In this document: in pieces, positions 1 through 49,975 of the stretch
Layout of the letters: each line of letters opens with the position of its first letter
Numbering within the stretch: the stretch's first letter is position 1
Assembly: GCF_902825405.1 (NCBI RefSeq)
Contig: NZ_CADEAU010000003.1
Coordinates: 1 to 49,975, forward strand
DNA length: 49,975 nt
Direction of reading: 5' to 3'
Origin: Micromonospora maritima
Lineage (GTDB): Bacteria > Actinomycetota > Actinomycetes > Mycobacteriales > Micromonosporaceae
Position numbers and translations under genes: made by a program
The notes under the pieces: model-generated
The model's database searches: none
Told to the model about the DNA's origin: nothing
Seen by the model: only the letters and a program-made list of their open reading frames with translations

Positions 1-452
1 GGGCCGTAGCCGGCGGGAGCGGCGGCGGAGCCGCCGAGGTAGTGCCGGGCCGCGCGTACCGCGGGGTGGTCCGGACCGAGCACGGCGGGCCCGGCGGTGG
101 CGACGCGGCCGTAGTTGCGGCGGGCCTCGTGCCGGTTGCCCAGCTCCTCCGCCACGCCGGCCAGGTCGAAGCTGAGCGCGAGCATCAGCGGGTCGGCATC
201 GCCACGACGGCGCTCACCGGCCGCGTACGCCTCTTCGAGCGTCCGGCGGGCGGCGGCCGGGTCGTCGGCCTCGCGGTGCAGTCGGGCCAGCAGGTGACCG
301 GTGGTCAGGACGTCCTGGTGGTCCTCGCCGTACGCCGGTCGGGCCGCGGCGATCGCATCGGCGAGCAGCCGGCGGGCGCCGGTCAGGTCGCCCGCGGCGC
401 GCAGCGCGAGGGCCTGGTGTTGAGCGGCGGTCAACGGGGAGGGGTGGGGCAC
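1..452 (-). CDS. Tetratricopeptide-repeat protein (C-terminus off window)
   Basis: The minus-strand frame from a GTG at 452 reads about 150 residues to the window edge. It has helical repeats typical of TPR_10/TPR_12 units (ALRAAGDLTGARRLL, then GEDHQDVLTTGHLLARL, then LSFDLAGVAEELGNRHEARR and GPDHPAVRAARHYLG). The GxDHPxxLxxxxxLA pattern is common in actinobacterial TPR proteins, often fused to regulatory or NB-ARC domains. Only the repeat part is visible, so no specific role can be assigned. No clear ribosome-binding site lies before the GTG; an ATT codon upstream is a less likely start. Confidence 0.7.
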   Translation of the reverse strand, partial: MPHPSPLTAAQHQALALRAAGDLTGARRLLADAIAAARPAYGEDHQDVLTTGHLLARLHREADDPAAARRTLEEAYAAGERRRGDADPLMLALSFDLAGVAEELGNRHEARRNYGRVATAGPAVLGPDHPAVRAARHYLGGSAAAPAGYG

Positions 453-650
453 GTGAGCAATGCTGCCCGGAATCGTCCGTCGCGCGCTACCCGCCCGCTG
501 ATGGACGGCGTTGACCTGGGCAAACGTGGGGCGCTGGTGGTGATGTGCATGATCGTTCCGGGCCGTGTACAGTAATCCCCCGTGCGGCCCGACGGCCGGC
601 TGATCCGGTGAGAAGATCACCTCGGCCGACCGGGTAGGCTGTACGTGCAG

Positions 651-737
651 GTCCGGGTGGCGGAATGGCAGACGCGCTAGCTTGAGGTGCTAGTGCCCGT
701 ATAGGGCGTGGGGGTTCAAGTCCCCCCTCGGACACCA
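651..737 (+). tRNA. tRNA-Leu (anticodon GAG)
   Basis: A class II tRNA cloverleaf is visible. The acceptor strand GTCCGGG (651-657) pairs with CTCGGAC ending at 733. The anticodon stem CTAGC/GCTAG (677-681/689-693) encloses loop TTGAGGT, placing GAG at 684-686. A long variable arm follows, then a T-arm with GGTTCAAGTCC, discriminator A and an encoded CCA at 735-737. It reads CUC leucine codons. Its 3' end faces the AbrB and integrase genes, so it is the likely attachment site of a former integrated element. Confidence 0.95.
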
Positions 738-770
738 AATTGCAGCATCCATGCTGTGTTTCGCGTACTG

Positions 771-792
771 GTGGTCAAGCGCGCTTGACCAC
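771..792. repeat. Perfect 22-bp palindrome beside tRNA-Leu
   Basis: GTGGTCAAGCG (771-781) is followed directly by its exact reverse complement CGCTTGACCAC (782-792), with no spacer, starting 34 bp after the tRNA. Two weaker inverted repeats flank it: CAGCAT-CC-ATGCTG at about 743-756, and CGATCGA (818-824) with TCGATCG (832-838). The position between a tRNA and an AbrB/integrase pair suggests a recombinase arm site or an operator for the AbrB-like protein. The function is inferred. Confidence 0.6.
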
Positions 793-926
793 GCAACGCT
801 CAGCTCAGCGACTCCCTCGATCGACCCTGTCTCGATCGGGGGCGATTGTCGTGGCTGATCGTTCCGTGGCCCCCGCCATCCCGCCGGTGATGCTGGCCGA
901 CCGGGAGCAGGGCTCTCGTCGCCCGC

Positions 927-1325
927 GTGGTGGAGCTCCTCGCCGTGCGCCGCTGCCCCTGCCGGTCCTGCCGACGCCACGCCGGCACGATGGTGTACGG
1001 CCGGCCTGGCTGCCATCGACAACAGCGGCAGAATCGCACCATCATCCGAGCACTCGGATGGGGGCCGGGCTTCCGTCTGCACATCCGCGAGGGCTCGGGA
1101 GTCATCGTCGTCCGGCTGGACCGGCAGGGCGTCTTCACCATCACAGGCCAGGGCCACCTCCACCTGCCGGCGGCTGTCCGGCACTGGTGCGGGCTGACCG
1201 CCGGCGACCGGGTGCTGCTGGCCGGCCACCCTGCTGACGGCCTGCTCGTGGTGCATCCTCCTGCCGCCTTGGACGCGATGGTCGTCGCGGTGCACGTAGA
1301 CCTGCTGGGCGGTGGTAAGGCGTGA
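927..1325 (+). CDS. AbrB/SpoVT-type DNA-binding protein next to integrase
   Basis: The C-terminal half carries a swapped-hairpin AbrB pattern: VVRLDRQGVFTITGQGHLHLP, then RHWCGLTAGDRVLLAG and GLLVVHPPAALDAMV. AbrB-like proteins bind DNA as dimers and often control mobile-element or toxin genes. The N-terminal third is rich in Cys, His and Arg (CPCRSCRRHAG), which may be a small metal site. The GTG at 927 has no good ribosome-binding site, and an in-frame ATG at 990 is an alternative start. The stop overlaps the integrase GTG by 4 nt, so the two were translationally coupled. Confidence 0.7.
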   Translation: MVELLAVRRCPCRSCRRHAGTMVYGRPGCHRQQRQNRTIIRALGWGPGFRLHIREGSGVIVVRLDRQGVFTITGQGHLHLPAAVRHWCGLTAGDRVLLAGHPADGLLVVHPPAALDAMVVAVHVDLLGGGKA

Positions 1326-2497
1326 GCGACACCACCGCTGGCCGGGCGGAACTCGATGCCGCGCGGCTGTTGCTGGCGCGGATGGGGATCTCGCCGGCTG
1401 ACCTTGTCGAGGCGGCGTTGGACCGTCCACCCGCACCGACGTTCGCCGAGTACGTGCTGGTTGTAGCGGCGGCGGTCAGCGACGGCACCCGGCGGGCCTA
1501 CGGCTCGTACTGGAAGCGGGTCCTGGAGCACTGGGGACAGCGGCGGCTCGATGAGCCGACGCCGTCGGAGATCGAGCAGCTCGCCGAGTACGCCAAGACG
1601 CACGTCGTGGCCCGGCGCAACGCGCGCGGCGGACGAAGCGCGGCGGAGCACCTGATCGCCGCGCTGCGGTGCCTGTACAAGCGGGCCGTGGCCGATGGTT
1701 ACGTCGCTGCGGCGGACAATCCCGCGCTCAGGGTGGCCAAGCCGCGGCGCCTGCCCAGCACCAGACGGGCGGTGGCGGACAGCAGGTTCGCGGAGATCAA
1801 CGCCGTTGCCGCCAGCACGGCGACGACCCTGCCCTGGACAGTCTGCTGCTGCGGCTGCACACCGAGACGGCGTGTCGCCGGGGCGGGGCGCGCTGGCGCT
1901 GAGGCCGGTCGACCTTGACCCGGACCAGTGCCTGATCCTGCTGCGGGAGAAGGGCGACACGGTGCGGTGGCAGCCGGTGTCACCGACGCTGATGAGGCAT
2001 CTGCAGCAGCATGCCGAGGAGCGCCAGGCGACGGGAACTGGTCAGCTGCTGCGTTACCGCAACGGGCAGCCGATCACCTACCGGCGCTACGACCACCTGT
2101 GGGTGCGCATCGGTGAGCATCTGCCGTGGGTGTACGTGCAGCAGATCAGCACCCACTGGCTGCGGCACACGGCGCTGACGTGGGTCGAGCGGAGCTTCGG
2201 CTATCCGTGGCACGTGCGTACGCAGGGCATACCGACAGCGGCAGTGATGTCGGCACCACCAGTAGGGTGGAACGGAGCTTCGGCTATGCGGTAGCTCGAG
2301 CGTTCGCAGGTCACAACGGCAGGTCCGATGCGGGTACGACCAGCACCTATGTACGAGCTGACATCTACGAGGTCGCCCGAGCCCTGGCAGCGCTTACAGG
2401 CGAGCCGCATCCTCTGCTACCGGCAGCTTCGGCGCCGCCCGCTGATCTTGGGGGCTCCGGGGTCAAGACTGTTGCTCGGCACAGCGCCGGTGGTTAG
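1322..2497 (+). pseudogene. Frameshifted tyrosine recombinase (phage-type integrase)
   Basis: This was a site-specific integrase of about 390 residues. The first 165 residues are in one frame and include an SAM-like core-binding region (GTRRAYGSYWKRVLEHWGQR, LTxxxIEQLAEYA-like). At about 1822 the frame shifts to read GDDPALDSLLLRLHTETACR, whose Arg is the first catalytic Arg. At about 1888 it shifts again to read LALRPVDLDPDQCLILLREK through STHWLRHTALTWVERSFGY, the H-x-x-R box. After a third shift near 2208 the last part reads ARAFAGHNGRSD and TSTYVRADIYEVARALA, with the catalytic His and the nucleophilic Tyr. An 84-bp-type duplication lies inside it. All catalytic residues survive but in separate frames, so it should be inactive. 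Confidence 0.88.
2184..2347 (+). repeat. Imperfect tandem duplication inside the integrase
   Basis: Copy 1 starts with gtcgagcggagcttcggcta at 2184 and copy 2 with gtggaacggagcttcggcta at 2267. Both go on to encode V-A-R-A-(Y/F)-A-G-H and D-(V/A)-G-T-T-S. The unit would be 84 bp (28 codons), but copy 1 is 83 bp, so it has lost one base, which is the third frameshift. The copies differ at many positions, so the duplication is old or arose by exchange with a related integrase. Confidence 0.8.
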
Positions 2498-3618
2498 TTC
2501 GGGTGGTAGCCGTACTCAGCGAGCCGGTCGCGGGCAATCTGTAGTTCCTCATCGGTGAAGAGAGCCGACCAGGGTTCGCGCAGGACGAATGCCTCCACAG
2601 TGAGGTCGAGGCGGCCCTTCTCCCAGAGGGTGGTGAATCCGCTGGAGACCGAGGACGCGTGCAGGAGTTGCCGGGCCGCGCCGAGCCCGCCGTGGGTGGA
2701 GATCATGCGGATGTAAATGGTCGCGTTGTAGTTGATTTCGCGCTTCATGGCGCGGTAGCCGTTGACGAGCGCCTGGTGGAAGTTCTTCTCCAGTTCCTCG
2801 CTTCGCGCCGGCGGCGCGTTCTCCGGTGCCTCGGTAGTGGCGGGTGGGATGGCGTCCATGGAAGGCCTCGGCGGCCTGCCGGCCGCGTTCGGACCGAGCG
2901 CGATGTGGTCGGCGAGCCCGGTGCCGAGGTGCTGCGGACGGGGCATGCTACGCGCGTGTAATCCACGGACGAGGGCGGTGTAGATGTCGCGTAGCGAGAG
3001 CAGGTCGTCCGCGCCGGGGATGCCGTCGCGCAGGACTCGGAGCAGTTCGCCGGTGAAGGCGGTGAATCGTTCACTGGCCGGAGCGATGGCAGTCGAGTTC
3101 GCGGGTGCGGAAGTGAGGGTGTAGGTGCCGCTGATGTCGATGGCGGCGGTGACTACTGACGAGACGGAGGTCATCGCGCTCGCCGCATGCCCGGAGAAGC
3201 AGCAGTCCAGGATCAGAATCCGGTTCTTCGCCGGACTCTCGGCCAAGGCCATGCGCAGCCACTCTATGGGAACGGCGGTGTAGGCAACGCGGTGTGGATC
3301 GGTGTCGGCCACGGCCAAGTGCAGCACCCCACGAGGAGTGAGAAGTCCATGGCCTGCGTAGTAGACGATCACGGTGTCGTCAGCGGCGTTGACAGTCTCG
3401 TCGAGCGCCGTGCCGACCTCGTGCTGGACGCGAGGATTGATCAGCTGGCGACATCGGGAAGGGTCTACTACTCCGGCGGCCCGATCGGTGAGCACTTCTG
3501 CCAGCGCGGTCACGTTGTTGGCGACGGACGGCAGGTCACTGATCGCATCACTCGTGAATTGCGCTGTTCCGATCAGCAGGGCGTTGGAGAGCCTTGGGTC
3601 CGGCAAACGCGTGCTCAT
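2494..3618 (-). CDS. Caspase-like (peptidase C14) protein of a conflict system
   Basis: The first 240 residues form a caspase/metacaspase fold. They show the catalytic His in VYYAGHG (His90), the catalytic Cys in ILDCCFSG (Cys140) and an N-terminal NALLIGTAQF strand followed by NNVTALAEVL. A Pro-rich linker at about 245-275 leads to a C-terminal domain (about 280-374) with INYNATIYIRMISTHGG, GFTTLWEKGRLDLTVEAFVL and ERLAEYGY-like ends. That module is widespread in bacterial hypothetical and defence-type proteins, but I do not know an agreed name for it. The gene overlaps the upstream EACC1 gene by 4 nt. Actinobacterial EACC1-caspase pairs have been proposed as inducible cell-death or anti-phage modules. 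Activity here is inferred. Confidence 0.85.
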   Translation of the reverse strand: MSTRLPDPRLSNALLIGTAQFTSDAISDLPSVANNVTALAEVLTDRAAGVVDPSRCRQLINPRVQHEVGTALDETVNAADDTVIVYYAGHGLLTPRGVLHLAVADTDPHRVAYTAVPIEWLRMALAESPAKNRILILDCCFSGHAASAMTSVSSVVTAAIDISGTYTLTSAPANSTAIAPASERFTAFTGELLRVLRDGIPGADDLLSLRDIYTALVRGLHARSMPRPQHLGTGLADHIALGPNAAGRPPRPSMDAIPPATTEAPENAPPARSEELEKNFHQALVNGYRAMKREINYNATIYIRMISTHGGLGAARQLLHASSVSSGFTTLWEKGRLDLTVEAFVLREPWSALFTDEELQIARDRLAEYGYHPN

Positions 3619-3968
3619 GAGAGCCCGCCGGTCGTCTCATACGCTACTCGCAGCAGTCGGGTGGCCTCGCTCGCATTCGCGGAGTCGATCTCGACGCGCC
3701 GGCTGCGGTCGCCGTCGATGATCTCGACACTGATCCTGGTGCGGCGGGCCGACAGCCAGGCACTCAGCGTGCCGGCGAGCACGGCCACCGCGCCGCCGCT
3801 TCCGAGCGCCACGGTCAACGTCTCTGTGAGGCCGCCCATGTCGCCCGGCTTCAGGTCTGCCGCAACCGATCGGATTCGACCACGCAACTCGTCGTCGCGT
3901 TGAAGCCAGGCGTAGAGCGACGCCAGTTGATCGGCTGTGTCGTCAACAAGTGCGATGCTTGCGTGCAC
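3615..3968 (-). CDS. EACC1-type effector-associated component
   Basis: The protein matches the pattern of effector-associated constant component 1. An N-terminal strand and helix (SIALVDDTADQLASLYAWLQRDDELRGRIR) lead to a Gly-rich hydrophobic central helix (LTETLTVALGSGGAVAVLAGTLSAWL), a basic ARRTRISVEI strand and a short C-terminal domain. EACC1 proteins are coded beside protease effectors (caspase, trypsin) in actinobacterial conflict islands and are thought to regulate or anchor them. The start is chosen at GTG 3968, where family similarity begins. The frame stays open to 4064, and GTG 3995 is an alternative. No good ribosome-binding site is visible, which fits loss of the native upstream region to the adjoining IS remnant. 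Confidence 0.75.
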   Translation of the reverse strand: MHASIALVDDTADQLASLYAWLQRDDELRGRIRSVAADLKPGDMGGLTETLTVALGSGGAVAVLAGTLSAWLSARRTRISVEIIDGDRSRRVEIDSANASEATRLLRVAYETTGGLS

Positions 3969-4075
3969 CCAACGATGATCCGCTACCCGCTGCACGAGCG
4001 CTACATACCGGTAGTGTCGCGTAGGCGGCCATTCCGAGTCTGCATGCAAGTCGAAGAAGGGCAAGATCTCTGAGG

Positions 4076-4442
4076 TTTTGGGCCGCCCTTGAGGGCCCGA
4101 ACATGGGAGCCATCGATCACCGCCCGGGACATGTCCAACTGCCCAGCGGCCCGCAGTCTGCCGAGCAGAACCTCATGCAGTCGTTGCCAGACACCGGCAT
4201 CGTTCCAGTCCCGCAACCTGCGCCAGCAGGTCATTCCTGAACCGAACCCAAGCTCCTGGGGCAGGTACTCCCACGGGATCGCGGTGTAGAGCACGAACAG
4301 GATCCCGCACAGCACCTTGCGGTCATCGAGAGGCGTGGCCCGGGAACCGGTGCCTGCGTGGTGGTCGGGGCGGCAACAGCGGTGCGATCTCGGCCCAGAG
4401 CTCGTCCGAGACAATCCACGGCGGCTGCTCACCCCTCCTCAC
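4076..4442 (-). pseudogene. IS5-family transposase remnant (N-terminal part)
   Basis: From a GTG at 4442 the frame reads WIVSDELWAEIAPLLPP, typical of the IS5-family DUF4096 N-terminus. After a frameshift near 4340 it continues as PLDDRKVLCGILFVLYTAIP, FGSGMTCWRRLRDWNDAGVW and IDGSHVRALKGGPK, ending at the first catalytic Asp region. Homology stops at about 4076, so the two later catalytic acidic residues are missing. Upstream, positions 4484-4510 read in reverse as gagctcctaacgaaatgatg, which looks like a terminal region of such elements. The break lies directly against the 5' side of the EACC1 gene. Confidence 0.85.
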
Positions 4443-4690
4443 GTTCAGACAGAACGACCCCCACGTCCTCAAGGACACGCCCAACATCATTTCGTTAGGA
4501 GCTCTAAACCGCTCCACCTGCTTGCGGCCCACCGGGCGGCGCTCCAAGATCAGACCAGGGCCACGGGGTATCGCGTCTCCGGCGTTACGGTGACGCCAAA
4601 GGGGATCACTAATCGGTTGCCGGTCGGAGCGGGACTGCCTAGCTTGCTGACCGTGCAGATCATTGGTCCTGGTGCATGCAGGTACGCCGG

Positions 4691-5527
4691 ATGAGCGGCC
4701 GTCTTCGTGAGATTGCTCGGCAGACGGTGGCGATCGCCGAGTCGGGGTGCTTTCGCAATGGCGCCGGTGATGAGGTCGTCATCGGCGGGGCGGTGCGTGC
4801 TGCGGTCGCCGGCACTCGTCATCACCTGCCGGACGAGGTGCTCGCGGTGGGAAACGCGGAGCCCGGTGCCGGCATGGTGGAGGTGACGTACGAGTCGACG
4901 TTGCAGGCGGCGTACCGGCTTGGGCCTGGTGCGGCGTGTCTGGTGTTCGCGTCGGCGAAAAACCCGGGTGGCGGTTTCCTGGGCGGGGCGAAGGCGCAGG
5001 AGGAGAGTATCGCTCGCTCGTCGGCGCTGTACCCGTGTCTACTTGCCGCACCGGAGTTCTATGCATTCCATCGCGGGCAGCGGGATCTGCGTTACAGCGA
5101 CAGGGTGATCTACTCCCCGGCCGTGCCGGTGTTCCGGGACGACAAGGGCAACCTGCTCGACCAGCCGTACACGACGTCGTTTCTGACGGCTGCGGCGCCG
5201 AACCTCGGGGCGATCGTGCGTAACCAGCCCGAGCATGCTGCGGATGTGCCGGTGGTGCTGGCCCGACGTGCTCGGCGGGTGCTGGAGGTCGCCGCTGCGC
5301 ACGGGCGTCGAACGATCGTGTTGGGCGCGTGGGGGTGCGGGGTGTTCCGCAACGATCCCGCTACGGTGGCTGGCGCGTTCGCCGACGCGCTGCGGGTGGT
5401 CGACCAATTCGACCACGTGGTGTTCGCCATCCGCGACGGCCTGCCGGGCACACCCGTGTATCGCACGTTTGTGGAACGCTTTCCAGGAAATGCCGTGGAC
5501 TCGGCGGGTGGTAACGATCGACGGTGA
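4691..5527 (+). CDS. Bacterial-type poly(ADP-ribose) glycohydrolase (TIGR02452 family)
   Basis: The protein has an N-terminal DUF2263 segment (LREIARQTVAIAESG, about 1-60), then a macro-domain core. The core has the PARG signature GGG-x7-QEE (Gly93-Gly95, Glu104-Glu105) in NPGGGFLGGAKAQEESIARS, and a later GAWGCGVFRNDP loop that typically contacts the diphosphate. Members of this family hydrolyse ADP-ribose chains from proteins. ATG 4691 is chosen because family members start with this segment; ATG 4676 is also possible. No ADP-ribosyltransferase gene is visible nearby, so the substrate is unknown. It lies between two transposon remnants next to a caspase-EACC1 pair, a typical accessory-island setting. 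Confidence 0.88.
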   Translation: MSGRLREIARQTVAIAESGCFRNGAGDEVVIGGAVRAAVAGTRHHLPDEVLAVGNAEPGAGMVEVTYESTLQAAYRLGPGAACLVFASAKNPGGGFLGGAKAQEESIARSSALYPCLLAAPEFYAFHRGQRDLRYSDRVIYSPAVPVFRDDKGNLLDQPYTTSFLTAAAPNLGAIVRNQPEHAADVPVVLARRARRVLEVAAAHGRRTIVLGAWGCGVFRNDPATVAGAFADALRVVDQFDHVVFAIRDGLPGTPVYRTFVERFPGNAVDSAGGNDRR

Positions 5528-5633
5528 GCGTCGCTGAGTACATCGGATCACGCAGGAGGAGAAGCGGCTCAGCTACGAGCACGACCGGCGGAACAACTGA
5601 CCCAAACCTCAGGTCAGCCCTCGACGTGGTGCC

Positions 5634-5668
5634 GTACGGGTCCCCGTTGGCGGTCCGGGGACCCGTAC
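5634..5668 (+). terminator. Hairpin terminator after the PARG gene
   Basis: GTACGGGTCCCCG (5634-5646) and CGGGGACCCGTAC (5656-5668) form a perfect 13-bp stem with a 9-nt loop. There is no T tract, which is usual for actinobacterial hairpin terminators. Confidence 0.65.
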
Positions 5669-5858
5669 AGTCCGTGTAGGTTGAACGTCAACCGATCAGG
5701 ATGGCACCAGTAACGTGCAACCCGAGGTGAGCATCGGTTCGTGTCGATCCCGACGCACCCCCAAACCCAACACTCCAGGTCAAACCCGACTTCGAGGTGC
5801 TGGCCTGCCCGACGACTCGAACCCCAACGTCCGGCTCCTCGGCCTTGGGGGCCCCTCG

Positions 5859-6008
5859 AATTCCGGCGACGAGAAGCTCTGGGTAGCGGTGTGCGGTGAG
5901 GCCTGCGGTGTAGTCGAGCGGCCCGCCATCGTTGGAGTCGTCGGCAGTGGGGTGGACCAGAGCGAGCGCCCAGCCTGCCCTTTCGATGATCTCGGTCTGG
6001 GTGCGCAT
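5859..6008 (-). pseudogene. DUF4262 domain fragment
   Basis: From ATG 6008 the minus strand reads MRTQTEIIERAGWALALVHP followed by a DYTAGLTAHRYPELLVAGI stretch. This is the characteristic start of DUF4262 proteins (ordinary function unknown). After residue 50 similarity ends. The frame stays open to 5688 with low-complexity sequence unlike the family, which normally runs about 140-170 residues. It is therefore a truncated gene whose 3' part was replaced. Confidence 0.65.
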
Positions 6009-6027
6009 GAAGTCGTTCGTGCCCGTC

Positions 6028-6112
6028 GTCGGGGAAGCTCCTCTAGGCCGTGTTTCGTAGCGCGAAGCCATTGGTTGATGGCGGCGATGGTGAGGGTGGC
6101 TTCGTAGCGCAC
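6028..6112 (-). other. Possible transposase C-terminal fragment at IS3 left flank
   Basis: Reading minus-strand from 6112 gives RYEATLTIAAINQWLRATK, a short peptide that resembles the last helix of some actinobacterial IS transposases. It begins exactly where the IS3-family left inverted repeat ends (6113/6114), so the rest of the gene may have been lost when that element arrived. The family assignment rests on about 20 residues and is weak. Confidence 0.25.
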
Positions 6113-6113
6113 G

Positions 6114-6137
6114 TGAGGTTCCCCCGGTAGCTCGGAG
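6114..6137 (+). repeat. IS3-family left inverted repeat
   Basis: TGAGGTTCCCCCGGT followed by AGCTCGGAG. It pairs with the right repeat at 20 of 24 positions. Confidence 0.85.
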
Positions 6138-6177
6138 GCTTTCGATCATGCTCTGATGGAGCTGAAGGGAGTCATCC

Positions 6178-6888
6178 GTGGCAGCACCGAAGAAGTACCC
6201 CGATGAGCTGCGTGAACGTGCAGTGCGCTTATACCGGGAGTCGGACCCGAAGCCGGTGATCCGCCAACTCACCCGACAGCTTGGGGTGCATCACGAAGCG
6301 TTGCGGAACTGGATCCGCCAGGACGAAGCCGACCGCGGTCAGCGCGGAGATCGGCCGACGACCACCGAGCTGGAGGAGCTGCGCCGGCTGCGGCGGGAGA
6401 ACGCCGAACTGAAGCGGGCCAACGAGATCCTGAAGGCCGCGTCGGCTCTTTTCGCCTCGGAACTCGACCGACCCGGCGACGGTCGTGACGCTCGTCAACG
6501 AGCTGAAAGATCGCTTCGGGGTCGAGCCCGTCCTCCGGGTCCTCAACATCGCCGTGTCGACCTACTACGGCTGGCTCGCCCAAGCCGCCAACCCGTCCAC
6601 TCGGCGACGCGAGGACGCCGAGCTGGCGGTCGAGATCGCGGAGATTCACGACGTGTCCGGCCGCACCTACGGCAGTCCGCGGGTGCACGCCATGCTGCGC
6701 CGCCAAGGCCGGCACGTCGGCCGCAAACGGGTCGAGCGGTTGATGCGCGACGTCGGCCTGCAAGGGGCGTTCCTGCGCAAGAAGTGGCGCATCCCCTCGA
6801 CGCGGTCGAATCCGAAGGCGACGCCGGCGCCGGATCTGGTGAACCGGGAGTTCACCGCTGCGGCGCCGAACCGGTTGTGGGTCGCTGA
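6178..6888 (+). CDS. IS3-family transposase OrfA (over-long frame)
   Basis: Residues 1-60 are the HTH_Tnp_1 DNA-binding part (KKYPDELRERAVRLYRES, LGVHHEALRNWIRQDE). They are followed by a leucine-zipper-like coil (LEELRRLRRENAELKRANEI) and KAASALFASELDRP, where OrfA normally ends near residue 100. Here the frame stays open to residue 236 because no stop occurs, but the extra 135 residues are an out-of-frame reading of orfB and are not expected to be meaningful. The start is GTG 6178. OrfA binds the terminal repeats and is normally fused to OrfB by ribosomal frameshifting. Confidence 0.8.
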   Translation: MAAPKKYPDELRERAVRLYRESDPKPVIRQLTRQLGVHHEALRNWIRQDEADRGQRGDRPTTTELEELRRLRRENAELKRANEILKAASALFASELDRPGDGRDARQRAERSLRGRARPPGPQHRRVDLLRLARPSRQPVHSATRGRRAGGRDRGDSRRVRPHLRQSAGARHAAPPRPARRPQTGRAVDARRRPARGVPAQEVAHPLDAVESEGDAGAGSGEPGVHRCGAEPVVGR

Positions 6889-7411
6889 CGCCACCCGCAT
6901 CCCCTGCGGTGAGGGTGTGTTCTGGCTGGCCGCGGTGCGGGATGTGTTCTCCAACCGCATCGTGGGCTGGCGGTGTTCCGACCGCTGCGACACCGACCTG
7001 ATCCTCGGCGCCCTCGAATACGGCGTCTGGTCCCGCGACGTTCGTGACGGCCAGCTGATCCACCACTCGGACAAGGGCTCGAACTACACGTCGTTCCGCT
7101 TCGCGCAACGCCTGGCCGACAACGGCATCCTGCCCTCCATGGGGTCGGTCGGCGACTCGTTCGACAACGCCCTGATGGAGAACTTCTGGTCGACCTTGAA
7201 GATCGAGCTGGTCTACCGCAACTCCTGGCGGACCCGCGACGAGGCCGAGAACGCGATCTTCAGCTACATCGATGGCTGGTACAACACCCGCCGCATCCAG
7301 AAAGACCTCGGCTGGCGATCCCCAGACGAGTACAAAACCGCCTGGCACACCCACCAGGCCCGGCCGGACGAGACGGCTATCGTTCAGCCTGAGCCCACCG
7401 GCGCCAGGTAA
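6485..7411 (+). CDS. IS3-family transposase OrfB (DDE integrase core)
   Basis: The frame begins VTLVNELKDRFGVEPVLRVL, then an HTH_21 segment (GRTYGSPRVHAMLRRQG, VGRKRVERLMRDVGL). The rve catalytic core follows with all three acidic residues: Asp in LWVADATRIP, Asp in HHSDKGSNYTS and Glu in NALMENFWSTLKIELVY. The protein ends with the usual YNTRRIQKDLGWRSPDEY motif. The frame is complete (308 aa), so catalysis could be intact. Relative to orfA it lies in the +1 frame, not the -1 frame usual for this family. Joining at 6470 gives SELDRP then ATVVTLVNELK. Confidence 0.9.
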   Translation: MTLVNELKDRFGVEPVLRVLNIAVSTYYGWLAQAANPSTRRREDAELAVEIAEIHDVSGRTYGSPRVHAMLRRQGRHVGRKRVERLMRDVGLQGAFLRKKWRIPSTRSNPKATPAPDLVNREFTAAAPNRLWVADATRIPCGEGVFWLAAVRDVFSNRIVGWRCSDRCDTDLILGALEYGVWSRDVRDGQLIHHSDKGSNYTSFRFAQRLADNGILPSMGSVGDSFDNALMENFWSTLKIELVYRNSWRTRDEAENAIFSYIDGWYNTRRIQKDLGWRSPDEYKTAWHTHQARPDETAIVQPEPTGAR

Positions 7412-7417
7412 CCAACC

Positions 7418-7441
7418 CTCCGGCAAACCGGGGGAACCTCA
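7418..7441 (-). repeat. IS3-family right inverted repeat
   Basis: The reverse complement begins TGAGGTTCCCCCGGT and continues TTGCCGGAG. The first 15 bases equal those of the left end. Confidence 0.85.
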
Positions 7442-7461
7442 AGGGCGTATGCGGGCGCCGG

Positions 7462-8118
7462 TCAGGTGCCGACGCGGCGTGTCTCGTAGGCCCACATGAC
7501 GATCTCGACGCGGTTGCGGGCGTTGAGCTTGCGCATCACGGCGGCGATGTGGGTCTTGACGGTGCTGAGGCTGATGGACAGCTCGTCGCCGATCTCGCTG
7601 TTGGTCCGCCCGCGAGCGGCGGCCACCAGGACCTGTTCCTCGCGAGCGGTCAGCGGCTCGACCGGCTCGGGTGGCACCGAGCGAGGGCGGCTGTTCGCGA
7701 AGGAGGACAGGAGTCTCGCGGTGATGTTCGGTGCGATCAGGGCGTCGCCGCGGGCGGCGGCATGGACGGCCTGGGTGAGCATCTCGGCGCCGGCGTCCTT
7801 GAGGAGGAAGCCTCGGGCGCCTGCCTTCAGCGCGCCGTGGACGTACTCGTCGAGGTCGAAGGTGGTGATGACGACGACGGCCAGGGGATCGGCGACGTCG
7901 GCTCCGGCGAGCTGGCGGGTGGCTTCGATCCCGTCGACGTCGGGCATGCGGATGTCCAGCAGGCACACGTCGGGACGCAGCGAGCGGGCCATGGCGATCG
8001 CCCGGCGGCCGTCGGCGGCCTCACCGACGACGGCGATGCCCGGTTGGGCGTTCAAGATCATGCAGAGCCCTGCCCTGACGATGTCCTGGTCGTCGGCGAC
8101 CAGCACGCGGATGGTCAT
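7462..8118 (-). CDS. NarL/LuxR-family response regulator
   Basis: The receiver domain (about 1-120) starts IRVLVADDQDIVRAGL, with the phospho-acceptor Asp55 in CLLDIRMPD and the conserved Lys in GFLLKDAG. The C-terminal LuxR-type HTH (about 150-215) has EPLTAREEQVLVAAARGRTN and LSTVKTHIAAVMRKL. Its ATG overlaps the TGA of the upstream sensor kinase by 4 nt, so they form a cognate pair in one leftward operon. Targets are unknown. The divergent DUF6326 gene just upstream of the kinase is a possible target, but no binding site is recognised. The right end of the IS3 element lies 20 bp past its stop. Confidence 0.92.
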   Translation of the reverse strand: MTIRVLVADDQDIVRAGLCMILNAQPGIAVVGEAADGRRAIAMARSLRPDVCLLDIRMPDVDGIEATRQLAGADVADPLAVVVITTFDLDEYVHGALKAGARGFLLKDAGAEMLTQAVHAAARGDALIAPNITARLLSSFANSRPRSVPPEPVEPLTAREEQVLVAAARGRTNSEIGDELSISLSTVKTHIAAVMRKLNARNRVEIVMWAYETRRVGT

Positions 8119-9248
8119 GAGGCCCGCGCGGTCAGCGGTAGCGAGGCGTCGACACTCCAGCCGCCGTCCGGGTCGGGTCCCGCCCGCAGCGTGCCGCCGA
8201 GCAGGCTCGCCCGCTCGGCCATGCCGCGCAGCCCGTAGCCGGCGTGCGGGGAGCTGGTCGTACCCGCCTCGCCGTCGTCGCGCACTCGCAGGTGCACCTG
8301 GCTGCGGGATGCGGTGACGTCGACGGTGACTCCGGTGGCGCCGCAGGCGTGGCGGGTCGCGTTGGTGACCGCCTCGGCGGCGATCAGGTAGAGGGCGGTG
8401 CCGACTGCCGGCTCCACGGCCTCGACGTCACCGCGGACCCGCACGCGGACGCCCGGCACCTCGCCGCCGGGACGAGCGAGTCGTTCGACGTCCACCACTC
8501 CTCGCCGGGTTGCGAGATCGGCGTCCGTTCCGTCGCGCAGCACGCCCACGAGGGCTCGCATCTCCGTGAGCGTCCGGGACGCCTCTTCCTCGATGGTGAC
8601 CAGGGTGGCCAGCGCGCGTTTCGGATCCGCGGCGGACAGCGCGCGACCTGCCTGTGCCTGGACGGCGATGGCCAGGACGCGGTGGCCGACCGTGTCGTGC
8701 AGCTCGCGGGCCAGTTCGTTGCGCTGGTGGAGCCGCACCTGCTCGATGTCGCGGTCGCGGCTTCTGGTGCGGTAGCGCACTGCCGCGCCCAGCGTGGCCG
8801 AGAACAGGAAGAAGCCGTAACCGGCGACCTTCTCCGCGGGTGAGGTCGGGTCCGCGATGAGGGTGACGGGTAGCCAGACGAGGATGATGCCGAGTCCGAG
8901 GGCAGCCTCTCGACCTGCCCCCCAGCGCAGCAGTGCGTAGGGCAACACGAGCAGCCCCGCGATGCCCAGCAGACCTGTGGTGTCGATGACCGCGATCCTC
9001 GCGATGTCGAACGCGAGAACGGTTCCGAAGGCCACGGCGACGGCGGCCAGCGGCCGCGTGCGTCGCCACAGCAGGCACGCCGCGACCACGACGCTGACAC
9101 CGACCAGCAGCGGCGCCCACGCCCTGTCGTCGCGCAGCATCACCTCGACGAGCGAGATCGCGACAAGAGTCGAGGACAACGCCCAGTCCCGCCAGACCCG
9201 CACCGGCGGACGTGCGGGGCGCGGCTCAGCCCAGATCCCGGCAAGCAT
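8115..9248 (-). CDS. Sensor histidine kinase (HisKA_3 type)
   Basis: There are about five hydrophobic membrane segments in residues 22-155 (STLVAISLVEVML, LLVGVSVVVAACLL, VAVAFGTVLAFDIA, GIAGLLVLPYALL, GYGFFLFSATLGAAV). A dimerisation helix follows with the phospho-acceptor in NELARELHDTVGHRV (His184), then an HATPase_c domain with AEAVTNATRHA (N box) and GYGLRGMAERASLLGG (G box). It has no extracellular sensor domain, so it probably senses a membrane signal. A polypurine GGAGG lies just upstream of ATG 9248. It is the partner of the NarL-type regulator it overlaps. Confidence 0.92.
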   Translation of the reverse strand: MLAGIWAEPRPARPPVRVWRDWALSSTLVAISLVEVMLRDDRAWAPLLVGVSVVVAACLLWRRTRPLAAVAVAFGTVLAFDIARIAVIDTTGLLGIAGLLVLPYALLRWGAGREAALGLGIILVWLPVTLIADPTSPAEKVAGYGFFLFSATLGAAVRYRTRSRDRDIEQVRLHQRNELARELHDTVGHRVLAIAVQAQAGRALSAADPKRALATLVTIEEEASRTLTEMRALVGVLRDGTDADLATRRGVVDVERLARPGGEVPGVRVRVRGDVEAVEPAVGTALYLIAAEAVTNATRHACGATGVTVDVTASRSQVHLRVRDDGEAGTTSSPHAGYGLRGMAERASLLGGTLRAGPDPDGGWSVDASLPLTARAS

Positions 9249-9435
9249 GCATCCCCCCTCCCGGACAACGTAAGGGGGCCGCCGCTCAGGCGGATCAGTC
9301 GAAAGTACGGCGGATGTCCCGTGCCTGTGGCCAGGACAGCTCGAGCCCGCGAGCCGAGGTGGCGCCGGTCGAGGTTGCTCATGCTGAAGACATCGAGTGA
9401 GCCGACCTGGCTGACGCCATCACACAGGAGACGTG

Positions 9436-9930
9436 ATGACCAGAACCGACAGACCAGCCGGTGCGCTCCAGGAAGCGCACATCCCCGTCCAGGCGAAGCT
9501 CGCCGCGGCCTGGGCCAGCATCATGTTCCTCTACATCTACGTCGACTACCTCGGCCTGTACGAGCCCGGCTTCATCGACGACATCCTGGCGGGCGTCGTC
9601 CACAAGTTCGACACCGGCCCCACCTTCGTCTCCCTTGCGCTCACGCTCATGGCCGTCCCGAGCCTCATGATCCTGCTCGCCACGACACTCCCCGCCCGTG
9701 TCAACCGAGCCACCAACCTCGTCGTGGCGACGCTCTACATCCCCGTCTCGGTCTACAACGCGGACGGCGCATCCTGGAGCTACTTCTACTTCTACGGCCT
9801 GTCCATCGGACTCGAGGTGCTGCTCCTGGCCTTCATCCTGCGCGCCGCATGGACCTGGCCCCGGAACGATCCAGAGCGGGACGGCACCGACGTCGCGACG
9901 CACCACGGAGTCGCCCGCCCCGTCGGGTAG
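9436..9930 (+). CDS. DUF6326 family membrane protein
   Basis: This 164-residue integral membrane protein has four hydrophobic helices: LAAAWASIMFLYIYVDYLGLY, FVSLALTLMAVPSLMILLATTL, NLVVATLYIPVSVY and YFYGLSIGLEVLLLAFILRAAW. The layout and the YxDYxGLYEPG motif after helix 1 match DUF6326, whose function is unknown. ATG 9436 is chosen over GTG 9433 because AGGAG ends at 9430, giving a 5-nt spacer. It diverges from the two-component pair on the left, with a 187-bp shared upstream region. Confidence 0.8.
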   Translation: MTRTDRPAGALQEAHIPVQAKLAAAWASIMFLYIYVDYLGLYEPGFIDDILAGVVHKFDTGPTFVSLALTLMAVPSLMILLATTLPARVNRATNLVVATLYIPVSVYNADGASWSYFYFYGLSIGLEVLLLAFILRAAWTWPRNDPERDGTDVATHHGVARPVG

Positions 9931-10316
9931 CGGCGGCGTAAGCACGAGCAGCGCGGCGGCAAGGACCGCCGCGACCACCCTCAGCCGGCCGCGTGATCAG
10001 GCCGCGGTGCACTGGATCACGTGGGCACGTCCAGGGCTGCCGTCGCCGTCCCGCAGGGGGACGGCGACGGCAGCCCGGCGAGGTGGCGGAGCGACCGCGA
10101 TGATCCCGCCTCCCGCCGGGCGACAGCACCCCTGCCGGGGCGAAGAGTCGTGCCACGCAAGCCGCACCCGAGCACACCGGACGGCAGGCCGCGCCGAACC
10201 GTCGTCGCCCGGCAGGTCTTCCTACCGGGCGGGCCACCGCCGTACGACGATGCCTCGATCTCCGCGTTGGCGCACGGCCGGGGCCGGAATGACCACTGGA
10301 GCCGCTGTTCGGCGAG
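9931..10316. other. Gene-free stretch with one strong hairpin
   Basis: Both strands stay open here because of base composition, but no frame has recognisable similarity or a convincing ribosome-binding site. The only clear structure is the long inverted repeat at 10034-10076, listed separately. Confidence 0.6.
10034..10076. terminator. Perfect 19-bp stem bidirectional terminator
   Basis: GGGCTGCCGTCGCCGTCCC (10034-10052) and its exact reverse complement (10058-10076) enclose a 5-nt loop GCAGG. It lies between two convergent units, the DUF6326 gene and the phage-like cassette, and can serve both. Confidence 0.7.
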
Positions 10317-10712
10317 CTACAGGTTGTTGATTCGGGCCAGCAGCTCTGCCTCGGTCAGGTTTTCCAGGACCGCGTCCTGCTTGCGGCCCAGGACCGCCAG
10401 CAGCTTCTCCTTCTCCAGCTTCTTGGCCGCTGCCGCCTTCGCCGCTTGGTCCTCCGCGAGGCGTACGGCGATGACGTGCTTGACGACCTCCAGCTTGGTC
10501 TCCAAGGTTGCCTTGGCCGGATTGGCCTCGGTGGCCACGAACGACTCGGTGTCGACGGCCTTGAGTTCGGCGTTGACCGCCTTGGCCACGTCGTCGAGGC
10601 TGAAGCCGGACTTGGCGGTCAGCGGAAGCTCCCACAGCTGTTCCGTGGACAGCAGTCCCTTGGTCGACGGATAACGGAACTTCTCCCGCGTGGCCTTCTC
10701 GAAGATGGTCAT
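10317..10712 (-). CDS. Small phage-like protein of unknown function
   Basis: This 131-residue soluble, helix-rich protein starts MTIFEKATREKFRYPSTKGL, then LWELPLTAKSGFSLDDVAKA, and ends in a Lys/Ala/Glu coiled coil (LAEDQAAKAAAAKKLEKEK) and AVLENLTEAELLARINNL. Similar proteins, as far as I recall, occur in prophages and phages of Firmicutes and Actinobacteria without assigned function. ATG 10712 has AGAGAGG five bases upstream, better than the GTG further out. It follows the 669-aa gene by 31 nt in the same direction, so the two are co-transcribed. Confidence 0.7.
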   Translation of the reverse strand: MTIFEKATREKFRYPSTKGLLSTEQLWELPLTAKSGFSLDDVAKAVNAELKAVDTESFVATEANPAKATLETKLEVVKHVIAVRLAEDQAAKAAAAKKLEKEKLLAVLGRKQDAVLENLTEAELLARINNL

Positions 10713-10743
10713 GGTGACCTCTCTGCACAATCTGGGTAGGGAA

Positions 10744-12753
10744 TCAGAACTGGATGCTGATGAGGCGGCGTCGGCCGCCGGTCATGGTCACCCTGGCGAC
10801 CACGAAGTTGCGGACGGTGGAACTGAAGCCGAGGCCGGAGAGCTGATCCGGAGACGGTTCGCACTTGGTGCGGTCGCCGAGGACCTCGAACACCTTGCGG
10901 TGCGGTTGCAGGTCGCCGCGGAGGAACTCGTTGTAGATCCCGCGCGTCGGCTGGTCGTTCACGCACCCCTTCAGGATGAAGAAGTAGTGCCGGTTGCCAA
11001 CCTCGTTGTCGTCGAAGTAGTTCGGTGAGTACATGAGCGTGGACACCGGTACGAACTGTTCGGTGGTGATGCCCCACAACTGCTTGCCGGCACTGCCCGG
11101 CTGCACGTCCCTACCCGGCCGGAAAGCGGTGATCACCCCACCGGCAACCGTCATCCGGCCCACCTCGACGGTCTCCTTGTGGCCGACCGCGCGCTCGTGG
11201 CGGTAGTGCTCGATCTTCCCGTTGCTCTCGGTCTCGACCACGAAGCCGCCCTGGGTGCTGTCCCGCTTGCGGTACTGGTTCACCTCGATCCGGTACTCAC
11301 CGTCGGGAACACGGTCGGTCCAGGTGACGTTCTCCACCGGCTCGCGGGAGAGCGTCCCGCCGGCGTTCATGTCGACGTCCAGCTTGTTGCGCTTCTCCTG
11401 GTACCAGATGTGGTCACCGTTGGGTTCGTACACGTGCAGGTCCAGGTCGTCGTGGTTGAACCAGGACAGGCTCACCCGCAGCTTGCCGGTGACGTTGCCG
11501 CCGGCCCGCTTGACCTTCTCCCTGATCGAGTCGGTGACGTTGCCGCCGTACGACCAGGCGAAGTCGTTGTCCCACCGGAACAACCGCGGAGCGCCCGGGT
11601 GCCGGCCGGTGGTGAGGCTGACGAGATTCGGCTCGTGGGAGTTGGCGACCCACAGGTCGATGGTGGCGGCGCCGGGCAGGATGTCCTTCATGAAGGAGAC
11701 CACGGGGATCTCCTCCGGCTTGGCGTCGCGCAGGAGCGCACCTGACGACCGGGGGGCGGCCGCCTGCATGAGCAGCCCTTCGATGCCGTCCTTCATCCGT
11801 GCCTGGGTGTCGTTGTCGACCCACAGCACGTTGGTGACCGACACGTCGGACAGCCGGGCGAACCGTCGCTGCAAAGACTCCTCGACGCCCAGCTCGGCAA
11901 TGGTCTTCACGGCGGCCTTGACCATGGCCGGGGTGATCAACGCCGTGGGGCGCTGGTAGTTCTGCGGCGCCACCTTTGCCTCGAAGGACCGGACCGCCTG
12001 CTCCAGGTCGACGCCCGCGGAGAGGTCCTGCACGAGGGTGCCGATCACCGTGTTGCGGAGACGGGCCGCCGGGTTCATGGCGTTGGCGAAGACGAAGGCA
12101 CGTGCGTCGGTCGCCTTCGTCCACCGGTTCTGCAGCGACCGGAACTCGGTCACCGCTCGACGATGCTCCGTGCCGCGGTAGAGGGCGTTGGCGTCGACAA
12201 GGTCGACGACGGTGTCCAGAGCGTGCGGGGTCAGCTCGGCCAGGCCACGGTGGAAGACCTGCACCGCGGCGTCGAAGTTGCCCTGCGCCGCGCCGACGTC
12301 CTCGACGTGATGCCGCTTCCCCACCCGGCCGTGCAGGTGGTGCCACACCTCGACCTGGCCGTCGCGCAGCGTTCGGGTGGTCTTCGTTCCGTACTGCGCC
12401 TGACCGGACCGGAAGACGGTGGACAACGGCAGCGACAGAACGAACTCGTCCAGAGCGGCGGCGACGACGGAGAAGACCGGGTCGGATGCCGAGACGCCGG
12501 ACCAGACGGTGCGGACCCGCCCGTCGTGGATCTCGACGACGTTGCCGAAGTGCTTGATGAAACCGCGGCAGGTCGAGCAGTCGTACTCGGATCGCTCACG
12601 GAACCGCGGATTGGTGCCGGCGGGGAAGGAATCGAGAAAGGTGAGCCAGAGTGAGTCCCGGTCGAGGCCGTCGCCGACGACGTACAACTCACCCTTGGAC
12701 ATGGTGGACAGACGCGAAGTCACATCCGTCACGAACTGCTGGAAATCGCCCAC
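10744..12753 (-). CDS. Large cassette protein with YfaP/DUF2135-like domain
   Basis: This 669-residue protein has no signal peptide or membrane helix. Residues 1-110 contain RSEYDCSTCRGFIKHFGNVV, whose CxxC and nearby His could bind metal. Residues about 130-380 are mainly helical (FHRGLAELTPHALDTVVDLV, AFVFANAMNPAARLRNTVIG). Residues about 425-530 hold a beta-sandwich pattern, LRVSLSWFNHDDLDLHVYEP then GGTLSREPVENVTW and PDGEYRIEVNQY, which matches the DUF2135/YfaP fold seen in secreted and vWA-linked proteins. The final part ends VARVTMTGGRRRLISIQF. It pairs with the small downstream gene. The role is unknown. Phage-related or tellurium/Ter-type stress functions are possible but unproven. 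Confidence 0.7.
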   Translation of the reverse strand: MGDFQQFVTDVTSRLSTMSKGELYVVGDGLDRDSLWLTFLDSFPAGTNPRFRERSEYDCSTCRGFIKHFGNVVEIHDGRVRTVWSGVSASDPVFSVVAAALDEFVLSLPLSTVFRSGQAQYGTKTTRTLRDGQVEVWHHLHGRVGKRHHVEDVGAAQGNFDAAVQVFHRGLAELTPHALDTVVDLVDANALYRGTEHRRAVTEFRSLQNRWTKATDARAFVFANAMNPAARLRNTVIGTLVQDLSAGVDLEQAVRSFEAKVAPQNYQRPTALITPAMVKAAVKTIAELGVEESLQRRFARLSDVSVTNVLWVDNDTQARMKDGIEGLLMQAAAPRSSGALLRDAKPEEIPVVSFMKDILPGAATIDLWVANSHEPNLVSLTTGRHPGAPRLFRWDNDFAWSYGGNVTDSIREKVKRAGGNVTGKLRVSLSWFNHDDLDLHVYEPNGDHIWYQEKRNKLDVDMNAGGTLSREPVENVTWTDRVPDGEYRIEVNQYRKRDSTQGGFVVETESNGKIEHYRHERAVGHKETVEVGRMTVAGGVITAFRPGRDVQPGSAGKQLWGITTEQFVPVSTLMYSPNYFDDNEVGNRHYFFILKGCVNDQPTRGIYNEFLRGDLQPHRKVFEVLGDRTKCEPSPDQLSGLGFSSTVRNFVVARVTMTGGRRRLISIQF

Positions 12754-13123
12754 CGCTTCATCCCCCTTGATCGCCGGAGATCCTACGGAGCGACCGCCGA
12801 TCGGAGAAGCGCGTTCCCGGCTGTTCGAACGGTCACAGACGGGCGCTGGTGGTCGGCGGTCGGTCGACCGGAGCGCCTACGGCGGTGGGGTGCCGGGTCG
12901 GCGGTCAGCAATTTCCGCCCGTTGGCCGGCGGCACCGTCGAGAACATCCCGGCCGACGCTGTGGATGCCTTTCCGGCACTGCCAGTCGCGTGTGGCGGCG
13001 GCGAAGCAGGCGATACTCGTGGTCCCTTCGACGCGTGGCAGGTCGGCGCGCCGGACGTCGTCCGAGCGGCTGCCCGCCTGTGCCACCAGATCCGTCCGAT
13101 GACCGCCGGCTTGGGAGGAGCCG
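12754..13123. other. Gene-free spacer
   Basis: This 370-bp stretch separates the 5' end of the phage-like cassette from the 3' end of the efflux operon. Its open frames have no family similarity, and I see no strong hairpin or clear promoter. It should contain the cassette promoter near 12760-12850. Confidence 0.5.
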
Positions 13124-13588
13124 TTACTTCTGTCGGGTGATCGTGGCGGCCGTGATGTCGCTGCCCTGCATGTTCCCGGTCACCACGACGGTGTCGCCGG
13201 TCTGCAGGTCCTTGAGCGCGCCGGTCAGCCGGACCTGCGTACGGTCGCCTGTCTGCACGGTGACCACCTCGCCGGACTCGCGCCGGATCTTCATCGTGTC
13301 TCCGTCGATGTCGGTGACGGTGCCGGTGGTGGCCGGGGTGGCGGTGGCGGCCGGGGGAGCGGCGCCACCGCCACGGGCACCGCCGCCGCGGGCCCCACCG
13401 GCGGGTCCGTCTACCGCTGCCCCGCGTCCCGCCGGTGCGGGGGCGGGATCCGGTCCGTATGCCTGTTGCGCCTGAGCGCCGCCGGCGAAGCCGCCGACGA
13501 GCAGCAGCGCTGCCGCGAGCCACGGGGTGGCCCGGTTCCGCCAGGGGCGGGGTCCGGCGGCGAGAGCGGTGTCCAGGTCGGTCGTCAT
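13124..13588 (-). CDS. Secreted DUF5666-like protein at end of MacB operon
   Basis: This 154-residue protein has one N-terminal hydrophobic segment (WLAAALLLVGGFAGGAQA), so it is secreted or anchored. A Gly/Ala/Arg/Pro-rich linker is followed by a small beta domain (TGTVTDIDGDTMKIRRESGE, VQTGDRTQVRLTGALKDLQ, TGDTVVVTGNM), an OB-like pattern as in DUF5666. ATG 13588 lies 11 nt after the permease stop with AGGTGAAG upstream, so it is the last gene of the operon. A longer open frame upstream is only an antisense-phase reading of the permease. Confidence 0.75.
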   Translation of the reverse strand: MTTDLDTALAAGPRPWRNRATPWLAAALLLVGGFAGGAQAQQAYGPDPAPAPAGRGAAVDGPAGGARGGGARGGGAAPPAATATPATTGTVTDIDGDTMKIRRESGEVVTVQTGDRTQVRLTGALKDLQTGDTVVVTGNMQGSDITAATITRQK

Positions 13589-13599
13589 GTCTTCACCTG

Positions 13600-14838
13600 T
13601 CATTCGTAGCGGAGTGCGTCGATGGGGCGCAGGCCGGCGGCGCGGCTGGCGGGGACACTGCCGAAGAAGAGCCCGATCGCGACGGAGACGCCCAGGGCCA
13701 GCGCGACGGAGCTGGGCACGATCACCGGTTGCACGCCGACGATGGTGAACCGGCTGCCGATCAGCGCGGCAGCCACGCCGAGGCCGCCGCCGAGGACGCT
13801 GAGCATTGTCGCTTCGGCGAGGAACTGGGTGAGGATGGTGCGGCGGGGTGCGCCGAGGGCCTTGCGGATGCCGATTTCCCGGGTCCGCTCGGTGACGGTC
13901 ACCAGCATGATGTTGGTGATGCCGATGCCGCCGACGAGCAGGCTGATGCCGGCGACGGTGCCGAGCAGGACGGTGAAGGTCTGCGCGGTCTCGGTGCGGG
14001 TGGCGAGGAGTTGGGCGGCGTTCTGGATCCGGTACGGCGCGGCACCCGCACCGCCACCACCTCCACCACGGCCGGTGGCGGCGGTGCCGGCCGGTAGCTT
14101 GAGGCGCTGGTTGAGGATCTGGGTGACCTGCTGCTGGGCGGCGTTGACGCGGTCCGGGCCGGTGGCCTCGACGAGGATGGAGTTGACCGGGCCGTACCCG
14201 GTGATGGTCTGCTGCACGGCGGTGAGCGGGGCGACGGCGAGGTCGTTCGGGTCGGAGAAGCCGGACGCCGAACTCTTCTCGGCGAGGACACCGACGACGG
14301 TGAACAGTGCGCCGCCGACGGTGACCTGCTGGCCGACCGGGTCGGTGTCGGCGAACAGTTCGGTGGCGACGGTCCGGCCGAGCACGACCACCCGCCGACC
14401 CTGGGCCACGTCCTGGTCGGTGAAGGCGGCGCCGGCGGCGAGTGGGCTGTTCGACGAGCCGAAGTAGCTCGGGTGGGTACCGAGGAACTGCGCCACCGGG
14501 TGCTCCGTCCCGGCGTGGGTCATCGTCGGGGTGGTGCTGACCACCGGTGAGACCGCGCGGACGTCGGGGGCGAGTGCCGGGTCGTGCAGGGACCGTGCGA
14601 TGTCGACAGTGAGTGCCGACGGCGTCGTCCCGCCGCGGGCGGTGCTGGACACGGTGATGGTGTTGGTGCCCAGCGCCTCGATGCTGCGGTTGACGGCCTG
14701 GGCGGAGCCGTTGCCGACGGCGACCAGCAGGATGACGGCGGCGACGCCGATGAGGATGCCCAGCATGGTCAGCGCCGAGCGCAGCTTGTTGGCGGCGACG
14801 CCGCGGCCGGCGAAGCGGAGGATCTCCAGCAGGCTCAC
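13600..14838 (-). CDS. MacB-type ABC transporter permease
   Basis: This 412-residue FtsX/MacB family protein has TM1 near residues 25-45 ([20 protein letters not shown]), then a MacB_PCD extracytoplasmic domain (about 50-270). Three C-terminal helices follow, including [22 protein letters not shown] with the conserved [15 protein letters not shown] loop that contacts the ATPase. It ends [19 protein letters not shown] run of Gly interrupts the periplasmic domain near residue 255. With the overlapping ATPase gene and the adaptor it should form a tripartite-like exporter of the kind found in Gram-positives for antimicrobial peptides or other envelope-active compounds. The substrate is unknown. 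Confidence 0.92.
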
Positions 14839-15578
14839 CGGGCACCGTCCTGTCGTACGTCGGTGGTGATCCGTCCGTCGAAGAGGGTGACCAGCCGGCG
14901 GGCGCGGGCGGCCACCTCGGTCTCGTGGGTGATCATGACGATGGTGCGGCCGGCGGTGTGCAGCTGGTCGAGGATGGCCAGCACCTCCTCGGTGGAGCGG
15001 CTGTCGAGGTTTCCGGTGGGTTCGTCGGCGAGGATCAGCGCTGGCTCGGTGACCAGGGCGCGGGCGACGGCGACGCGTTGCTGTTGCCCGCCGGAGAGCT
15101 GGTTCGGCTCGTGGTCGGCCCGGCCGGCGAGACCCACCATGTCCAGGGCCGCGAGGGCCCGTCGGCGTCGCTCGGCCGGCTTGACGCCGGCGTACGCCAG
15201 GGGCAGCTCGACGTTGGCCACCGCCGAGGTGCGGGGGATGAGGTTGAACGACTGGAAGACGAACCCGATGCGCCGGTTGCGGACGAGGGCCAGCCGGGCG
15301 TCGTCGAGTCGGCTGACGTCGACCCCGTCCAGGCGGTAGGTGCCGGCGCTGGGTACGTCGAGGCAGCCGAGGATGTTCATCAGCGTCGACTTTCCGGATC
15401 CCGAGGATCCCATGATGGCCACGTAGTCGCCGGCCGCGACGGTCAGCGACACCCCGCGCAGCGCATGCACGGTCGCCTCGCCCTGTCCGTAGACCTTGGT
15501 CAGGTCACGGACGTCGAGCACCGGACGGTTCGGGCCCTCGGTGGTGCGGTGGGCTCCGTCGACCAGGTAGAGGGTCAC
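14835..15578 (-). CDS. MacB/LolD-type ABC transporter ATPase
   Basis: This 247-residue nucleotide-binding protein has Walker [14 protein letters not shown] (about 56-68), Q-loop VFQSFNLIP, signature [15 protein letters not shown], Walker [14 protein letters not shown] and H-loop IVMITHE. It powers the permease encoded downstream. Both ends overlap the neighbouring genes by 4 nt, so translation of adaptor, ATPase and permease is coupled. Confidence 0.95.
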
Positions 15579-16759
15579 CGGTTGCCCCGCCCGCCGCCAC
15601 CGGTCAGGCCGCCGCCCGCGGGCCCGCCGCGCCCGCCGCCGCCGGTGCTCGGGTCGGCGCCGCCGGTGCTGGGCAGGACGACCCGGTCGCCCTCGGTCAG
15701 GCCGGAGGTGATCTCGACGAGTTGGTCGCCCCGCAGGCCCACCTCGACCGGGCGGACGACCGGGTTGCCGTTGTCCAGGACGGTCACGGTGTTCCGGTTG
15801 CCGGCGCTGGTCACCGCGAGAGCGGATACGGCGACGACGTTCTCGGCCGTGTCGAGGGTGACGGTGACCTGCACGCTCTGGCCGGGCCGGGCGGCGTCCG
15901 GACGGTCCTTGAGGCTCAGGGTGACGCCGTAGGTCACCACGTCGTTGGCGGTGGTGGCGTTCGGGTCGATCGCGGCGAGCGTCGCGTCGGCGGTGGTGCC
16001 GGGCAGCGCGTTCCAGCTGACCGTGGCGGGCATGCCTGCCTTGAGCCGGGTAGCGTCGGCCTCGGGTACCGCGGCGGTGACCTCCAGCCGGGTCAGGTCG
16101 GCGATCTGCACGAGTCCGTCGCCTCCCGAGCCCGACGCGGTGCTCCCGCCTCCGGTCGCGCCGCCGGTGGTCGCGCCGCCCGTGGTCGCGCCGCCTCCGG
16201 TCGCGCCGCCCGCCGAGGTGCCGGAGTCCCCGACGCTGCCGTTGACGGCCACCACGGTGCCGGCGATCGGCGCGGTCAGGGTGGCGCCGTCGACCTTCTC
16301 CCGCGCGGCGGCGACCTTCAGCTCCGCCTGGGTCACCGCCGCATCCGCCTGGGTGGTGGAACCGTCGGTCTCCGCCGCCCGGTCGGCCGCATCCTGCGCC
16401 GCGTCCAGGTCGGCCTCGGCCGCCGCGAGTTCCCGCTTCGCGGCCGAGGCGTCGACCCGGGCCAGCACCTGGCCTTTCTTCACCGAGTCGCCGACGGCCA
16501 CGGTGATCTCCGTGATCGGCCCGGCGGTGGCGAAGGTCGCGGTCGCGGTCGCCGCGCTGCGCACGGATCCGGGTACGGACACCGCGGACGTCACGGTCGC
16601 CCGGCTGACCGGCACCGTCCGGGCCTCGCCGGCGCTCGCCGTCCCCGGCGCGGTGAACGTGGTGTACGCCCAGCCGCCGGCGAGCAGCACCGCCACGGCG
16701 AGGCCGGTGTTGACGAGCAGGGACGGGCCGCGAGCAGGGATGAGTCGTCGCACACGCAT
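15575..16759 (-). CDS. HlyD/MacA-family membrane-fusion adaptor
   Basis: This 394-residue protein has an N-terminal membrane anchor (LLVNTGLAVAVLLAGGWAY). The biotinyl-lipoyl half-motif (ITEITVAVGDSVKKGQVLAR) and an alpha-hairpin (ASAAKRELAAAEADLDAAQD) follow. The second lipoyl half is TLTAPIAGTVVAVNGSVGDS, then a Gly/Ala/Thr repeat tract (GGATxG units, about 185-215) before the beta-barrel part (LTRLEVTAAVPEADATRLKAG). The C-terminus is Gly/Arg-rich. It is the first gene of the ATPase-permease operon and has the two-part operator-like motif upstream at 16802-16825. Confidence 0.9.
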   Translation of the reverse strand: MRVRRLIPARGPSLLVNTGLAVAVLLAGGWAYTTFTAPGTASAGEARTVPVSRATVTSAVSVPGSVRSAATATATFATAGPITEITVAVGDSVKKGQVLARVDASAAKRELAAAEADLDAAQDAADRAAETDGSTTQADAAVTQAELKVAAAREKVDGATLTAPIAGTVVAVNGSVGDSGTSAGGATGGGATTGGATTGGATGGGSTASGSGGDGLVQIADLTRLEVTAAVPEADATRLKAGMPATVSWNALPGTTADATLAAIDPNATTANDVVTYGVTLSLKDRPDAARPGQSVQVTVTLDTAENVVAVSALAVTSAGNRNTVTVLDNGNPVVRPVEVGLRGDQLVEITSGLTEGDRVVLPSTGGADPSTGGGGRGGPAGGGLTGGGGRGNR

Positions 16760-16801
16760 GTCCGACAGCCTGGGGGTGGCGGCTCGGAGCGCACCCGGCG
16801 C

Positions 16802-16825
16802 AACCTCGGAGCCGGCTGGGAGTCG
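16802..16825 (-). promoter_or_regulatory. Candidate response-regulator operator (site A)
   Basis: Plus-strand reading shows AACCTCGGAG at 16802 and CTGGGAG at 16816, with starts 14 bp apart, 43 bp upstream of the adaptor ATG. The same arrangement with 19 of 21 identical bases occurs upstream of the OmpR-type regulator at 20343. Confidence 0.55.
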
Positions 16826-16833
16826 GGCGGCGG

Positions 16834-17940
16834 TCAGCTGTCGGCGAGAAAGTCCTCGATCCGGTGCCAGATGTCGTCGCTGTTGTCGTCCTGCATCATC
16901 AGGTGCGTGTTGCCCCGGACGCCCTCGTCGGGCAGGTACACCAGCTGGGCCGGGTGGCCGGCGGTGTCGACGAGACCGACGGTGCGCCGGCAGGCGTCGA
17001 GTCGCCCGGTCTGCCGACGTTCGGCGATCCGGTCGCCGTAGACCGCGATCGTCGGTGCGGTGGGGACCTGGTCGGCGTCGGTGGGGCAGCCGACGGGTTC
17101 GACGGCCACCACCGCCACGACCTGCTCGGGGTGTTGGTGTTGGTCGGCCACCGCGAACGCGGCCGAACCGGCGGCCGAGTGGGCGAGCAGGATCGCCGGG
17201 CCGGTCCGCTCCAGCAGGGCCAGCAGCGCCTGTTCCTGAGCCGTCGCTCCCGGTCCCCGGCTGCCGCTGTCGGCCGCACCGGTGGCGGTCGCCGACGGTC
17301 CGGGGGTGGGTCGCTGTGGGGTCGTCTCGGCGCGTGCACCAGCCGCGCCGCTGTCAGATCGCCAGTACGGTGGCAAGGCGGCGAGGAACTGGTCCATGTC
17401 CCGCACCGGGAACCGGGTGTCCGGGTACGGCTGGCCGGGCGACGCCCCGAAGCCCCAGCGCGACCAGATCTCCTCCTCGCTCCACACCGACATCGTCGGT
17501 TGGCTCGCGGGTGGGGCCTCGCCGGCGGCGACCGCGTTGAACGGCCGCACGTCGAAGCCGGAGATGGCCAGGGACGGCTCGTCCAGCACGTACACGGGGT
17601 GGCCCGCGCGGGCCGCCTGCTGTGCCCAACCCTCCCGGCCGTCCGGCGTGGTCAGGAAGATCGACGAGCTGAGCCCGAGCCCCGGCATCATGATCACCGG
17701 GGACTTGTCGGCCCCGGCGGGGACGAGTTGGTGGACCATCGTCTGTCCGGTCCAGGTGGTCGACGTCCGGTCGCCGCTGTCGTCGGTGACCTGCTGCCCA
17801 CCGACGAAGAAGTAGCCGCTCGCCGTCACCGGCAGCCCTCCGTCGCGGGTGTCGTCGACCCATCGGGGCACCAGGAGCGCCCCGGTCAGAAATGCCAGGG
17901 CTGCCGCCGTCGCCGCGATGGTCCGTGTTCTCGTACGCAT
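16834..17940 (-). CDS. Secreted alpha/beta hydrolase (esterase-like)
   Basis: This 368-residue protein begins with a signal or anchor sequence (IAATAAALAFLTGALLVPRW). The core shows an oxyanion strand (SPVIMMPGLGLSSSIF), the nucleophile elbow ILLAHSAAGSAAF (Ser), an acid-side strand (APTIAVYGDR) and a late His in RGNTHLMMQDDNSD, an arrangement like secreted esterases and cyclic-ester hydrolases. An Ala/Thr/Pro-rich insertion sits near residues 195-225. It lies between the two-component genes and the MacB operon and is transcribed the same way, so it may share their control. The substrate is unknown. Confidence 0.8.
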   Translation of the reverse strand: MRTRTRTIAATAAALAFLTGALLVPRWVDDTRDGGLPVTASGYFFVGGQQVTDDSGDRTSTTWTGQTMVHQLVPAGADKSPVIMMPGLGLSSSIFLTTPDGREGWAQQAARAGHPVYVLDEPSLAISGFDVRPFNAVAAGEAPPASQPTMSVWSEEEIWSRWGFGASPGQPYPDTRFPVRDMDQFLAALPPYWRSDSGAAGARAETTPQRPTPGPSATATGAADSGSRGPGATAQEQALLALLERTGPAILLAHSAAGSAAFAVADQHQHPEQVVAVVAVEPVGCPTDADQVPTAPTIAVYGDRIAERRQTGRLDACRRTVGLVDTAGHPAQLVYLPDEGVRGNTHLMMQDDNSDDIWHRIEDFLADS

Positions 17941-18036
17941 GCTGCCTCCCGTTCGGTTGCTGTACGGGAGTGAACGGGGGCAGGCTCGGAGCGGGCTCCG
18001 TGCCCGCTGGACGTTTCCAAACAGCCGCCGGTGGGG

Positions 18037-19614
18037 TCAGCCGTGCATGGTGCGCAGCAGGTCGACCAGTTCGTCGCGGTCGACGTCGGGCACCGAGGGC
18101 AGCAGGACCCGGAAGGTGGCGCCCCGGCCGGGGGCGGTGAGCAGTTCGACCCGGCCCTGGTGTCCCCGCACGAGGGCCGCCACGATGGACAGGCCGAGGC
18201 CGGACCCGCCGCTGCCGCGGGTCCGGCTCGGGTCGGCGCGGTAGAGCCGCTCGAAGACCCGTACGGCCTGGTCGGTAGCCAGGCCCGGCCCGTCGTCGGT
18301 CACCTCCAGCACCGCGACCGGCGCTGCGGCGGGCAGCGGGTCTCCCACGGCCGTGACGGGCGCCGGTCCGGCCGGGGTACCCCGCAGTCGCCCGGTGCGG
18401 ACCGTCACGCGGGCCTGCGGTGGCGTGTGCTGCAGGGCGTTGTTGAGCAGGTTGGCGGCCACCTGGCGCAGCCGGTGCTCGTCGCCGGTGACCATCACCG
18501 GTTCGAACCCGTCGTTGTCGTCGAGGGCCGCCAGGCGGATCCGCCGCTGCGGTGCGCGGGCGTGCGCGTCGCGGACGCTGTCGGCGGCGACGGCCAGCAG
18601 GTCGACCGGTCGACGTCGCAGGGGGCGTTCGTGGTCGAGTTGGGCGAGCAGCAGGAGGTCCTCGACGAGCAGACCCATCCGGGCGGCTTCGGCCTCGATC
18701 CGCGCCATCGTCCCGTCCAACTCCGGACCCGGTGGCGTTCCGCCCCGGCGGTAGAGCTCGGCGAAACCGCGGATGGAGGTCAGCGGCGTGCGCAGCTCGT
18801 GCGAGGCGTCGGCGATGAACTGCCGCAACCGCCGCTCCGACTCGCGGCGGGCGGCGACCTCGGTGGAGATCCGGTCCAGCATCAGGTTGAGCGCCCCACC
18901 GAGCCGGCCCGGCTCGGTGTGCGGATCGGCGTCCGGCACCCGGCGCGACAGGTTGCCGCCGGTGATCTGCGCCGTGGTCTGCTCCATCCGGGTCAACGGC
19001 CGAAGGCCGAGCCGGACCACCACCGCGGCGAGCGACGCCAGCAGCATCAGGACGACCACGATCACGACCGCGTCGATCAGCAGCAGCAGGTCGGTGGTCT
19101 CCTCGACCTCACGGAGCGACACCGCCAGCACCGCGATGCCCCGGTCGTCGCCACGCTCGACCACCAGGACTCGCCACGCGGCTGTGCCGTCGGTGGCCTC
19201 GACGGTGTACGGGCGAGCGTCGGTGGCACGGGCGACGAGCCCGTCGTACGGCTCGACCACCGGCACCGTGGTCGACTCGTCGGAGCGCCGGACGTCCTCC
19301 AGGCTGCCGTCCGGGCCGTACAGCAGCACCACCTGTTCCGGGCCGAGCCGGGCGCGCGGCAGCACGCGGGTGCGCTCGTGCGGGTCGTAGGTCGGGACGG
19401 TGTCCCGGGTGAACGGCCGGCTGACCGCGGTGAGCTGGTCGTCGATGCGGTCGGTGAGGGTTCGGCGCAGCAGCACCAGCCCGGCCGCGTTCGCCGCGAC
19501 CAGCGCGAGCGCGGTCAGCGCTGCCACGACCACGACCAGCCGGGACCGCAGGGTCCAGCGTCCCCAGCGGCGCAGCCGCCGCACGCGGACGGCGCGACGG
19601 CGTCCCACCGTCAC
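18037..19614 (-). CDS. OmpR-partner sensor histidine kinase
   Basis: This 525-residue classical kinase has TM1 (LVVVVAALTALALVAANAAGLVLL), an extracytoplasmic sensor of about 125 residues, and TM2 (LLLIDAVVIVVVLMLLASLAAVVV). A HAMP domain follows, then HisKA with FIADASHELRTPLTSIRGFA (His272) and HATPase_c with LRQVAANLLNNALQHTP, VTDDGPGLA and GSGLGLSIVAALV. GTG 19614 is chosen because it overlaps the regulator TGA by 4 nt (GTGA); the open frame extends further but inside the regulator gene. It probably senses envelope stress and activates the regulator encoded just before it. Confidence 0.92.
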   Translation of the reverse strand: MTVGRRRAVRVRRLRRWGRWTLRSRLVVVVAALTALALVAANAAGLVLLRRTLTDRIDDQLTAVSRPFTRDTVPTYDPHERTRVLPRARLGPEQVVLLYGPDGSLEDVRRSDESTTVPVVEPYDGLVARATDARPYTVEATDGTAAWRVLVVERGDDRGIAVLAVSLREVEETTDLLLLIDAVVIVVVLMLLASLAAVVVRLGLRPLTRMEQTTAQITGGNLSRRVPDADPHTEPGRLGGALNLMLDRISTEVAARRESERRLRQFIADASHELRTPLTSIRGFAELYRRGGTPPGPELDGTMARIEAEAARMGLLVEDLLLLAQLDHERPLRRRPVDLLAVAADSVRDAHARAPQRRIRLAALDDNDGFEPVMVTGDEHRLRQVAANLLNNALQHTPPQARVTVRTGRLRGTPAGPAPVTAVGDPLPAAAPVAVLEVTDDGPGLATDQAVRVFERLYRADPSRTRGSGGSGLGLSIVAALVRGHQGRVELLTAPGRGATFRVLLPSVPDVDRDELVDLLRTMHG

Positions 19615-20321
19615 CCACCCCCGGTGCGAGGCACCCGTAGCGTGTAGCCGACGCCTCGGACGGTGTGCACCAGTGGTGGGGCCTGCACGTCGATCTTCTT
19701 GCGCAGGTAGTAGATGTACGACTCGACGATTCGTCCGTCGCCGCCGAAGTCGTAGTTCCACACCCGGTCGAGGATCTGCGCCTTGCTGACCACCCTGCCG
19801 GCGTTGACCATCAGGTACCGCAGCAGGTTGAACTCGGTCGGCGACAGCTCGACGACGCGGCCGCCGCGCCGGACCTCGTGCGCGTCCTCGTCCAGTTCGA
19901 GGTCGGCGTAGCGCAGCACGCCGTCCGGCGCCGGCGCGTCGTCGGCGCGGCTGCGGCGCAGGATCGCCCGGATCCGCAGCACCACCTCCTCCAGGCTGAA
20001 CGGCTTGGTCACGTAGTCGTCCGCCCCGACGGTCAACCCGGAGATACGGTCCTCCACCGTGCCCCGCGCGGTGAGGAACAGCACCGGCACCCCGGCCCCC
20101 GTGCCGCGCAGCCGCCGGGCGACCTGGAAGCCGTCGAGGTCGGGCAGCATCACGTCGAGCACCACCAGGTCCGGATCGAACTCCTCGGCCAGGGCCAACG
20201 CCTCATGGCCGCCGCCGGCCACCCGCACGTCGAACTCGACCAGCCGCAGCGTCGCCGACAGCAGGGCACGGATGTTCTCCTCGTCGTCGACGACGAGCAC
20301 ACGGGTACGGCGATCAGACAC
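19611..20321 (-). CDS. OmpR/PhoB-family response regulator
   Basis: This 236-residue protein has a receiver domain with DDEE near the start, Asp56 in LVVLDVMLPDLDG, Thr in FLTARG and Lys in YVTKPFSLEE. The winged-helix Trans_reg_C domain has VELSPTEFNLLRYLMVNAGR, KAQILDRVWNYDFGGDGRIV and HTVRGVGYTLR. GTG 20321 starts MSDRRTRVLVVDDEEN; the extra upstream frame lacks similarity. An operator-like motif (20343-20367) sits 22-46 bp before the start, suggesting autoregulation. It likely controls the flanking adaptor and MacB genes, which carry the same motif. Confidence 0.93.
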   Translation of the reverse strand: MSDRRTRVLVVDDEENIRALLSATLRLVEFDVRVAGGGHEALALAEEFDPDLVVLDVMLPDLDGFQVARRLRGTGAGVPVLFLTARGTVEDRISGLTVGADDYVTKPFSLEEVVLRIRAILRRSRADDAPAPDGVLRYADLELDEDAHEVRRGGRVVELSPTEFNLLRYLMVNAGRVVSKAQILDRVWNYDFGGDGRIVESYIYYLRKKIDVQAPPLVHTVRGVGYTLRVPRTGGG

Positions 20322-20342
20322 GATTGCCAGGTCTATCGGGGA

Positions 20343-20367
20343 AACCTCGGAGCGAGCTGGGAGCGAC
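20343..20367 (-). promoter_or_regulatory. Candidate response-regulator operator (site B)
   Basis: On the plus strand AACCTCGGAG begins at 20343 and CTGGGAG at 20357, with the same 14-bp offset as site A, immediately upstream of the OmpR-type regulator. Confidence 0.55.
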
Positions 20368-20388
20368 CTGTTCCGGAGCTGAGCGAGA

Positions 20389-21750
20389 TCATCCGGTGGC
20401 GAGGAGCAGGTCACCCTCGGCGAGGCCGGACCTGATCTCCACGAACTGGTCCCCCCGCACACCGATCACGACGGCGCGTGGTTCGGCCGCCCCGGCGAGC
20501 AGTACGGTGCCCGACCCGTCGGGCCGAATCTCGACCGCGCCGGACGGGACCCGCAGGACGTCCGCGACGGTGGCGATCCGGATCCGCACGGCGGCGCTCT
20601 GCCCGATCAGCAGATCGTCCGGAGCACCGTCCAGCGCGAGCCGGACCCCGAACCGGACCACCTGACCGTCGCTGGTGCCCACCGGGTCCACCTCGACCAC
20701 CTCGGCGTCCAGTTCGGTGTCCGGCCGTCCGGCCGGGGTCACCGTGGCGGCCTGCCCCACCGTGATCTGCCCGGCGTCGGCTTCCGGGAAGGTCGCCGTG
20801 ATCTGCATCCCGTCGACGACCGCCAGCTCGATGAAGCGCGCACCCGCCGACACCCGGGTTCCCACCGGCCCGGCCACCGACAGCACCCGTCCGGCGACCG
20901 GCGCGGTGATGGTCGTGCCGGCCAGCCGATCCTCCGCCTCGGCCAGGTCCAGCTGCGCGGCCGTCACCTGCTGGTGCGCCCGCAGCAGCGGGTCGGCGCC
21001 GGCGGCGTTCCCGCCCGGCCCCGAACCACCCGGCTCCGCCGGGCAACCTCGTGGGCCCGCCGACGCCGGGGTCGACGCGCTAGCCGCCGGCCCCTTCCCG
21101 GTTCCGCTCGGCGAGGGCTTGACGGGGGCGGCCGACGATCCCGTGGGAGTCGGTGTGGCCGACCGGGTGGCCGACGGTGAGGCCGACGGCGAGGGCTGGT
21201 CAGGCTCGGGCCTCGGTGTGGGTGACCCCGGGTCGCCCGATGGCGTCGTCCGGGCGGTGTCGCCCGCCGTGGCGGCGCCGGCTGCACCTCCCGCGCCGTC
21301 TCCCCGCGTGTCCGACACGGGTGACGTGGCGCACGCGAGGGTGTCCGGTTCATCCTCGGCCTCGAGGTCGTCGAGCGCGGCGCGTGCGTCGGCCAGCGCC
21401 TGCTCCGCGCGCGTCACCTCGGCGTGGGCCTCCTCGTCGTCGAGTACCGCGAGCACCTGCCCGACGGTGACGTCGGCCCCCGGGCGGACCCGGATCTCGG
21501 TCACGGTGCCGACCGCGGTGAACGCCAGTCCACGGCTCGCCGCGGGCCGTACCGAGCCGGTGGCGGCGACCGCCGAGGTCACCTCACCCCGGTCCACCCG
21601 TACGGTCGCCGCCGGCGCTGCGGTCCGATCCGCGTCGCCGGGAAACGCGACCGCCCCCGCCGCGACAGTGACCGCGACCAACGTGGCGGCGGCGACGGCG
21701 GGTACCGGCCGGCGCCGGACCGCCCGCCACACGTGCAGGTGGATGCCCAT
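20389..21750 (-). CDS. Second HlyD-family adaptor with long insertion
   Basis: This 453-residue protein has a membrane anchor (VPAVAAATLVAVTVAAGAVAF), lipoyl half 1 (VGTVTEIRVRPGADVTVGQV) and an alpha-hairpin start (AEVTRAEQALADARAALDDL). A Ser/Pro/Gly/Thr-rich insertion of about 105 residues follows, then the returning helix (LLRAHQQVTAAQLDLAEAED) and lipoyl half 2 (TITAPVAGRVLSVAGPVGTR). The beta-barrel domain closes the protein. The insertion replaces the tip of the hairpin that normally contacts an outer channel, which this Gram-positive lacks. It has no ATPase or permease of its own and is followed 67 bp later by the OmpR-type regulator. ATG 21750 is chosen because the anchor follows directly. 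Confidence 0.85.
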   Translation of the reverse strand: MGIHLHVWRAVRRRPVPAVAAATLVAVTVAAGAVAFPGDADRTAAPAATVRVDRGEVTSAVAATGSVRPAASRGLAFTAVGTVTEIRVRPGADVTVGQVLAVLDDEEAHAEVTRAEQALADARAALDDLEAEDEPDTLACATSPVSDTRGDGAGGAAGAATAGDTARTTPSGDPGSPTPRPEPDQPSPSASPSATRSATPTPTGSSAAPVKPSPSGTGKGPAASASTPASAGPRGCPAEPGGSGPGGNAAGADPLLRAHQQVTAAQLDLAEAEDRLAGTTITAPVAGRVLSVAGPVGTRVSAGARFIELAVVDGMQITATFPEADAGQITVGQAATVTPAGRPDTELDAEVVEVDPVGTSDGQVVRFGVRLALDGAPDDLLIGQSAAVRIRIATVADVLRVPSGAVEIRPDGSGTVLLAGAAEPRAVVIGVRGDQFVEIRSGLAEGDLLLATG

Positions 21751-21793
21751 GGCAGCGATCGTCGACCCACTTGCTGACAGAGAACTCGGCCGC

Positions 21794-21863
21794 ACCTCGG
21801 AGTTACCTCACAGCCCACCATTCCGAGGCGACTCCCAGGCCCGTCGGAGCGACGCCGGAGGTT
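21794..21863. promoter_or_regulatory. Divergent control region with further motif halves (site C)
   Basis: ACCTCGGAG occurs at 21794-21802 in the orientation of sites A and B, upstream of the second adaptor. The inverted halves CTCCCAG (21832-21838) and GAGGTT (21858-21863) face the lipoprotein gene. Their offset is 25 bp, one helical turn (11 bp) more than the 14 bp at sites A and B. Confidence 0.4.
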
Positions 21864-21926
21864 GGTCGTCTCTGCTGACCCGGTCGGGCGGGCGTGGGCC
21901 CGCACCCGAGACCCGAGGAGAGCCAC

Positions 21927-22328
21927 ATGCCCCGCATCCATCGACGACCGGCCCTGACCGTGGCGGTCGGCGCCGCCCTGCTCGCACTCGCGGCCGGCTG
22001 CGGCGGCGAACCGGCGGCCGAGCAGTCGAACCCGACCCCGCCGGCGTCCGGTGGGCTGGCCGCGTACGCGGCGTGCCTGCGCGAGCAGGGCATCGACGTA
22101 CCCGATGACCTGCCCTCGGCCCGACCCGGCCGCAGCGGGCAGGGGGACCGGACGGCCCGACCGAGCAACCGACCCACCGCCCGACCCTCGGGACAGCCGG
22201 CCGAGGGGAACCGCCAGGGCGGGCTGGAGGCGTTACGGCCGGCCGACGTCGACGACGCCACCTGGGCGAGCGCTCAGCAGGCCTGCGAGGGCTCACGCCC
22301 GCAGGGCGGCCGGCGCGGCGACGGCTGA
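21927..22328 (+). CDS. Small lipoprotein near the efflux locus
   Basis: This 133-residue protein has a lipoprotein signal ending LLALAAGCGG (lipobox L-A-A-G-C), a short domain with LAAYAACLREQGIDVPDD, a basic low-complexity middle, and DVDDATWASAQQACEGSRP. The YAxCLRxxGIxVPD and AxQAC pattern is shared by small lipoproteins next to MacAB-like loci in Micromonosporaceae, as I recall. The two conserved Cys may pair. GAGGAG at 21915-21920 fits ATG 21927. It diverges from the second adaptor gene across a region with operator-like halves, so it is probably a member of the same regulon. Confidence 0.7.
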   Translation: MPRIHRRPALTVAVGAALLALAAGCGGEPAAEQSNPTPPASGGLAAYAACLREQGIDVPDDLPSARPGRSGQGDRTARPSNRPTARPSGQPAEGNRQGGLEALRPADVDDATWASAQQACEGSRPQGGRRGDG

Positions 22329-22479
22329 CCCGAGGGCGGTATGCCGGGCACTTGACCCGTGGTGGCGGCGAAACCTTCAACCGTGGGTCGGGGTGTCTGT
22401 CGGTGAGCCGTCCGGCCGGGCCGACAGCACCCGGTCCCGGCCGGACGGCGACCACACCCTCGTACCGGAAGGACCACTG

Positions 22480-23346
22480 ATGCCAAGGATCAACCGCCCC
22501 GGCCTCGCGGCTGCCGCCTGTGCCCTCGGGCTCGGCGCCGCCGTCGCGCTCACCGGGCAGCCCGCGCAGGCTGTGCCGCCGGCTCTCGACTTCGGCTGCG
22601 AGCGGGTCGCCTGGAGTTCGGACGGCAACTACCACGACCGCGACGACATCGGCGCGTCCGCCATGACGCTGGCGCTGCTCGCGGAGAAGGGCCAGCAGTC
22701 CCGACTCGTGCACTGGGACTACAACTCGCACCTGGGCAGCTCCACCGCGAGCTGGGAGCGGGACATGGTCACCGCCACCGAGGGCGTCGCCGGGCGGTTC
22801 GGCTACGACGTGGCCGGCATCTTCCGCAACAGCCAGACGAACCTCGACGGCGCCGTGTCCCACCTCCGCGCGGCGGTCGACGCCTCCACCGCCGGCAACA
22901 CTCTCTGCCTGGTCGGTGCCGGCCCGATGGGTGTCGTGTACCGGGCGTTGCAGGGCTCGAACACCGCCGCGCGTCAGCACGTCACCCTGATCTCGCACTC
23001 GGACTGGAACAACAACCACGACGACGACGACAACCGGTGGAACCTCGCCGACATCCGCCGCGACTTCCCCCAGGTGAAGTACAAGCGGATCCCGGACCAG
23101 AACGCCGGTCTGGGCACCGGTGGAGGTGAGGGGAAGTGGGCCTGGATGGCCGACAACTCCGACCGGCGGCTGCAGTACGTGCACAACGTGGTCAACAACA
23201 TCATGAACAAGAAGGGCGACGTCTCCGACGCCGGAATGATGTACTACGTGATCACCGGTGACGACTCCGGCAACGCCAACAGGCTGCGTACCTTCCTGAC
23301 CTCGCCCGGGGGACGGCGGTGGGTCGTCGCAGACCGTGCAAGGTGA
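22480..23346 (+). CDS. Secreted nucleoside-hydrolase-like protein, truncated before CBM6
   Basis: This 288-residue protein has a signal peptide (AAAACALGLGAAVALTGQPAQA). The mature N-terminus has SSDGNYHDRDDIGASAM (Asp48, Asp53, Asp55, Asp56), like the Asp-rich calcium site of nucleoside hydrolases and DUF1593 proteins. Later motifs are CLVGAGPMGVV, TLISHSDWNNNHDDDD, RIPDQNAGLG and DVSDAGMMYYVITGDDSGN. Residues 1-275 are co-linear and about three-quarters identical to the protein at 35731. The last 15 residues are out of phase: a one-base change near 23308 shifts the ribosome out of the frame that encodes a linker and CBM6. GGAAGGA upstream fits ATG 22480. The substrate is unknown; the companions suggest a glycosidic polymer or nucleoside-like compound. 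Confidence 0.75.
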   Translation: MPRINRPGLAAAACALGLGAAVALTGQPAQAVPPALDFGCERVAWSSDGNYHDRDDIGASAMTLALLAEKGQQSRLVHWDYNSHLGSSTASWERDMVTATEGVAGRFGYDVAGIFRNSQTNLDGAVSHLRAAVDASTAGNTLCLVGAGPMGVVYRALQGSNTAARQHVTLISHSDWNNNHDDDDNRWNLADIRRDFPQVKYKRIPDQNAGLGTGGGEGKWAWMADNSDRRLQYVHNVVNNIMNKKGDVSDAGMMYYVITGDDSGNANRLRTFLTSPGGRRWVVADRAR

Positions 23347-23625
23347 GTCGTTCACGTCGCAGTCGGGGGCGAACGCGGCCTTCCACGCCCCGGCGCAGGG
23401 CGGCGCCACGGCGGGTTACGTGAACGACAGTGACTGGGCCGGCTACGCCCAGGTGTCCACGGCCGGCCGGACGCAGTTCTCCGCACGGGTCGCCTCCGGC
23501 ACCTCCGGCGGCACCATCCAGGTGCGCTCCGGCTCGGCCGGCGGTCCGCTGCTCGGTTCGGTCAAGGTGCCGACGACCGCCGGCTGGACGTCTTACCACG
23601 ATCTCACCGGGCGGACGCCCGACAA
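23312..23625 (+). pseudogene. Frameshifted CBM6 domain of the upstream enzyme
   Basis: In the +1 frame after the catalytic domain the sequence reads PGDGGGSSQTVQGESFTSQS, HAPAQGGATAGYVNDSDWAG, RTQFSARVASGTSGGTIQVR and LGSVKVPTTAGW. This is a carbohydrate-binding module family 6 with the usual Glu-Ser start and DWAGY ligand-site motif. It has no ribosome-binding site of its own. It was clearly fused to the catalytic domain before the frameshift and is now untranslated unless slippage at the G-rich run (CCCGGGGG) rescues it. Confidence 0.8.
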
Positions 23626-24120
23626 GCGATGTCAGTGGGGTGAGGGTCGCGGCGGGGTTCCGGGTGTCGGTCTTCGACCGGACCGACTCGGCCGTGCCGC
23701 TGGTGGTGCTGACCGGCGACAAGGACTTCTGCGGCAACCCGCTCAACGACCGGGCCAGCCGGGTGCTGGTCGAGCGGGTCGGCGCACCGGCCGACGGTGC
23801 CACGCCCACCGCGCCCGTGCCCTCGCCGTCGTATCGACCACGGGGTGCCCCAGGCCCTGCACGTGATGCTCACCGACACCGACACCGACACCGACACCGC
23901 CACCGGCAGTGCCGGTGACATCACCGTCGCCGGGTTGCGCGTCGACGGGCCGGTCACCGGCAGCAACACGATCTCCGCCCGGATCGGCACCCGCATCACC
24001 GGGGTCACGATCACCGGCCTGGTCGTCGACGGCAGACGGGTCACCGCCGCCACCGTCGGCAAGCTCAGCGTCAGCGGTGCCGTCACCGGCGTCACCGTCG
24101 ACGGTCAACCACTGCAGTGA
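23626..24120 (+). pseudogene. Degenerate C-terminal domains (crystallin-like and beta repeat)
   Basis: Beyond the CBM6 the frame changes twice more. One frame reads VRVAAGFRVSVFDRTDSAVP and DKDFCGNPLNDRASRVLVER, resembling a beta/gamma-crystallin module. The next reads HGVPQALHVMLTDTD then SAGDITVAGLRVDGPVTGSN and TGVTITGLVVDGRRVTAAT, a repetitive beta-strand pattern ending at TGA 24118. These look like accessory domains of a larger secreted enzyme, scrambled by indels. The domain names are tentative. Confidence 0.5.
23871..23906 (+). repeat. Hexanucleotide microsatellite (CACCGA)n
   Basis: Four perfect CACCGA units (23871-23894) are followed by CACCGC and CACCGG. They lie in the degenerate C-terminal segment, where they read as Thr-Asp repeats. 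Confidence 0.85.
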
Positions 24121-24122
24121 CT

Positions 24123-24159
24123 GTCGCGGGGGTACGCCCGCCGGGCGTACCCCCGCGAC
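24123..24159. terminator. 17-bp stem terminator between convergent units
   Basis: GTCGCGGGGGTACGCCC (24123-24139) and its exact complement (24143-24159) enclose a 3-nt loop. It sits between the degenerate enzyme gene and the sigma-factor gene. Confidence 0.75.
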
Positions 24160-24164
24160 GGTAT

Positions 24165-24683
24165 TCAGGGCCGCAGGTGGGAGAGGAGTTCGTCGGCTGT
24201 CGTCGTCTCGTCCGTGCACAACGCGGCGTGCAACTGCTGACGGCCCCGCCGCAGCCACGTCTTGACGGTGTTCTCGGGCACGCCCAGCTCGGCCGCCACA
24301 TCACGTACAGGAAGGTCGACGACGTAATGCAGGACCAGTGCCTGTCGGTGCCGTACCGGCACCGCCCGCAGCGCCTCGGCGACGGCGACACCGTCAGTGC
24401 TGTCGCCGTCGTGGACCCGGTCGGTGCCGAGGCGCAGCAGGGCGGCCGCGCCGCGCAGCGCCTTGCGGCGCCGGGAGAAGGCGAGGTTGAACGCGACCCG
24501 CCGGACCCACGCCTCCGGCGCCTCGTACCCGCTGATCTTCGTCCACCGGGGCAACGCACGGGAGAACGCCTCCTGAGCGAGTTCCTCGGCGTCGTGACGG
24601 TTGCCGGTCAGCACGAACAGCTGACCCACCAGCCGACGGTACGTCGCCAGGTAGAACTCGGTGAACTCCCGATCTGTCGACAT
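24165..24683 (-). CDS. ECF sigma factor (SigE-like sigma-70 family)
   Basis: This 172-residue protein has region 2 (FTEFYLATYRRLVGQLFVLT, GNRHDAEELAQEAFSRALPR, WVRRVAFNLAFSRRRKALR) and region 4 (ALRAVPVRHRQALVLHYVVD, VRDVAAELGVPENTVKTWLR). It directs RNA polymerase to stress or envelope promoters. ATG 24683 has GAGAGGTC just upstream. The divergent gene at 24862 codes a membrane protein with a short cytoplasmic N-terminus and could be its regulator, although it lacks a recognisable zinc-binding anti-sigma motif. Confidence 0.9.
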   Translation of the reverse strand: MSTDREFTEFYLATYRRLVGQLFVLTGNRHDAEELAQEAFSRALPRWTKISGYEAPEAWVRRVAFNLAFSRRRKALRGAAALLRLGTDRVHDGDSTDGVAVAEALRAVPVRHRQALVLHYVVDLPVRDVAAELGVPENTVKTWLRRGRQQLHAALCTDETTTADELLSHLRP

Positions 24684-24861
24684 CGGACCTCTCGACACCT
24701 GTCGCAACGCGCGTGTCCCCGATTCGGGCGCTTACCGTGCGGCGATCATCCGACGTGGACACTGTCGTACTCATCCGCTTAAATAACGATCGCACCGTAT
24801 GTGATTAATGCGGCAGCGTCAAACGGTAGAGTGGCGACGGCTACGCCCAGGGGAGATGACG

Positions 24862-25641
24862 GTGACTGACGGAATTCCGGACGCGGAGGCGACGCGTGAC
24901 GCGCTGCGCCGGTTGGCCGGGACCGCCGCCGACACCGCACGTCCACCGGATCTGCGCGACCTGCGCCACCGCGCCCGCCGTCGCCGCGTCCGCTCCGTCA
25001 CCGCGGCCGGCCTGGTCGCCGCAGCGATGGTGGCCGTTCCCGTCGGCGTGGCCGTGATGGCCGCACCGACGCGTGAGCCGCAGCTCGCCGCTCCCGCACC
25101 GACGGCCCCCGCCTCGCCGGCGCCCTCAGCGGCGTCGCCTGATCCGTCGGATGTCCCGTCCACCGCGACGGCGAGCGCCCGGGCGACGGAGACCGGCGGC
25201 CCGATCCAGCCGGCGACCGAGCCGACCATCGGCACCCGTCAGGTGAAGCTGTTCCTGCTGCGTGAGCAGGCCGGCCAGCGCTGCCCTCGGGTCGTCGCGG
25301 TGACCCGGGAGGTCCCGGCCCGCAGCGTCGCCAAGGAGGCCCTGCGGGCGCTGCTCGACGGCCCCACGCCGGCCGATCGCGCGGCCGGCCTGACCAGCGC
25401 CTTCGACGGTGACGCCCACCGCTTCCGCTATCTCAAGCTGGAGGGGACGAACGCGCGGGCGGACTTCACCGACCTCGACGGCATCCTGGCCCCGGACGAC
25501 AGCTGCGAGAAGACCAAGCTGCTGGAGCCGATGCGCCGCACCCTGGAACAGTTCGGCTGGATCGAGCAGGCACGGTTCTCCATCCGCGGCGACCAGCGGG
25601 CCTTCTACGCCGACGTGCTGCACGACCGGGTTCCCGAATGA
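24862..25641 (+). CDS. Membrane-anchored GerMN-domain protein
   Basis: This 259-residue protein has a cytoplasmic stretch of about 50 residues (DAEATRDALRRLAGTAADTA, LRDLRHRARRRRVRS), one TM helix (VTAAGLVAAAMVAVPVGVAV), an Ala/Ser/Pro linker and a GerMN-type domain (about 125-259: RQVKLFLLREQAGQRCPRVV, AKEALRALLDGPTPADRAAG, ARADFTDLDGIL). GerMN domains occur in spore-germination and cell-wall proteins. The layout resembles that of the membrane partner of an ECF sigma factor, here the divergent gene. GTG 24862 is preferred to ATG 24856 because GGGGAG ends at 24855, giving a 6-nt spacer. Confidence 0.8.
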   Translation: MTDGIPDAEATRDALRRLAGTAADTARPPDLRDLRHRARRRRVRSVTAAGLVAAAMVAVPVGVAVMAAPTREPQLAAPAPTAPASPAPSAASPDPSDVPSTATASARATETGGPIQPATEPTIGTRQVKLFLLREQAGQRCPRVVAVTREVPARSVAKEALRALLDGPTPADRAAGLTSAFDGDAHRFRYLKLEGTNARADFTDLDGILAPDDSCEKTKLLEPMRRTLEQFGWIEQARFSIRGDQRAFYADVLHDRVPE

Positions 25642-25710
25642 CGACGCGCTCGGCGACCTCCCGCGCTTGACCGACCGGTCGAGCGGTGAAACCTGGCGCC
25701 GGCCCGCGGA

Positions 25711-26619
25711 GTGCCATTGGGTGTGAACCTCCAACACCAGAATCAGAGCCCGTCGCCCGTCCCCCTCAGCACGGCCGGCCTCGCACAGGCCGTCCGACGA
25801 CGGCCGCAACTCGCCGTGCTGATGGTGATCGCTGCCCTTGCCGGGTGCGAGCCGGGCGACAACCCGGCCGCGTCGGCTCCGTCAGCGGCGCCCCCGGTCA
25901 GCGTCGCGGTCCCGACGACGCCGGCCCCGGTCCCGGTGCCGAGCGCCTCGGCAACGCAGCGCACCAGCGGCGCCCTGGCCTCCAGTGCGCCGAGCAGACC
26001 CGATTCCACCGCGACGATCAAGGCGCCCACGCCCCCACTGCTGCCGGTCACCAGCAAGAACACCTCGCAGGGACGGCTGTACATGGTCTCCGGGTTGTCA
26101 CAGTTCGAGGCCAACCACGCGTACCGGTACATCGCGATCGTGACCGGCACCGAGCCGGGCGCCAACGGCCACCCGGGGCTCAGCGGCGCGCAGAAGGAAG
26201 CTCTCCGCACCCACCTCGGCTCTGTCGTGGCCACGGTCTCCATCGACCTCGGCGGCAGAGGCCTGCTCCCGGGTGACGACAAGATCAGCTACTTCGAGAT
26301 GTACACCGCGATGGCACTCGGATCAACGCTCTACCGCCCGTTCTTCGCGGCCGAGGCGCACATCGACGACGAGTACGGCCGCAACTGGAGCGAGAACCTC
26401 CGGAAGTTGGTCGTCGCAGCCGGTGGCATCTCGGCCGACATCGTGACGATGATGCTCGACCGGGCAGCCAACGGTCAGAAGATCGAAGGTGGACACAACG
26501 GCGCCCTCGAGATCTTCGGTGGGCTCGGCAAGGAGTACCAGCCGCACCGCCTGCGCAACGACAAGGCCTTCTCCCGTAGTGCCGGCCGTCTTCAGGAGGT
26601 CATCGACACGCTCAGGTAG
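25711..26619 (+). CDS. Lipoprotein of unknown function
   Basis: This protein of up to 302 residues has a lipoprotein signal (LAVLMVIAALAGC, lipobox L-A-G-C near residue 46) and a long Ala/Ser/Pro/Val linker. A mainly helical domain follows: TSQGRLYMVSGLSQFEANHA, GLSGAQKEALRTHLGSVVAT, ISYFEMYTAMALGSTLYRPF and EGGHNGALEIFGGLGKEYQP. I do not recognise the family. GTG 25711 is the frame start with a weak GCGGAG upstream; GTG 25723 is also possible. It may be transcribed with the GerMN gene (69-bp gap). A perfect 15-bp hairpin follows. Confidence 0.65.
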   Translation: MPLGVNLQHQNQSPSPVPLSTAGLAQAVRRRPQLAVLMVIAALAGCEPGDNPAASAPSAAPPVSVAVPTTPAPVPVPSASATQRTSGALASSAPSRPDSTATIKAPTPPLLPVTSKNTSQGRLYMVSGLSQFEANHAYRYIAIVTGTEPGANGHPGLSGAQKEALRTHLGSVVATVSIDLGGRGLLPGDDKISYFEMYTAMALGSTLYRPFFAAEAHIDDEYGRNWSENLRKLVVAAGGISADIVTMMLDRAANGQKIEGGHNGALEIFGGLGKEYQPHRLRNDKAFSRSAGRLQEVIDTLR

Positions 26620-26628
26620 CGACGGGCC

Positions 26629-26662
26629 GCGCCCGGCCGACGGTCTGCCGTCGGCCGGGCGC
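26629..26662. terminator. 15-bp stem terminator between convergent genes
   Basis: GCGCCCGGCCGACGG (26629-26643) pairs perfectly with 26648-26662 around loop TCTG. It separates the lipoprotein gene from the convergent DUF1593-like gene. Confidence 0.8.
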
Positions 26663-26726
26663 TTGGCTGGACGCAGCTTGTCGACGGGCCGGTCCGGTGC
26701 GTCTGGCCGGCCCGGACCGCGCGGGT

Positions 26727-28004
26727 CTACTGCGCGGCGGCGCGGAGGTCGTCGAAGATCGCGGATGCCTGAGCGCAGACCCGGTCGTACGCCTTGTCGA
26801 AGTTGGCGTCGCCCTCGCCGTTGGTGTCGTAGCCGGCGATCCCGCCGTGCAGGAACACCAGGAAGGTGATCGCGTCGGAGAAGTCGGGCGTGATGCCGGC
26901 GTACTTGGCGTTCAGCTGGACGCCCAGGCCCTTCTTCGGGATGGTCACGTCGGCGTCGCACGCGCCGCGGGCGGTGTTGATGAACTTCTGCCCGGCGGCG
27001 CCCAGCTCGATCAGCTTGATCTTGTTCCTGGCGGCCAGCTCGTGAACGTACTCGCAGGCGGAACGGTCGGGCCCGCAGTTCGGGTCGATCGGGAAGCCCG
27101 GGCTGGTGACCGTCCAGTGGCTGACGATGGAGAGCCTCGCCAGGTCCTGCGGGGCGTTGTGCTCCAGCCAGCAGGCCGCGCCGGCGGACTCGGTCATCGG
27201 CCCCCAGTTGAGCACGGTCACGCCGCCGGCCCGCACGGCCTCGATCAGTGCCTTGACGGTGGCCGGCGGGTTCTTCACCCACGGGTTGGAGGCGGTGCAG
27301 GTGGTGAAGCCGCCCTCGAGGCCGCAGATCGAGGACAGTTCCAGGTTCTTCAGGTACGCCCCGTAGGCGTTGCGCGCGTGGGTCATCGCTCCGGCGCAGT
27401 CGGTGATCCGCTGCTCACCGCCGACCACGACCTTGGTCAGGGAGAACTTCGAGGCGTACACGCTCAGGGCCGCCAGGGCCGAGATGTCGTCGGCGTCGGT
27501 CTCGCCGCCCGGCTCGCTCATGTCGGAGGTCACCCACAGCTTCGGCTTGCTCGGGTCCGTGGGAGCCGGCGTGGTGGGAGGAGTCGGGGTCGTGCGGCCG
27601 TCCTGGTCCACGGTGAACGTGACGCTGCGCCTGGTCGTGGTGGATCCCCTGCTGGCGACAGCGGTCAGGGTGTACCTCCCCTCGGACACCGTCCGGCTGT
27701 CCCATCCGAAGGGCGACCCGTTGCTGTCACCACCGAAGAAGTACGGTGCGACGCGTTCGGTCCGGGTGAGGTCCGTCGCGCCGTCGAGGCGGAACACCAC
27801 GCTGTCGGGCCGGCCGTCGACCTTCGCCTCGATCGTCACCTTTCCGCTGACCACCCCGCCCGCGGGGATTCCGGTCAGGCCGGTGACCTGGAGGGTTTCG
27901 TCGGCGGAGGCCTGCGGCCCCAGGATCCAGATACCCGCCACCATCGCCGTCGCCGCCGCGGCGAAACCTGCCGCGGTCGTCCATCGCTTGCTGCTCCTCG
28001 CCAT
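26727..28004 (-). CDS. Secreted DUF1593/nucleoside-hydrolase-like enzyme with Ig-like N-domain
   Basis: This 425-residue protein has a signal peptide (AAAATAMVAGIWILGPQASA) and an Ig-like domain (about 36-133: GVVSGKVTIEAKVDGRPDSV, RVAPYFFGGD, EGRYTLTAVA). A Thr/Pro linker leads to a catalytic domain (about 155-425) starting LWVTSDMSEPGGETDADDIS, an Asp cluster like that of nucleoside hydrolases (Asp161, Asp170, Asp172, Asp173). Later come VLNWGPMTESAGAACW, LSIVSHWTV and FSDAITFLVFLHG with the late Asp. ATG 28004 has AGGAG 8 nt upstream; the frame opens earlier at a TTG. The N-domain is shared with the next gene. Confidence 0.78.
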   Translation of the reverse strand: MARSSKRWTTAAGFAAAATAMVAGIWILGPQASADETLQVTGLTGIPAGGVVSGKVTIEAKVDGRPDSVVFRLDGATDLTRTERVAPYFFGGDSNGSPFGWDSRTVSEGRYTLTAVASRGSTTTRRSVTFTVDQDGRTTPTPPTTPAPTDPSKPKLWVTSDMSEPGGETDADDISALAALSVYASKFSLTKVVVGGEQRITDCAGAMTHARNAYGAYLKNLELSSICGLEGGFTTCTASNPWVKNPPATVKALIEAVRAGGVTVLNWGPMTESAGAACWLEHNAPQDLARLSIVSHWTVTSPGFPIDPNCGPDRSACEYVHELAARNKIKLIELGAAGQKFINTARGACDADVTIPKKGLGVQLNAKYAGITPDFSDAITFLVFLHGGIAGYDTNGEGDANFDKAYDRVCAQASAIFDDLRAAAQ

Positions 28005-28140
28005 GCCTGTCACTCCTGTCAATGCTTGTGCCGATGCCCGCCGCGGTCACGGAAGGCGGTTGCCACCGAGAGACCCCGTTCGGCCGCGTGCGGCGTACGC
28101 GTCGGAGGGCGGGGACGGTGAGGTGACGTGGTGGTACCCG

Positions 28141-28176
28141 GGGTGCGGAGCCGGGCGACGTCCCGGCTCCGCACCC
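28141..28176 (-). terminator. 15-bp stem terminator after the beta-helix gene
   Basis: GGGTGCGGAGCCGGG (28141-28155) pairs with 28162-28176 around a 6-nt loop, 10 bp past the stop of the minus-strand gene. Confidence 0.75.
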
Positions 28177-28186
28177 GGTGGCGCCG

Positions 28187-29485
28187 TCACTCGCAGCCGG
28201 TGACGACGACCTTGTTGCCGGAGGTGTTGGCGCCCTGGACGGTGTTGGCGGAGGTGCTGCGCACCACCGCGCAGTCGCCGCCCTCGACCCGGATGGTCTT
28301 GTTCTTCACGCCGTCCTTGAACGTGTAGAGCGGCGCCTCGTCCATGCCCGGGTTGACCTTGCGGGTGAAGCCCGCACCGACGATCCTGATCGTCCGGGTG
28401 TCGGCCTGCGTGCCGCCGGCCCAGGAGAAGACGCCCTGGTTGTAACCGTCGGACGAGTTGGAGATGACGGTCAGCCCGTCCAGGATCGCGGTGCCCTGCC
28501 CGTAGTCACCCCAGGCCATCTGGATCGGCGCGCCGTTGTGGTTGTGCACGATCGTGGTGTCCCGGATGGTGAGGTCGCCGGTGTAGAGCTTGGCGGAGTC
28601 GTCCCAGGTGTCGATGAGGGTGTTCTCGATCAGCGAGTTGTCGCCGCCGCTGAAACCGTCGGAGTTGTTGCTGCCCAGGTCCCGGTTGTCCAGGTACCGC
28701 ATGCCCGACATGACGACATGCGCGTTCTTGGCCCACATGTGGTAGAAGCGTGGGTTGACCGAGGTGTAGTTGCGCAGGGTCAGCTTGATCTTCGCTTCGG
28801 TGGTCACGCCGGCCCGGGCGTAGTCCTTGGCGTGCGGACCGTCGCCTGTCAACTGGGACGTCTGCTTGTCCCGGCCGGTGATCGTCAACGCCTTCGTGCG
28901 GTTGGCCGGGATGAAGAAGTTGCCCTTCAGGGTCACCCCCGCGCCGATCACGATCTCCGTCCAGGAATCCGGTACGGAGAGCTTGCCGATGGACTTGTTC
29001 GCGGTGAACGTCGCCACTCCGTTGCTGACCGACGGGTTCGTCGCACTCGCGTTGCCGCCGGTCGGCGGCGTCGAGGCCGGCTCGCCGGCCTGCTGACCGA
29101 CCGTGAACCGTACCGTCTGCCGGGTGGTGCCGCCGGGACCGATGGCCCGCACCGCCAGCGTGTACGCGCCGTCCGGGGCGGTGGCCGCGTTCCAGCCCGG
29201 CACGATCGGGCCACTGTTGCCCAGGAAGTAGTAGGGCGCCTCCCGCTCGGTCCAGGTCGCCGTGCTCGCGCCCGAGAGCGAGAACTCCACCCGGTCGACC
29301 GTGCCGCTGGTGCGCGCCTCGATCCGGGCCGTGCCGCTCAGCGCGGCACCCTCGGTGACACCGGCGAGCTGCGTGATGCGCGGGGCGTCGTCGGCGGAGG
29401 CGGTCGGGGCCACCGCCCACGCCCCACCACCTGCGGCCACCACCAGGCCGGCAACTGCCAACTGACGCCAGGATCGTCGTGACAT
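28187..29485 (-). CDS. Secreted parallel beta-helix protein (pectate-lyase-like)
   Basis: This 432-residue protein has a signal peptide ending APTASA. An Ig-like domain (about 34-130) parallels that of the gene downstream (ALSGTARIEARTSGTVDRVE, EREAPYYFLGN, DGAYTLAVRA). A right-handed beta-helix (about 150-432) has repeating short strands: TLKGNFFIPANRTKALTITG, NAHVVMSGMRYLDNRDLGSN, NSLIENTLIDTWDDSAKLY, DLTIRDTTIVHNHNGAPIQM and GTAILDGLTVISNSSDGYN. Such folds occur in polysaccharide lyases, GH28-type enzymes and GH49-like dextranases. No clear lyase Arg/Lys signature is identified, so the activity is open. GAGGAG upstream supports ATG 29485. It diverges from the GH43 gene. Confidence 0.75.
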   Translation of the reverse strand: MSRRSWRQLAVAGLVVAAGGGAWAVAPTASADDAPRITQLAGVTEGAALSGTARIEARTSGTVDRVEFSLSGASTATWTEREAPYYFLGNSGPIVPGWNAATAPDGAYTLAVRAIGPGGTTRQTVRFTVGQQAGEPASTPPTGGNASATNPSVSNGVATFTANKSIGKLSVPDSWTEIVIGAGVTLKGNFFIPANRTKALTITGRDKQTSQLTGDGPHAKDYARAGVTTEAKIKLTLRNYTSVNPRFYHMWAKNAHVVMSGMRYLDNRDLGSNNSDGFSGGDNSLIENTLIDTWDDSAKLYTGDLTIRDTTIVHNHNGAPIQMAWGDYGQGTAILDGLTVISNSSDGYNQGVFSWAGGTQADTRTIRIVGAGFTRKVNPGMDEAPLYTFKDGVKNKTIRVEGGDCAVVRSTSANTVQGANTSGNKVVVTGCE

Positions 29486-29716
29486 CGTCGTGTCTCCTCA
29501 GGACTCGTCTGACTCTCGCTGATCGACGGATGCGCCGACCGACAGGGAGACACTCCGCGTCGCCGGCCCAGGTTTCACCGAGAAGACCTCGGATATCGCG
29601 CTGCCGCGACGAAACCGTCCACGGCATCGCGGAGTGTTCTGCTTCGTCAGCAGCAGCAGCAGTCCCGTGCCGGTCCGTCGCATCGACAAGGCCGGTGGCC
29701 CAGAAGGAGTTCCGTC

Positions 29717-31177
29717 GTGTCCCGTAGAAGGAGGCTGCTCACCGCAGCCGTCAGCACCGTCACAGTGTTCGGGATGGCGGTCGCCGGCCTCACCTCCGCC
29801 AACGCCGACCAGCAGCAAGCCGGAACGGCCGCTACCACCAGCGAGGTCACCTCCGGCAACCCGATCGTGAAGAACATCAGAGGGGCCGATCCGGACGTCC
29901 ACGTGCGGGACGGCACGGTGTGGATGTACACCTCCCAGGACCGACCGCCGGTCGACGCCTCGACGAACTACTCAGGAATGGACGGCTACCACGTCTTCTC
30001 CTCCACCGACATGGTCAACTGGACCGACCACGGCGAGGTCCTGCACTCACGCGACGTGAGCTGGGGGTCCCGCGGCTACATGTGGGCGCCGGGCGCGGCC
30101 CGCAGGGGCACGTCGAACTACCTGTTCTACCCGCACAAGGACAGGAGCGGGATCTGGCGGATCGGTGTGGCCACCGCGAACAGCCCGGCGGGGCCGTTCA
30201 CCGACATCGGCCGTCACATCCCGGACATCTCCGGGATCGACCCGATGGTCCTGCAGGACGGCAGCGACTACTACCTGTACTGGAGCGGCTGGAAGAACGA
30301 GGGCGGGCAGACCAAGCACATCCCGTACGTCGCCAGACTCAAGAGCAACATGACCGAACTCGCGGAGACCCCGCGGGTGGTCAGCTACGGCGCGACCAAC
30401 CACAAGGAGGGCATCTTCGTCTTCAAGAGGGGCACCACCTACTACTTCACCTACACCGACTGGCAGGGCGAGACCGATCAGGGCTTCTGGGCCACCGGCA
30501 GCTCACCGTACGGCCCGTTCGGCGCCGCCGGCCAGCTCAAGGGAGCGGTCGGGCCGAGCCCGGCCGGGGCGCAGGACCACCATTCGATCATCCGGTACGC
30601 CGACAAGTGGTACTACTTCTACCACGTGGGCAACTACACCAACGCCGCCGGTGAGCCCGGCGCCGGATACCGCCGCAACGCCTCGGTGGACTACCTGCAC
30701 TTCCGCGCCGACGGTGGCCTGAAGAAGGTCGTGCACACCACGACGGGGGTGAAGCAGGTGCCCTCGCCGGGCGGCGCCACCTCGCCAGGTGTCCCCGGCC
30801 GCATCCAGGCAGAGGACTTCACCGCGCAGACGGGCGGCGTTCGTATCGAGACCGCGGCCGGCGCCGACGGGCGCAGCATCGGGTACGTCACCGACGGCTC
30901 CTCGGTCACGTACGAGGTGGACGTCGCCGCCTCCGGCCGCCACCGGGTGACCTTCCGCTACGCATCGGCGGCGACGGGCGCCCGGATCAGCGTCACGCAG
31001 GGCCGGGCGCAGGTCGGGGGGACGACGGTCCGCGGCACCGGTGGCTGGACGGCCTGGCGTAGCGTCACCGCCGACGTCGACCTCAAGGCCGGCACGAAGC
31101 AGCGCCTCACCCTCACCTTCGACGGCGCCGGCGACTACCTGCTCAACCTGGATCTCTTCGACGTCATCCGGCGCTGA
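29717..31177 (+). CDS. Secreted GH43-family glycosidase with C-terminal CBM6
   Basis: This 486-residue protein has a signal peptide (about 1-30). A five-bladed propeller domain (about 45-335) carries the GH43 acidic set: Asp58 or Asp60 in ADPDVHVRDG, the pKa-modulating Asp175 in SGIDPMVLQD and the general acid Glu231 in NHKEGIFVFKRG. Blade repeats such as DYYLYWSG and TYYFTYTDW are visible. Residues about 355-486 form a CBM6 (GRIQAEDFTAQTGGVRIETA, DGSSVTYEVDVAASGRHRVT, LLNLDLFDVIRR). GH43 enzymes remove arabinose or xylose from arabinan, arabinoxylan or galactan; the subfamily cannot be told here. AGAAGGAG lies 7 nt before GTG 29717. Confidence 0.9.
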   Translation: MSRRRRLLTAAVSTVTVFGMAVAGLTSANADQQQAGTAATTSEVTSGNPIVKNIRGADPDVHVRDGTVWMYTSQDRPPVDASTNYSGMDGYHVFSSTDMVNWTDHGEVLHSRDVSWGSRGYMWAPGAARRGTSNYLFYPHKDRSGIWRIGVATANSPAGPFTDIGRHIPDISGIDPMVLQDGSDYYLYWSGWKNEGGQTKHIPYVARLKSNMTELAETPRVVSYGATNHKEGIFVFKRGTTYYFTYTDWQGETDQGFWATGSSPYGPFGAAGQLKGAVGPSPAGAQDHHSIIRYADKWYYFYHVGNYTNAAGEPGAGYRRNASVDYLHFRADGGLKKVVHTTTGVKQVPSPGGATSPGVPGRIQAEDFTAQTGGVRIETAAGADGRSIGYVTDGSSVTYEVDVAASGRHRVTFRYASAATGARISVTQGRAQVGGTTVRGTGGWTAWRSVTADVDLKAGTKQRLTLTFDGAGDYLLNLDLFDVIRR

Positions 31178-31192
31178 CGGCGACGCGCACCA

Positions 31193-31229
31193 GGCGTTCC
31201 GCCCGGGCAGGACGGCCGGGCGGAACGCC
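31193..31229 (+). terminator. 14-bp stem terminator after GH43 gene
   Basis: GGCGTTCCGCCCGG (31193-31206) pairs with CCGGGCGGAACGCC (31216-31229) around a 9-nt loop, 16 bp past the stop. Confidence 0.75.
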
Positions 31230-32513
31230 GTCGCCGGCCGCCTTCGACGTGATCCCGCTCGGCCGGACACCCGATGTCCGTCAGGTATTCGCGCGATTGC
31301 GTGGACGTTTCAGAGCCCCGATCTACGCCGTCGCAGGTCAAGGGTGGTGGGGTGGGGTGAGGGGATCGAAGATGTGGCCCGTCTGTACGGGTTCTGACGA
31401 TGCTTAGGCCGTGCAGATCGGCAGTTGGCTGGCAACGACGGTGACCATCGTCGTCGTTGCGGCTGCCCGGGTGAGCGCACCCCGGGGAGGGCCGTACCGA
31501 CCTCGTGGGACGGCGACTACGCCGAGGTGCCGCAGTGATCGACCATGCCTGCGACGCGCCGGCGAGCACCGATCGCCAGGGTGCCGCCTGTCGGCACCCG
31601 ATCCACCTGATCCGACCGCCGCCGGAGCAATCTGGCTGAACATGGCGATCAGGTGCCCCGATCAGGCATTCAGTATGGTCGCGCTGCGGAAGGGCGGGGT
31701 CGACGGGCGCCGCGACGGGCCCCACCGCGGTCCGGAGAAAGCCGCCGCGACGCCGATCGTCGATCGGCCTCACCGTGCCGAGTCACCACCTCGGCGCCGC
31801 CGTTCCGGTCGTCTCGAAGGCGCGTCGACGTGTCGGCGCGGTTGTCCTGCCGCCGGCCCCTGGCGAAGACACTCCCGCGCAGGCCCCGGTTCCCGCCGGT
31901 GTGGTGCGGCGAGGGATCTCGACGTCAGCAGAAGAAACCGCGTACGGCGACGGCGTCGCTTTCGTCGCGCGAATCCCATACACGCAAAGTAAGGGTTGGG
32001 AGGCTTTAATCTGAGCCCATTGCGCGCATTGAATGTTACCGGTCACATATGACGGCTCGATGACGGTTGTCGAGTCGTGTCTGCTCGCTGCTCGGCGAGC
32101 GTCGAGCCCGCCCTGAGCTGCATCTTTCGAGCAAGCCAACGTTCGCCAGTGGATTGTGCGCGGCGTTATCTGTTTTGCATGGGTGCCCGAGATCGCGATT
32201 ATCGCCATACCAGTTGTGACCGAGAAACTGACCCTAAAATTATTGCAATGGAAGCGCCCTCGTGTGACAGTTGTGGGGCTTAGGAGCCGCTCGTAACGGC
32301 ACATCGGCGGGAGGTCGAGGGCACCGGTTCTCCGGACGGCCTACCCGCCGACCTGCTTGTCGCGTCACTGTCGACGCCATCGCACCACCACCGCCCGTCC
32401 GGGTCGGGCACCTCAGGAAGAACGTCGATGACACCGGTGGGCCGTTCGTTCGGACGCCCGCCGGGTCGATCGACCGGGCCGCCCACGGCCCGGCACCGTC
32501 CCGAAGGAGATCT
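31230..32513. other. 1.3-kb stretch without a recognisable gene
   Basis: No open frame here has family similarity. The left part (31230-31970) is GC-rich and may be decayed coding sequence. The right part (about 31975-32285) is distinctly AT-richer than the rest of the window, with segments such as AAAATTATTGCAATGG. It probably contains the cellobiohydrolase promoter and an untranslated leader. Confidence 0.5.
32249..32262. promoter_or_regulatory. Weak CebR-like box upstream of cellulase
   Basis: TGGAAGCGCCCTCG matches the actinobacterial cellulose-utilisation repressor consensus TGGGAGCGCTCCCA at 10 of 14 positions, in the AT-rich segment about 270 bp before the GH6 gene. The palindrome is poorly kept, so this is only a hint. 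Confidence 0.25.
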
Positions 32514-32519
32514 GTGCAG

Positions 32520-34307
32520 ATGAACATGTGGAGAAGACTTTCCGGCTCACGCCGGGCGGTCGCGCTCTCCGGAGCAGGCGTCCTGGTCGCGGGAGGTCTG
32601 GTGGCGCTGCCCGTCACCGCAGCCCAGGCCGCCACCCAGTGCGAGGTGTCCTACTCGACCAACGACTGGCCGGGCGGGTTCACCGCCTCGGTCACCATCA
32701 AGAACGTCGGCGACGCCCTCAACGGCTGGACGCTGGGATTCACCTTCCCGGACAGCGGTCAGCGCGTGGGGCAGGGCTGGGCCGCTCGGTGGGCACAGTC
32801 CGGCCAGGAGGTCAGCGCCCAGAACGAGTCCTGGAACGGCGCCGTCGCCAGCGGCGCGACGCTGAGCCTCGGCTTCAACGGCTCGTGGAGTGGCAGCAAT
32901 CCGAAACCGACGTCGTTCACGCTGAACGGCACGGTCTGCAACGGCGGCACTCCGACCACCCCGCCGACCAGCAGCAGCCCGTCGCCGACCACGACCCCGA
33001 CGGCCAGCCCGACGCCGTCGCCGACCGGCCCGACGACCCCGCCCGGACCGAAGGTGGACAACCCGTACGCCGGGGTGCGGGGCTATGTGAACCCGGAGTG
33101 GAAGGCCAAGGCCGAGTCGGTCGCGGGCGGCAACCGGGTGTCGAACAACCCGACCGCGGTCTGGCTCGACCGCATCGCCGCCATCAACGGCACCCCGGAC
33201 AGCAGCTCCAACGGCGCGATGGGCGTGCGGGACCACCTGGACGAGGCGCTGCGGCAGGGTGCCGGCTACATCCAGTTCGTCATCTACAACCTGCCCGGCC
33301 GCGACTGCGCCGCGCTCGCCTCCAACGGTGAGCTGGGTCCGAACGAGCTGCCCAAGTACAAGTCCGACTACATCGACCCGATCGCCGCGATCCAGGCCGA
33401 CCCGAAGTACAAGGACCTCCGGATCGTCAACATCATCGAGATCGACTCGATCCCGAACCTGCACACCAACACCGGCGGCAGCCCGGGCGCGACCGCGATG
33501 TGCGACACGGTCAAGGCCAACGGCGCGTACATCAACGGCGTCGGCTACGCGCTGGCCAAGCTCGGCGCGATCGGCAACGTCTACAACTACATCGACGCCG
33601 CGCACCACGGCTGGATCGGCTGGGACAGCAACTTCAGCCCCGTCGCGACCCTGCTGCACCAGGCGGCGATCGCCTCGGGCAGCACGGTGGACAACGTCAC
33701 CGGCTTCATCGTCAACACGGCGAACTACTCCGCCCTCAAGGAGCCGTACTTCAAGGTCACGGACACGGTGAACGGGCAGATGGTGCGGCAGTCCAAGTGG
33801 GTCGACTGGAACTTCTACGTCGACGAGCTCTCGTTCGCCCAGGCGTTCCGGCAGGAGCTGATCTCCAAGGGCTTCCGGAACAACATCGGCATGCTGATCG
33901 ACACCTCCCGCAACGGCTGGGGCGGCTCCGCCCGGCCCACCGGCCCGGGCCCGATGACCAACGTCGACGCCTACGTCAACGGTGGCCGCATCGACCGCCG
34001 GATCCACGCCGGCAACTGGTGCAACCAGGCCGGCGCGGGCCTCGGCGAGCGGCCTCGGGCGAACCCCGAGCCCGGCATCGACGCCTACGTCTGGGTGAAG
34101 CCGCCGGGCGAGTCGGACGGCTCCAGCACCGCCATCCCGAACGACGAGGGCAAGGGCTTCGACCGGATGTGCGACCCGACGTACACCGGCAACGCCCGCA
34201 ACGGGTACAGCATGACCGGGGCCCTGCCCAACGCACCGATCTCCGGTGCCTGGTTCCCGGCGCAGTTCGCGCAGCTCATGCAGAACGCCTACCCGGCGCT
34301 GTCCTGA
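32520..34307 (+). CDS. Secreted cellobiohydrolase, CBM2-GH6
   Basis: This 595-residue protein has a signal peptide (about 1-38), then CBM2 (about 40-140) with paired Cys41/Cys140 and surface Trp residues (NDWPGG, NGWTLGF, NESWNG). A Pro/Thr/Ser linker (about 144-178) leads to the GH6 catalytic domain (about 180-595). Catalytic Asp262 is in YNLPGRDCAA and the acid Asp309 in VNIIEIDSIPNL. Other GH6 landmarks are GNVYNYIDAAHHGWIGWDSN and GMLIDTSRNGWGG. It releases cellobiose from cellulose chain ends outside the cell. AAGGAG (32504-32509) fits either GTG 32514 or ATG 32520. A 17-bp hairpin follows. Confidence 0.95.
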   Translation: MNMWRRLSGSRRAVALSGAGVLVAGGLVALPVTAAQAATQCEVSYSTNDWPGGFTASVTIKNVGDALNGWTLGFTFPDSGQRVGQGWAARWAQSGQEVSAQNESWNGAVASGATLSLGFNGSWSGSNPKPTSFTLNGTVCNGGTPTTPPTSSSPSPTTTPTASPTPSPTGPTTPPGPKVDNPYAGVRGYVNPEWKAKAESVAGGNRVSNNPTAVWLDRIAAINGTPDSSSNGAMGVRDHLDEALRQGAGYIQFVIYNLPGRDCAALASNGELGPNELPKYKSDYIDPIAAIQADPKYKDLRIVNIIEIDSIPNLHTNTGGSPGATAMCDTVKANGAYINGVGYALAKLGAIGNVYNYIDAAHHGWIGWDSNFSPVATLLHQAAIASGSTVDNVTGFIVNTANYSALKEPYFKVTDTVNGQMVRQSKWVDWNFYVDELSFAQAFRQELISKGFRNNIGMLIDTSRNGWGGSARPTGPGPMTNVDAYVNGGRIDRRIHAGNWCNQAGAGLGERPRANPEPGIDAYVWVKPPGESDGSSTAIPNDEGKGFDRMCDPTYTGNARNGYSMTGALPNAPISGAWFPAQFAQLMQNAYPALS

Positions 34308-34364
34308 GTCCGGTGCGCGCCGGTCGCTCGAACCCGGCACGTCACCACCCGCGGTAGTTCCCGC

Positions 34365-34400
34365 GTCCCTGATCCCGGCCGCCCGGCCGGGATCAGGGAC
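34365..34400 (+). terminator. 17-bp stem terminator after GH6 gene
   Basis: GTCCCTGATCCCGGCCG (34365-34381) and its exact complement (34384-34400) leave a 2-nt gap, 58 bp past the stop codon. Confidence 0.8.
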
Positions 34401-34496
34401 GGTTGGGGTGACCGGCATGAACGAGAACGTCGTCCAGGCCGGCAAGCTGACCACGCCGGTCGACCCGGGCACCTACTACACCGGCGATCTCGTCCC

Positions 34497-34833
34497 GGCG
34501 GCCAGCACGTCACCAACCCGCGCTACATCCTCTTCCTGACGACCGACCAGCACCGGGTGCACATGCTCGGCGCGTACGGCAACCAGCTCGCGGCCACGCC
34601 GGCCCTCGACGCGCCGGCCCGCTCCGGCGCCCGCTTCGACCGCCGACTACTGCCCGCGCCCGGCGCTGATCGACCCACAGGGGCCCGGGCGCGGCCCGTC
34701 CCGGGTGTTGCCTGGCGGCTCGTATCTGTGTCACGACTCGTGCTGCAACAGGTATCGCAACTCCGCGCGGTCGTCCAACACGCCTGACTCGTCGATGGAC
34801 AACGCCGGTTTCCGCACCGTGGGCCGCGCATGA
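34497..34833 (+). pseudogene. Sulfatase N-terminus joined to FGE (sulfatase-modifying factor) C-terminus
   Basis: The frame at 34500-34640 reads [40 protein letters not shown] then DR. This is the N-terminal metal-site segment of a type I sulfatase (TTDQH), stopping just before the expected CxPxR active site. In the next frame, 34642-34833 reads [40 protein letters not shown] and [17 protein letters not shown]. This is the C-terminus of formylglycine-generating enzyme, with both catalytic Cys of the CHxSxC motif and the NTPDSS signature. Internal deletion and frameshift removed the rest of both genes. A short unrelated frame, MNENVVQAGKLTTPVDPG at 34417, precedes it. Confidence 0.82.
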
Positions 34834-34882
34834 CGGACGGCCTCGCTCGGTGCCAGCCGCCCGATCTGGCCGACATGCGGGG

Positions 34883-34919
34883 GTACCGGCCCCCGGCTCG
34901 CCCAACCGAGGGCCGGTAC
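34883..34919. terminator. Possible hairpin in remnant region
   Basis: GTACCGGCCC (34883-34892) pairs with GGGCCGGTAC (34910-34919) around a 17-nt loop, 50 bp after the FGE remnant. It may be the old terminator of that gene. Confidence 0.4.
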
Positions 34920-35204
34920 GTGTCACCATCGCCGTGCGGAGCGGGTCACAGGCCGGTGGTGCGTACGGCACCCGTTCGGTCGGACGGAGTCGGGCGGTGG
35001 TCCCGAGGCTGCCATGTGTATCCACGCAGCTCTATCCTGGTGCATTGATCGCCGATGACAGTGCCGGAGCCGTCACTGCGCGGAAGGTCGTCTGAGCAGC
35101 GTATCCGTAAGCGGGCGCGGTTCTCGCCGGCGATCGTCTGGGCCGAGCGAAGGCTGAAATGATTCATCGACGGCGCCGGGGTGGCGGTGACATGAAACCC
35201 CCGG

Positions 35205-35510
35205 GCGTGGGTCGGGGTGTTCAGTTCCCCGAGTGCTGGGACGGCGTCCGGCTCGACAGTCCGGACCACAGGAGTCACCTGGCCTACGCGGACCGGGGCG
35301 ACTGCCCGCGCCATCCGGTGGCGGTCCCGGGCATCACCCTGTCGGTGAACGTCGAATACGGCAGGGACATCCAGCGGTCGGGACCGGATCAGCCTTTCCG
35401 GCGGCGGAGTCCTCTCCGGCCACGCGGACTTCATCACCACCTGAGACAGGAGGCGACCCTGGGTCGGCTCGTCGCCGGCTGCCCCAACGCCGCGAATTCC
35501 GGTGACCGGA
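35205..35510 (+). pseudogene. DUF1996 secreted-protein fragment
   Basis: One frame reads GVQFPECWDGVRLDSPDHRS, HLAYADRGDCPRHPVAVPGI and TLSVNVEYG. This is the core of DUF1996 (pattern FPxCWDG, LDSPDHRSHxAY, CPxxHPVxxP). The sequence then changes frame to LSGGGVLSGHADFITT followed by a TGA where Trp is expected, and a third frame gives TLGRLVAGCPNAA. The N-terminal part of the usual 300-residue domain is missing. DUF1996 proteins are secreted and often linked to carbohydrate-binding modules; their activity is unknown. Confidence 0.7.
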
Positions 35511-35664
35511 ATGCTGGCAGCCCGGCGGGGTGGCCGCTCGTCGCATACGGGCGGTCAACCGGCCGGCCGCGCCCGGGGAGGTAAACGAGGAGTTCACGTC
35601 CACGCCGCCACTGGTCGCCGCCTAGGTTGCGCAGCGTTACCGCGGCATTGCCACAAAGTTTCCA

Positions 35665-35692
35665 TTGACGTTCTCCGTGTTCACTGTATACA
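35665..35692 (+). promoter_or_regulatory. Probable sigma-70 promoter with GTATAC palindrome
   Basis: TTGACG (35665-35670) and TATACA (35687-35692) are 16 bp apart, 39 bp before the start of the secreted protein at 35731. The -10 box lies in the palindrome TGTATACA (35685-35692), a core often seen in GntR-family operators. Confidence 0.45.
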
Positions 35693-35730
35693 ACGTATCC
35701 GTCAGCTTCGCATCGATGAACGGAGGCCGG

Positions 35731-36555
35731 ATGAGCAAGGCGTTCAACAGGGGGTGGCGCGTCGCCGTGACGGCGGCCGCAGCCGTCACGCTGCTCGGTT
35801 CCGGAGCGGTGGCCGCCCACGCCGCGCCACCCGCGCTCAGCTATCCGTGTGAGCGGATCGCGGTGAGTTCCGACGGCAACTACCACGACCGCGACGACAT
35901 CGGCGCCTCCGCGATGGCGCTCGCGCTCCTGGCGGAGAAGGGCCAGCAGTCCCGGCTGGTGCACTGGGACTACAACTCCCACCTGGGCAGCTCGACCGCC
36001 AGCTGGGAGCGGGACATGGTCACCGCGACCGAGGGCACCGCGGGCCAGTTCGGGTATGACACGGGCGTCATCTTCCGCAACAGCCAGGCCGATCTCGGCC
36101 GGGCGGTCACCCATCTGAAGAACAAGATCGACGCCTCGACGGCCAGCAGCCGGCTCTGCCTGATCGGCGCCGGGCCGATGGGTGTCGTCCACCGGGCGCT
36201 TGACGCCTCGAACCCCGCGGTCCACCCGCACGTCACGCTGATCTCCCACTCCGACTGGAACAACAACCACGACGACGACGACAACATCTGGAACCTCGCG
36301 GACATCCGCCGCGACTTCCCCCAGGTGCGGTACACCCGCATCCCGGACCAGAACGCCGGCCTGGGTACGAACGGCGGCGAGGCCAGGTGGTCCTGGATGG
36401 CCAACTCGGCAGACCCGGGTCTGCGCTACGTGCACGACGTGGTCAACAACGTGATGAACAAGAACGGCGATGTCTCCGACGCCGGGATGATGTACTACCT
36501 GATCACCGGCGACGACTCCGGCAACGCGACCAAGCTGCGCAACTTCCTGCAGTGA
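35731..36555 (+). CDS. Secreted nucleoside-hydrolase-like protein (intact paralogue)
   Basis: This 274-residue protein has a signal peptide (VAVTAAAAVTLLGSGAVAAHA) and the same domain as at 22480: SSDGNYHDRDDIGASAMALA, WDYNSHLGSSTASWERDMVT, CLIGAGPMGVVHRAL, SHSDWNNNHDDDDNIWNLAD and SDAGMMYYLITGDDSGN. It ends naturally right after the catalytic domain (KLRNFLQ), without CBM6. The Asp-rich start and late SDAGM motif suggest a metal-dependent nucleoside-hydrolase-like fold. GGAGG at 35722-35726 fits ATG 35731; ATG 35716 is less likely. It lies 236 bp before the sugar-transport operon, in the same direction. Confidence 0.8.
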   Translation: MSKAFNRGWRVAVTAAAAVTLLGSGAVAAHAAPPALSYPCERIAVSSDGNYHDRDDIGASAMALALLAEKGQQSRLVHWDYNSHLGSSTASWERDMVTATEGTAGQFGYDTGVIFRNSQADLGRAVTHLKNKIDASTASSRLCLIGAGPMGVVHRALDASNPAVHPHVTLISHSDWNNNHDDDDNIWNLADIRRDFPQVRYTRIPDQNAGLGTNGGEARWSWMANSADPGLRYVHDVVNNVMNKNGDVSDAGMMYYLITGDDSGNATKLRNFLQ

Positions 36556-36791
36556 GGGTGGACGGGGCGGCGCCCGGCCGGCGACACCCGCGGTCACGCC
36601 GCCCCGCCCACCGCCCGGGCAGTGCCGCGGGCTGCTCCAGAGCCACCGGGCTGACTGACAGTGGCGCCGTCGTCCGTCACCGCCCCGACGGCCGGCCCCG
36701 ACGACGGCTCTCCCGAAGACATCGGATCGAGCCGACGCGATCGACCTCCACACCCCCCACCACACCTTCTCGCCCTCTCCCTGGAGGAGCC

Positions 36792-38114
36792 ATGGCACAC
36801 CTGAGCCGCACCGGCCTGACCCGCCGCCACGCGCTGAGCCTCGGCCTCGGCGCCGGCCTCACCGTCGCCCTCGCCGCGTGCGGCGAGGACGGCACCTCGA
36901 CCGCCGGCGGGACGTCGCTCGGCGGGGCCAGCCTCACCGGACTGATGCGCGCCAGCTTCATCCCGGCCATCCACGAACTGCAGCAGAAGCAGGCCACCGC
37001 CTGGGCGGACTCCCACGACGGGGCCGTCGAGCTGACCTTCGCCAAGGAGTGGCGGGAGCAGATCGCCGCCGTCGTCGAGTCCCGCGCCGGCGAGGACCTC
37101 GGTGAACTCTTCGCCAACCAGGCGCACATCTACGCGGACCGCCTGGTCGACCTCACCGACCTGTGCGAGTCCATCGGCGAGGCCAACGGTGGCTGGTACG
37201 ACGTCGCCCGGGCCGCCTGCGTCGTGGACGGCCGGTGGCGGGCGGTCCCGCGCGCGTACACCGCGCACGTGATGAACTGGCGCACCGACCTGTTCGCGCA
37301 GGTCGGCATCACCGAGTTCCCGAAGACCTGGACCGGTCTGGTCGAGGCGGCGACCCGCCTGCGGGACGCGAAGCTGCCCCGGGTGGCCCTCACCATGAGC
37401 CAGGCCGGCCCGAACGACTCGGCCAGCGTCGCCTACTCCCTGCTGTGGTCCTACGGTGCCGCCGAGGTGGAGAAGGACGGCAAGACCGTCGCCATCAACA
37501 GCGCCGAGACGCGCGCCGCCATCAAGGTGATGCAGGACCTGGCCGCCGCGAGCGCCCCGGAGATCTCCTCCTACGACGAGGGCGGCAACAACACCAGCTT
37601 CCTCGCCGGCAAGATCGCGGTGACCCAGAACGCCACAAGCATCTGGTACACCGCGCAGAAGCAGGCTCCGGACGTCGCGAAGAACATGAGCCACGCCCGC
37701 TACCCGGAGGGTCCGGCCGGCCACCAGCAGCTCGTGGAGATGAACTCGCTGGCGATCTTCTCGCACAGCAAGCGGATCGAACCGGCCAAGAACCTCTTCG
37801 GTCACCTGATGGACAAGGCGCAGCTCGGCAAGCTGGCCGAGATCGCGCTCACCTACTACACCCCGCTGCTGAAGGGCTACGACGACCTGCCCACCATGCC
37901 GTGGAACTCCGAGGCCAAGCTCAAGGGGCTCAAGGGTCTGGCCGCCGGGGGACACATGCCGGGCTGGCCCGGGCCGGCCTCCCGGCAGTCGGCCCAGGCG
38001 TACAACAACCAGACGATCGTCAACATGTTCGCCCGGGTGATCAGCGGCAAGGCCAGCGCGGAGGAATCCATCCGGGTCGCCGAGGGCGAGCTCAAGAAGG
38101 TGTACGGGGGCTGA
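36792..38114 (+). CDS. ABC transporter sugar-binding lipoprotein (family 1)
   Basis: This 440-residue protein has a Tat-like lipoprotein signal (TRRHALSLGLGAGL, lipobox ALAAC near residue 30). A family-1 solute-binding fold follows: ADRLVDLTDLCESIGEANGG, VVDGRWRAVPRAYTAHVMNW, RTDLFAQVGITEFPKTWTGL and NNTSFLAGKIAVTQNATSIW. It captures a sugar or sugar acid outside the cell for the two permeases that follow. GGAGGAG lies 3-9 nt before ATG 36792. It is the first gene of a nine-gene operon. Confidence 0.9.
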   Translation: MAHLSRTGLTRRHALSLGLGAGLTVALAACGEDGTSTAGGTSLGGASLTGLMRASFIPAIHELQQKQATAWADSHDGAVELTFAKEWREQIAAVVESRAGEDLGELFANQAHIYADRLVDLTDLCESIGEANGGWYDVARAACVVDGRWRAVPRAYTAHVMNWRTDLFAQVGITEFPKTWTGLVEAATRLRDAKLPRVALTMSQAGPNDSASVAYSLLWSYGAAEVEKDGKTVAINSAETRAAIKVMQDLAAASAPEISSYDEGGNNTSFLAGKIAVTQNATSIWYTAQKQAPDVAKNMSHARYPEGPAGHQQLVEMNSLAIFSHSKRIEPAKNLFGHLMDKAQLGKLAEIALTYYTPLLKGYDDLPTMPWNSEAKLKGLKGLAAGGHMPGWPGPASRQSAQAYNNQTIVNMFARVISGKASAEESIRVAEGELKKVYGG

Positions 38115-38119
38115 CGTCG

Positions 38120-39076
38120 ATGACCGTACGCACAGTAGACCGGGTCGTGGGCCCGCGACGCCCGGCCCGGCCGAGCCCTCCGGCCGCCCGTGAGCGGTGG
38201 TCCTTCCTGGACCGCGAGACTCCGTTGGGCTACCTGCTCGTCCTGCCGATGGCGGTGGTGGTCCTCGGGCTTGTGGGTTATCCGCTGGTGCTCACCGTGT
38301 GGTTCAGCCTGACCGACAAGTCACTCGGCAGCGATACGGTCTCCTTCGTCGGGCTGACCAACTACCTGGAGCTGCTCGACGACCCGGTCTTCGCCCGGAC
38401 CATGTGGAACACGTTCAACTACACCGTCACCGCCGTGCTCGCGAAGCTGGTGCTGGGCCTGGTGATGGCGCTGGCGCTCAACGAGGTCCGTCGGTTCCGC
38501 CGGTTCTTCCGGGCCGCGTTCCTCCTGCCCTGGGTCGTGCCCTCGTCGTTGAGCGTGCTGGCCTGGATGTGGATGTTCCAGGCGGACTTCAGCGTGCTGA
38601 CCTATCTCGGCCGGCAGGTCGGGCTGGTGGACGGCAACATCCCGTGGTTGGGCGAGGCGGGCTGGGCGATGGCCGCCGTGCAGACGGTCAACATCTGGCG
38701 TGGCGCCCCGTTCTTCGGGATCATCATCCTCGCCGGGCTGGCCACCGTACCCAAGGAACTCGTCGAGGCGGCCGTCGTCGACGGCGCGAGCGCGTGGCAG
38801 CGGTTGCGGTACGTCATCCTTCCGCACCTGACCCCGATCCTCGTGGTGGTCACCCTCTTCTCGTTCGTGCAGACGCTCGGCGACTTCCAGATCGTCTGGA
38901 TCCTCACCAACGGCGGCCCGGTCAACAGCACCCACCTGATCAGCACGCTGGCGTTCCGCACCGGCATCCGGGGCGCGGACATCGCCTCCGGGTCGGCGAT
39001 CTCGTTCTTCGTGTTCCCCGCGCTCGCCGCGATCATCGCGCTGCAACTGACCGTGATGCGACGAAAGGCGAAATGA
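38120..39076 (+). CDS. CUT1 ABC transporter permease (MalF/UgpA type)
   Basis: This 318-residue protein has six predicted TM helices beginning LGYLLVLPMAVVVLGLVGYP. The EAA loop, EAAVVDGASAWQRLRYVILP, contacts the ATPase. It starts 5 nt after the binding-protein stop and its TGA overlaps the next ATG. No ATPase gene is present in the operon. In actinomycetes such systems usually share the general ATPase MsiK encoded elsewhere. Confidence 0.93.
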   Translation: MTVRTVDRVVGPRRPARPSPPAARERWSFLDRETPLGYLLVLPMAVVVLGLVGYPLVLTVWFSLTDKSLGSDTVSFVGLTNYLELLDDPVFARTMWNTFNYTVTAVLAKLVLGLVMALALNEVRRFRRFFRAAFLLPWVVPSSLSVLAWMWMFQADFSVLTYLGRQVGLVDGNIPWLGEAGWAMAAVQTVNIWRGAPFFGIIILAGLATVPKELVEAAVVDGASAWQRLRYVILPHLTPILVVVTLFSFVQTLGDFQIVWILTNGGPVNSTHLISTLAFRTGIRGADIASGSAISFFVFPALAAIIALQLTVMRRKAK

Positions 39077-39987
39077 CCATGACCACCGTGTCCGGCCGGG
39101 CCGCCCGGCCACCCCTGCCCGCGCCTCCGCCGCGTACCGGACGGCTTCTGCGCCGCCTGAAACTGGGCCGGCGGCTGCTGATCACCGTCACGATGACGTT
39201 GTTCACCGTCTTCACGCTGTTCCCCTTCGTCTGGATGGCGCTGACCTCGCTGCGCACCGGATCGGACCTCTACCGGGTCGCCGACCGGCCGTTCTCGGTC
39301 AGTGGGCTCACCCTGGAACACTTCCGGGAACTGCTCACCGAGACGAAGTTCCTCACCTGGACGCTGAACAGCCTGATCGTGGCGCTGTCGGCCTCGGCGA
39401 TCGCGTTGGTCATCGGGGTGCCGGCGGCGTACAGCCTGGGTCGGTTGCGGTACCGCGGCGGCGCCGTGGTGGGCGTGATCGTCTTCTCCACCTACCTCCT
39501 CCCGCCGGCGTTGCTGTTCATCCCGATGAACGTCGTGGTCAACCGGCTGCACCTGGGCAACACGCTCGGCGCGCTGATCCTGGTGTACCTGACCTTCCTG
39601 GTGCCCTTCATCGCCTGGATGCTCTCCAGCTACTTCCAGAGCCTGCCGGTCGAACTGGCGGAGGCCGCCCGGATCGACGGCGCCAGCCGGCTACGGGCGA
39701 TGATGGTGATCGACCTGCCGCTGGTGCTACCGGGCGTGGTCTCGGTGTTCTTCTTCGCCTTCACCCTCTGCTGGCAGGAATACCTGTACGCGTTGACCTT
39801 CGTGCGCTCTACCGACAAGCAGCCCGTCGCGGTGGGACTGGTCAACGCCCTGCAGGTAGGCGACGTGTTCGCCTGGGGCCAACTGATGGGCGGGGCGCTA
39901 CTCGGCGCGTTGCCCGTGGTGATCATCTTTTCCTTCCTCATGGACTACTACCTGTCCGGCCTGACCGCGGGAGCGGTGAAGGGATGA
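39073..39987 (+). CDS. CUT1 ABC transporter permease (MalG/UgpE type)
   Basis: This 304-residue protein has six TM helices, among them LLITVTMTLFTVFTLFPFVW and VIVFSTYLLPPALLFIPMNV. The EAA loop is EAARIDGASRLRAMMVIDLP. It forms the heterodimeric pore with the preceding permease. ATG 39073 lies in an ATGA overlap with the upstream stop, and its own stop overlaps the VOC gene in the same way. Confidence 0.93.
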   Translation: MTMTTVSGRAARPPLPAPPPRTGRLLRRLKLGRRLLITVTMTLFTVFTLFPFVWMALTSLRTGSDLYRVADRPFSVSGLTLEHFRELLTETKFLTWTLNSLIVALSASAIALVIGVPAAYSLGRLRYRGGAVVGVIVFSTYLLPPALLFIPMNVVVNRLHLGNTLGALILVYLTFLVPFIAWMLSSYFQSLPVELAEAARIDGASRLRAMMVIDLPLVLPGVVSVFFFAFTLCWQEYLYALTFVRSTDKQPVAVGLVNALQVGDVFAWGQLMGGALLGALPVVIIFSFLMDYYLSGLTAGAVKG

Positions 39988-40394
39988 GCATGCGCGAGCA
40001 GGTTCGCGGGCTCGATCACGTCGGGCTGGTGGTGCCCGACACGGAGCAGGCGCTGGCGCTGTGGCGGGACCGCTTGGGCTTCACCGTCACGCACGCCGAG
40101 GTGGTCAACGACGATACGGTCCTGCTCACCCACCTCGACCTCGGTAACGTCCACCTGCAACTGGTGCAGCCCCTGGTCCGGCCGCACCCGCTGCACGAGT
40201 GGCTGGACCGGCACGGTGCCGGCCTGCACCACCTCTGCTTCGCTGTGGACTCGGTCGACGTGGCCTGGCACGGCGACGGCGTCGGTGTCCCGCCCGCCCA
40301 GCCGTCGCCGCACCAGGGCATCCGCGGCCGACGGTCGGTCTTCCTCGATCCGCGCCGCTCCGGCGGCGTCCAGGTGGAGCTGACCGGCTCATGA
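39984..40394 (+). CDS. VOC (glyoxalase/epimerase-like) protein
   Basis: This 136-residue single-chain VOC protein begins GLDHVGLVVPDTEQALALWR and has VHLQLVQPL and GAGLHHLCFAVDSVDVAW. The metal ligands of the fold are visible as His in LDHV, Glu/Gln in the central strand and His in LHHLCFAV. The layout is closest to methylmalonyl-CoA epimerase-like members, which act on 2-keto acids or acyl-CoAs. In this operon it may epimerise or isomerise a sugar-acid intermediate. That is inference from context. Confidence 0.8.
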   Translation: MSMREQVRGLDHVGLVVPDTEQALALWRDRLGFTVTHAEVVNDDTVLLTHLDLGNVHLQLVQPLVRPHPLHEWLDRHGAGLHHLCFAVDSVDVAWHGDGVGVPPAQPSPHQGIRGRRSVFLDPRRSGGVQVELTGS

Positions 40395-41833
40395 CTCACT
40401 CCTCGACCGCGCCGGACCTGGCCGGGCTGCCCGCCCCGTGGGCGGAGCCCCTCGTGCCGCCACTGGCACAGCGCATCGCCGCCGAACGACGTACGGTCGT
40501 CGTCCTCGACGACGACCCGACCGGCACACAGACGGCGCACGGGGTGCCGGTGCTCACCCGATGGGACGCCGCCGCCATCGCCGGGGAACTCTCCTCCAGA
40601 CCGCCGGCGTTGTTCCTGCTGACCAACTCGCGGTCGCTCGATCCGGCCCGCGCCGCGGAGATCAACACCAGGACCGGCCGGCAGATCCGTGCCGCGGCCG
40701 AGTCGGTGCGGAGTCGGGTCGTCGTGGTCAGCCGGGGTGACTCGACCCTGCGCGGACACTTCCCGGACGAAACCATGGCCCTGGCGGACGGTCTCGGTGG
40801 CGGGTTCGACGGCGTCCTGCTGGTGCCCGCCTTCCTCGAGGGCGGGCGGGTGACCGTCGACGGCCGGCACTGGGTGGCCGACGCCGACGGCTGGACGCCG
40901 GTGGGCCGGACGCCGTACGCCCGGGACGCCACGTTCGGGTTCGGCTCGTCCGACCTGCCCGACTGGGTGGCCGAGCGCAGCGGCGGCCGGATCCCACGGG
41001 AGGCCGTGCAGGTGCTGACGCTGCGGGAGTTGCGCACGGGTGGCCCGGCAGCCGTCTTCCGCCGGTTGGCCCGCCTGCGCGACGGTGCCGTCTGCGCCTG
41101 CGACGCGGCCGACCAGGCCGACCTCGACGTGCTGGTCGCCGGGGTGCTGGCCGCCGAGGCGGCCGGGGCACGACTGCTCTACCGCACGGCGGCGTCCTTC
41201 GTCCGGGTCCGTGCCGGGCTGCCGCCGCGCGACCTGCTCACCAACGGAGAGCTGGGGCTGCGGCGGCGGACCGGCGGGGGAGGACTGGTGGTGGTGGGCT
41301 CCCACGTGCCCACCACCACCGTCCAGCTCGAACGGCTCCTCGCCGACCCCACGGTGGTGGGCGTCGAGGTCGACGCGACACTGCTCGCCGGAACCGAACG
41401 GCAGGCGGCCGCCGAGGTCGACCGGGTGGCCACGCTGGCCGACCACGCGATGGCGGCGGGGTGCACCGCTGTGGTGCACACCAGCCGGCGGGTGTTGACC
41501 GCGGCGACCGCGGCGCGGGCCCTCGCCCGCAGCGTACGGATCTCGACCGGGCTGGTGCGGATCGTCGGCCGGATCCCGGCGCGGCCCGCCTTCGTGGTGG
41601 CCAAGGGCGGCATCACGTCCAGCGACGTCGCCGCGGACGGGCTGGGCATCAACCGGGCCGAGGTGCTCGGGCAGGTGGTGCCGGGTGTGCCGGTGTGGCG
41701 GGCCGGCATGAACAGCCGGTATCCGGGCCTCACCTACGTGGTCTTTCCCGGCAACGTCGGCGGTCCCGACGACCTGCTGGCGGTGGTGGCGAGGCTCGGT
41801 GGAGCCGATTGGCAGGAGTCGACACGTGCCTGA
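40391..41833 (+). CDS. Four-carbon acid-sugar kinase family protein (OtnK/DUF1537-like)
   Basis: This 480-residue protein has a DUF1537 N-domain (VVVLDDDPTGTQTAHGVPVL, FLLTNSRSLDP, VVVSRGDSTLRGHFPDE). The C-terminal nucleotide-binding domain has VVVGSHVPTTTVQLERLL and the FVVAKGGITSSDVAADGLG loop that binds ATP. Characterised members phosphorylate D-threonate, D-erythronate, 2-oxo-tetronate or 3-oxo-tetronate at O4. Its usual partners are PdxA2 or OtnI/OtnC; here the downstream dehydrogenase is of the isopropylmalate type. It overlaps its neighbours by 4 and 8 nt. Confidence 0.9.
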   Translation: MTHSSTAPDLAGLPAPWAEPLVPPLAQRIAAERRTVVVLDDDPTGTQTAHGVPVLTRWDAAAIAGELSSRPPALFLLTNSRSLDPARAAEINTRTGRQIRAAAESVRSRVVVVSRGDSTLRGHFPDETMALADGLGGGFDGVLLVPAFLEGGRVTVDGRHWVADADGWTPVGRTPYARDATFGFGSSDLPDWVAERSGGRIPREAVQVLTLRELRTGGPAAVFRRLARLRDGAVCACDAADQADLDVLVAGVLAAEAAGARLLYRTAASFVRVRAGLPPRDLLTNGELGLRRRTGGGGLVVVGSHVPTTTVQLERLLADPTVVGVEVDATLLAGTERQAAAEVDRVATLADHAMAAGCTAVVHTSRRVLTAATAARALARSVRISTGLVRIVGRIPARPAFVVAKGGITSSDVAADGLGINRAEVLGQVVPGVPVWRAGMNSRYPGLTYVVFPGNVGGPDDLLAVVARLGGADWQESTRA

Positions 41834-42665
41834 GCCGTTGAATGGATACGACGTACACACGATCCGGCCGGCGAGCCGCCGGTCGCCGCTGGTCGACGTG
41901 CACGGGCACTTCGGTCGCTCCGCCGCCACCGGATACTCGGCGGGCGCGCCCGAACTGCTCGCGGCGATGGACCACCACGGCATCGACACCACGCTCGTCA
42001 TGCCGCAGCCGTCGACCGACCGGGAGACCGCCGACGAGGTGCACGCCGAGATCGGGGAGGCGGTCGTTCGCCATCCCGGGCGGCTCTACGGCATCGTCAA
42101 CCTCGACCCGCGCCTGCCCGACGCGGAGTACCGGCGACGGGCCGCGACCCTGCTCGACCGGCCGGGTTTCGTCGCGGTGAAGATCCACACTGCGGGGTTC
42201 GCGGTGGCGCCCGACGACCCGGTCTGCGACAAGGCGTTCCGAATCGCCGCCGACTACGACGTACCGGTGATGGTGCACACCGGCCTGGGCGGGCCACACA
42301 CCCTGCCGCACCGGGTGGTCGACCCGGCCCGTCGGTACGCCGAGCGGCCGGTGGTGCTCTGCCACGCCGGATTCGGCGCGTTCTGTGCCGAGGCGATCGA
42401 GGTGGCGGTGACGCAGTCGAACGTCCACCTCGAGCCGTCCTGGTGCCCGGCCTTCAGCGTCCGGCAGATGGTGCGTCGGCTCGGTGCCCACCGGGTCATG
42501 TTCGGCAGCGACCACATCGACAACATCCCGGTGGAACTGGCGAAGTTCGACGCCGTCGGTCTGACCCCCGGGGAACGGCGCCTCGTCTACGCCGGCACCG
42601 CCGCCAGCGTCTTCTCCCTCGACCCGTCCGCCCCCGCCACCCCCCGACCGGAGGTTTCCGCATGA
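41826..42665 (+). CDS. Amidohydrolase (TIM-barrel, Amidohydro_2)
   Basis: This 279-residue protein has the metal motif LVDVHGHFG (HxH) near residue 27, a Lys-His strand VAVKIHTAGF, PVMVHTGLGGPHT, VVLCHAGFGAF and the late Asp in VMFGSDHIDN. Amidohydro_2 enzymes hydrolyse lactones, decarboxylate aromatic acids or cleave related C-C bonds. In this operon a sugar-acid lactonase is the simplest reading. GTG 41826 (MPEPLNGYDVH) is chosen within an 8-nt overlap with the kinase; the frame opens 9 codons earlier. Confidence 0.82.
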   Translation: MPEPLNGYDVHTIRPASRRSPLVDVHGHFGRSAATGYSAGAPELLAAMDHHGIDTTLVMPQPSTDRETADEVHAEIGEAVVRHPGRLYGIVNLDPRLPDAEYRRRAATLLDRPGFVAVKIHTAGFAVAPDDPVCDKAFRIAADYDVPVMVHTGLGGPHTLPHRVVDPARRYAERPVVLCHAGFGAFCAEAIEVAVTQSNVHLEPSWCPAFSVRQMVRRLGAHRVMFGSDHIDNIPVELAKFDAVGLTPGERRLVYAGTAASVFSLDPSAPATPRPEVSA

Positions 42666-43759
42666 CCGACTACCGCATCGCCGTGCTGCCCGGAGACGGC
42701 ATCGGTCCCGAGATCATCGCCGTCGCCACGGAGGTGCTGCAACGGCTCACCGCCGCGCACGGCGGGATCTCGCTCCATCTCGACCGGCACGACGCGGGTG
42801 CCACCCGCTGGCTGCGCGAGGGCACCGTGTTGACCGACGAGACGTACGACGCCTGCGTGCGGGCCGACGCCATCCTGATGGGCGCGATCGGTCTGCCCGA
42901 GGCGCGTCACCCGGACGGTCGGGAGGTCAACGGCGACGTCATCTTCCGGCTCCGCTTCGACCTGGACCTGTACGCCGGAATCAGGCCGGTCCGGTCCTGG
43001 CCGGGACTGACCAGCCCGCTGTCGGCCGCGCCGCCCGTCGACTACGTGGTGGTGCGGGAGAACGTGGAGGGCCTGTACGCCTCCCGGACCGGCGGCTGCA
43101 ACGTGCGGGAGGAAGTCGCCACGGACACCATCGTGATCACCGCGACCGGTACCCGGAAGGTGACCGAACAGGCGTTCCGCCTGGCCGGCAAGCGCGCCGG
43201 CCGCCCCCGCGACGGCCGCCGGACGGTCACCTGTGTGGACAAGGCGAACGTGCTCGCCTCGTACGCGTTCTTCCGGCGGGTCTTCGACCGGGTGGCCGAG
43301 GGCCACCCCGACATCGGCGCCGAGCACGTCTACGTCGACGCGATGACCGCGTACCAGGTGCAGCAGCCCGACATGTTCGACGTGGTGGTCGCCGAGAACA
43401 TGTTCGGCGACATCATCTCCGATCTGGCGGCAGCCACGGTCGGTGGGCTGGGCCTGGCCGCCTCCGGCGACGTCGGTGACCGGCACGCGCTGTTCCAGCC
43501 GGCGCACGGCTCCGCGCCCACCATCGCCGGCAAGGGCGTGGCCAATCCGATCGCCACCGTGCTGTCGGCGGCCATGATGCTCGACTGGCTGGCGGACCGG
43601 CACGCGGATCCGGCCGCGGCCGAGGTGGCCAGGTTGATCGAGGACGCCGTCGGCGACGTGCTCGCCGAAGGACGGGTCCTTACGCCGGACCTGGGTGGGA
43701 CCGCGAGCACCGTCGAGGTCGGTGCGGCGATCGTCGCGGCGGCGGGGCGGAGGCGGTAA
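42662..43759 (+). CDS. Isocitrate/isopropylmalate dehydrogenase family enzyme
   Basis: This 365-residue beta-hydroxyacid oxidative decarboxylase has VLPGDGIGPEI, the substrate Arg loop (FRLRFDLDLYAGIRPVRSW), VVRENVEGLYASRTG, the catalytic Lys in TCVDKANVL, metal Asp residues in YVDAMTAYQ and FGDIISDLAA, and the cofactor loop HGSAPTIAGKGVANPIA. It fits the tartrate/isopropylmalate dehydrogenase branch. Its place after a C4-acid kinase suggests it oxidises and decarboxylates a 4-phosphotetronate or a related hydroxy acid. No leu genes are nearby, so leucine synthesis is unlikely. ATGA overlap with the upstream gene. Confidence 0.9.
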   Translation: MTDYRIAVLPGDGIGPEIIAVATEVLQRLTAAHGGISLHLDRHDAGATRWLREGTVLTDETYDACVRADAILMGAIGLPEARHPDGREVNGDVIFRLRFDLDLYAGIRPVRSWPGLTSPLSAAPPVDYVVVRENVEGLYASRTGGCNVREEVATDTIVITATGTRKVTEQAFRLAGKRAGRPRDGRRTVTCVDKANVLASYAFFRRVFDRVAEGHPDIGAEHVYVDAMTAYQVQQPDMFDVVVAENMFGDIISDLAAATVGGLGLAASGDVGDRHALFQPAHGSAPTIAGKGVANPIATVLSAAMMLDWLADRHADPAAAEVARLIEDAVGDVLAEGRVLTPDLGGTASTVEVGAAIVAAAGRRR

Positions 43760-43780
43760 GTGAGTAGGGGAGGAACGGGG

Positions 43781-44851
43781 ATGGAACGGCCGTTGCGGGG
43801 CCTGATGGTCGGTGCCGGCTACTTCGCGCCGATCCAGCTCGCCGCCTGGCGAGCGGTGTCAGGTGCCGAGATCCACGGCCTGGTCGGGCACCGTGATCCG
43901 AGGCGGGTGGCCGCGGTGGCCCGGGAGGCCGGCGTGAGCTGGTCGGGGGTCGATCTCGAGGCGGCGATCGCGGGGGTCCGGCCCGACTTCCTGGACATCT
44001 GCACGCCTCCGGCCACCCACGCCGAACTGATCCGGCTCGCGGTCGACCGCGGACTGCCGGTGCTCTGCCAGAAGCCGCTCGCGCCGACCGTGGCGGACGC
44101 CGCCGAGCTGGCGGACCTGGCGCACCGGCGCGGCGTGCCGCTCGTGGTCAACGAGAACTGGCGCTGGCAGCCGTGGTACCGGGAGGCGAAGCGGCTGATC
44201 GACGACGGCGTGCTCGGCCGACCGTTCCACACCACCATGCGGATGCGGCCCGGCGACGGCTGGGGGGAGCGGCCCTATCCGGACCAGCCCTACTTCGCCG
44301 CCATGCCACGCCTGGTGCTGTTCGAGACGGGCGTGCACTACGTCGACACGACCCGATACCTCTTCGGTGAGATCGACGAGGTCCGGTGCACGACCGCGAC
44401 CGTCAACCCGGCCGTCACCGGTGAGGACCTCGTCATCGCGGTGCTGCACACCTCCGGCGGCGGCATCGTGGTGTACGACGCCGACCGCTCGGCGGTGGCT
44501 CGGACGGTCCGCAGCCTGGCGTACGGGACGATGTCGGTGGAGGGCACGGACGCCACCCTGGAGGTGGCCGACGACGGCACGATGACGGTGCTGCGCCGCG
44601 ACGGGCGGACGGTCCGGCACGACTACCGGATCCCGGACGGCTGGAAGGGCGGCTGCGCGACCGCCGCCCAGCAGAACTTCGTCGATGCCCTGCGAGGTCG
44701 CGCCGAGGCGGAGACGCCCGCCGCGGACTATGTCCGTACGATGCGGGTGGTGGAGGCCTGTTATCAGTCGGCCGCATCGGGGCAGGCGGTCCGGATCCGG
44801 TCCGAGCGGGTGGCAGGCGTGCCGGAACCCGCGGGTGAGAGGCTGCCGTGA
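43781..44851 (+). CDS. Gfo/Idh/MocA-family sugar dehydrogenase
   Basis: This 356-residue protein has a Rossmann start (LRGLMVGAGYFAPIQLAAWR), the conserved EKP-like motif as LPVLCQKPLAPTVADA (Lys retained, Glu replaced by Gln) and NENWRWQPWYREAKRLIDDG. The C-terminal substrate domain has FETGVHYVDTTRYLFGEIDE, with the catalytic-type Asp and His. It probably oxidises the imported sugar with NAD(P). ATG 43781 is chosen because GGAGG ends 7 nt upstream; GTG 43760 also opens the frame. The stop overlaps the regulator GTG. Confidence 0.9.
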   Translation: MERPLRGLMVGAGYFAPIQLAAWRAVSGAEIHGLVGHRDPRRVAAVAREAGVSWSGVDLEAAIAGVRPDFLDICTPPATHAELIRLAVDRGLPVLCQKPLAPTVADAAELADLAHRRGVPLVVNENWRWQPWYREAKRLIDDGVLGRPFHTTMRMRPGDGWGERPYPDQPYFAAMPRLVLFETGVHYVDTTRYLFGEIDEVRCTTATVNPAVTGEDLVIAVLHTSGGGIVVYDADRSAVARTVRSLAYGTMSVEGTDATLEVADDGTMTVLRRDGRTVRHDYRIPDGWKGGCATAAQQNFVDALRGRAEAETPAADYVRTMRVVEACYQSAASGQAVRIRSERVAGVPEPAGERLP

Positions 44852-45513
44852 GCACTGAGACGACCTATCTTCCACTGGAGGAGAGCACCTACCAGCGGGT
44901 GCGCGCGATGCTGCTCAGCGGTGAGATCCCGACGGGTCAGCCGGTCAACCAGAGCGAGGTCGCCGTCGCGCTGGGCGTCAGTCGCACACCGGTCCGCCGC
45001 GCGCTCTCCCGCCTGGAGGGCGAGGGCCTGGTCACCGCCGGCCCGCGGGGCTGGCACGCGGTGGGCTTCGACGCCGATCGGATGACCGCCGTGTTCGAGA
45101 TCCGCGCGGTGCTCGAAGGGCTCGCGTGCCGGCTCGCCGCGGGTCGGGCCGGCCGGGCCGAGCTGGCCCGGCTGCGGGTGCTGTTCCAGGACGCCTACGA
45201 GCAGCTCACCACCACCGGTTCGGCCGAGGCGTACTACCAGGCGGATGTGGTGTTCCACCGGGCGCTGCTGGAGCTGGCCGGCGAGCCGCTGCTCAGCCGT
45301 ACCGCCGAGGTGCACCACATACTCACGACGAGCCTCGCGCCCGGGCTCTACCGCGACCCGCACGAGACGCATCCGGAGCACCTGGCGATCATCGAGGCGC
45401 TGGCGGCGGGCGACGCCGACCGGGCCGAGGAACTGGCCCGCGGGCACATCCGCGCGGCCGTGCCGAACATTCGCACCGGTGCGGTGTACGTGCCGGGAGC
45501 GGAGGCCACCTGA
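44848..45513 (+). CDS. GntR-family regulator, FCD subfamily
   Basis: This 221-residue protein has an N-terminal winged helix (TYQRVRAMLLSGEIPTGQPV, NQSEVAVALGVSRTPVRRAL, LEGEGLVTAGPRGWHAVGF). An all-helical FCD ligand domain follows, with the metal ligands expected in VVFHRALLELAG, HHILTTSL and HPEHLAIIEALAAGDADRAE. FCD regulators sense sugar acids and other carboxylates. It is the last gene of the operon and probably represses it; the GTATAC palindrome at 35685 is a candidate site. Confidence 0.92.
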   Translation: MSTETTYLPLEESTYQRVRAMLLSGEIPTGQPVNQSEVAVALGVSRTPVRRALSRLEGEGLVTAGPRGWHAVGFDADRMTAVFEIRAVLEGLACRLAAGRAGRAELARLRVLFQDAYEQLTTTGSAEAYYQADVVFHRALLELAGEPLLSRTAEVHHILTTSLAPGLYRDPHETHPEHLAIIEALAAGDADRAEELARGHIRAAVPNIRTGAVYVPGAEAT

Positions 45514-45708
45514 TGGTCGCCCGGCTCCGGGCCGCGTCCCGGTCCGCGTCGCACCCGGGTGGCCGTCTCCGCGGGCACCCGGTGCGGCGGCCCGGCCAGG
45601 CGACGCGGGTGCGCCACGACTGCCCGCGCCCCGCACGAGTAGTGAACCGGTCACCGGGCATCCGCCGTACCCCTGACCGTATGGGTCGTGGCGGGGGCGG
45701 AGGCTGAC

Positions 45709-46104
45709 ATGGGCACGTACCGCAGCGGAAGCCCGCTCGCCGGGAGACTGACCCCCGAGGACGTCACCCGGGTACGGCTGCCGCTGGCGCCCTGGTACCA
45801 GCGCGGCTACCGGCGCGACGAGGTCGACGCGCTGCTGCACCGGCTCGCGTACGAGCTGGGTGAGCGGGGGCGGGAACTGGAGATCGCCTGGGCGGAGGGT
45901 CAGCGGATCAAGCGGGCGCTGCGCGTCTGGCAGTCGGAACGAGCCGGCTCCGGGGCGCATGCGAGGCGGACGACCACCGGGCGGCGGGTGCGGCGGACCA
46001 CCATGCCGAAGCGGCTGCCCTCGGAGCCTGCGGCGGGTTCCGCAGGCACCCCTGGAGCGCACGCGGCGACCCACCGGACGGACACCGAGGACTCCGCGAG
46101 GTAG
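45709..46104 (+). CDS. DivIVA-domain protein
   Basis: This 131-residue protein starts with the DivIVA N-domain pattern (LTPEDVTRVRLPLAPWYQRG, YRRDEVDALLHRLAYELGER) and a short coiled-coil helix, then a basic disordered tail. DivIVA-like proteins bind curved membranes or act as scaffolds. This one lacks the long coiled coil of true DivIVA/Wag31. GGAGG (45699-45703) fits ATG 45709; GTG 45688 is upstream. The 195 bp before it hold no recognisable gene. Confidence 0.75.
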   Translation: MGTYRSGSPLAGRLTPEDVTRVRLPLAPWYQRGYRRDEVDALLHRLAYELGERGRELEIAWAEGQRIKRALRVWQSERAGSGAHARRTTTGRRVRRTTMPKRLPSEPAAGSAGTPGAHAATHRTDTEDSAR

Positions 46105-46134
46105 CGGATCGCCCGCACCGGCCGCCGAAGGCGC

Positions 46135-46755
46135 TCACCGCACTGTCGTTCGCCCCTCCTCGCTCGGCGGCGCGTCGGTCCGGAACGGTCCGGGACGGTC
46201 CTCCACCGGCCGCGACCGGTGCTCCTGCCAGGCGGCCAGCGCAGCCGCCCGGTCCGCCTGAGGGTGGGCCCTCCGCCACTGCCGCAGGAACGCGTTGAAC
46301 TCGAACTGTGCTGCCACCGGCCGTTCGCGGGCGGCTTCGGCCCGGGTGTCGTACCAGTGCGAGACGGCATCACCCAGGGTCCGTCCCGCACCGTCACGGA
46401 TGAACGCCCGCATGAACTCGTCGAAGACGAACCCCTTGCCGACCTGATCGCGGAAGAATGCCCGCAGCACCTGGCTGCACCGCTGCCCGGCGGGAATGAC
46501 GGTGTCGACCGTCACCGGCGGACCCAGTTGTCGCGCCGACCCTGCCCGCCGAGCATGCTCCGGCGCTGCCGTGCCGTCCAACGCGGCGGCCAACCGCTCG
46601 ACCAGTGCCAGCTTGCCGCCCCCGCGCGGGACGCCCATTGTCCGGGCCAGTTCCGTCAGCTCGGCGAGCGTCCAGTACCAGCGGCGCAACTCCGAACCGG
46701 AACGGACGTGGGTCAATGGCGGGCGATCCGTCACCGTGATTCTCCAGCCGGGCAT
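46135..46755 (-). CDS. SAP-like and DUF6434 domain protein
   Basis: This 206-residue protein has an N-terminal SAP-type helix-turn-helix (RRWYWTLAELTELARTMGVP, GGGKLALVERLAAALDG) that may bind nucleic acid. A central segment follows (CSQVLRAFFRDQVGKGFVFD, FMRAFIRDGAGRTLGDAVSH), then a C-terminal FNAFLRQWRRAHPQADRAAA and LAAWQEHRSRP typical of DUF6434. Its role is unknown. It starts immediately after the stop of the upstream alpha/beta hydrolase gene, so they are probably co-transcribed. Confidence 0.75.
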   Translation of the reverse strand: MPGWRITVTDRPPLTHVRSGSELRRWYWTLAELTELARTMGVPRGGGKLALVERLAAALDGTAAPEHARRAGSARQLGPPVTVDTVIPAGQRCSQVLRAFFRDQVGKGFVFDEFMRAFIRDGAGRTLGDAVSHWYDTRAEAARERPVAAQFEFNAFLRQWRRAHPQADRAAALAAWQEHRSRPVEDRPGPFRTDAPPSEEGRTTVR

Positions 46756-47568
46756 TCAGGGGAACAGGGGTGTGATGAAGTTCGACACCGTCTCGGTGAA
46801 CAACGCCGGTCGTTCGATGATCCAACCGTGCCCGACGCCGGGAACCGTCCGGTGCTCTCCGCGTGCGAAGGCCGCGGCGAGCAGTGGCGCGGAGCGCCGG
46901 ATGCCGGGCGGTTCGTCGCCACCGCACAGCACCAGGACCGGTCGGACGAATGCGTTGTCCACCGGAGGCCGATATCCGGTCAGCTCCCGGTTGACGCGGG
47001 CGAACGCCCGAGGATGGGTCCGCCGGGCCGCCGACAGATACCAGGGGTGAAGGTCGGGCGGTATCCGTAGCACCCGGGCGTTGGCGCTCAGCATCGGCCG
47101 GGTGACGATGAACGGCGCCAGCACCGGACCGAGCAGCCGCGGTGGCGACCAGAACGGCAACGGGACGGCGTTGACTCCACTGGCGACCGCACCCGCGATC
47201 CGATCCGGCGCCGCGCGGGCCAGTTCCAAGGCCAGATACCCGCCGAGCGACAGCCCCACCACACCGACCCGGGCGTCGGGGACCCTGCTGTCGATCAGGT
47301 CGGTCAGGTCGCGCACCACTCGGCTCATCGAAGTCCATCGCCGGTTCCGGGCCGTGCCGTGCCCGGGCAGATCGGGGATCAGCAGTCGAAACGAGCGGCC
47401 GAGTGTCTCCATGACGGGCTGCCACATCGTGCGGTCGATGAGCAGGCCGTGCAACAGGAGCAGCGGGGGTGCCTCCAGTGGGCCGTGTTCGCTGACTTCC
47501 ACCCTGTGGTCCGTCCGGGTCGTGGTGCCGTGCGGTTTCCGCCGTGACTCGCGTCCGGCCCGGACCAC
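46756..47568 (-). CDS. Alpha/beta hydrolase
   Basis: This 270-residue cytoplasmic protein has the oxyanion motif LLLLHGLLIDRTMW, LLIPDLPGHGTARN, the nucleophile elbow GVVGLSLGGYLALE (Ser), an Asp-side strand (PVLVLCGGDEPP) and the catalytic His in VPGVGHGWIIERP. It fits the family of small esterases and lactonases. The start is uncertain: GTG 47568 avoids overlap with the AraC gene; the frame is open to 47634. Confidence 0.82.
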   Translation of the reverse strand: MVRAGRESRRKPHGTTTRTDHRVEVSEHGPLEAPPLLLLHGLLIDRTMWQPVMETLGRSFRLLIPDLPGHGTARNRRWTSMSRVVRDLTDLIDSRVPDARVGVVGLSLGGYLALELARAAPDRIAGAVASGVNAVPLPFWSPPRLLGPVLAPFIVTRPMLSANARVLRIPPDLHPWYLSAARRTHPRAFARVNRELTGYRPPVDNAFVRPVLVLCGGDEPPGIRRSAPLLAAAFARGEHRTVPGVGHGWIIERPALFTETVSNFITPLFP

Positions 47569-47596
47569 GCTAGGGGGCACCGGCGCGGCACCGGTA

Positions 47597-48547
47597 TCAC
47601 AGCTGCGCCGCAACACTGTCGAGGCCGTGCCCATCTGCCGCCGCGTCCGCTCGCCAGCGTCCCGGGCTCGAGCCGAAGTGAGCCCGAAAGGCGGCGCCGA
47701 AATGGGAGGCGGAGGCGAACTGGTAGCGGTACGCCAACTCGGCTGCGCTCACCGGAGAGCGGACCAGGTGCCGAGCACATGCCTGCAGCCGCCGTAGCCG
47801 GATGTAGCCGGCCGGGCCGTGGTCGTTGTCGGCGAAGGCGCGGTGCAGTTGGCGCACCGACACGGCGAGTCGGCTGGCCAGCCAGGAGACGGAGAGGTCA
47901 GGATCGGTGAGGTGGTCCTCGACGAGTCGCTCCGCGCCGATGCGCAGAGCGAGGTGAGGGTTGCCCCGTGTGTCACCGAACGTGCCGGCGAGCAGCAGAT
48001 CCAGCACGGCGGCGAACACCGAGGCGAGGTTTCGCCGGCGGGCGGGGTCCTCGGTGGCGCCGACCGCCGTCATCAGGTGGGGCAGCTGTCTGCCCAGGGC
48101 GCGCCCGACCGGGTCGAGGGGCGCTGACGTGATCGCTGCGTCCAGTGCCGCGTACCGGGCCTCGACCAGAGCCGGCGGAAGCACGACGAACAACAGCTTG
48201 GCGACGGCGGGATAGTCGACCTCGAAGGACTCTCCGCCCGGTACGACCACGAGCCGGCCCGGCACCACCGGCTCGACGCCGAAGCGGTGCCGAATCCGAC
48301 CGTCGGCCTTCGCGCCCAGCAGAAGGAACACGCCCCCGGGCGAGCGTTGTCCGGTCTGCCGCGCGTGCAGCGCGGCGACGGTGACGGACACCAGCCGAGT
48401 CGGACCGACGTCGGCGGTGCTCAGCCGGGCACGGAAGCCGGCCGGGTCCCGGGCCTCGACCGCTTGGCTGACCAGGCTCTGCCGGACCGCACGGCGGAAG
48501 TCGTGCAGGCCGCGTGGACCCGAGAAGCGGTGCGTGAGCACGGGCAC
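47597..48547 (-). CDS. AraC-family transcriptional regulator
   Basis: This 316-residue protein has an N-terminal cupin-like AraC-binding-like domain (about 15-190, including VVVPGGESFEVDYPAVAKLL). The C-terminal double HTH has LSVSWLASRLAVSVRQLHRA, GPAGYIRLRRLQACARHLVR, AELAYRYQFASASHFGAAFR and HFGSSPGRWR. AAGGAG lies 5 nt before GTG 48547. The open frame continues far upstream but only as an antisense-phase reading of the next gene. It ends 28 bp before the alpha/beta hydrolase start, a possible target. Confidence 0.88.
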   Translation of the reverse strand: MPVLTHRFSGPRGLHDFRRAVRQSLVSQAVEARDPAGFRARLSTADVGPTRLVSVTVAALHARQTGQRSPGGVFLLLGAKADGRIRHRFGVEPVVPGRLVVVPGGESFEVDYPAVAKLLFVVLPPALVEARYAALDAAITSAPLDPVGRALGRQLPHLMTAVGATEDPARRRNLASVFAAVLDLLLAGTFGDTRGNPHLALRIGAERLVEDHLTDPDLSVSWLASRLAVSVRQLHRAFADNDHGPAGYIRLRRLQACARHLVRSPVSAAELAYRYQFASASHFGAAFRAHFGSSPGRWRADAAADGHGLDSVAAQL

Positions 48548-48696
48548 GGTCGCTCCTTGATCTGTTCGCCGCGGCTCGGGCGACCGCGGGCGCGCTCGGT
48601 TCCCTCGATGATCCTCGTGCCCGGACGGGCCGGCCTCGGCTGTCCGGACGGATCCGGGGCCGCCCCGGATCGCGATTTCCGGCCGGGCGGAGGCGG

Positions 48697-49975
48697 TCAC
48701 CCGCTGTGGCGGGCGGACGGTCGGGTGATCCGGCGCAGTCCGCGCCAGGCGCCGACGAGACGGGCGGGTAACGGGGCACCGAGGCCGTCGTCGACGTCGC
48801 CGGTCACCCGTCGCCGGCCGTCCGCGTACGTGGGCTGCCCAGGTAGCGCCCGGGCGAGCTCCGACACGCTGATGCCCTGACGCACCGCGGCGGCCAGCTC
48901 GCCGATCCACTGCCCGACCCGGGGCGACACCACCGTGGCCCCGAGCAGCTGGCCGCCCGGCCCGACGACCAGGTGGCAGAAGCCGCCGACCCGCTCGCCG
49001 AGCTCGTCCCGGTCGAGGTCGTCGTCGACCCACCAGCGGGCCCGCGCCCGGTCGCCGTGGAGCCGCTGTGCCTGCTCCAGCGTGACGCCGACCTGCGCCA
49101 CCTCGGGATCGGTACGCGTCACCCGGGGCACCGGGATCCGGTCGACCCGCCCGACCGGTCCGAGTAGCGCGTTCTCGGCCGCCTGGACGCCCTGCAGTTC
49201 GGCGGCCCGGGCCAGCGGCGCGGAACCGGTGACCGGGCCGGCGGCGAAGACCCGATGGTTCGCGCTGCGCAGCCGCTGGTCCACCACGACGTGCCCCCGC
49301 ACGTCGCGCCGCACGCCGGTGGCGGTCAGCCCGAGCCGATCGGTGCGCGGCCGGCGCCCGACGGCGAGCAGGATCCGGTCGGCCGGCACGATCGCCCCGT
49401 CGGCCAGATGCACCGTCCCCACACCGACGCGATCGACCAGCTGGCCCGTACGCACCGCGACGCCTTCGGCGCGGAGCCGCTCGCTGATCACGGCGCCCGC
49501 AGCCGGTTCCTCGTTCGGCAACAGGCGGTCGGCCACCTCGATCAGGGTCACTCGCACACCCAGCCGGGCCAGGGCCTGACCTAGTTCGCAGCCCGTCGAG
49601 CCGCCGCCGAGCACCGCGATCCGTTCCGGTAGCCGGTCGAGCCGCGACAGGTCGTCGGCGGTCAGCGGTTGCGCGTCGGCGAGGCCCGGAATCAGGGGTA
49701 CGGCGGGAGCACATCCGGTGGCGATCACCGCGCGACGGAAGCGCACCTCGCGGACCGCGTCGGTGCCGGTGACCCGCAGTGAGTCCGGGCCGGTGAACTC
49801 GGCCCGGCCGTCCAGCACGTACGGACCGCCGGCGATCGTGCCGTCGCGCAGTTGACCCGACTCCGCGCGAGCCGCGGCCCGCACGGCGGCGAGCACCGCG
49901 ACGTCGTCCACCCGAGGCGCGCCGCAGCGCAGCCCGAAACGGCCGGCGGTCGCCAGCGTGTGCGCGGCGTGCGCG
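48697..49975 (-). CDS. FAD/NAD(P)-dependent disulfide-oxidoreductase-like protein (5' end off window)
   Basis: The visible 426 residues cover the FAD-domain end (RRAVIATGCAPAVPLIPGL), the NAD(P)-binding Rossmann motif (RIAVLGGGSTGCELGQALAR, LGVRVTLIEVADRLLP), the FAD-binding VFAAGPV segment and the dimerisation domain (VPRVTRTDPEVAQVGVTLEQ). The order matches mercuric reductase and dihydrolipoamide dehydrogenase relatives. The N-terminal FAD motif and redox-active Cys pair lie beyond the right edge, so the substrate cannot be inferred. The C-terminus has an unusual Arg-rich tail and lacks the HPT-type His motif of true lipoamide dehydrogenases. Confidence 0.85.
   Translation of the reverse strand, partial: AHAAHTLATAGRFGLRCGAPRVDDVAVLAAVRAAARAESGQLRDGTIAGGPYVLDGRAEFTGPDSLRVTGTDAVREVRFRRAVIATGCAPAVPLIPGLADAQPLTADDLSRLDRLPERIAVLGGGSTGCELGQALARLGVRVTLIEVADRLLPNEEPAAGAVISERLRAEGVAVRTGQLVDRVGVGTVHLADGAIVPADRILLAVGRRPRTDRLGLTATGVRRDVRGHVVVDQRLRSANHRVFAAGPVTGSAPLARAAELQGVQAAENALLGPVGRVDRIPVPRVTRTDPEVAQVGVTLEQAQRLHGDRARARWWVDDDLDRDELGERVGGFCHLVVGPGGQLLGATVVSPRVGQWIGELAAAVRQGISVSELARALPGQPTYADGRRRVTGDVDDGLGAPLPARLVGAWRGLRRITRPSARHSG

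Follow-up and report, generated by a model that had tools for sequence, protein, structure and literature searches.

The window analysed here is contig C3 (49,975 bases) of a 6.23-Mb draft genome in 986 contigs, with a completeness of 99.94%. The locus is known from this one contig and the species is represented by one genome in the comparison. The stretch of about 430 bases between two genes for secreted proteins is made up of fused pieces of three genes, and these are the leftovers of three neighbouring genes for the uptake and cleavage of a sulfate ester, broken by deletion. The features are as follows, G158 and G014 being other genomes of the genus.

32526 to 34307, + strand: left flank, secreted cellulase GH6 with CBM2 (PF01341, PF00553), approximate start.
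34406 to 34512, + strand: last ~35 codons of the gene for an SsuA-family ABC substrate-binding protein (SBP), stop codon lost (G158 and G014 DNA).
34509 to 34643, + strand: first 45 codons of a type I sulfatase gene, start codon lost (G014, Actinomadura and G158 matches).
34640 to 34643, + strand: deletion junction, 4 bases common to the sulfatase and FGE sides of G158 (alignment with G158).
34640 to 34833, + strand: last 62 codons and stop of the gene for a formylglycine-generating enzyme (FGE) (PF03781, G158 DNA, solved FGEs).
35223 to 35506, + strand: 3' part of a gene for a DUF1996 secreted protein, frame-disrupted (G158 DNA, PF09362).
35725 to 36555, + strand: right flank, secreted protein with no Pfam family and 89% protein identity to G158.

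The end of the SBP gene was not recorded in the first-pass annotation. Its match starts at 34406, and it overlaps the start of the sulfatase piece in the same arrangement as in the intact operon. Together the two pieces (34406-34643) align with G158 481425-481188 at 89% DNA identity and with G014 (L048 4037-4265) at 76%; the G014 match likewise starts ahead of the sulfatase, inside the end of the SBP gene that overlaps the sulfatase start. The SsuA-family name rests on the intact SBP of Actinomadura, which scores 204.3 bits against TIGR01728 (cut-off 163.5), as the end piece in the window is too short for scoring. Among solved structures, the Actinomadura SBP matches taurine- and sulfonate-binding proteins (best E 7.5e-13).

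The sulfatase piece has the N-terminal strand with TDQHR and GAYGN stretches, which we take to be markers of the type I sulfatase N-terminus, and it stops short of the CxPxR active-site motif. It is 63% identical to G014 across 49 queried residues (E 1.8e-12) and 73% identical in protein to the Actinomadura sulfatase; residues 1-51 of the latter, used as the query, are 67% identical to the piece. The score against PF00884 is 15.9 bits, under the cut-off of 25. With the DNA match to G158, these results bear out the type I sulfatase N-terminus named in the first-pass annotation.

The claim that the FGE C-terminus follows, with both catalytic cysteines, also holds. The piece scores 35.8 bits against PF03781 (cut-off 23.3) at profile positions 207-254 of 255, so that only the C-terminal end of the profile is present and not a full-length core domain; a genome-wide scan recovered it again at 32.2 bits. 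Solved FGEs are matched in phmmer (E 4e-20 to 2q17 and 3.6e-20 to 6muj), and alignment with these two structures shows that both active-site cysteines are kept, in a CHDSxC stretch, and that there are replacements at positions conserved in solved FGEs. The two cysteines are five apart, as are Cys272 and Cys277 of the S. coelicolor FGE according to an excerpt of PMC4505483, a likeness of spacing only. Protein identity to Actinomadura is 84% over 50 residues, and 34640-34855 aligns with G158 478886-478670 at 80% DNA identity.

Relative to G158, 2,305 bp are missing internally, from sulfatase codon 45 to near the end of the FGE gene. A junction had been proposed at about 34640, and the alignment places it at 34640-34643. 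The deletion is likely to have been mediated by microhomology, as judged from the bases at the junction, because, of 100,000 breakpoint pairs drawn at random, 2.8% have an overlap of at least 4 bases. The frame changes across the junction, so that the sulfatase piece is read in one frame and the FGE piece in another, and no chimeric protein is encoded. A single chimeric reading frame was rejected on this ground, and the "chimeric" fusion of the first-pass annotation does not stand as a protein. Conservation of a chimera in other species was also considered and rejected: five short matches that cross the junction or lie close to it (in G088, G034, G199, G190 and G187) resemble chance similarity of GC-rich DNA, and at E 0.005 neither a sulfatase nor an FGE was matched behind them.

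The FGE tail lies in an open frame of 97 codons. This frame and the retention of both FGE cysteines would fit expression of the tail, or of the sulfatase head, as a short functional protein. We give that reading next to no credence, since the FGE core is missing, the frame is broken at the junction, a joined sulfatase-FGE match is found in none of the 159 other genus genomes (two candidates scored in each), and the changes are spread evenly across codon positions. Annotators are warned not to take the FGE-tail frame for a gene.

The evenness of these changes was seen when each was assigned to the branch of the window or to that of G158, the outgroups being G218 and Actinomadura, plus G014 for two of the three pieces. 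Changes at codon positions 1, 2 and 3 number 11, 8 and 8 on the window branch and 1, 0 and 9 on the G158 branch (positions 1 and 2 against 3, Fisher p 0.002), a test of 37 polarised changes in short alignments from which 25 ambiguous changes (5, 6 and 14) were excluded. Intact control genes, which were not polarised, vary mainly at one codon position (20/3/65 and 14/14/61; a third, counted in a shifted frame, gave 3/45/9). The even spread on the window branch therefore indicates that the scrap evolves as non-coding DNA. The pieces are thus those of a pseudogene, truncated and frame-broken in comparison with intact relatives and released from coding constraint. At 89% identity to G158 the SBP-sulfatase piece is no more diverged than other stretches (controls 88, 90 and 94%; collinear DNA 84-91%), and decay is therefore recent or slow; only the FGE (80%) and DUF1996 (83%) scraps fall below the range of 84-94%.

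No RNA gene is matched by Rfam at gathering scores in 34000-36000, and neither a promoter nor a T-tailed terminator was found at the locus. GC-rich hairpins were noticed by eye near 34369-34400 and 34880-34921. A comparison of 34856-35222 and 35507-35657 with 120 kb of G158 gave no convincing further scraps.

G158, a complete genome, has the SBP, sulfatase and FGE genes whole and side by side, without internal stops, and its sulfatase bears a CTPAR motif. In G218 there is an intact row of SBP, sulfatase, a second, distant sulfatase and FGE. A second FGE in G218 (L172 4977-5440) lacks about 109 residues and changes frame at L172 5240, with the C-terminal cysteine pair kept. The FGE match in G014 is in three pieces in two frames, which may reflect decay or sequencing error. 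The operons of G158 and Actinomadura darangshiensis share with the window pieces the three genes, their order and their strand; they are intact, whereas the window retains one end, one start and one end. Wider afield, the 62-residue FGE tail was confirmed in at least 138 relatives among named genomes, and the best 80 of these loci were kept. Five of these best 80 have a close SBP and sulfatase ahead of the FGE, all on one strand:

Actinomadura darangshiensis (L059)
Microbispora siamensis (L071)
Winogradskya consettensis (L075)
Symbioplanes lichenis (L078)
Actinoplanes sp. TFC3 (L084)

Compared with G014, the SBPs of the five are 62-75% and the sulfatases 80-87% identical, and a second, distant sulfatase is interposed in four of them. 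Fredinandcohnia onubensis (L126) has distant versions of the SBP and sulfatase (32% and 38%) in unchanged order, Streptosporangium canum (L081) has the operon genes in a different order, and at many other loci among the best 80 the sulfatases are distant or absent within the stretch fetched.

These data support the proposal that adjacent sulfatase and FGE genes were collapsed by deletion, since the genes are intact in G158 and G218 in the same order and on the same strand, and the junction is visible. We conclude that the window pieces are almost certainly a non-functional remnant of an SBP-sulfatase-FGE operon. The 2,305-bp gap would have arisen in this lineage as one deletion with short matching bases at its two ends.

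Within the genus, a DNA search with 34310-35720 covered 160 genomes, including the one under study, with two candidates scored per genome. There were matches in 43 of the 160, mostly short and to the DUF1996 part, and the SBP-sulfatase piece was matched along its length in three of the 159 other genomes (G158, G218 and G014). This patchiness would suit a failed horizontal gain, with the operon already truncated and broken on arrival. We consider that improbable, as G158, the closest by synteny among the genomes found, has an intact operon and collinear DUF1996 and right-flank genes. Vertical descent with local loss is simpler because the intact operon of G158 precedes the DUF1996 and right-flank genes in the shared order.

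That order, and the strand, are as in the window. The DUF1996 scrap aligns with G158 450207-449924 at 83% DNA identity with indels, the gene being intact in G158, and PF09362 scores 42.7 bits in an open reading frame at 35159-35584. Further right, window 35658-36574 and 36782-45514 are collinear with G158 444321-434363. Intact sulfatase and FGE genes were looked for at the same place in relatives: G158 and G218 have such genes, and in G158 the distance from the operon to the right-hand neighbour is 34-37 kb. A simple loss of 28.5 kb between the FGE scrap and the DUF1996 scrap was rejected because much of the G158 stretch has a counterpart on contig C8 of the genome under study; rearrangement is involved between these two scraps.

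The right-flank protein had been considered as PIG-L, an identity that was dropped for lack of a Pfam match. A secreted protein of about 275 residues is present in two copies in the window (22576-23298 and 35827-36552), and matches at E 1e-30 occur in five of 160 genus genomes, our own included, with up to three copies each. Ahead of the second copy, at 35658-35714, a run of 43-57 bases is 89-93% conserved in G158, G017 and G040 and includes GTATAC; on this conservation it is maybe a candidate regulator site. Most of window 22370-25642 occurs twice in G158, at 431-434 kb and again within 410-419 kb, suggestive of a segment duplication there. An open reading frame at 6485-7411 resembles an IS3-type transposase by eye and has a 69% match near 499 kb of G158.

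On the left side, 13125-31229 and the GH6 gene match G158 427920-407965 and 430025-428027, beyond the collinear block. A second GH6 gene of G158, at 2.32 Mb, matches nearly as well (83 against 84%), and orthology of the GH6 genes is therefore not certain. In G017 and G040 a GH6 gene is followed by the secreted protein in the order of the window, with 6-8 kb of other genes between them, and the sulfatase of the window operon has no match in either genome at E 1e-10. A rearrangement in one or other lineage thus has its breakpoint near 34308-34405, at the left border of the scar. For these reasons we do not take the scar as an explanation for the adjoining cellulase. The earlier view that it tells what the neighbouring secreted enzymes do is weak: G158 has the left flank at another place, and G017 and G040 gave no sulfatase match at that E-value.

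The 986 contigs and the single genome of the species leave room for an assembly artefact, in which the ends of two unrelated contigs were put together and the draft lacks the intact operon. This is very unlikely given the completeness of the assembly. The loss of the sulfatase start and the SBP stop, along with the replacements at conserved FGE positions, indicates that the pieces decayed as DNA. Additionally, a search of the genome with the intact sulfatase at E 1e-10 found the scrap as its sole match, and the SBP has no close copy at any other place in the genome, the best matches being 29% identical.

Besides the SBP, sulfatase and FGE, the intact operon has a regulator and an ABC permease, named by family; the ROK-type regulator was named from matches under curated cut-offs. 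The sulfatase has no obvious signal peptide on reading and meets none of the curated NCBIfam cut-offs; its closest solved relative by sequence is an exo-2S-iota-carrageenan sulfatase (E 2.7e-53). The SsuA-type transporter and the ROK-type regulator point to a small, imported sulfate or sulfonate ester as the substrate and not to that of the adjoining secreted cellulase. The ROK-type regulator would control an SsuA-type ABC importer of this ester, a cytoplasmic arylsulfatase-like enzyme would then free the sulfate, and the FGE would activate the sulfatase by converting the CxPxR cysteine to formylglycine. The ats cluster of Pseudomonas aeruginosa (the atsRBC transporter with atsA) is presumably the best model for the intact operon. 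It is alike in having an SsuA-like ABC importer adjoining a type I arylsulfatase; in contrast, a ROK-type regulator and the FGE lie inside the operon here. The sulfate-ester route in the genome under study is most likely dead.

G158 has a second sulfatase, with a CCPSR motif, and the counterpart of its island is contig C8 of our genome. By eye, this second sulfatase adjoins a sugar ABC transporter and an alpha-galactosidase. In C8 the second sulfatase and its transporter are gone save for small scraps. The end of the sulfatase survives inside the match of C8 9151-9278 to G158rc 34269-34393, and a 46-bp sulfatase scrap (C8 9317-9362 to G158rc 35255-35300) is 87% identical with E 3e-11 against all 60 kb; the next G158 match in the same search has E 1e-4 (27 bp, at another place and strand) and the best on reversed G158 has E 0.004. 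The scraps at C8 (L193) 9151-9370 sit between genes that look by eye like those for alpha-galactosidase and arabinose isomerase.

C8 also carries an intact FGE gene at 6862-7845 (PF03781, 260 bits). The other two PF03781 matches in the genome are the scrap and a C183 protein, which looks like EgtB by its longer frame. There are five PF00884 matches (E 0.001) within four proteins, all of which on reading have Thr in place of the formylglycine cysteine, and the FGE therefore appears to be left without a known client. An FGE matching the C8 protein at E 1e-60 is found in 20 of 160 genus genomes, our own included (13 candidates scored per genome), and the trait is therefore patchy. The genome has lost both FGE-dependent sulfatases of the two G158 loci and has kept an intact FGE. 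We hold it unlikely that, absent another Cys-type sulfatase, the client of this FGE is a non-sulfatase protein.

In Salmonella, broken genes are removed by deletions (Kuo and Ochman, 2010; an excerpt of PMC2916853); the case in that excerpt is Salmonella, whereas ours is a single locus of an actinomycete-type genome. Among the literature matches listed there was no paper on this remnant or on FGE without sulfatases. The remnant is ordinary gene decay, unusually readable, and a further example of an already known kind, a well-documented pseudogene. Read against its relatives, it is a clean example of an operon eroding by internal deletion with the gene ends left in order. The part worth following is the kept FGE and its role in a genome apparently without sulfatases.
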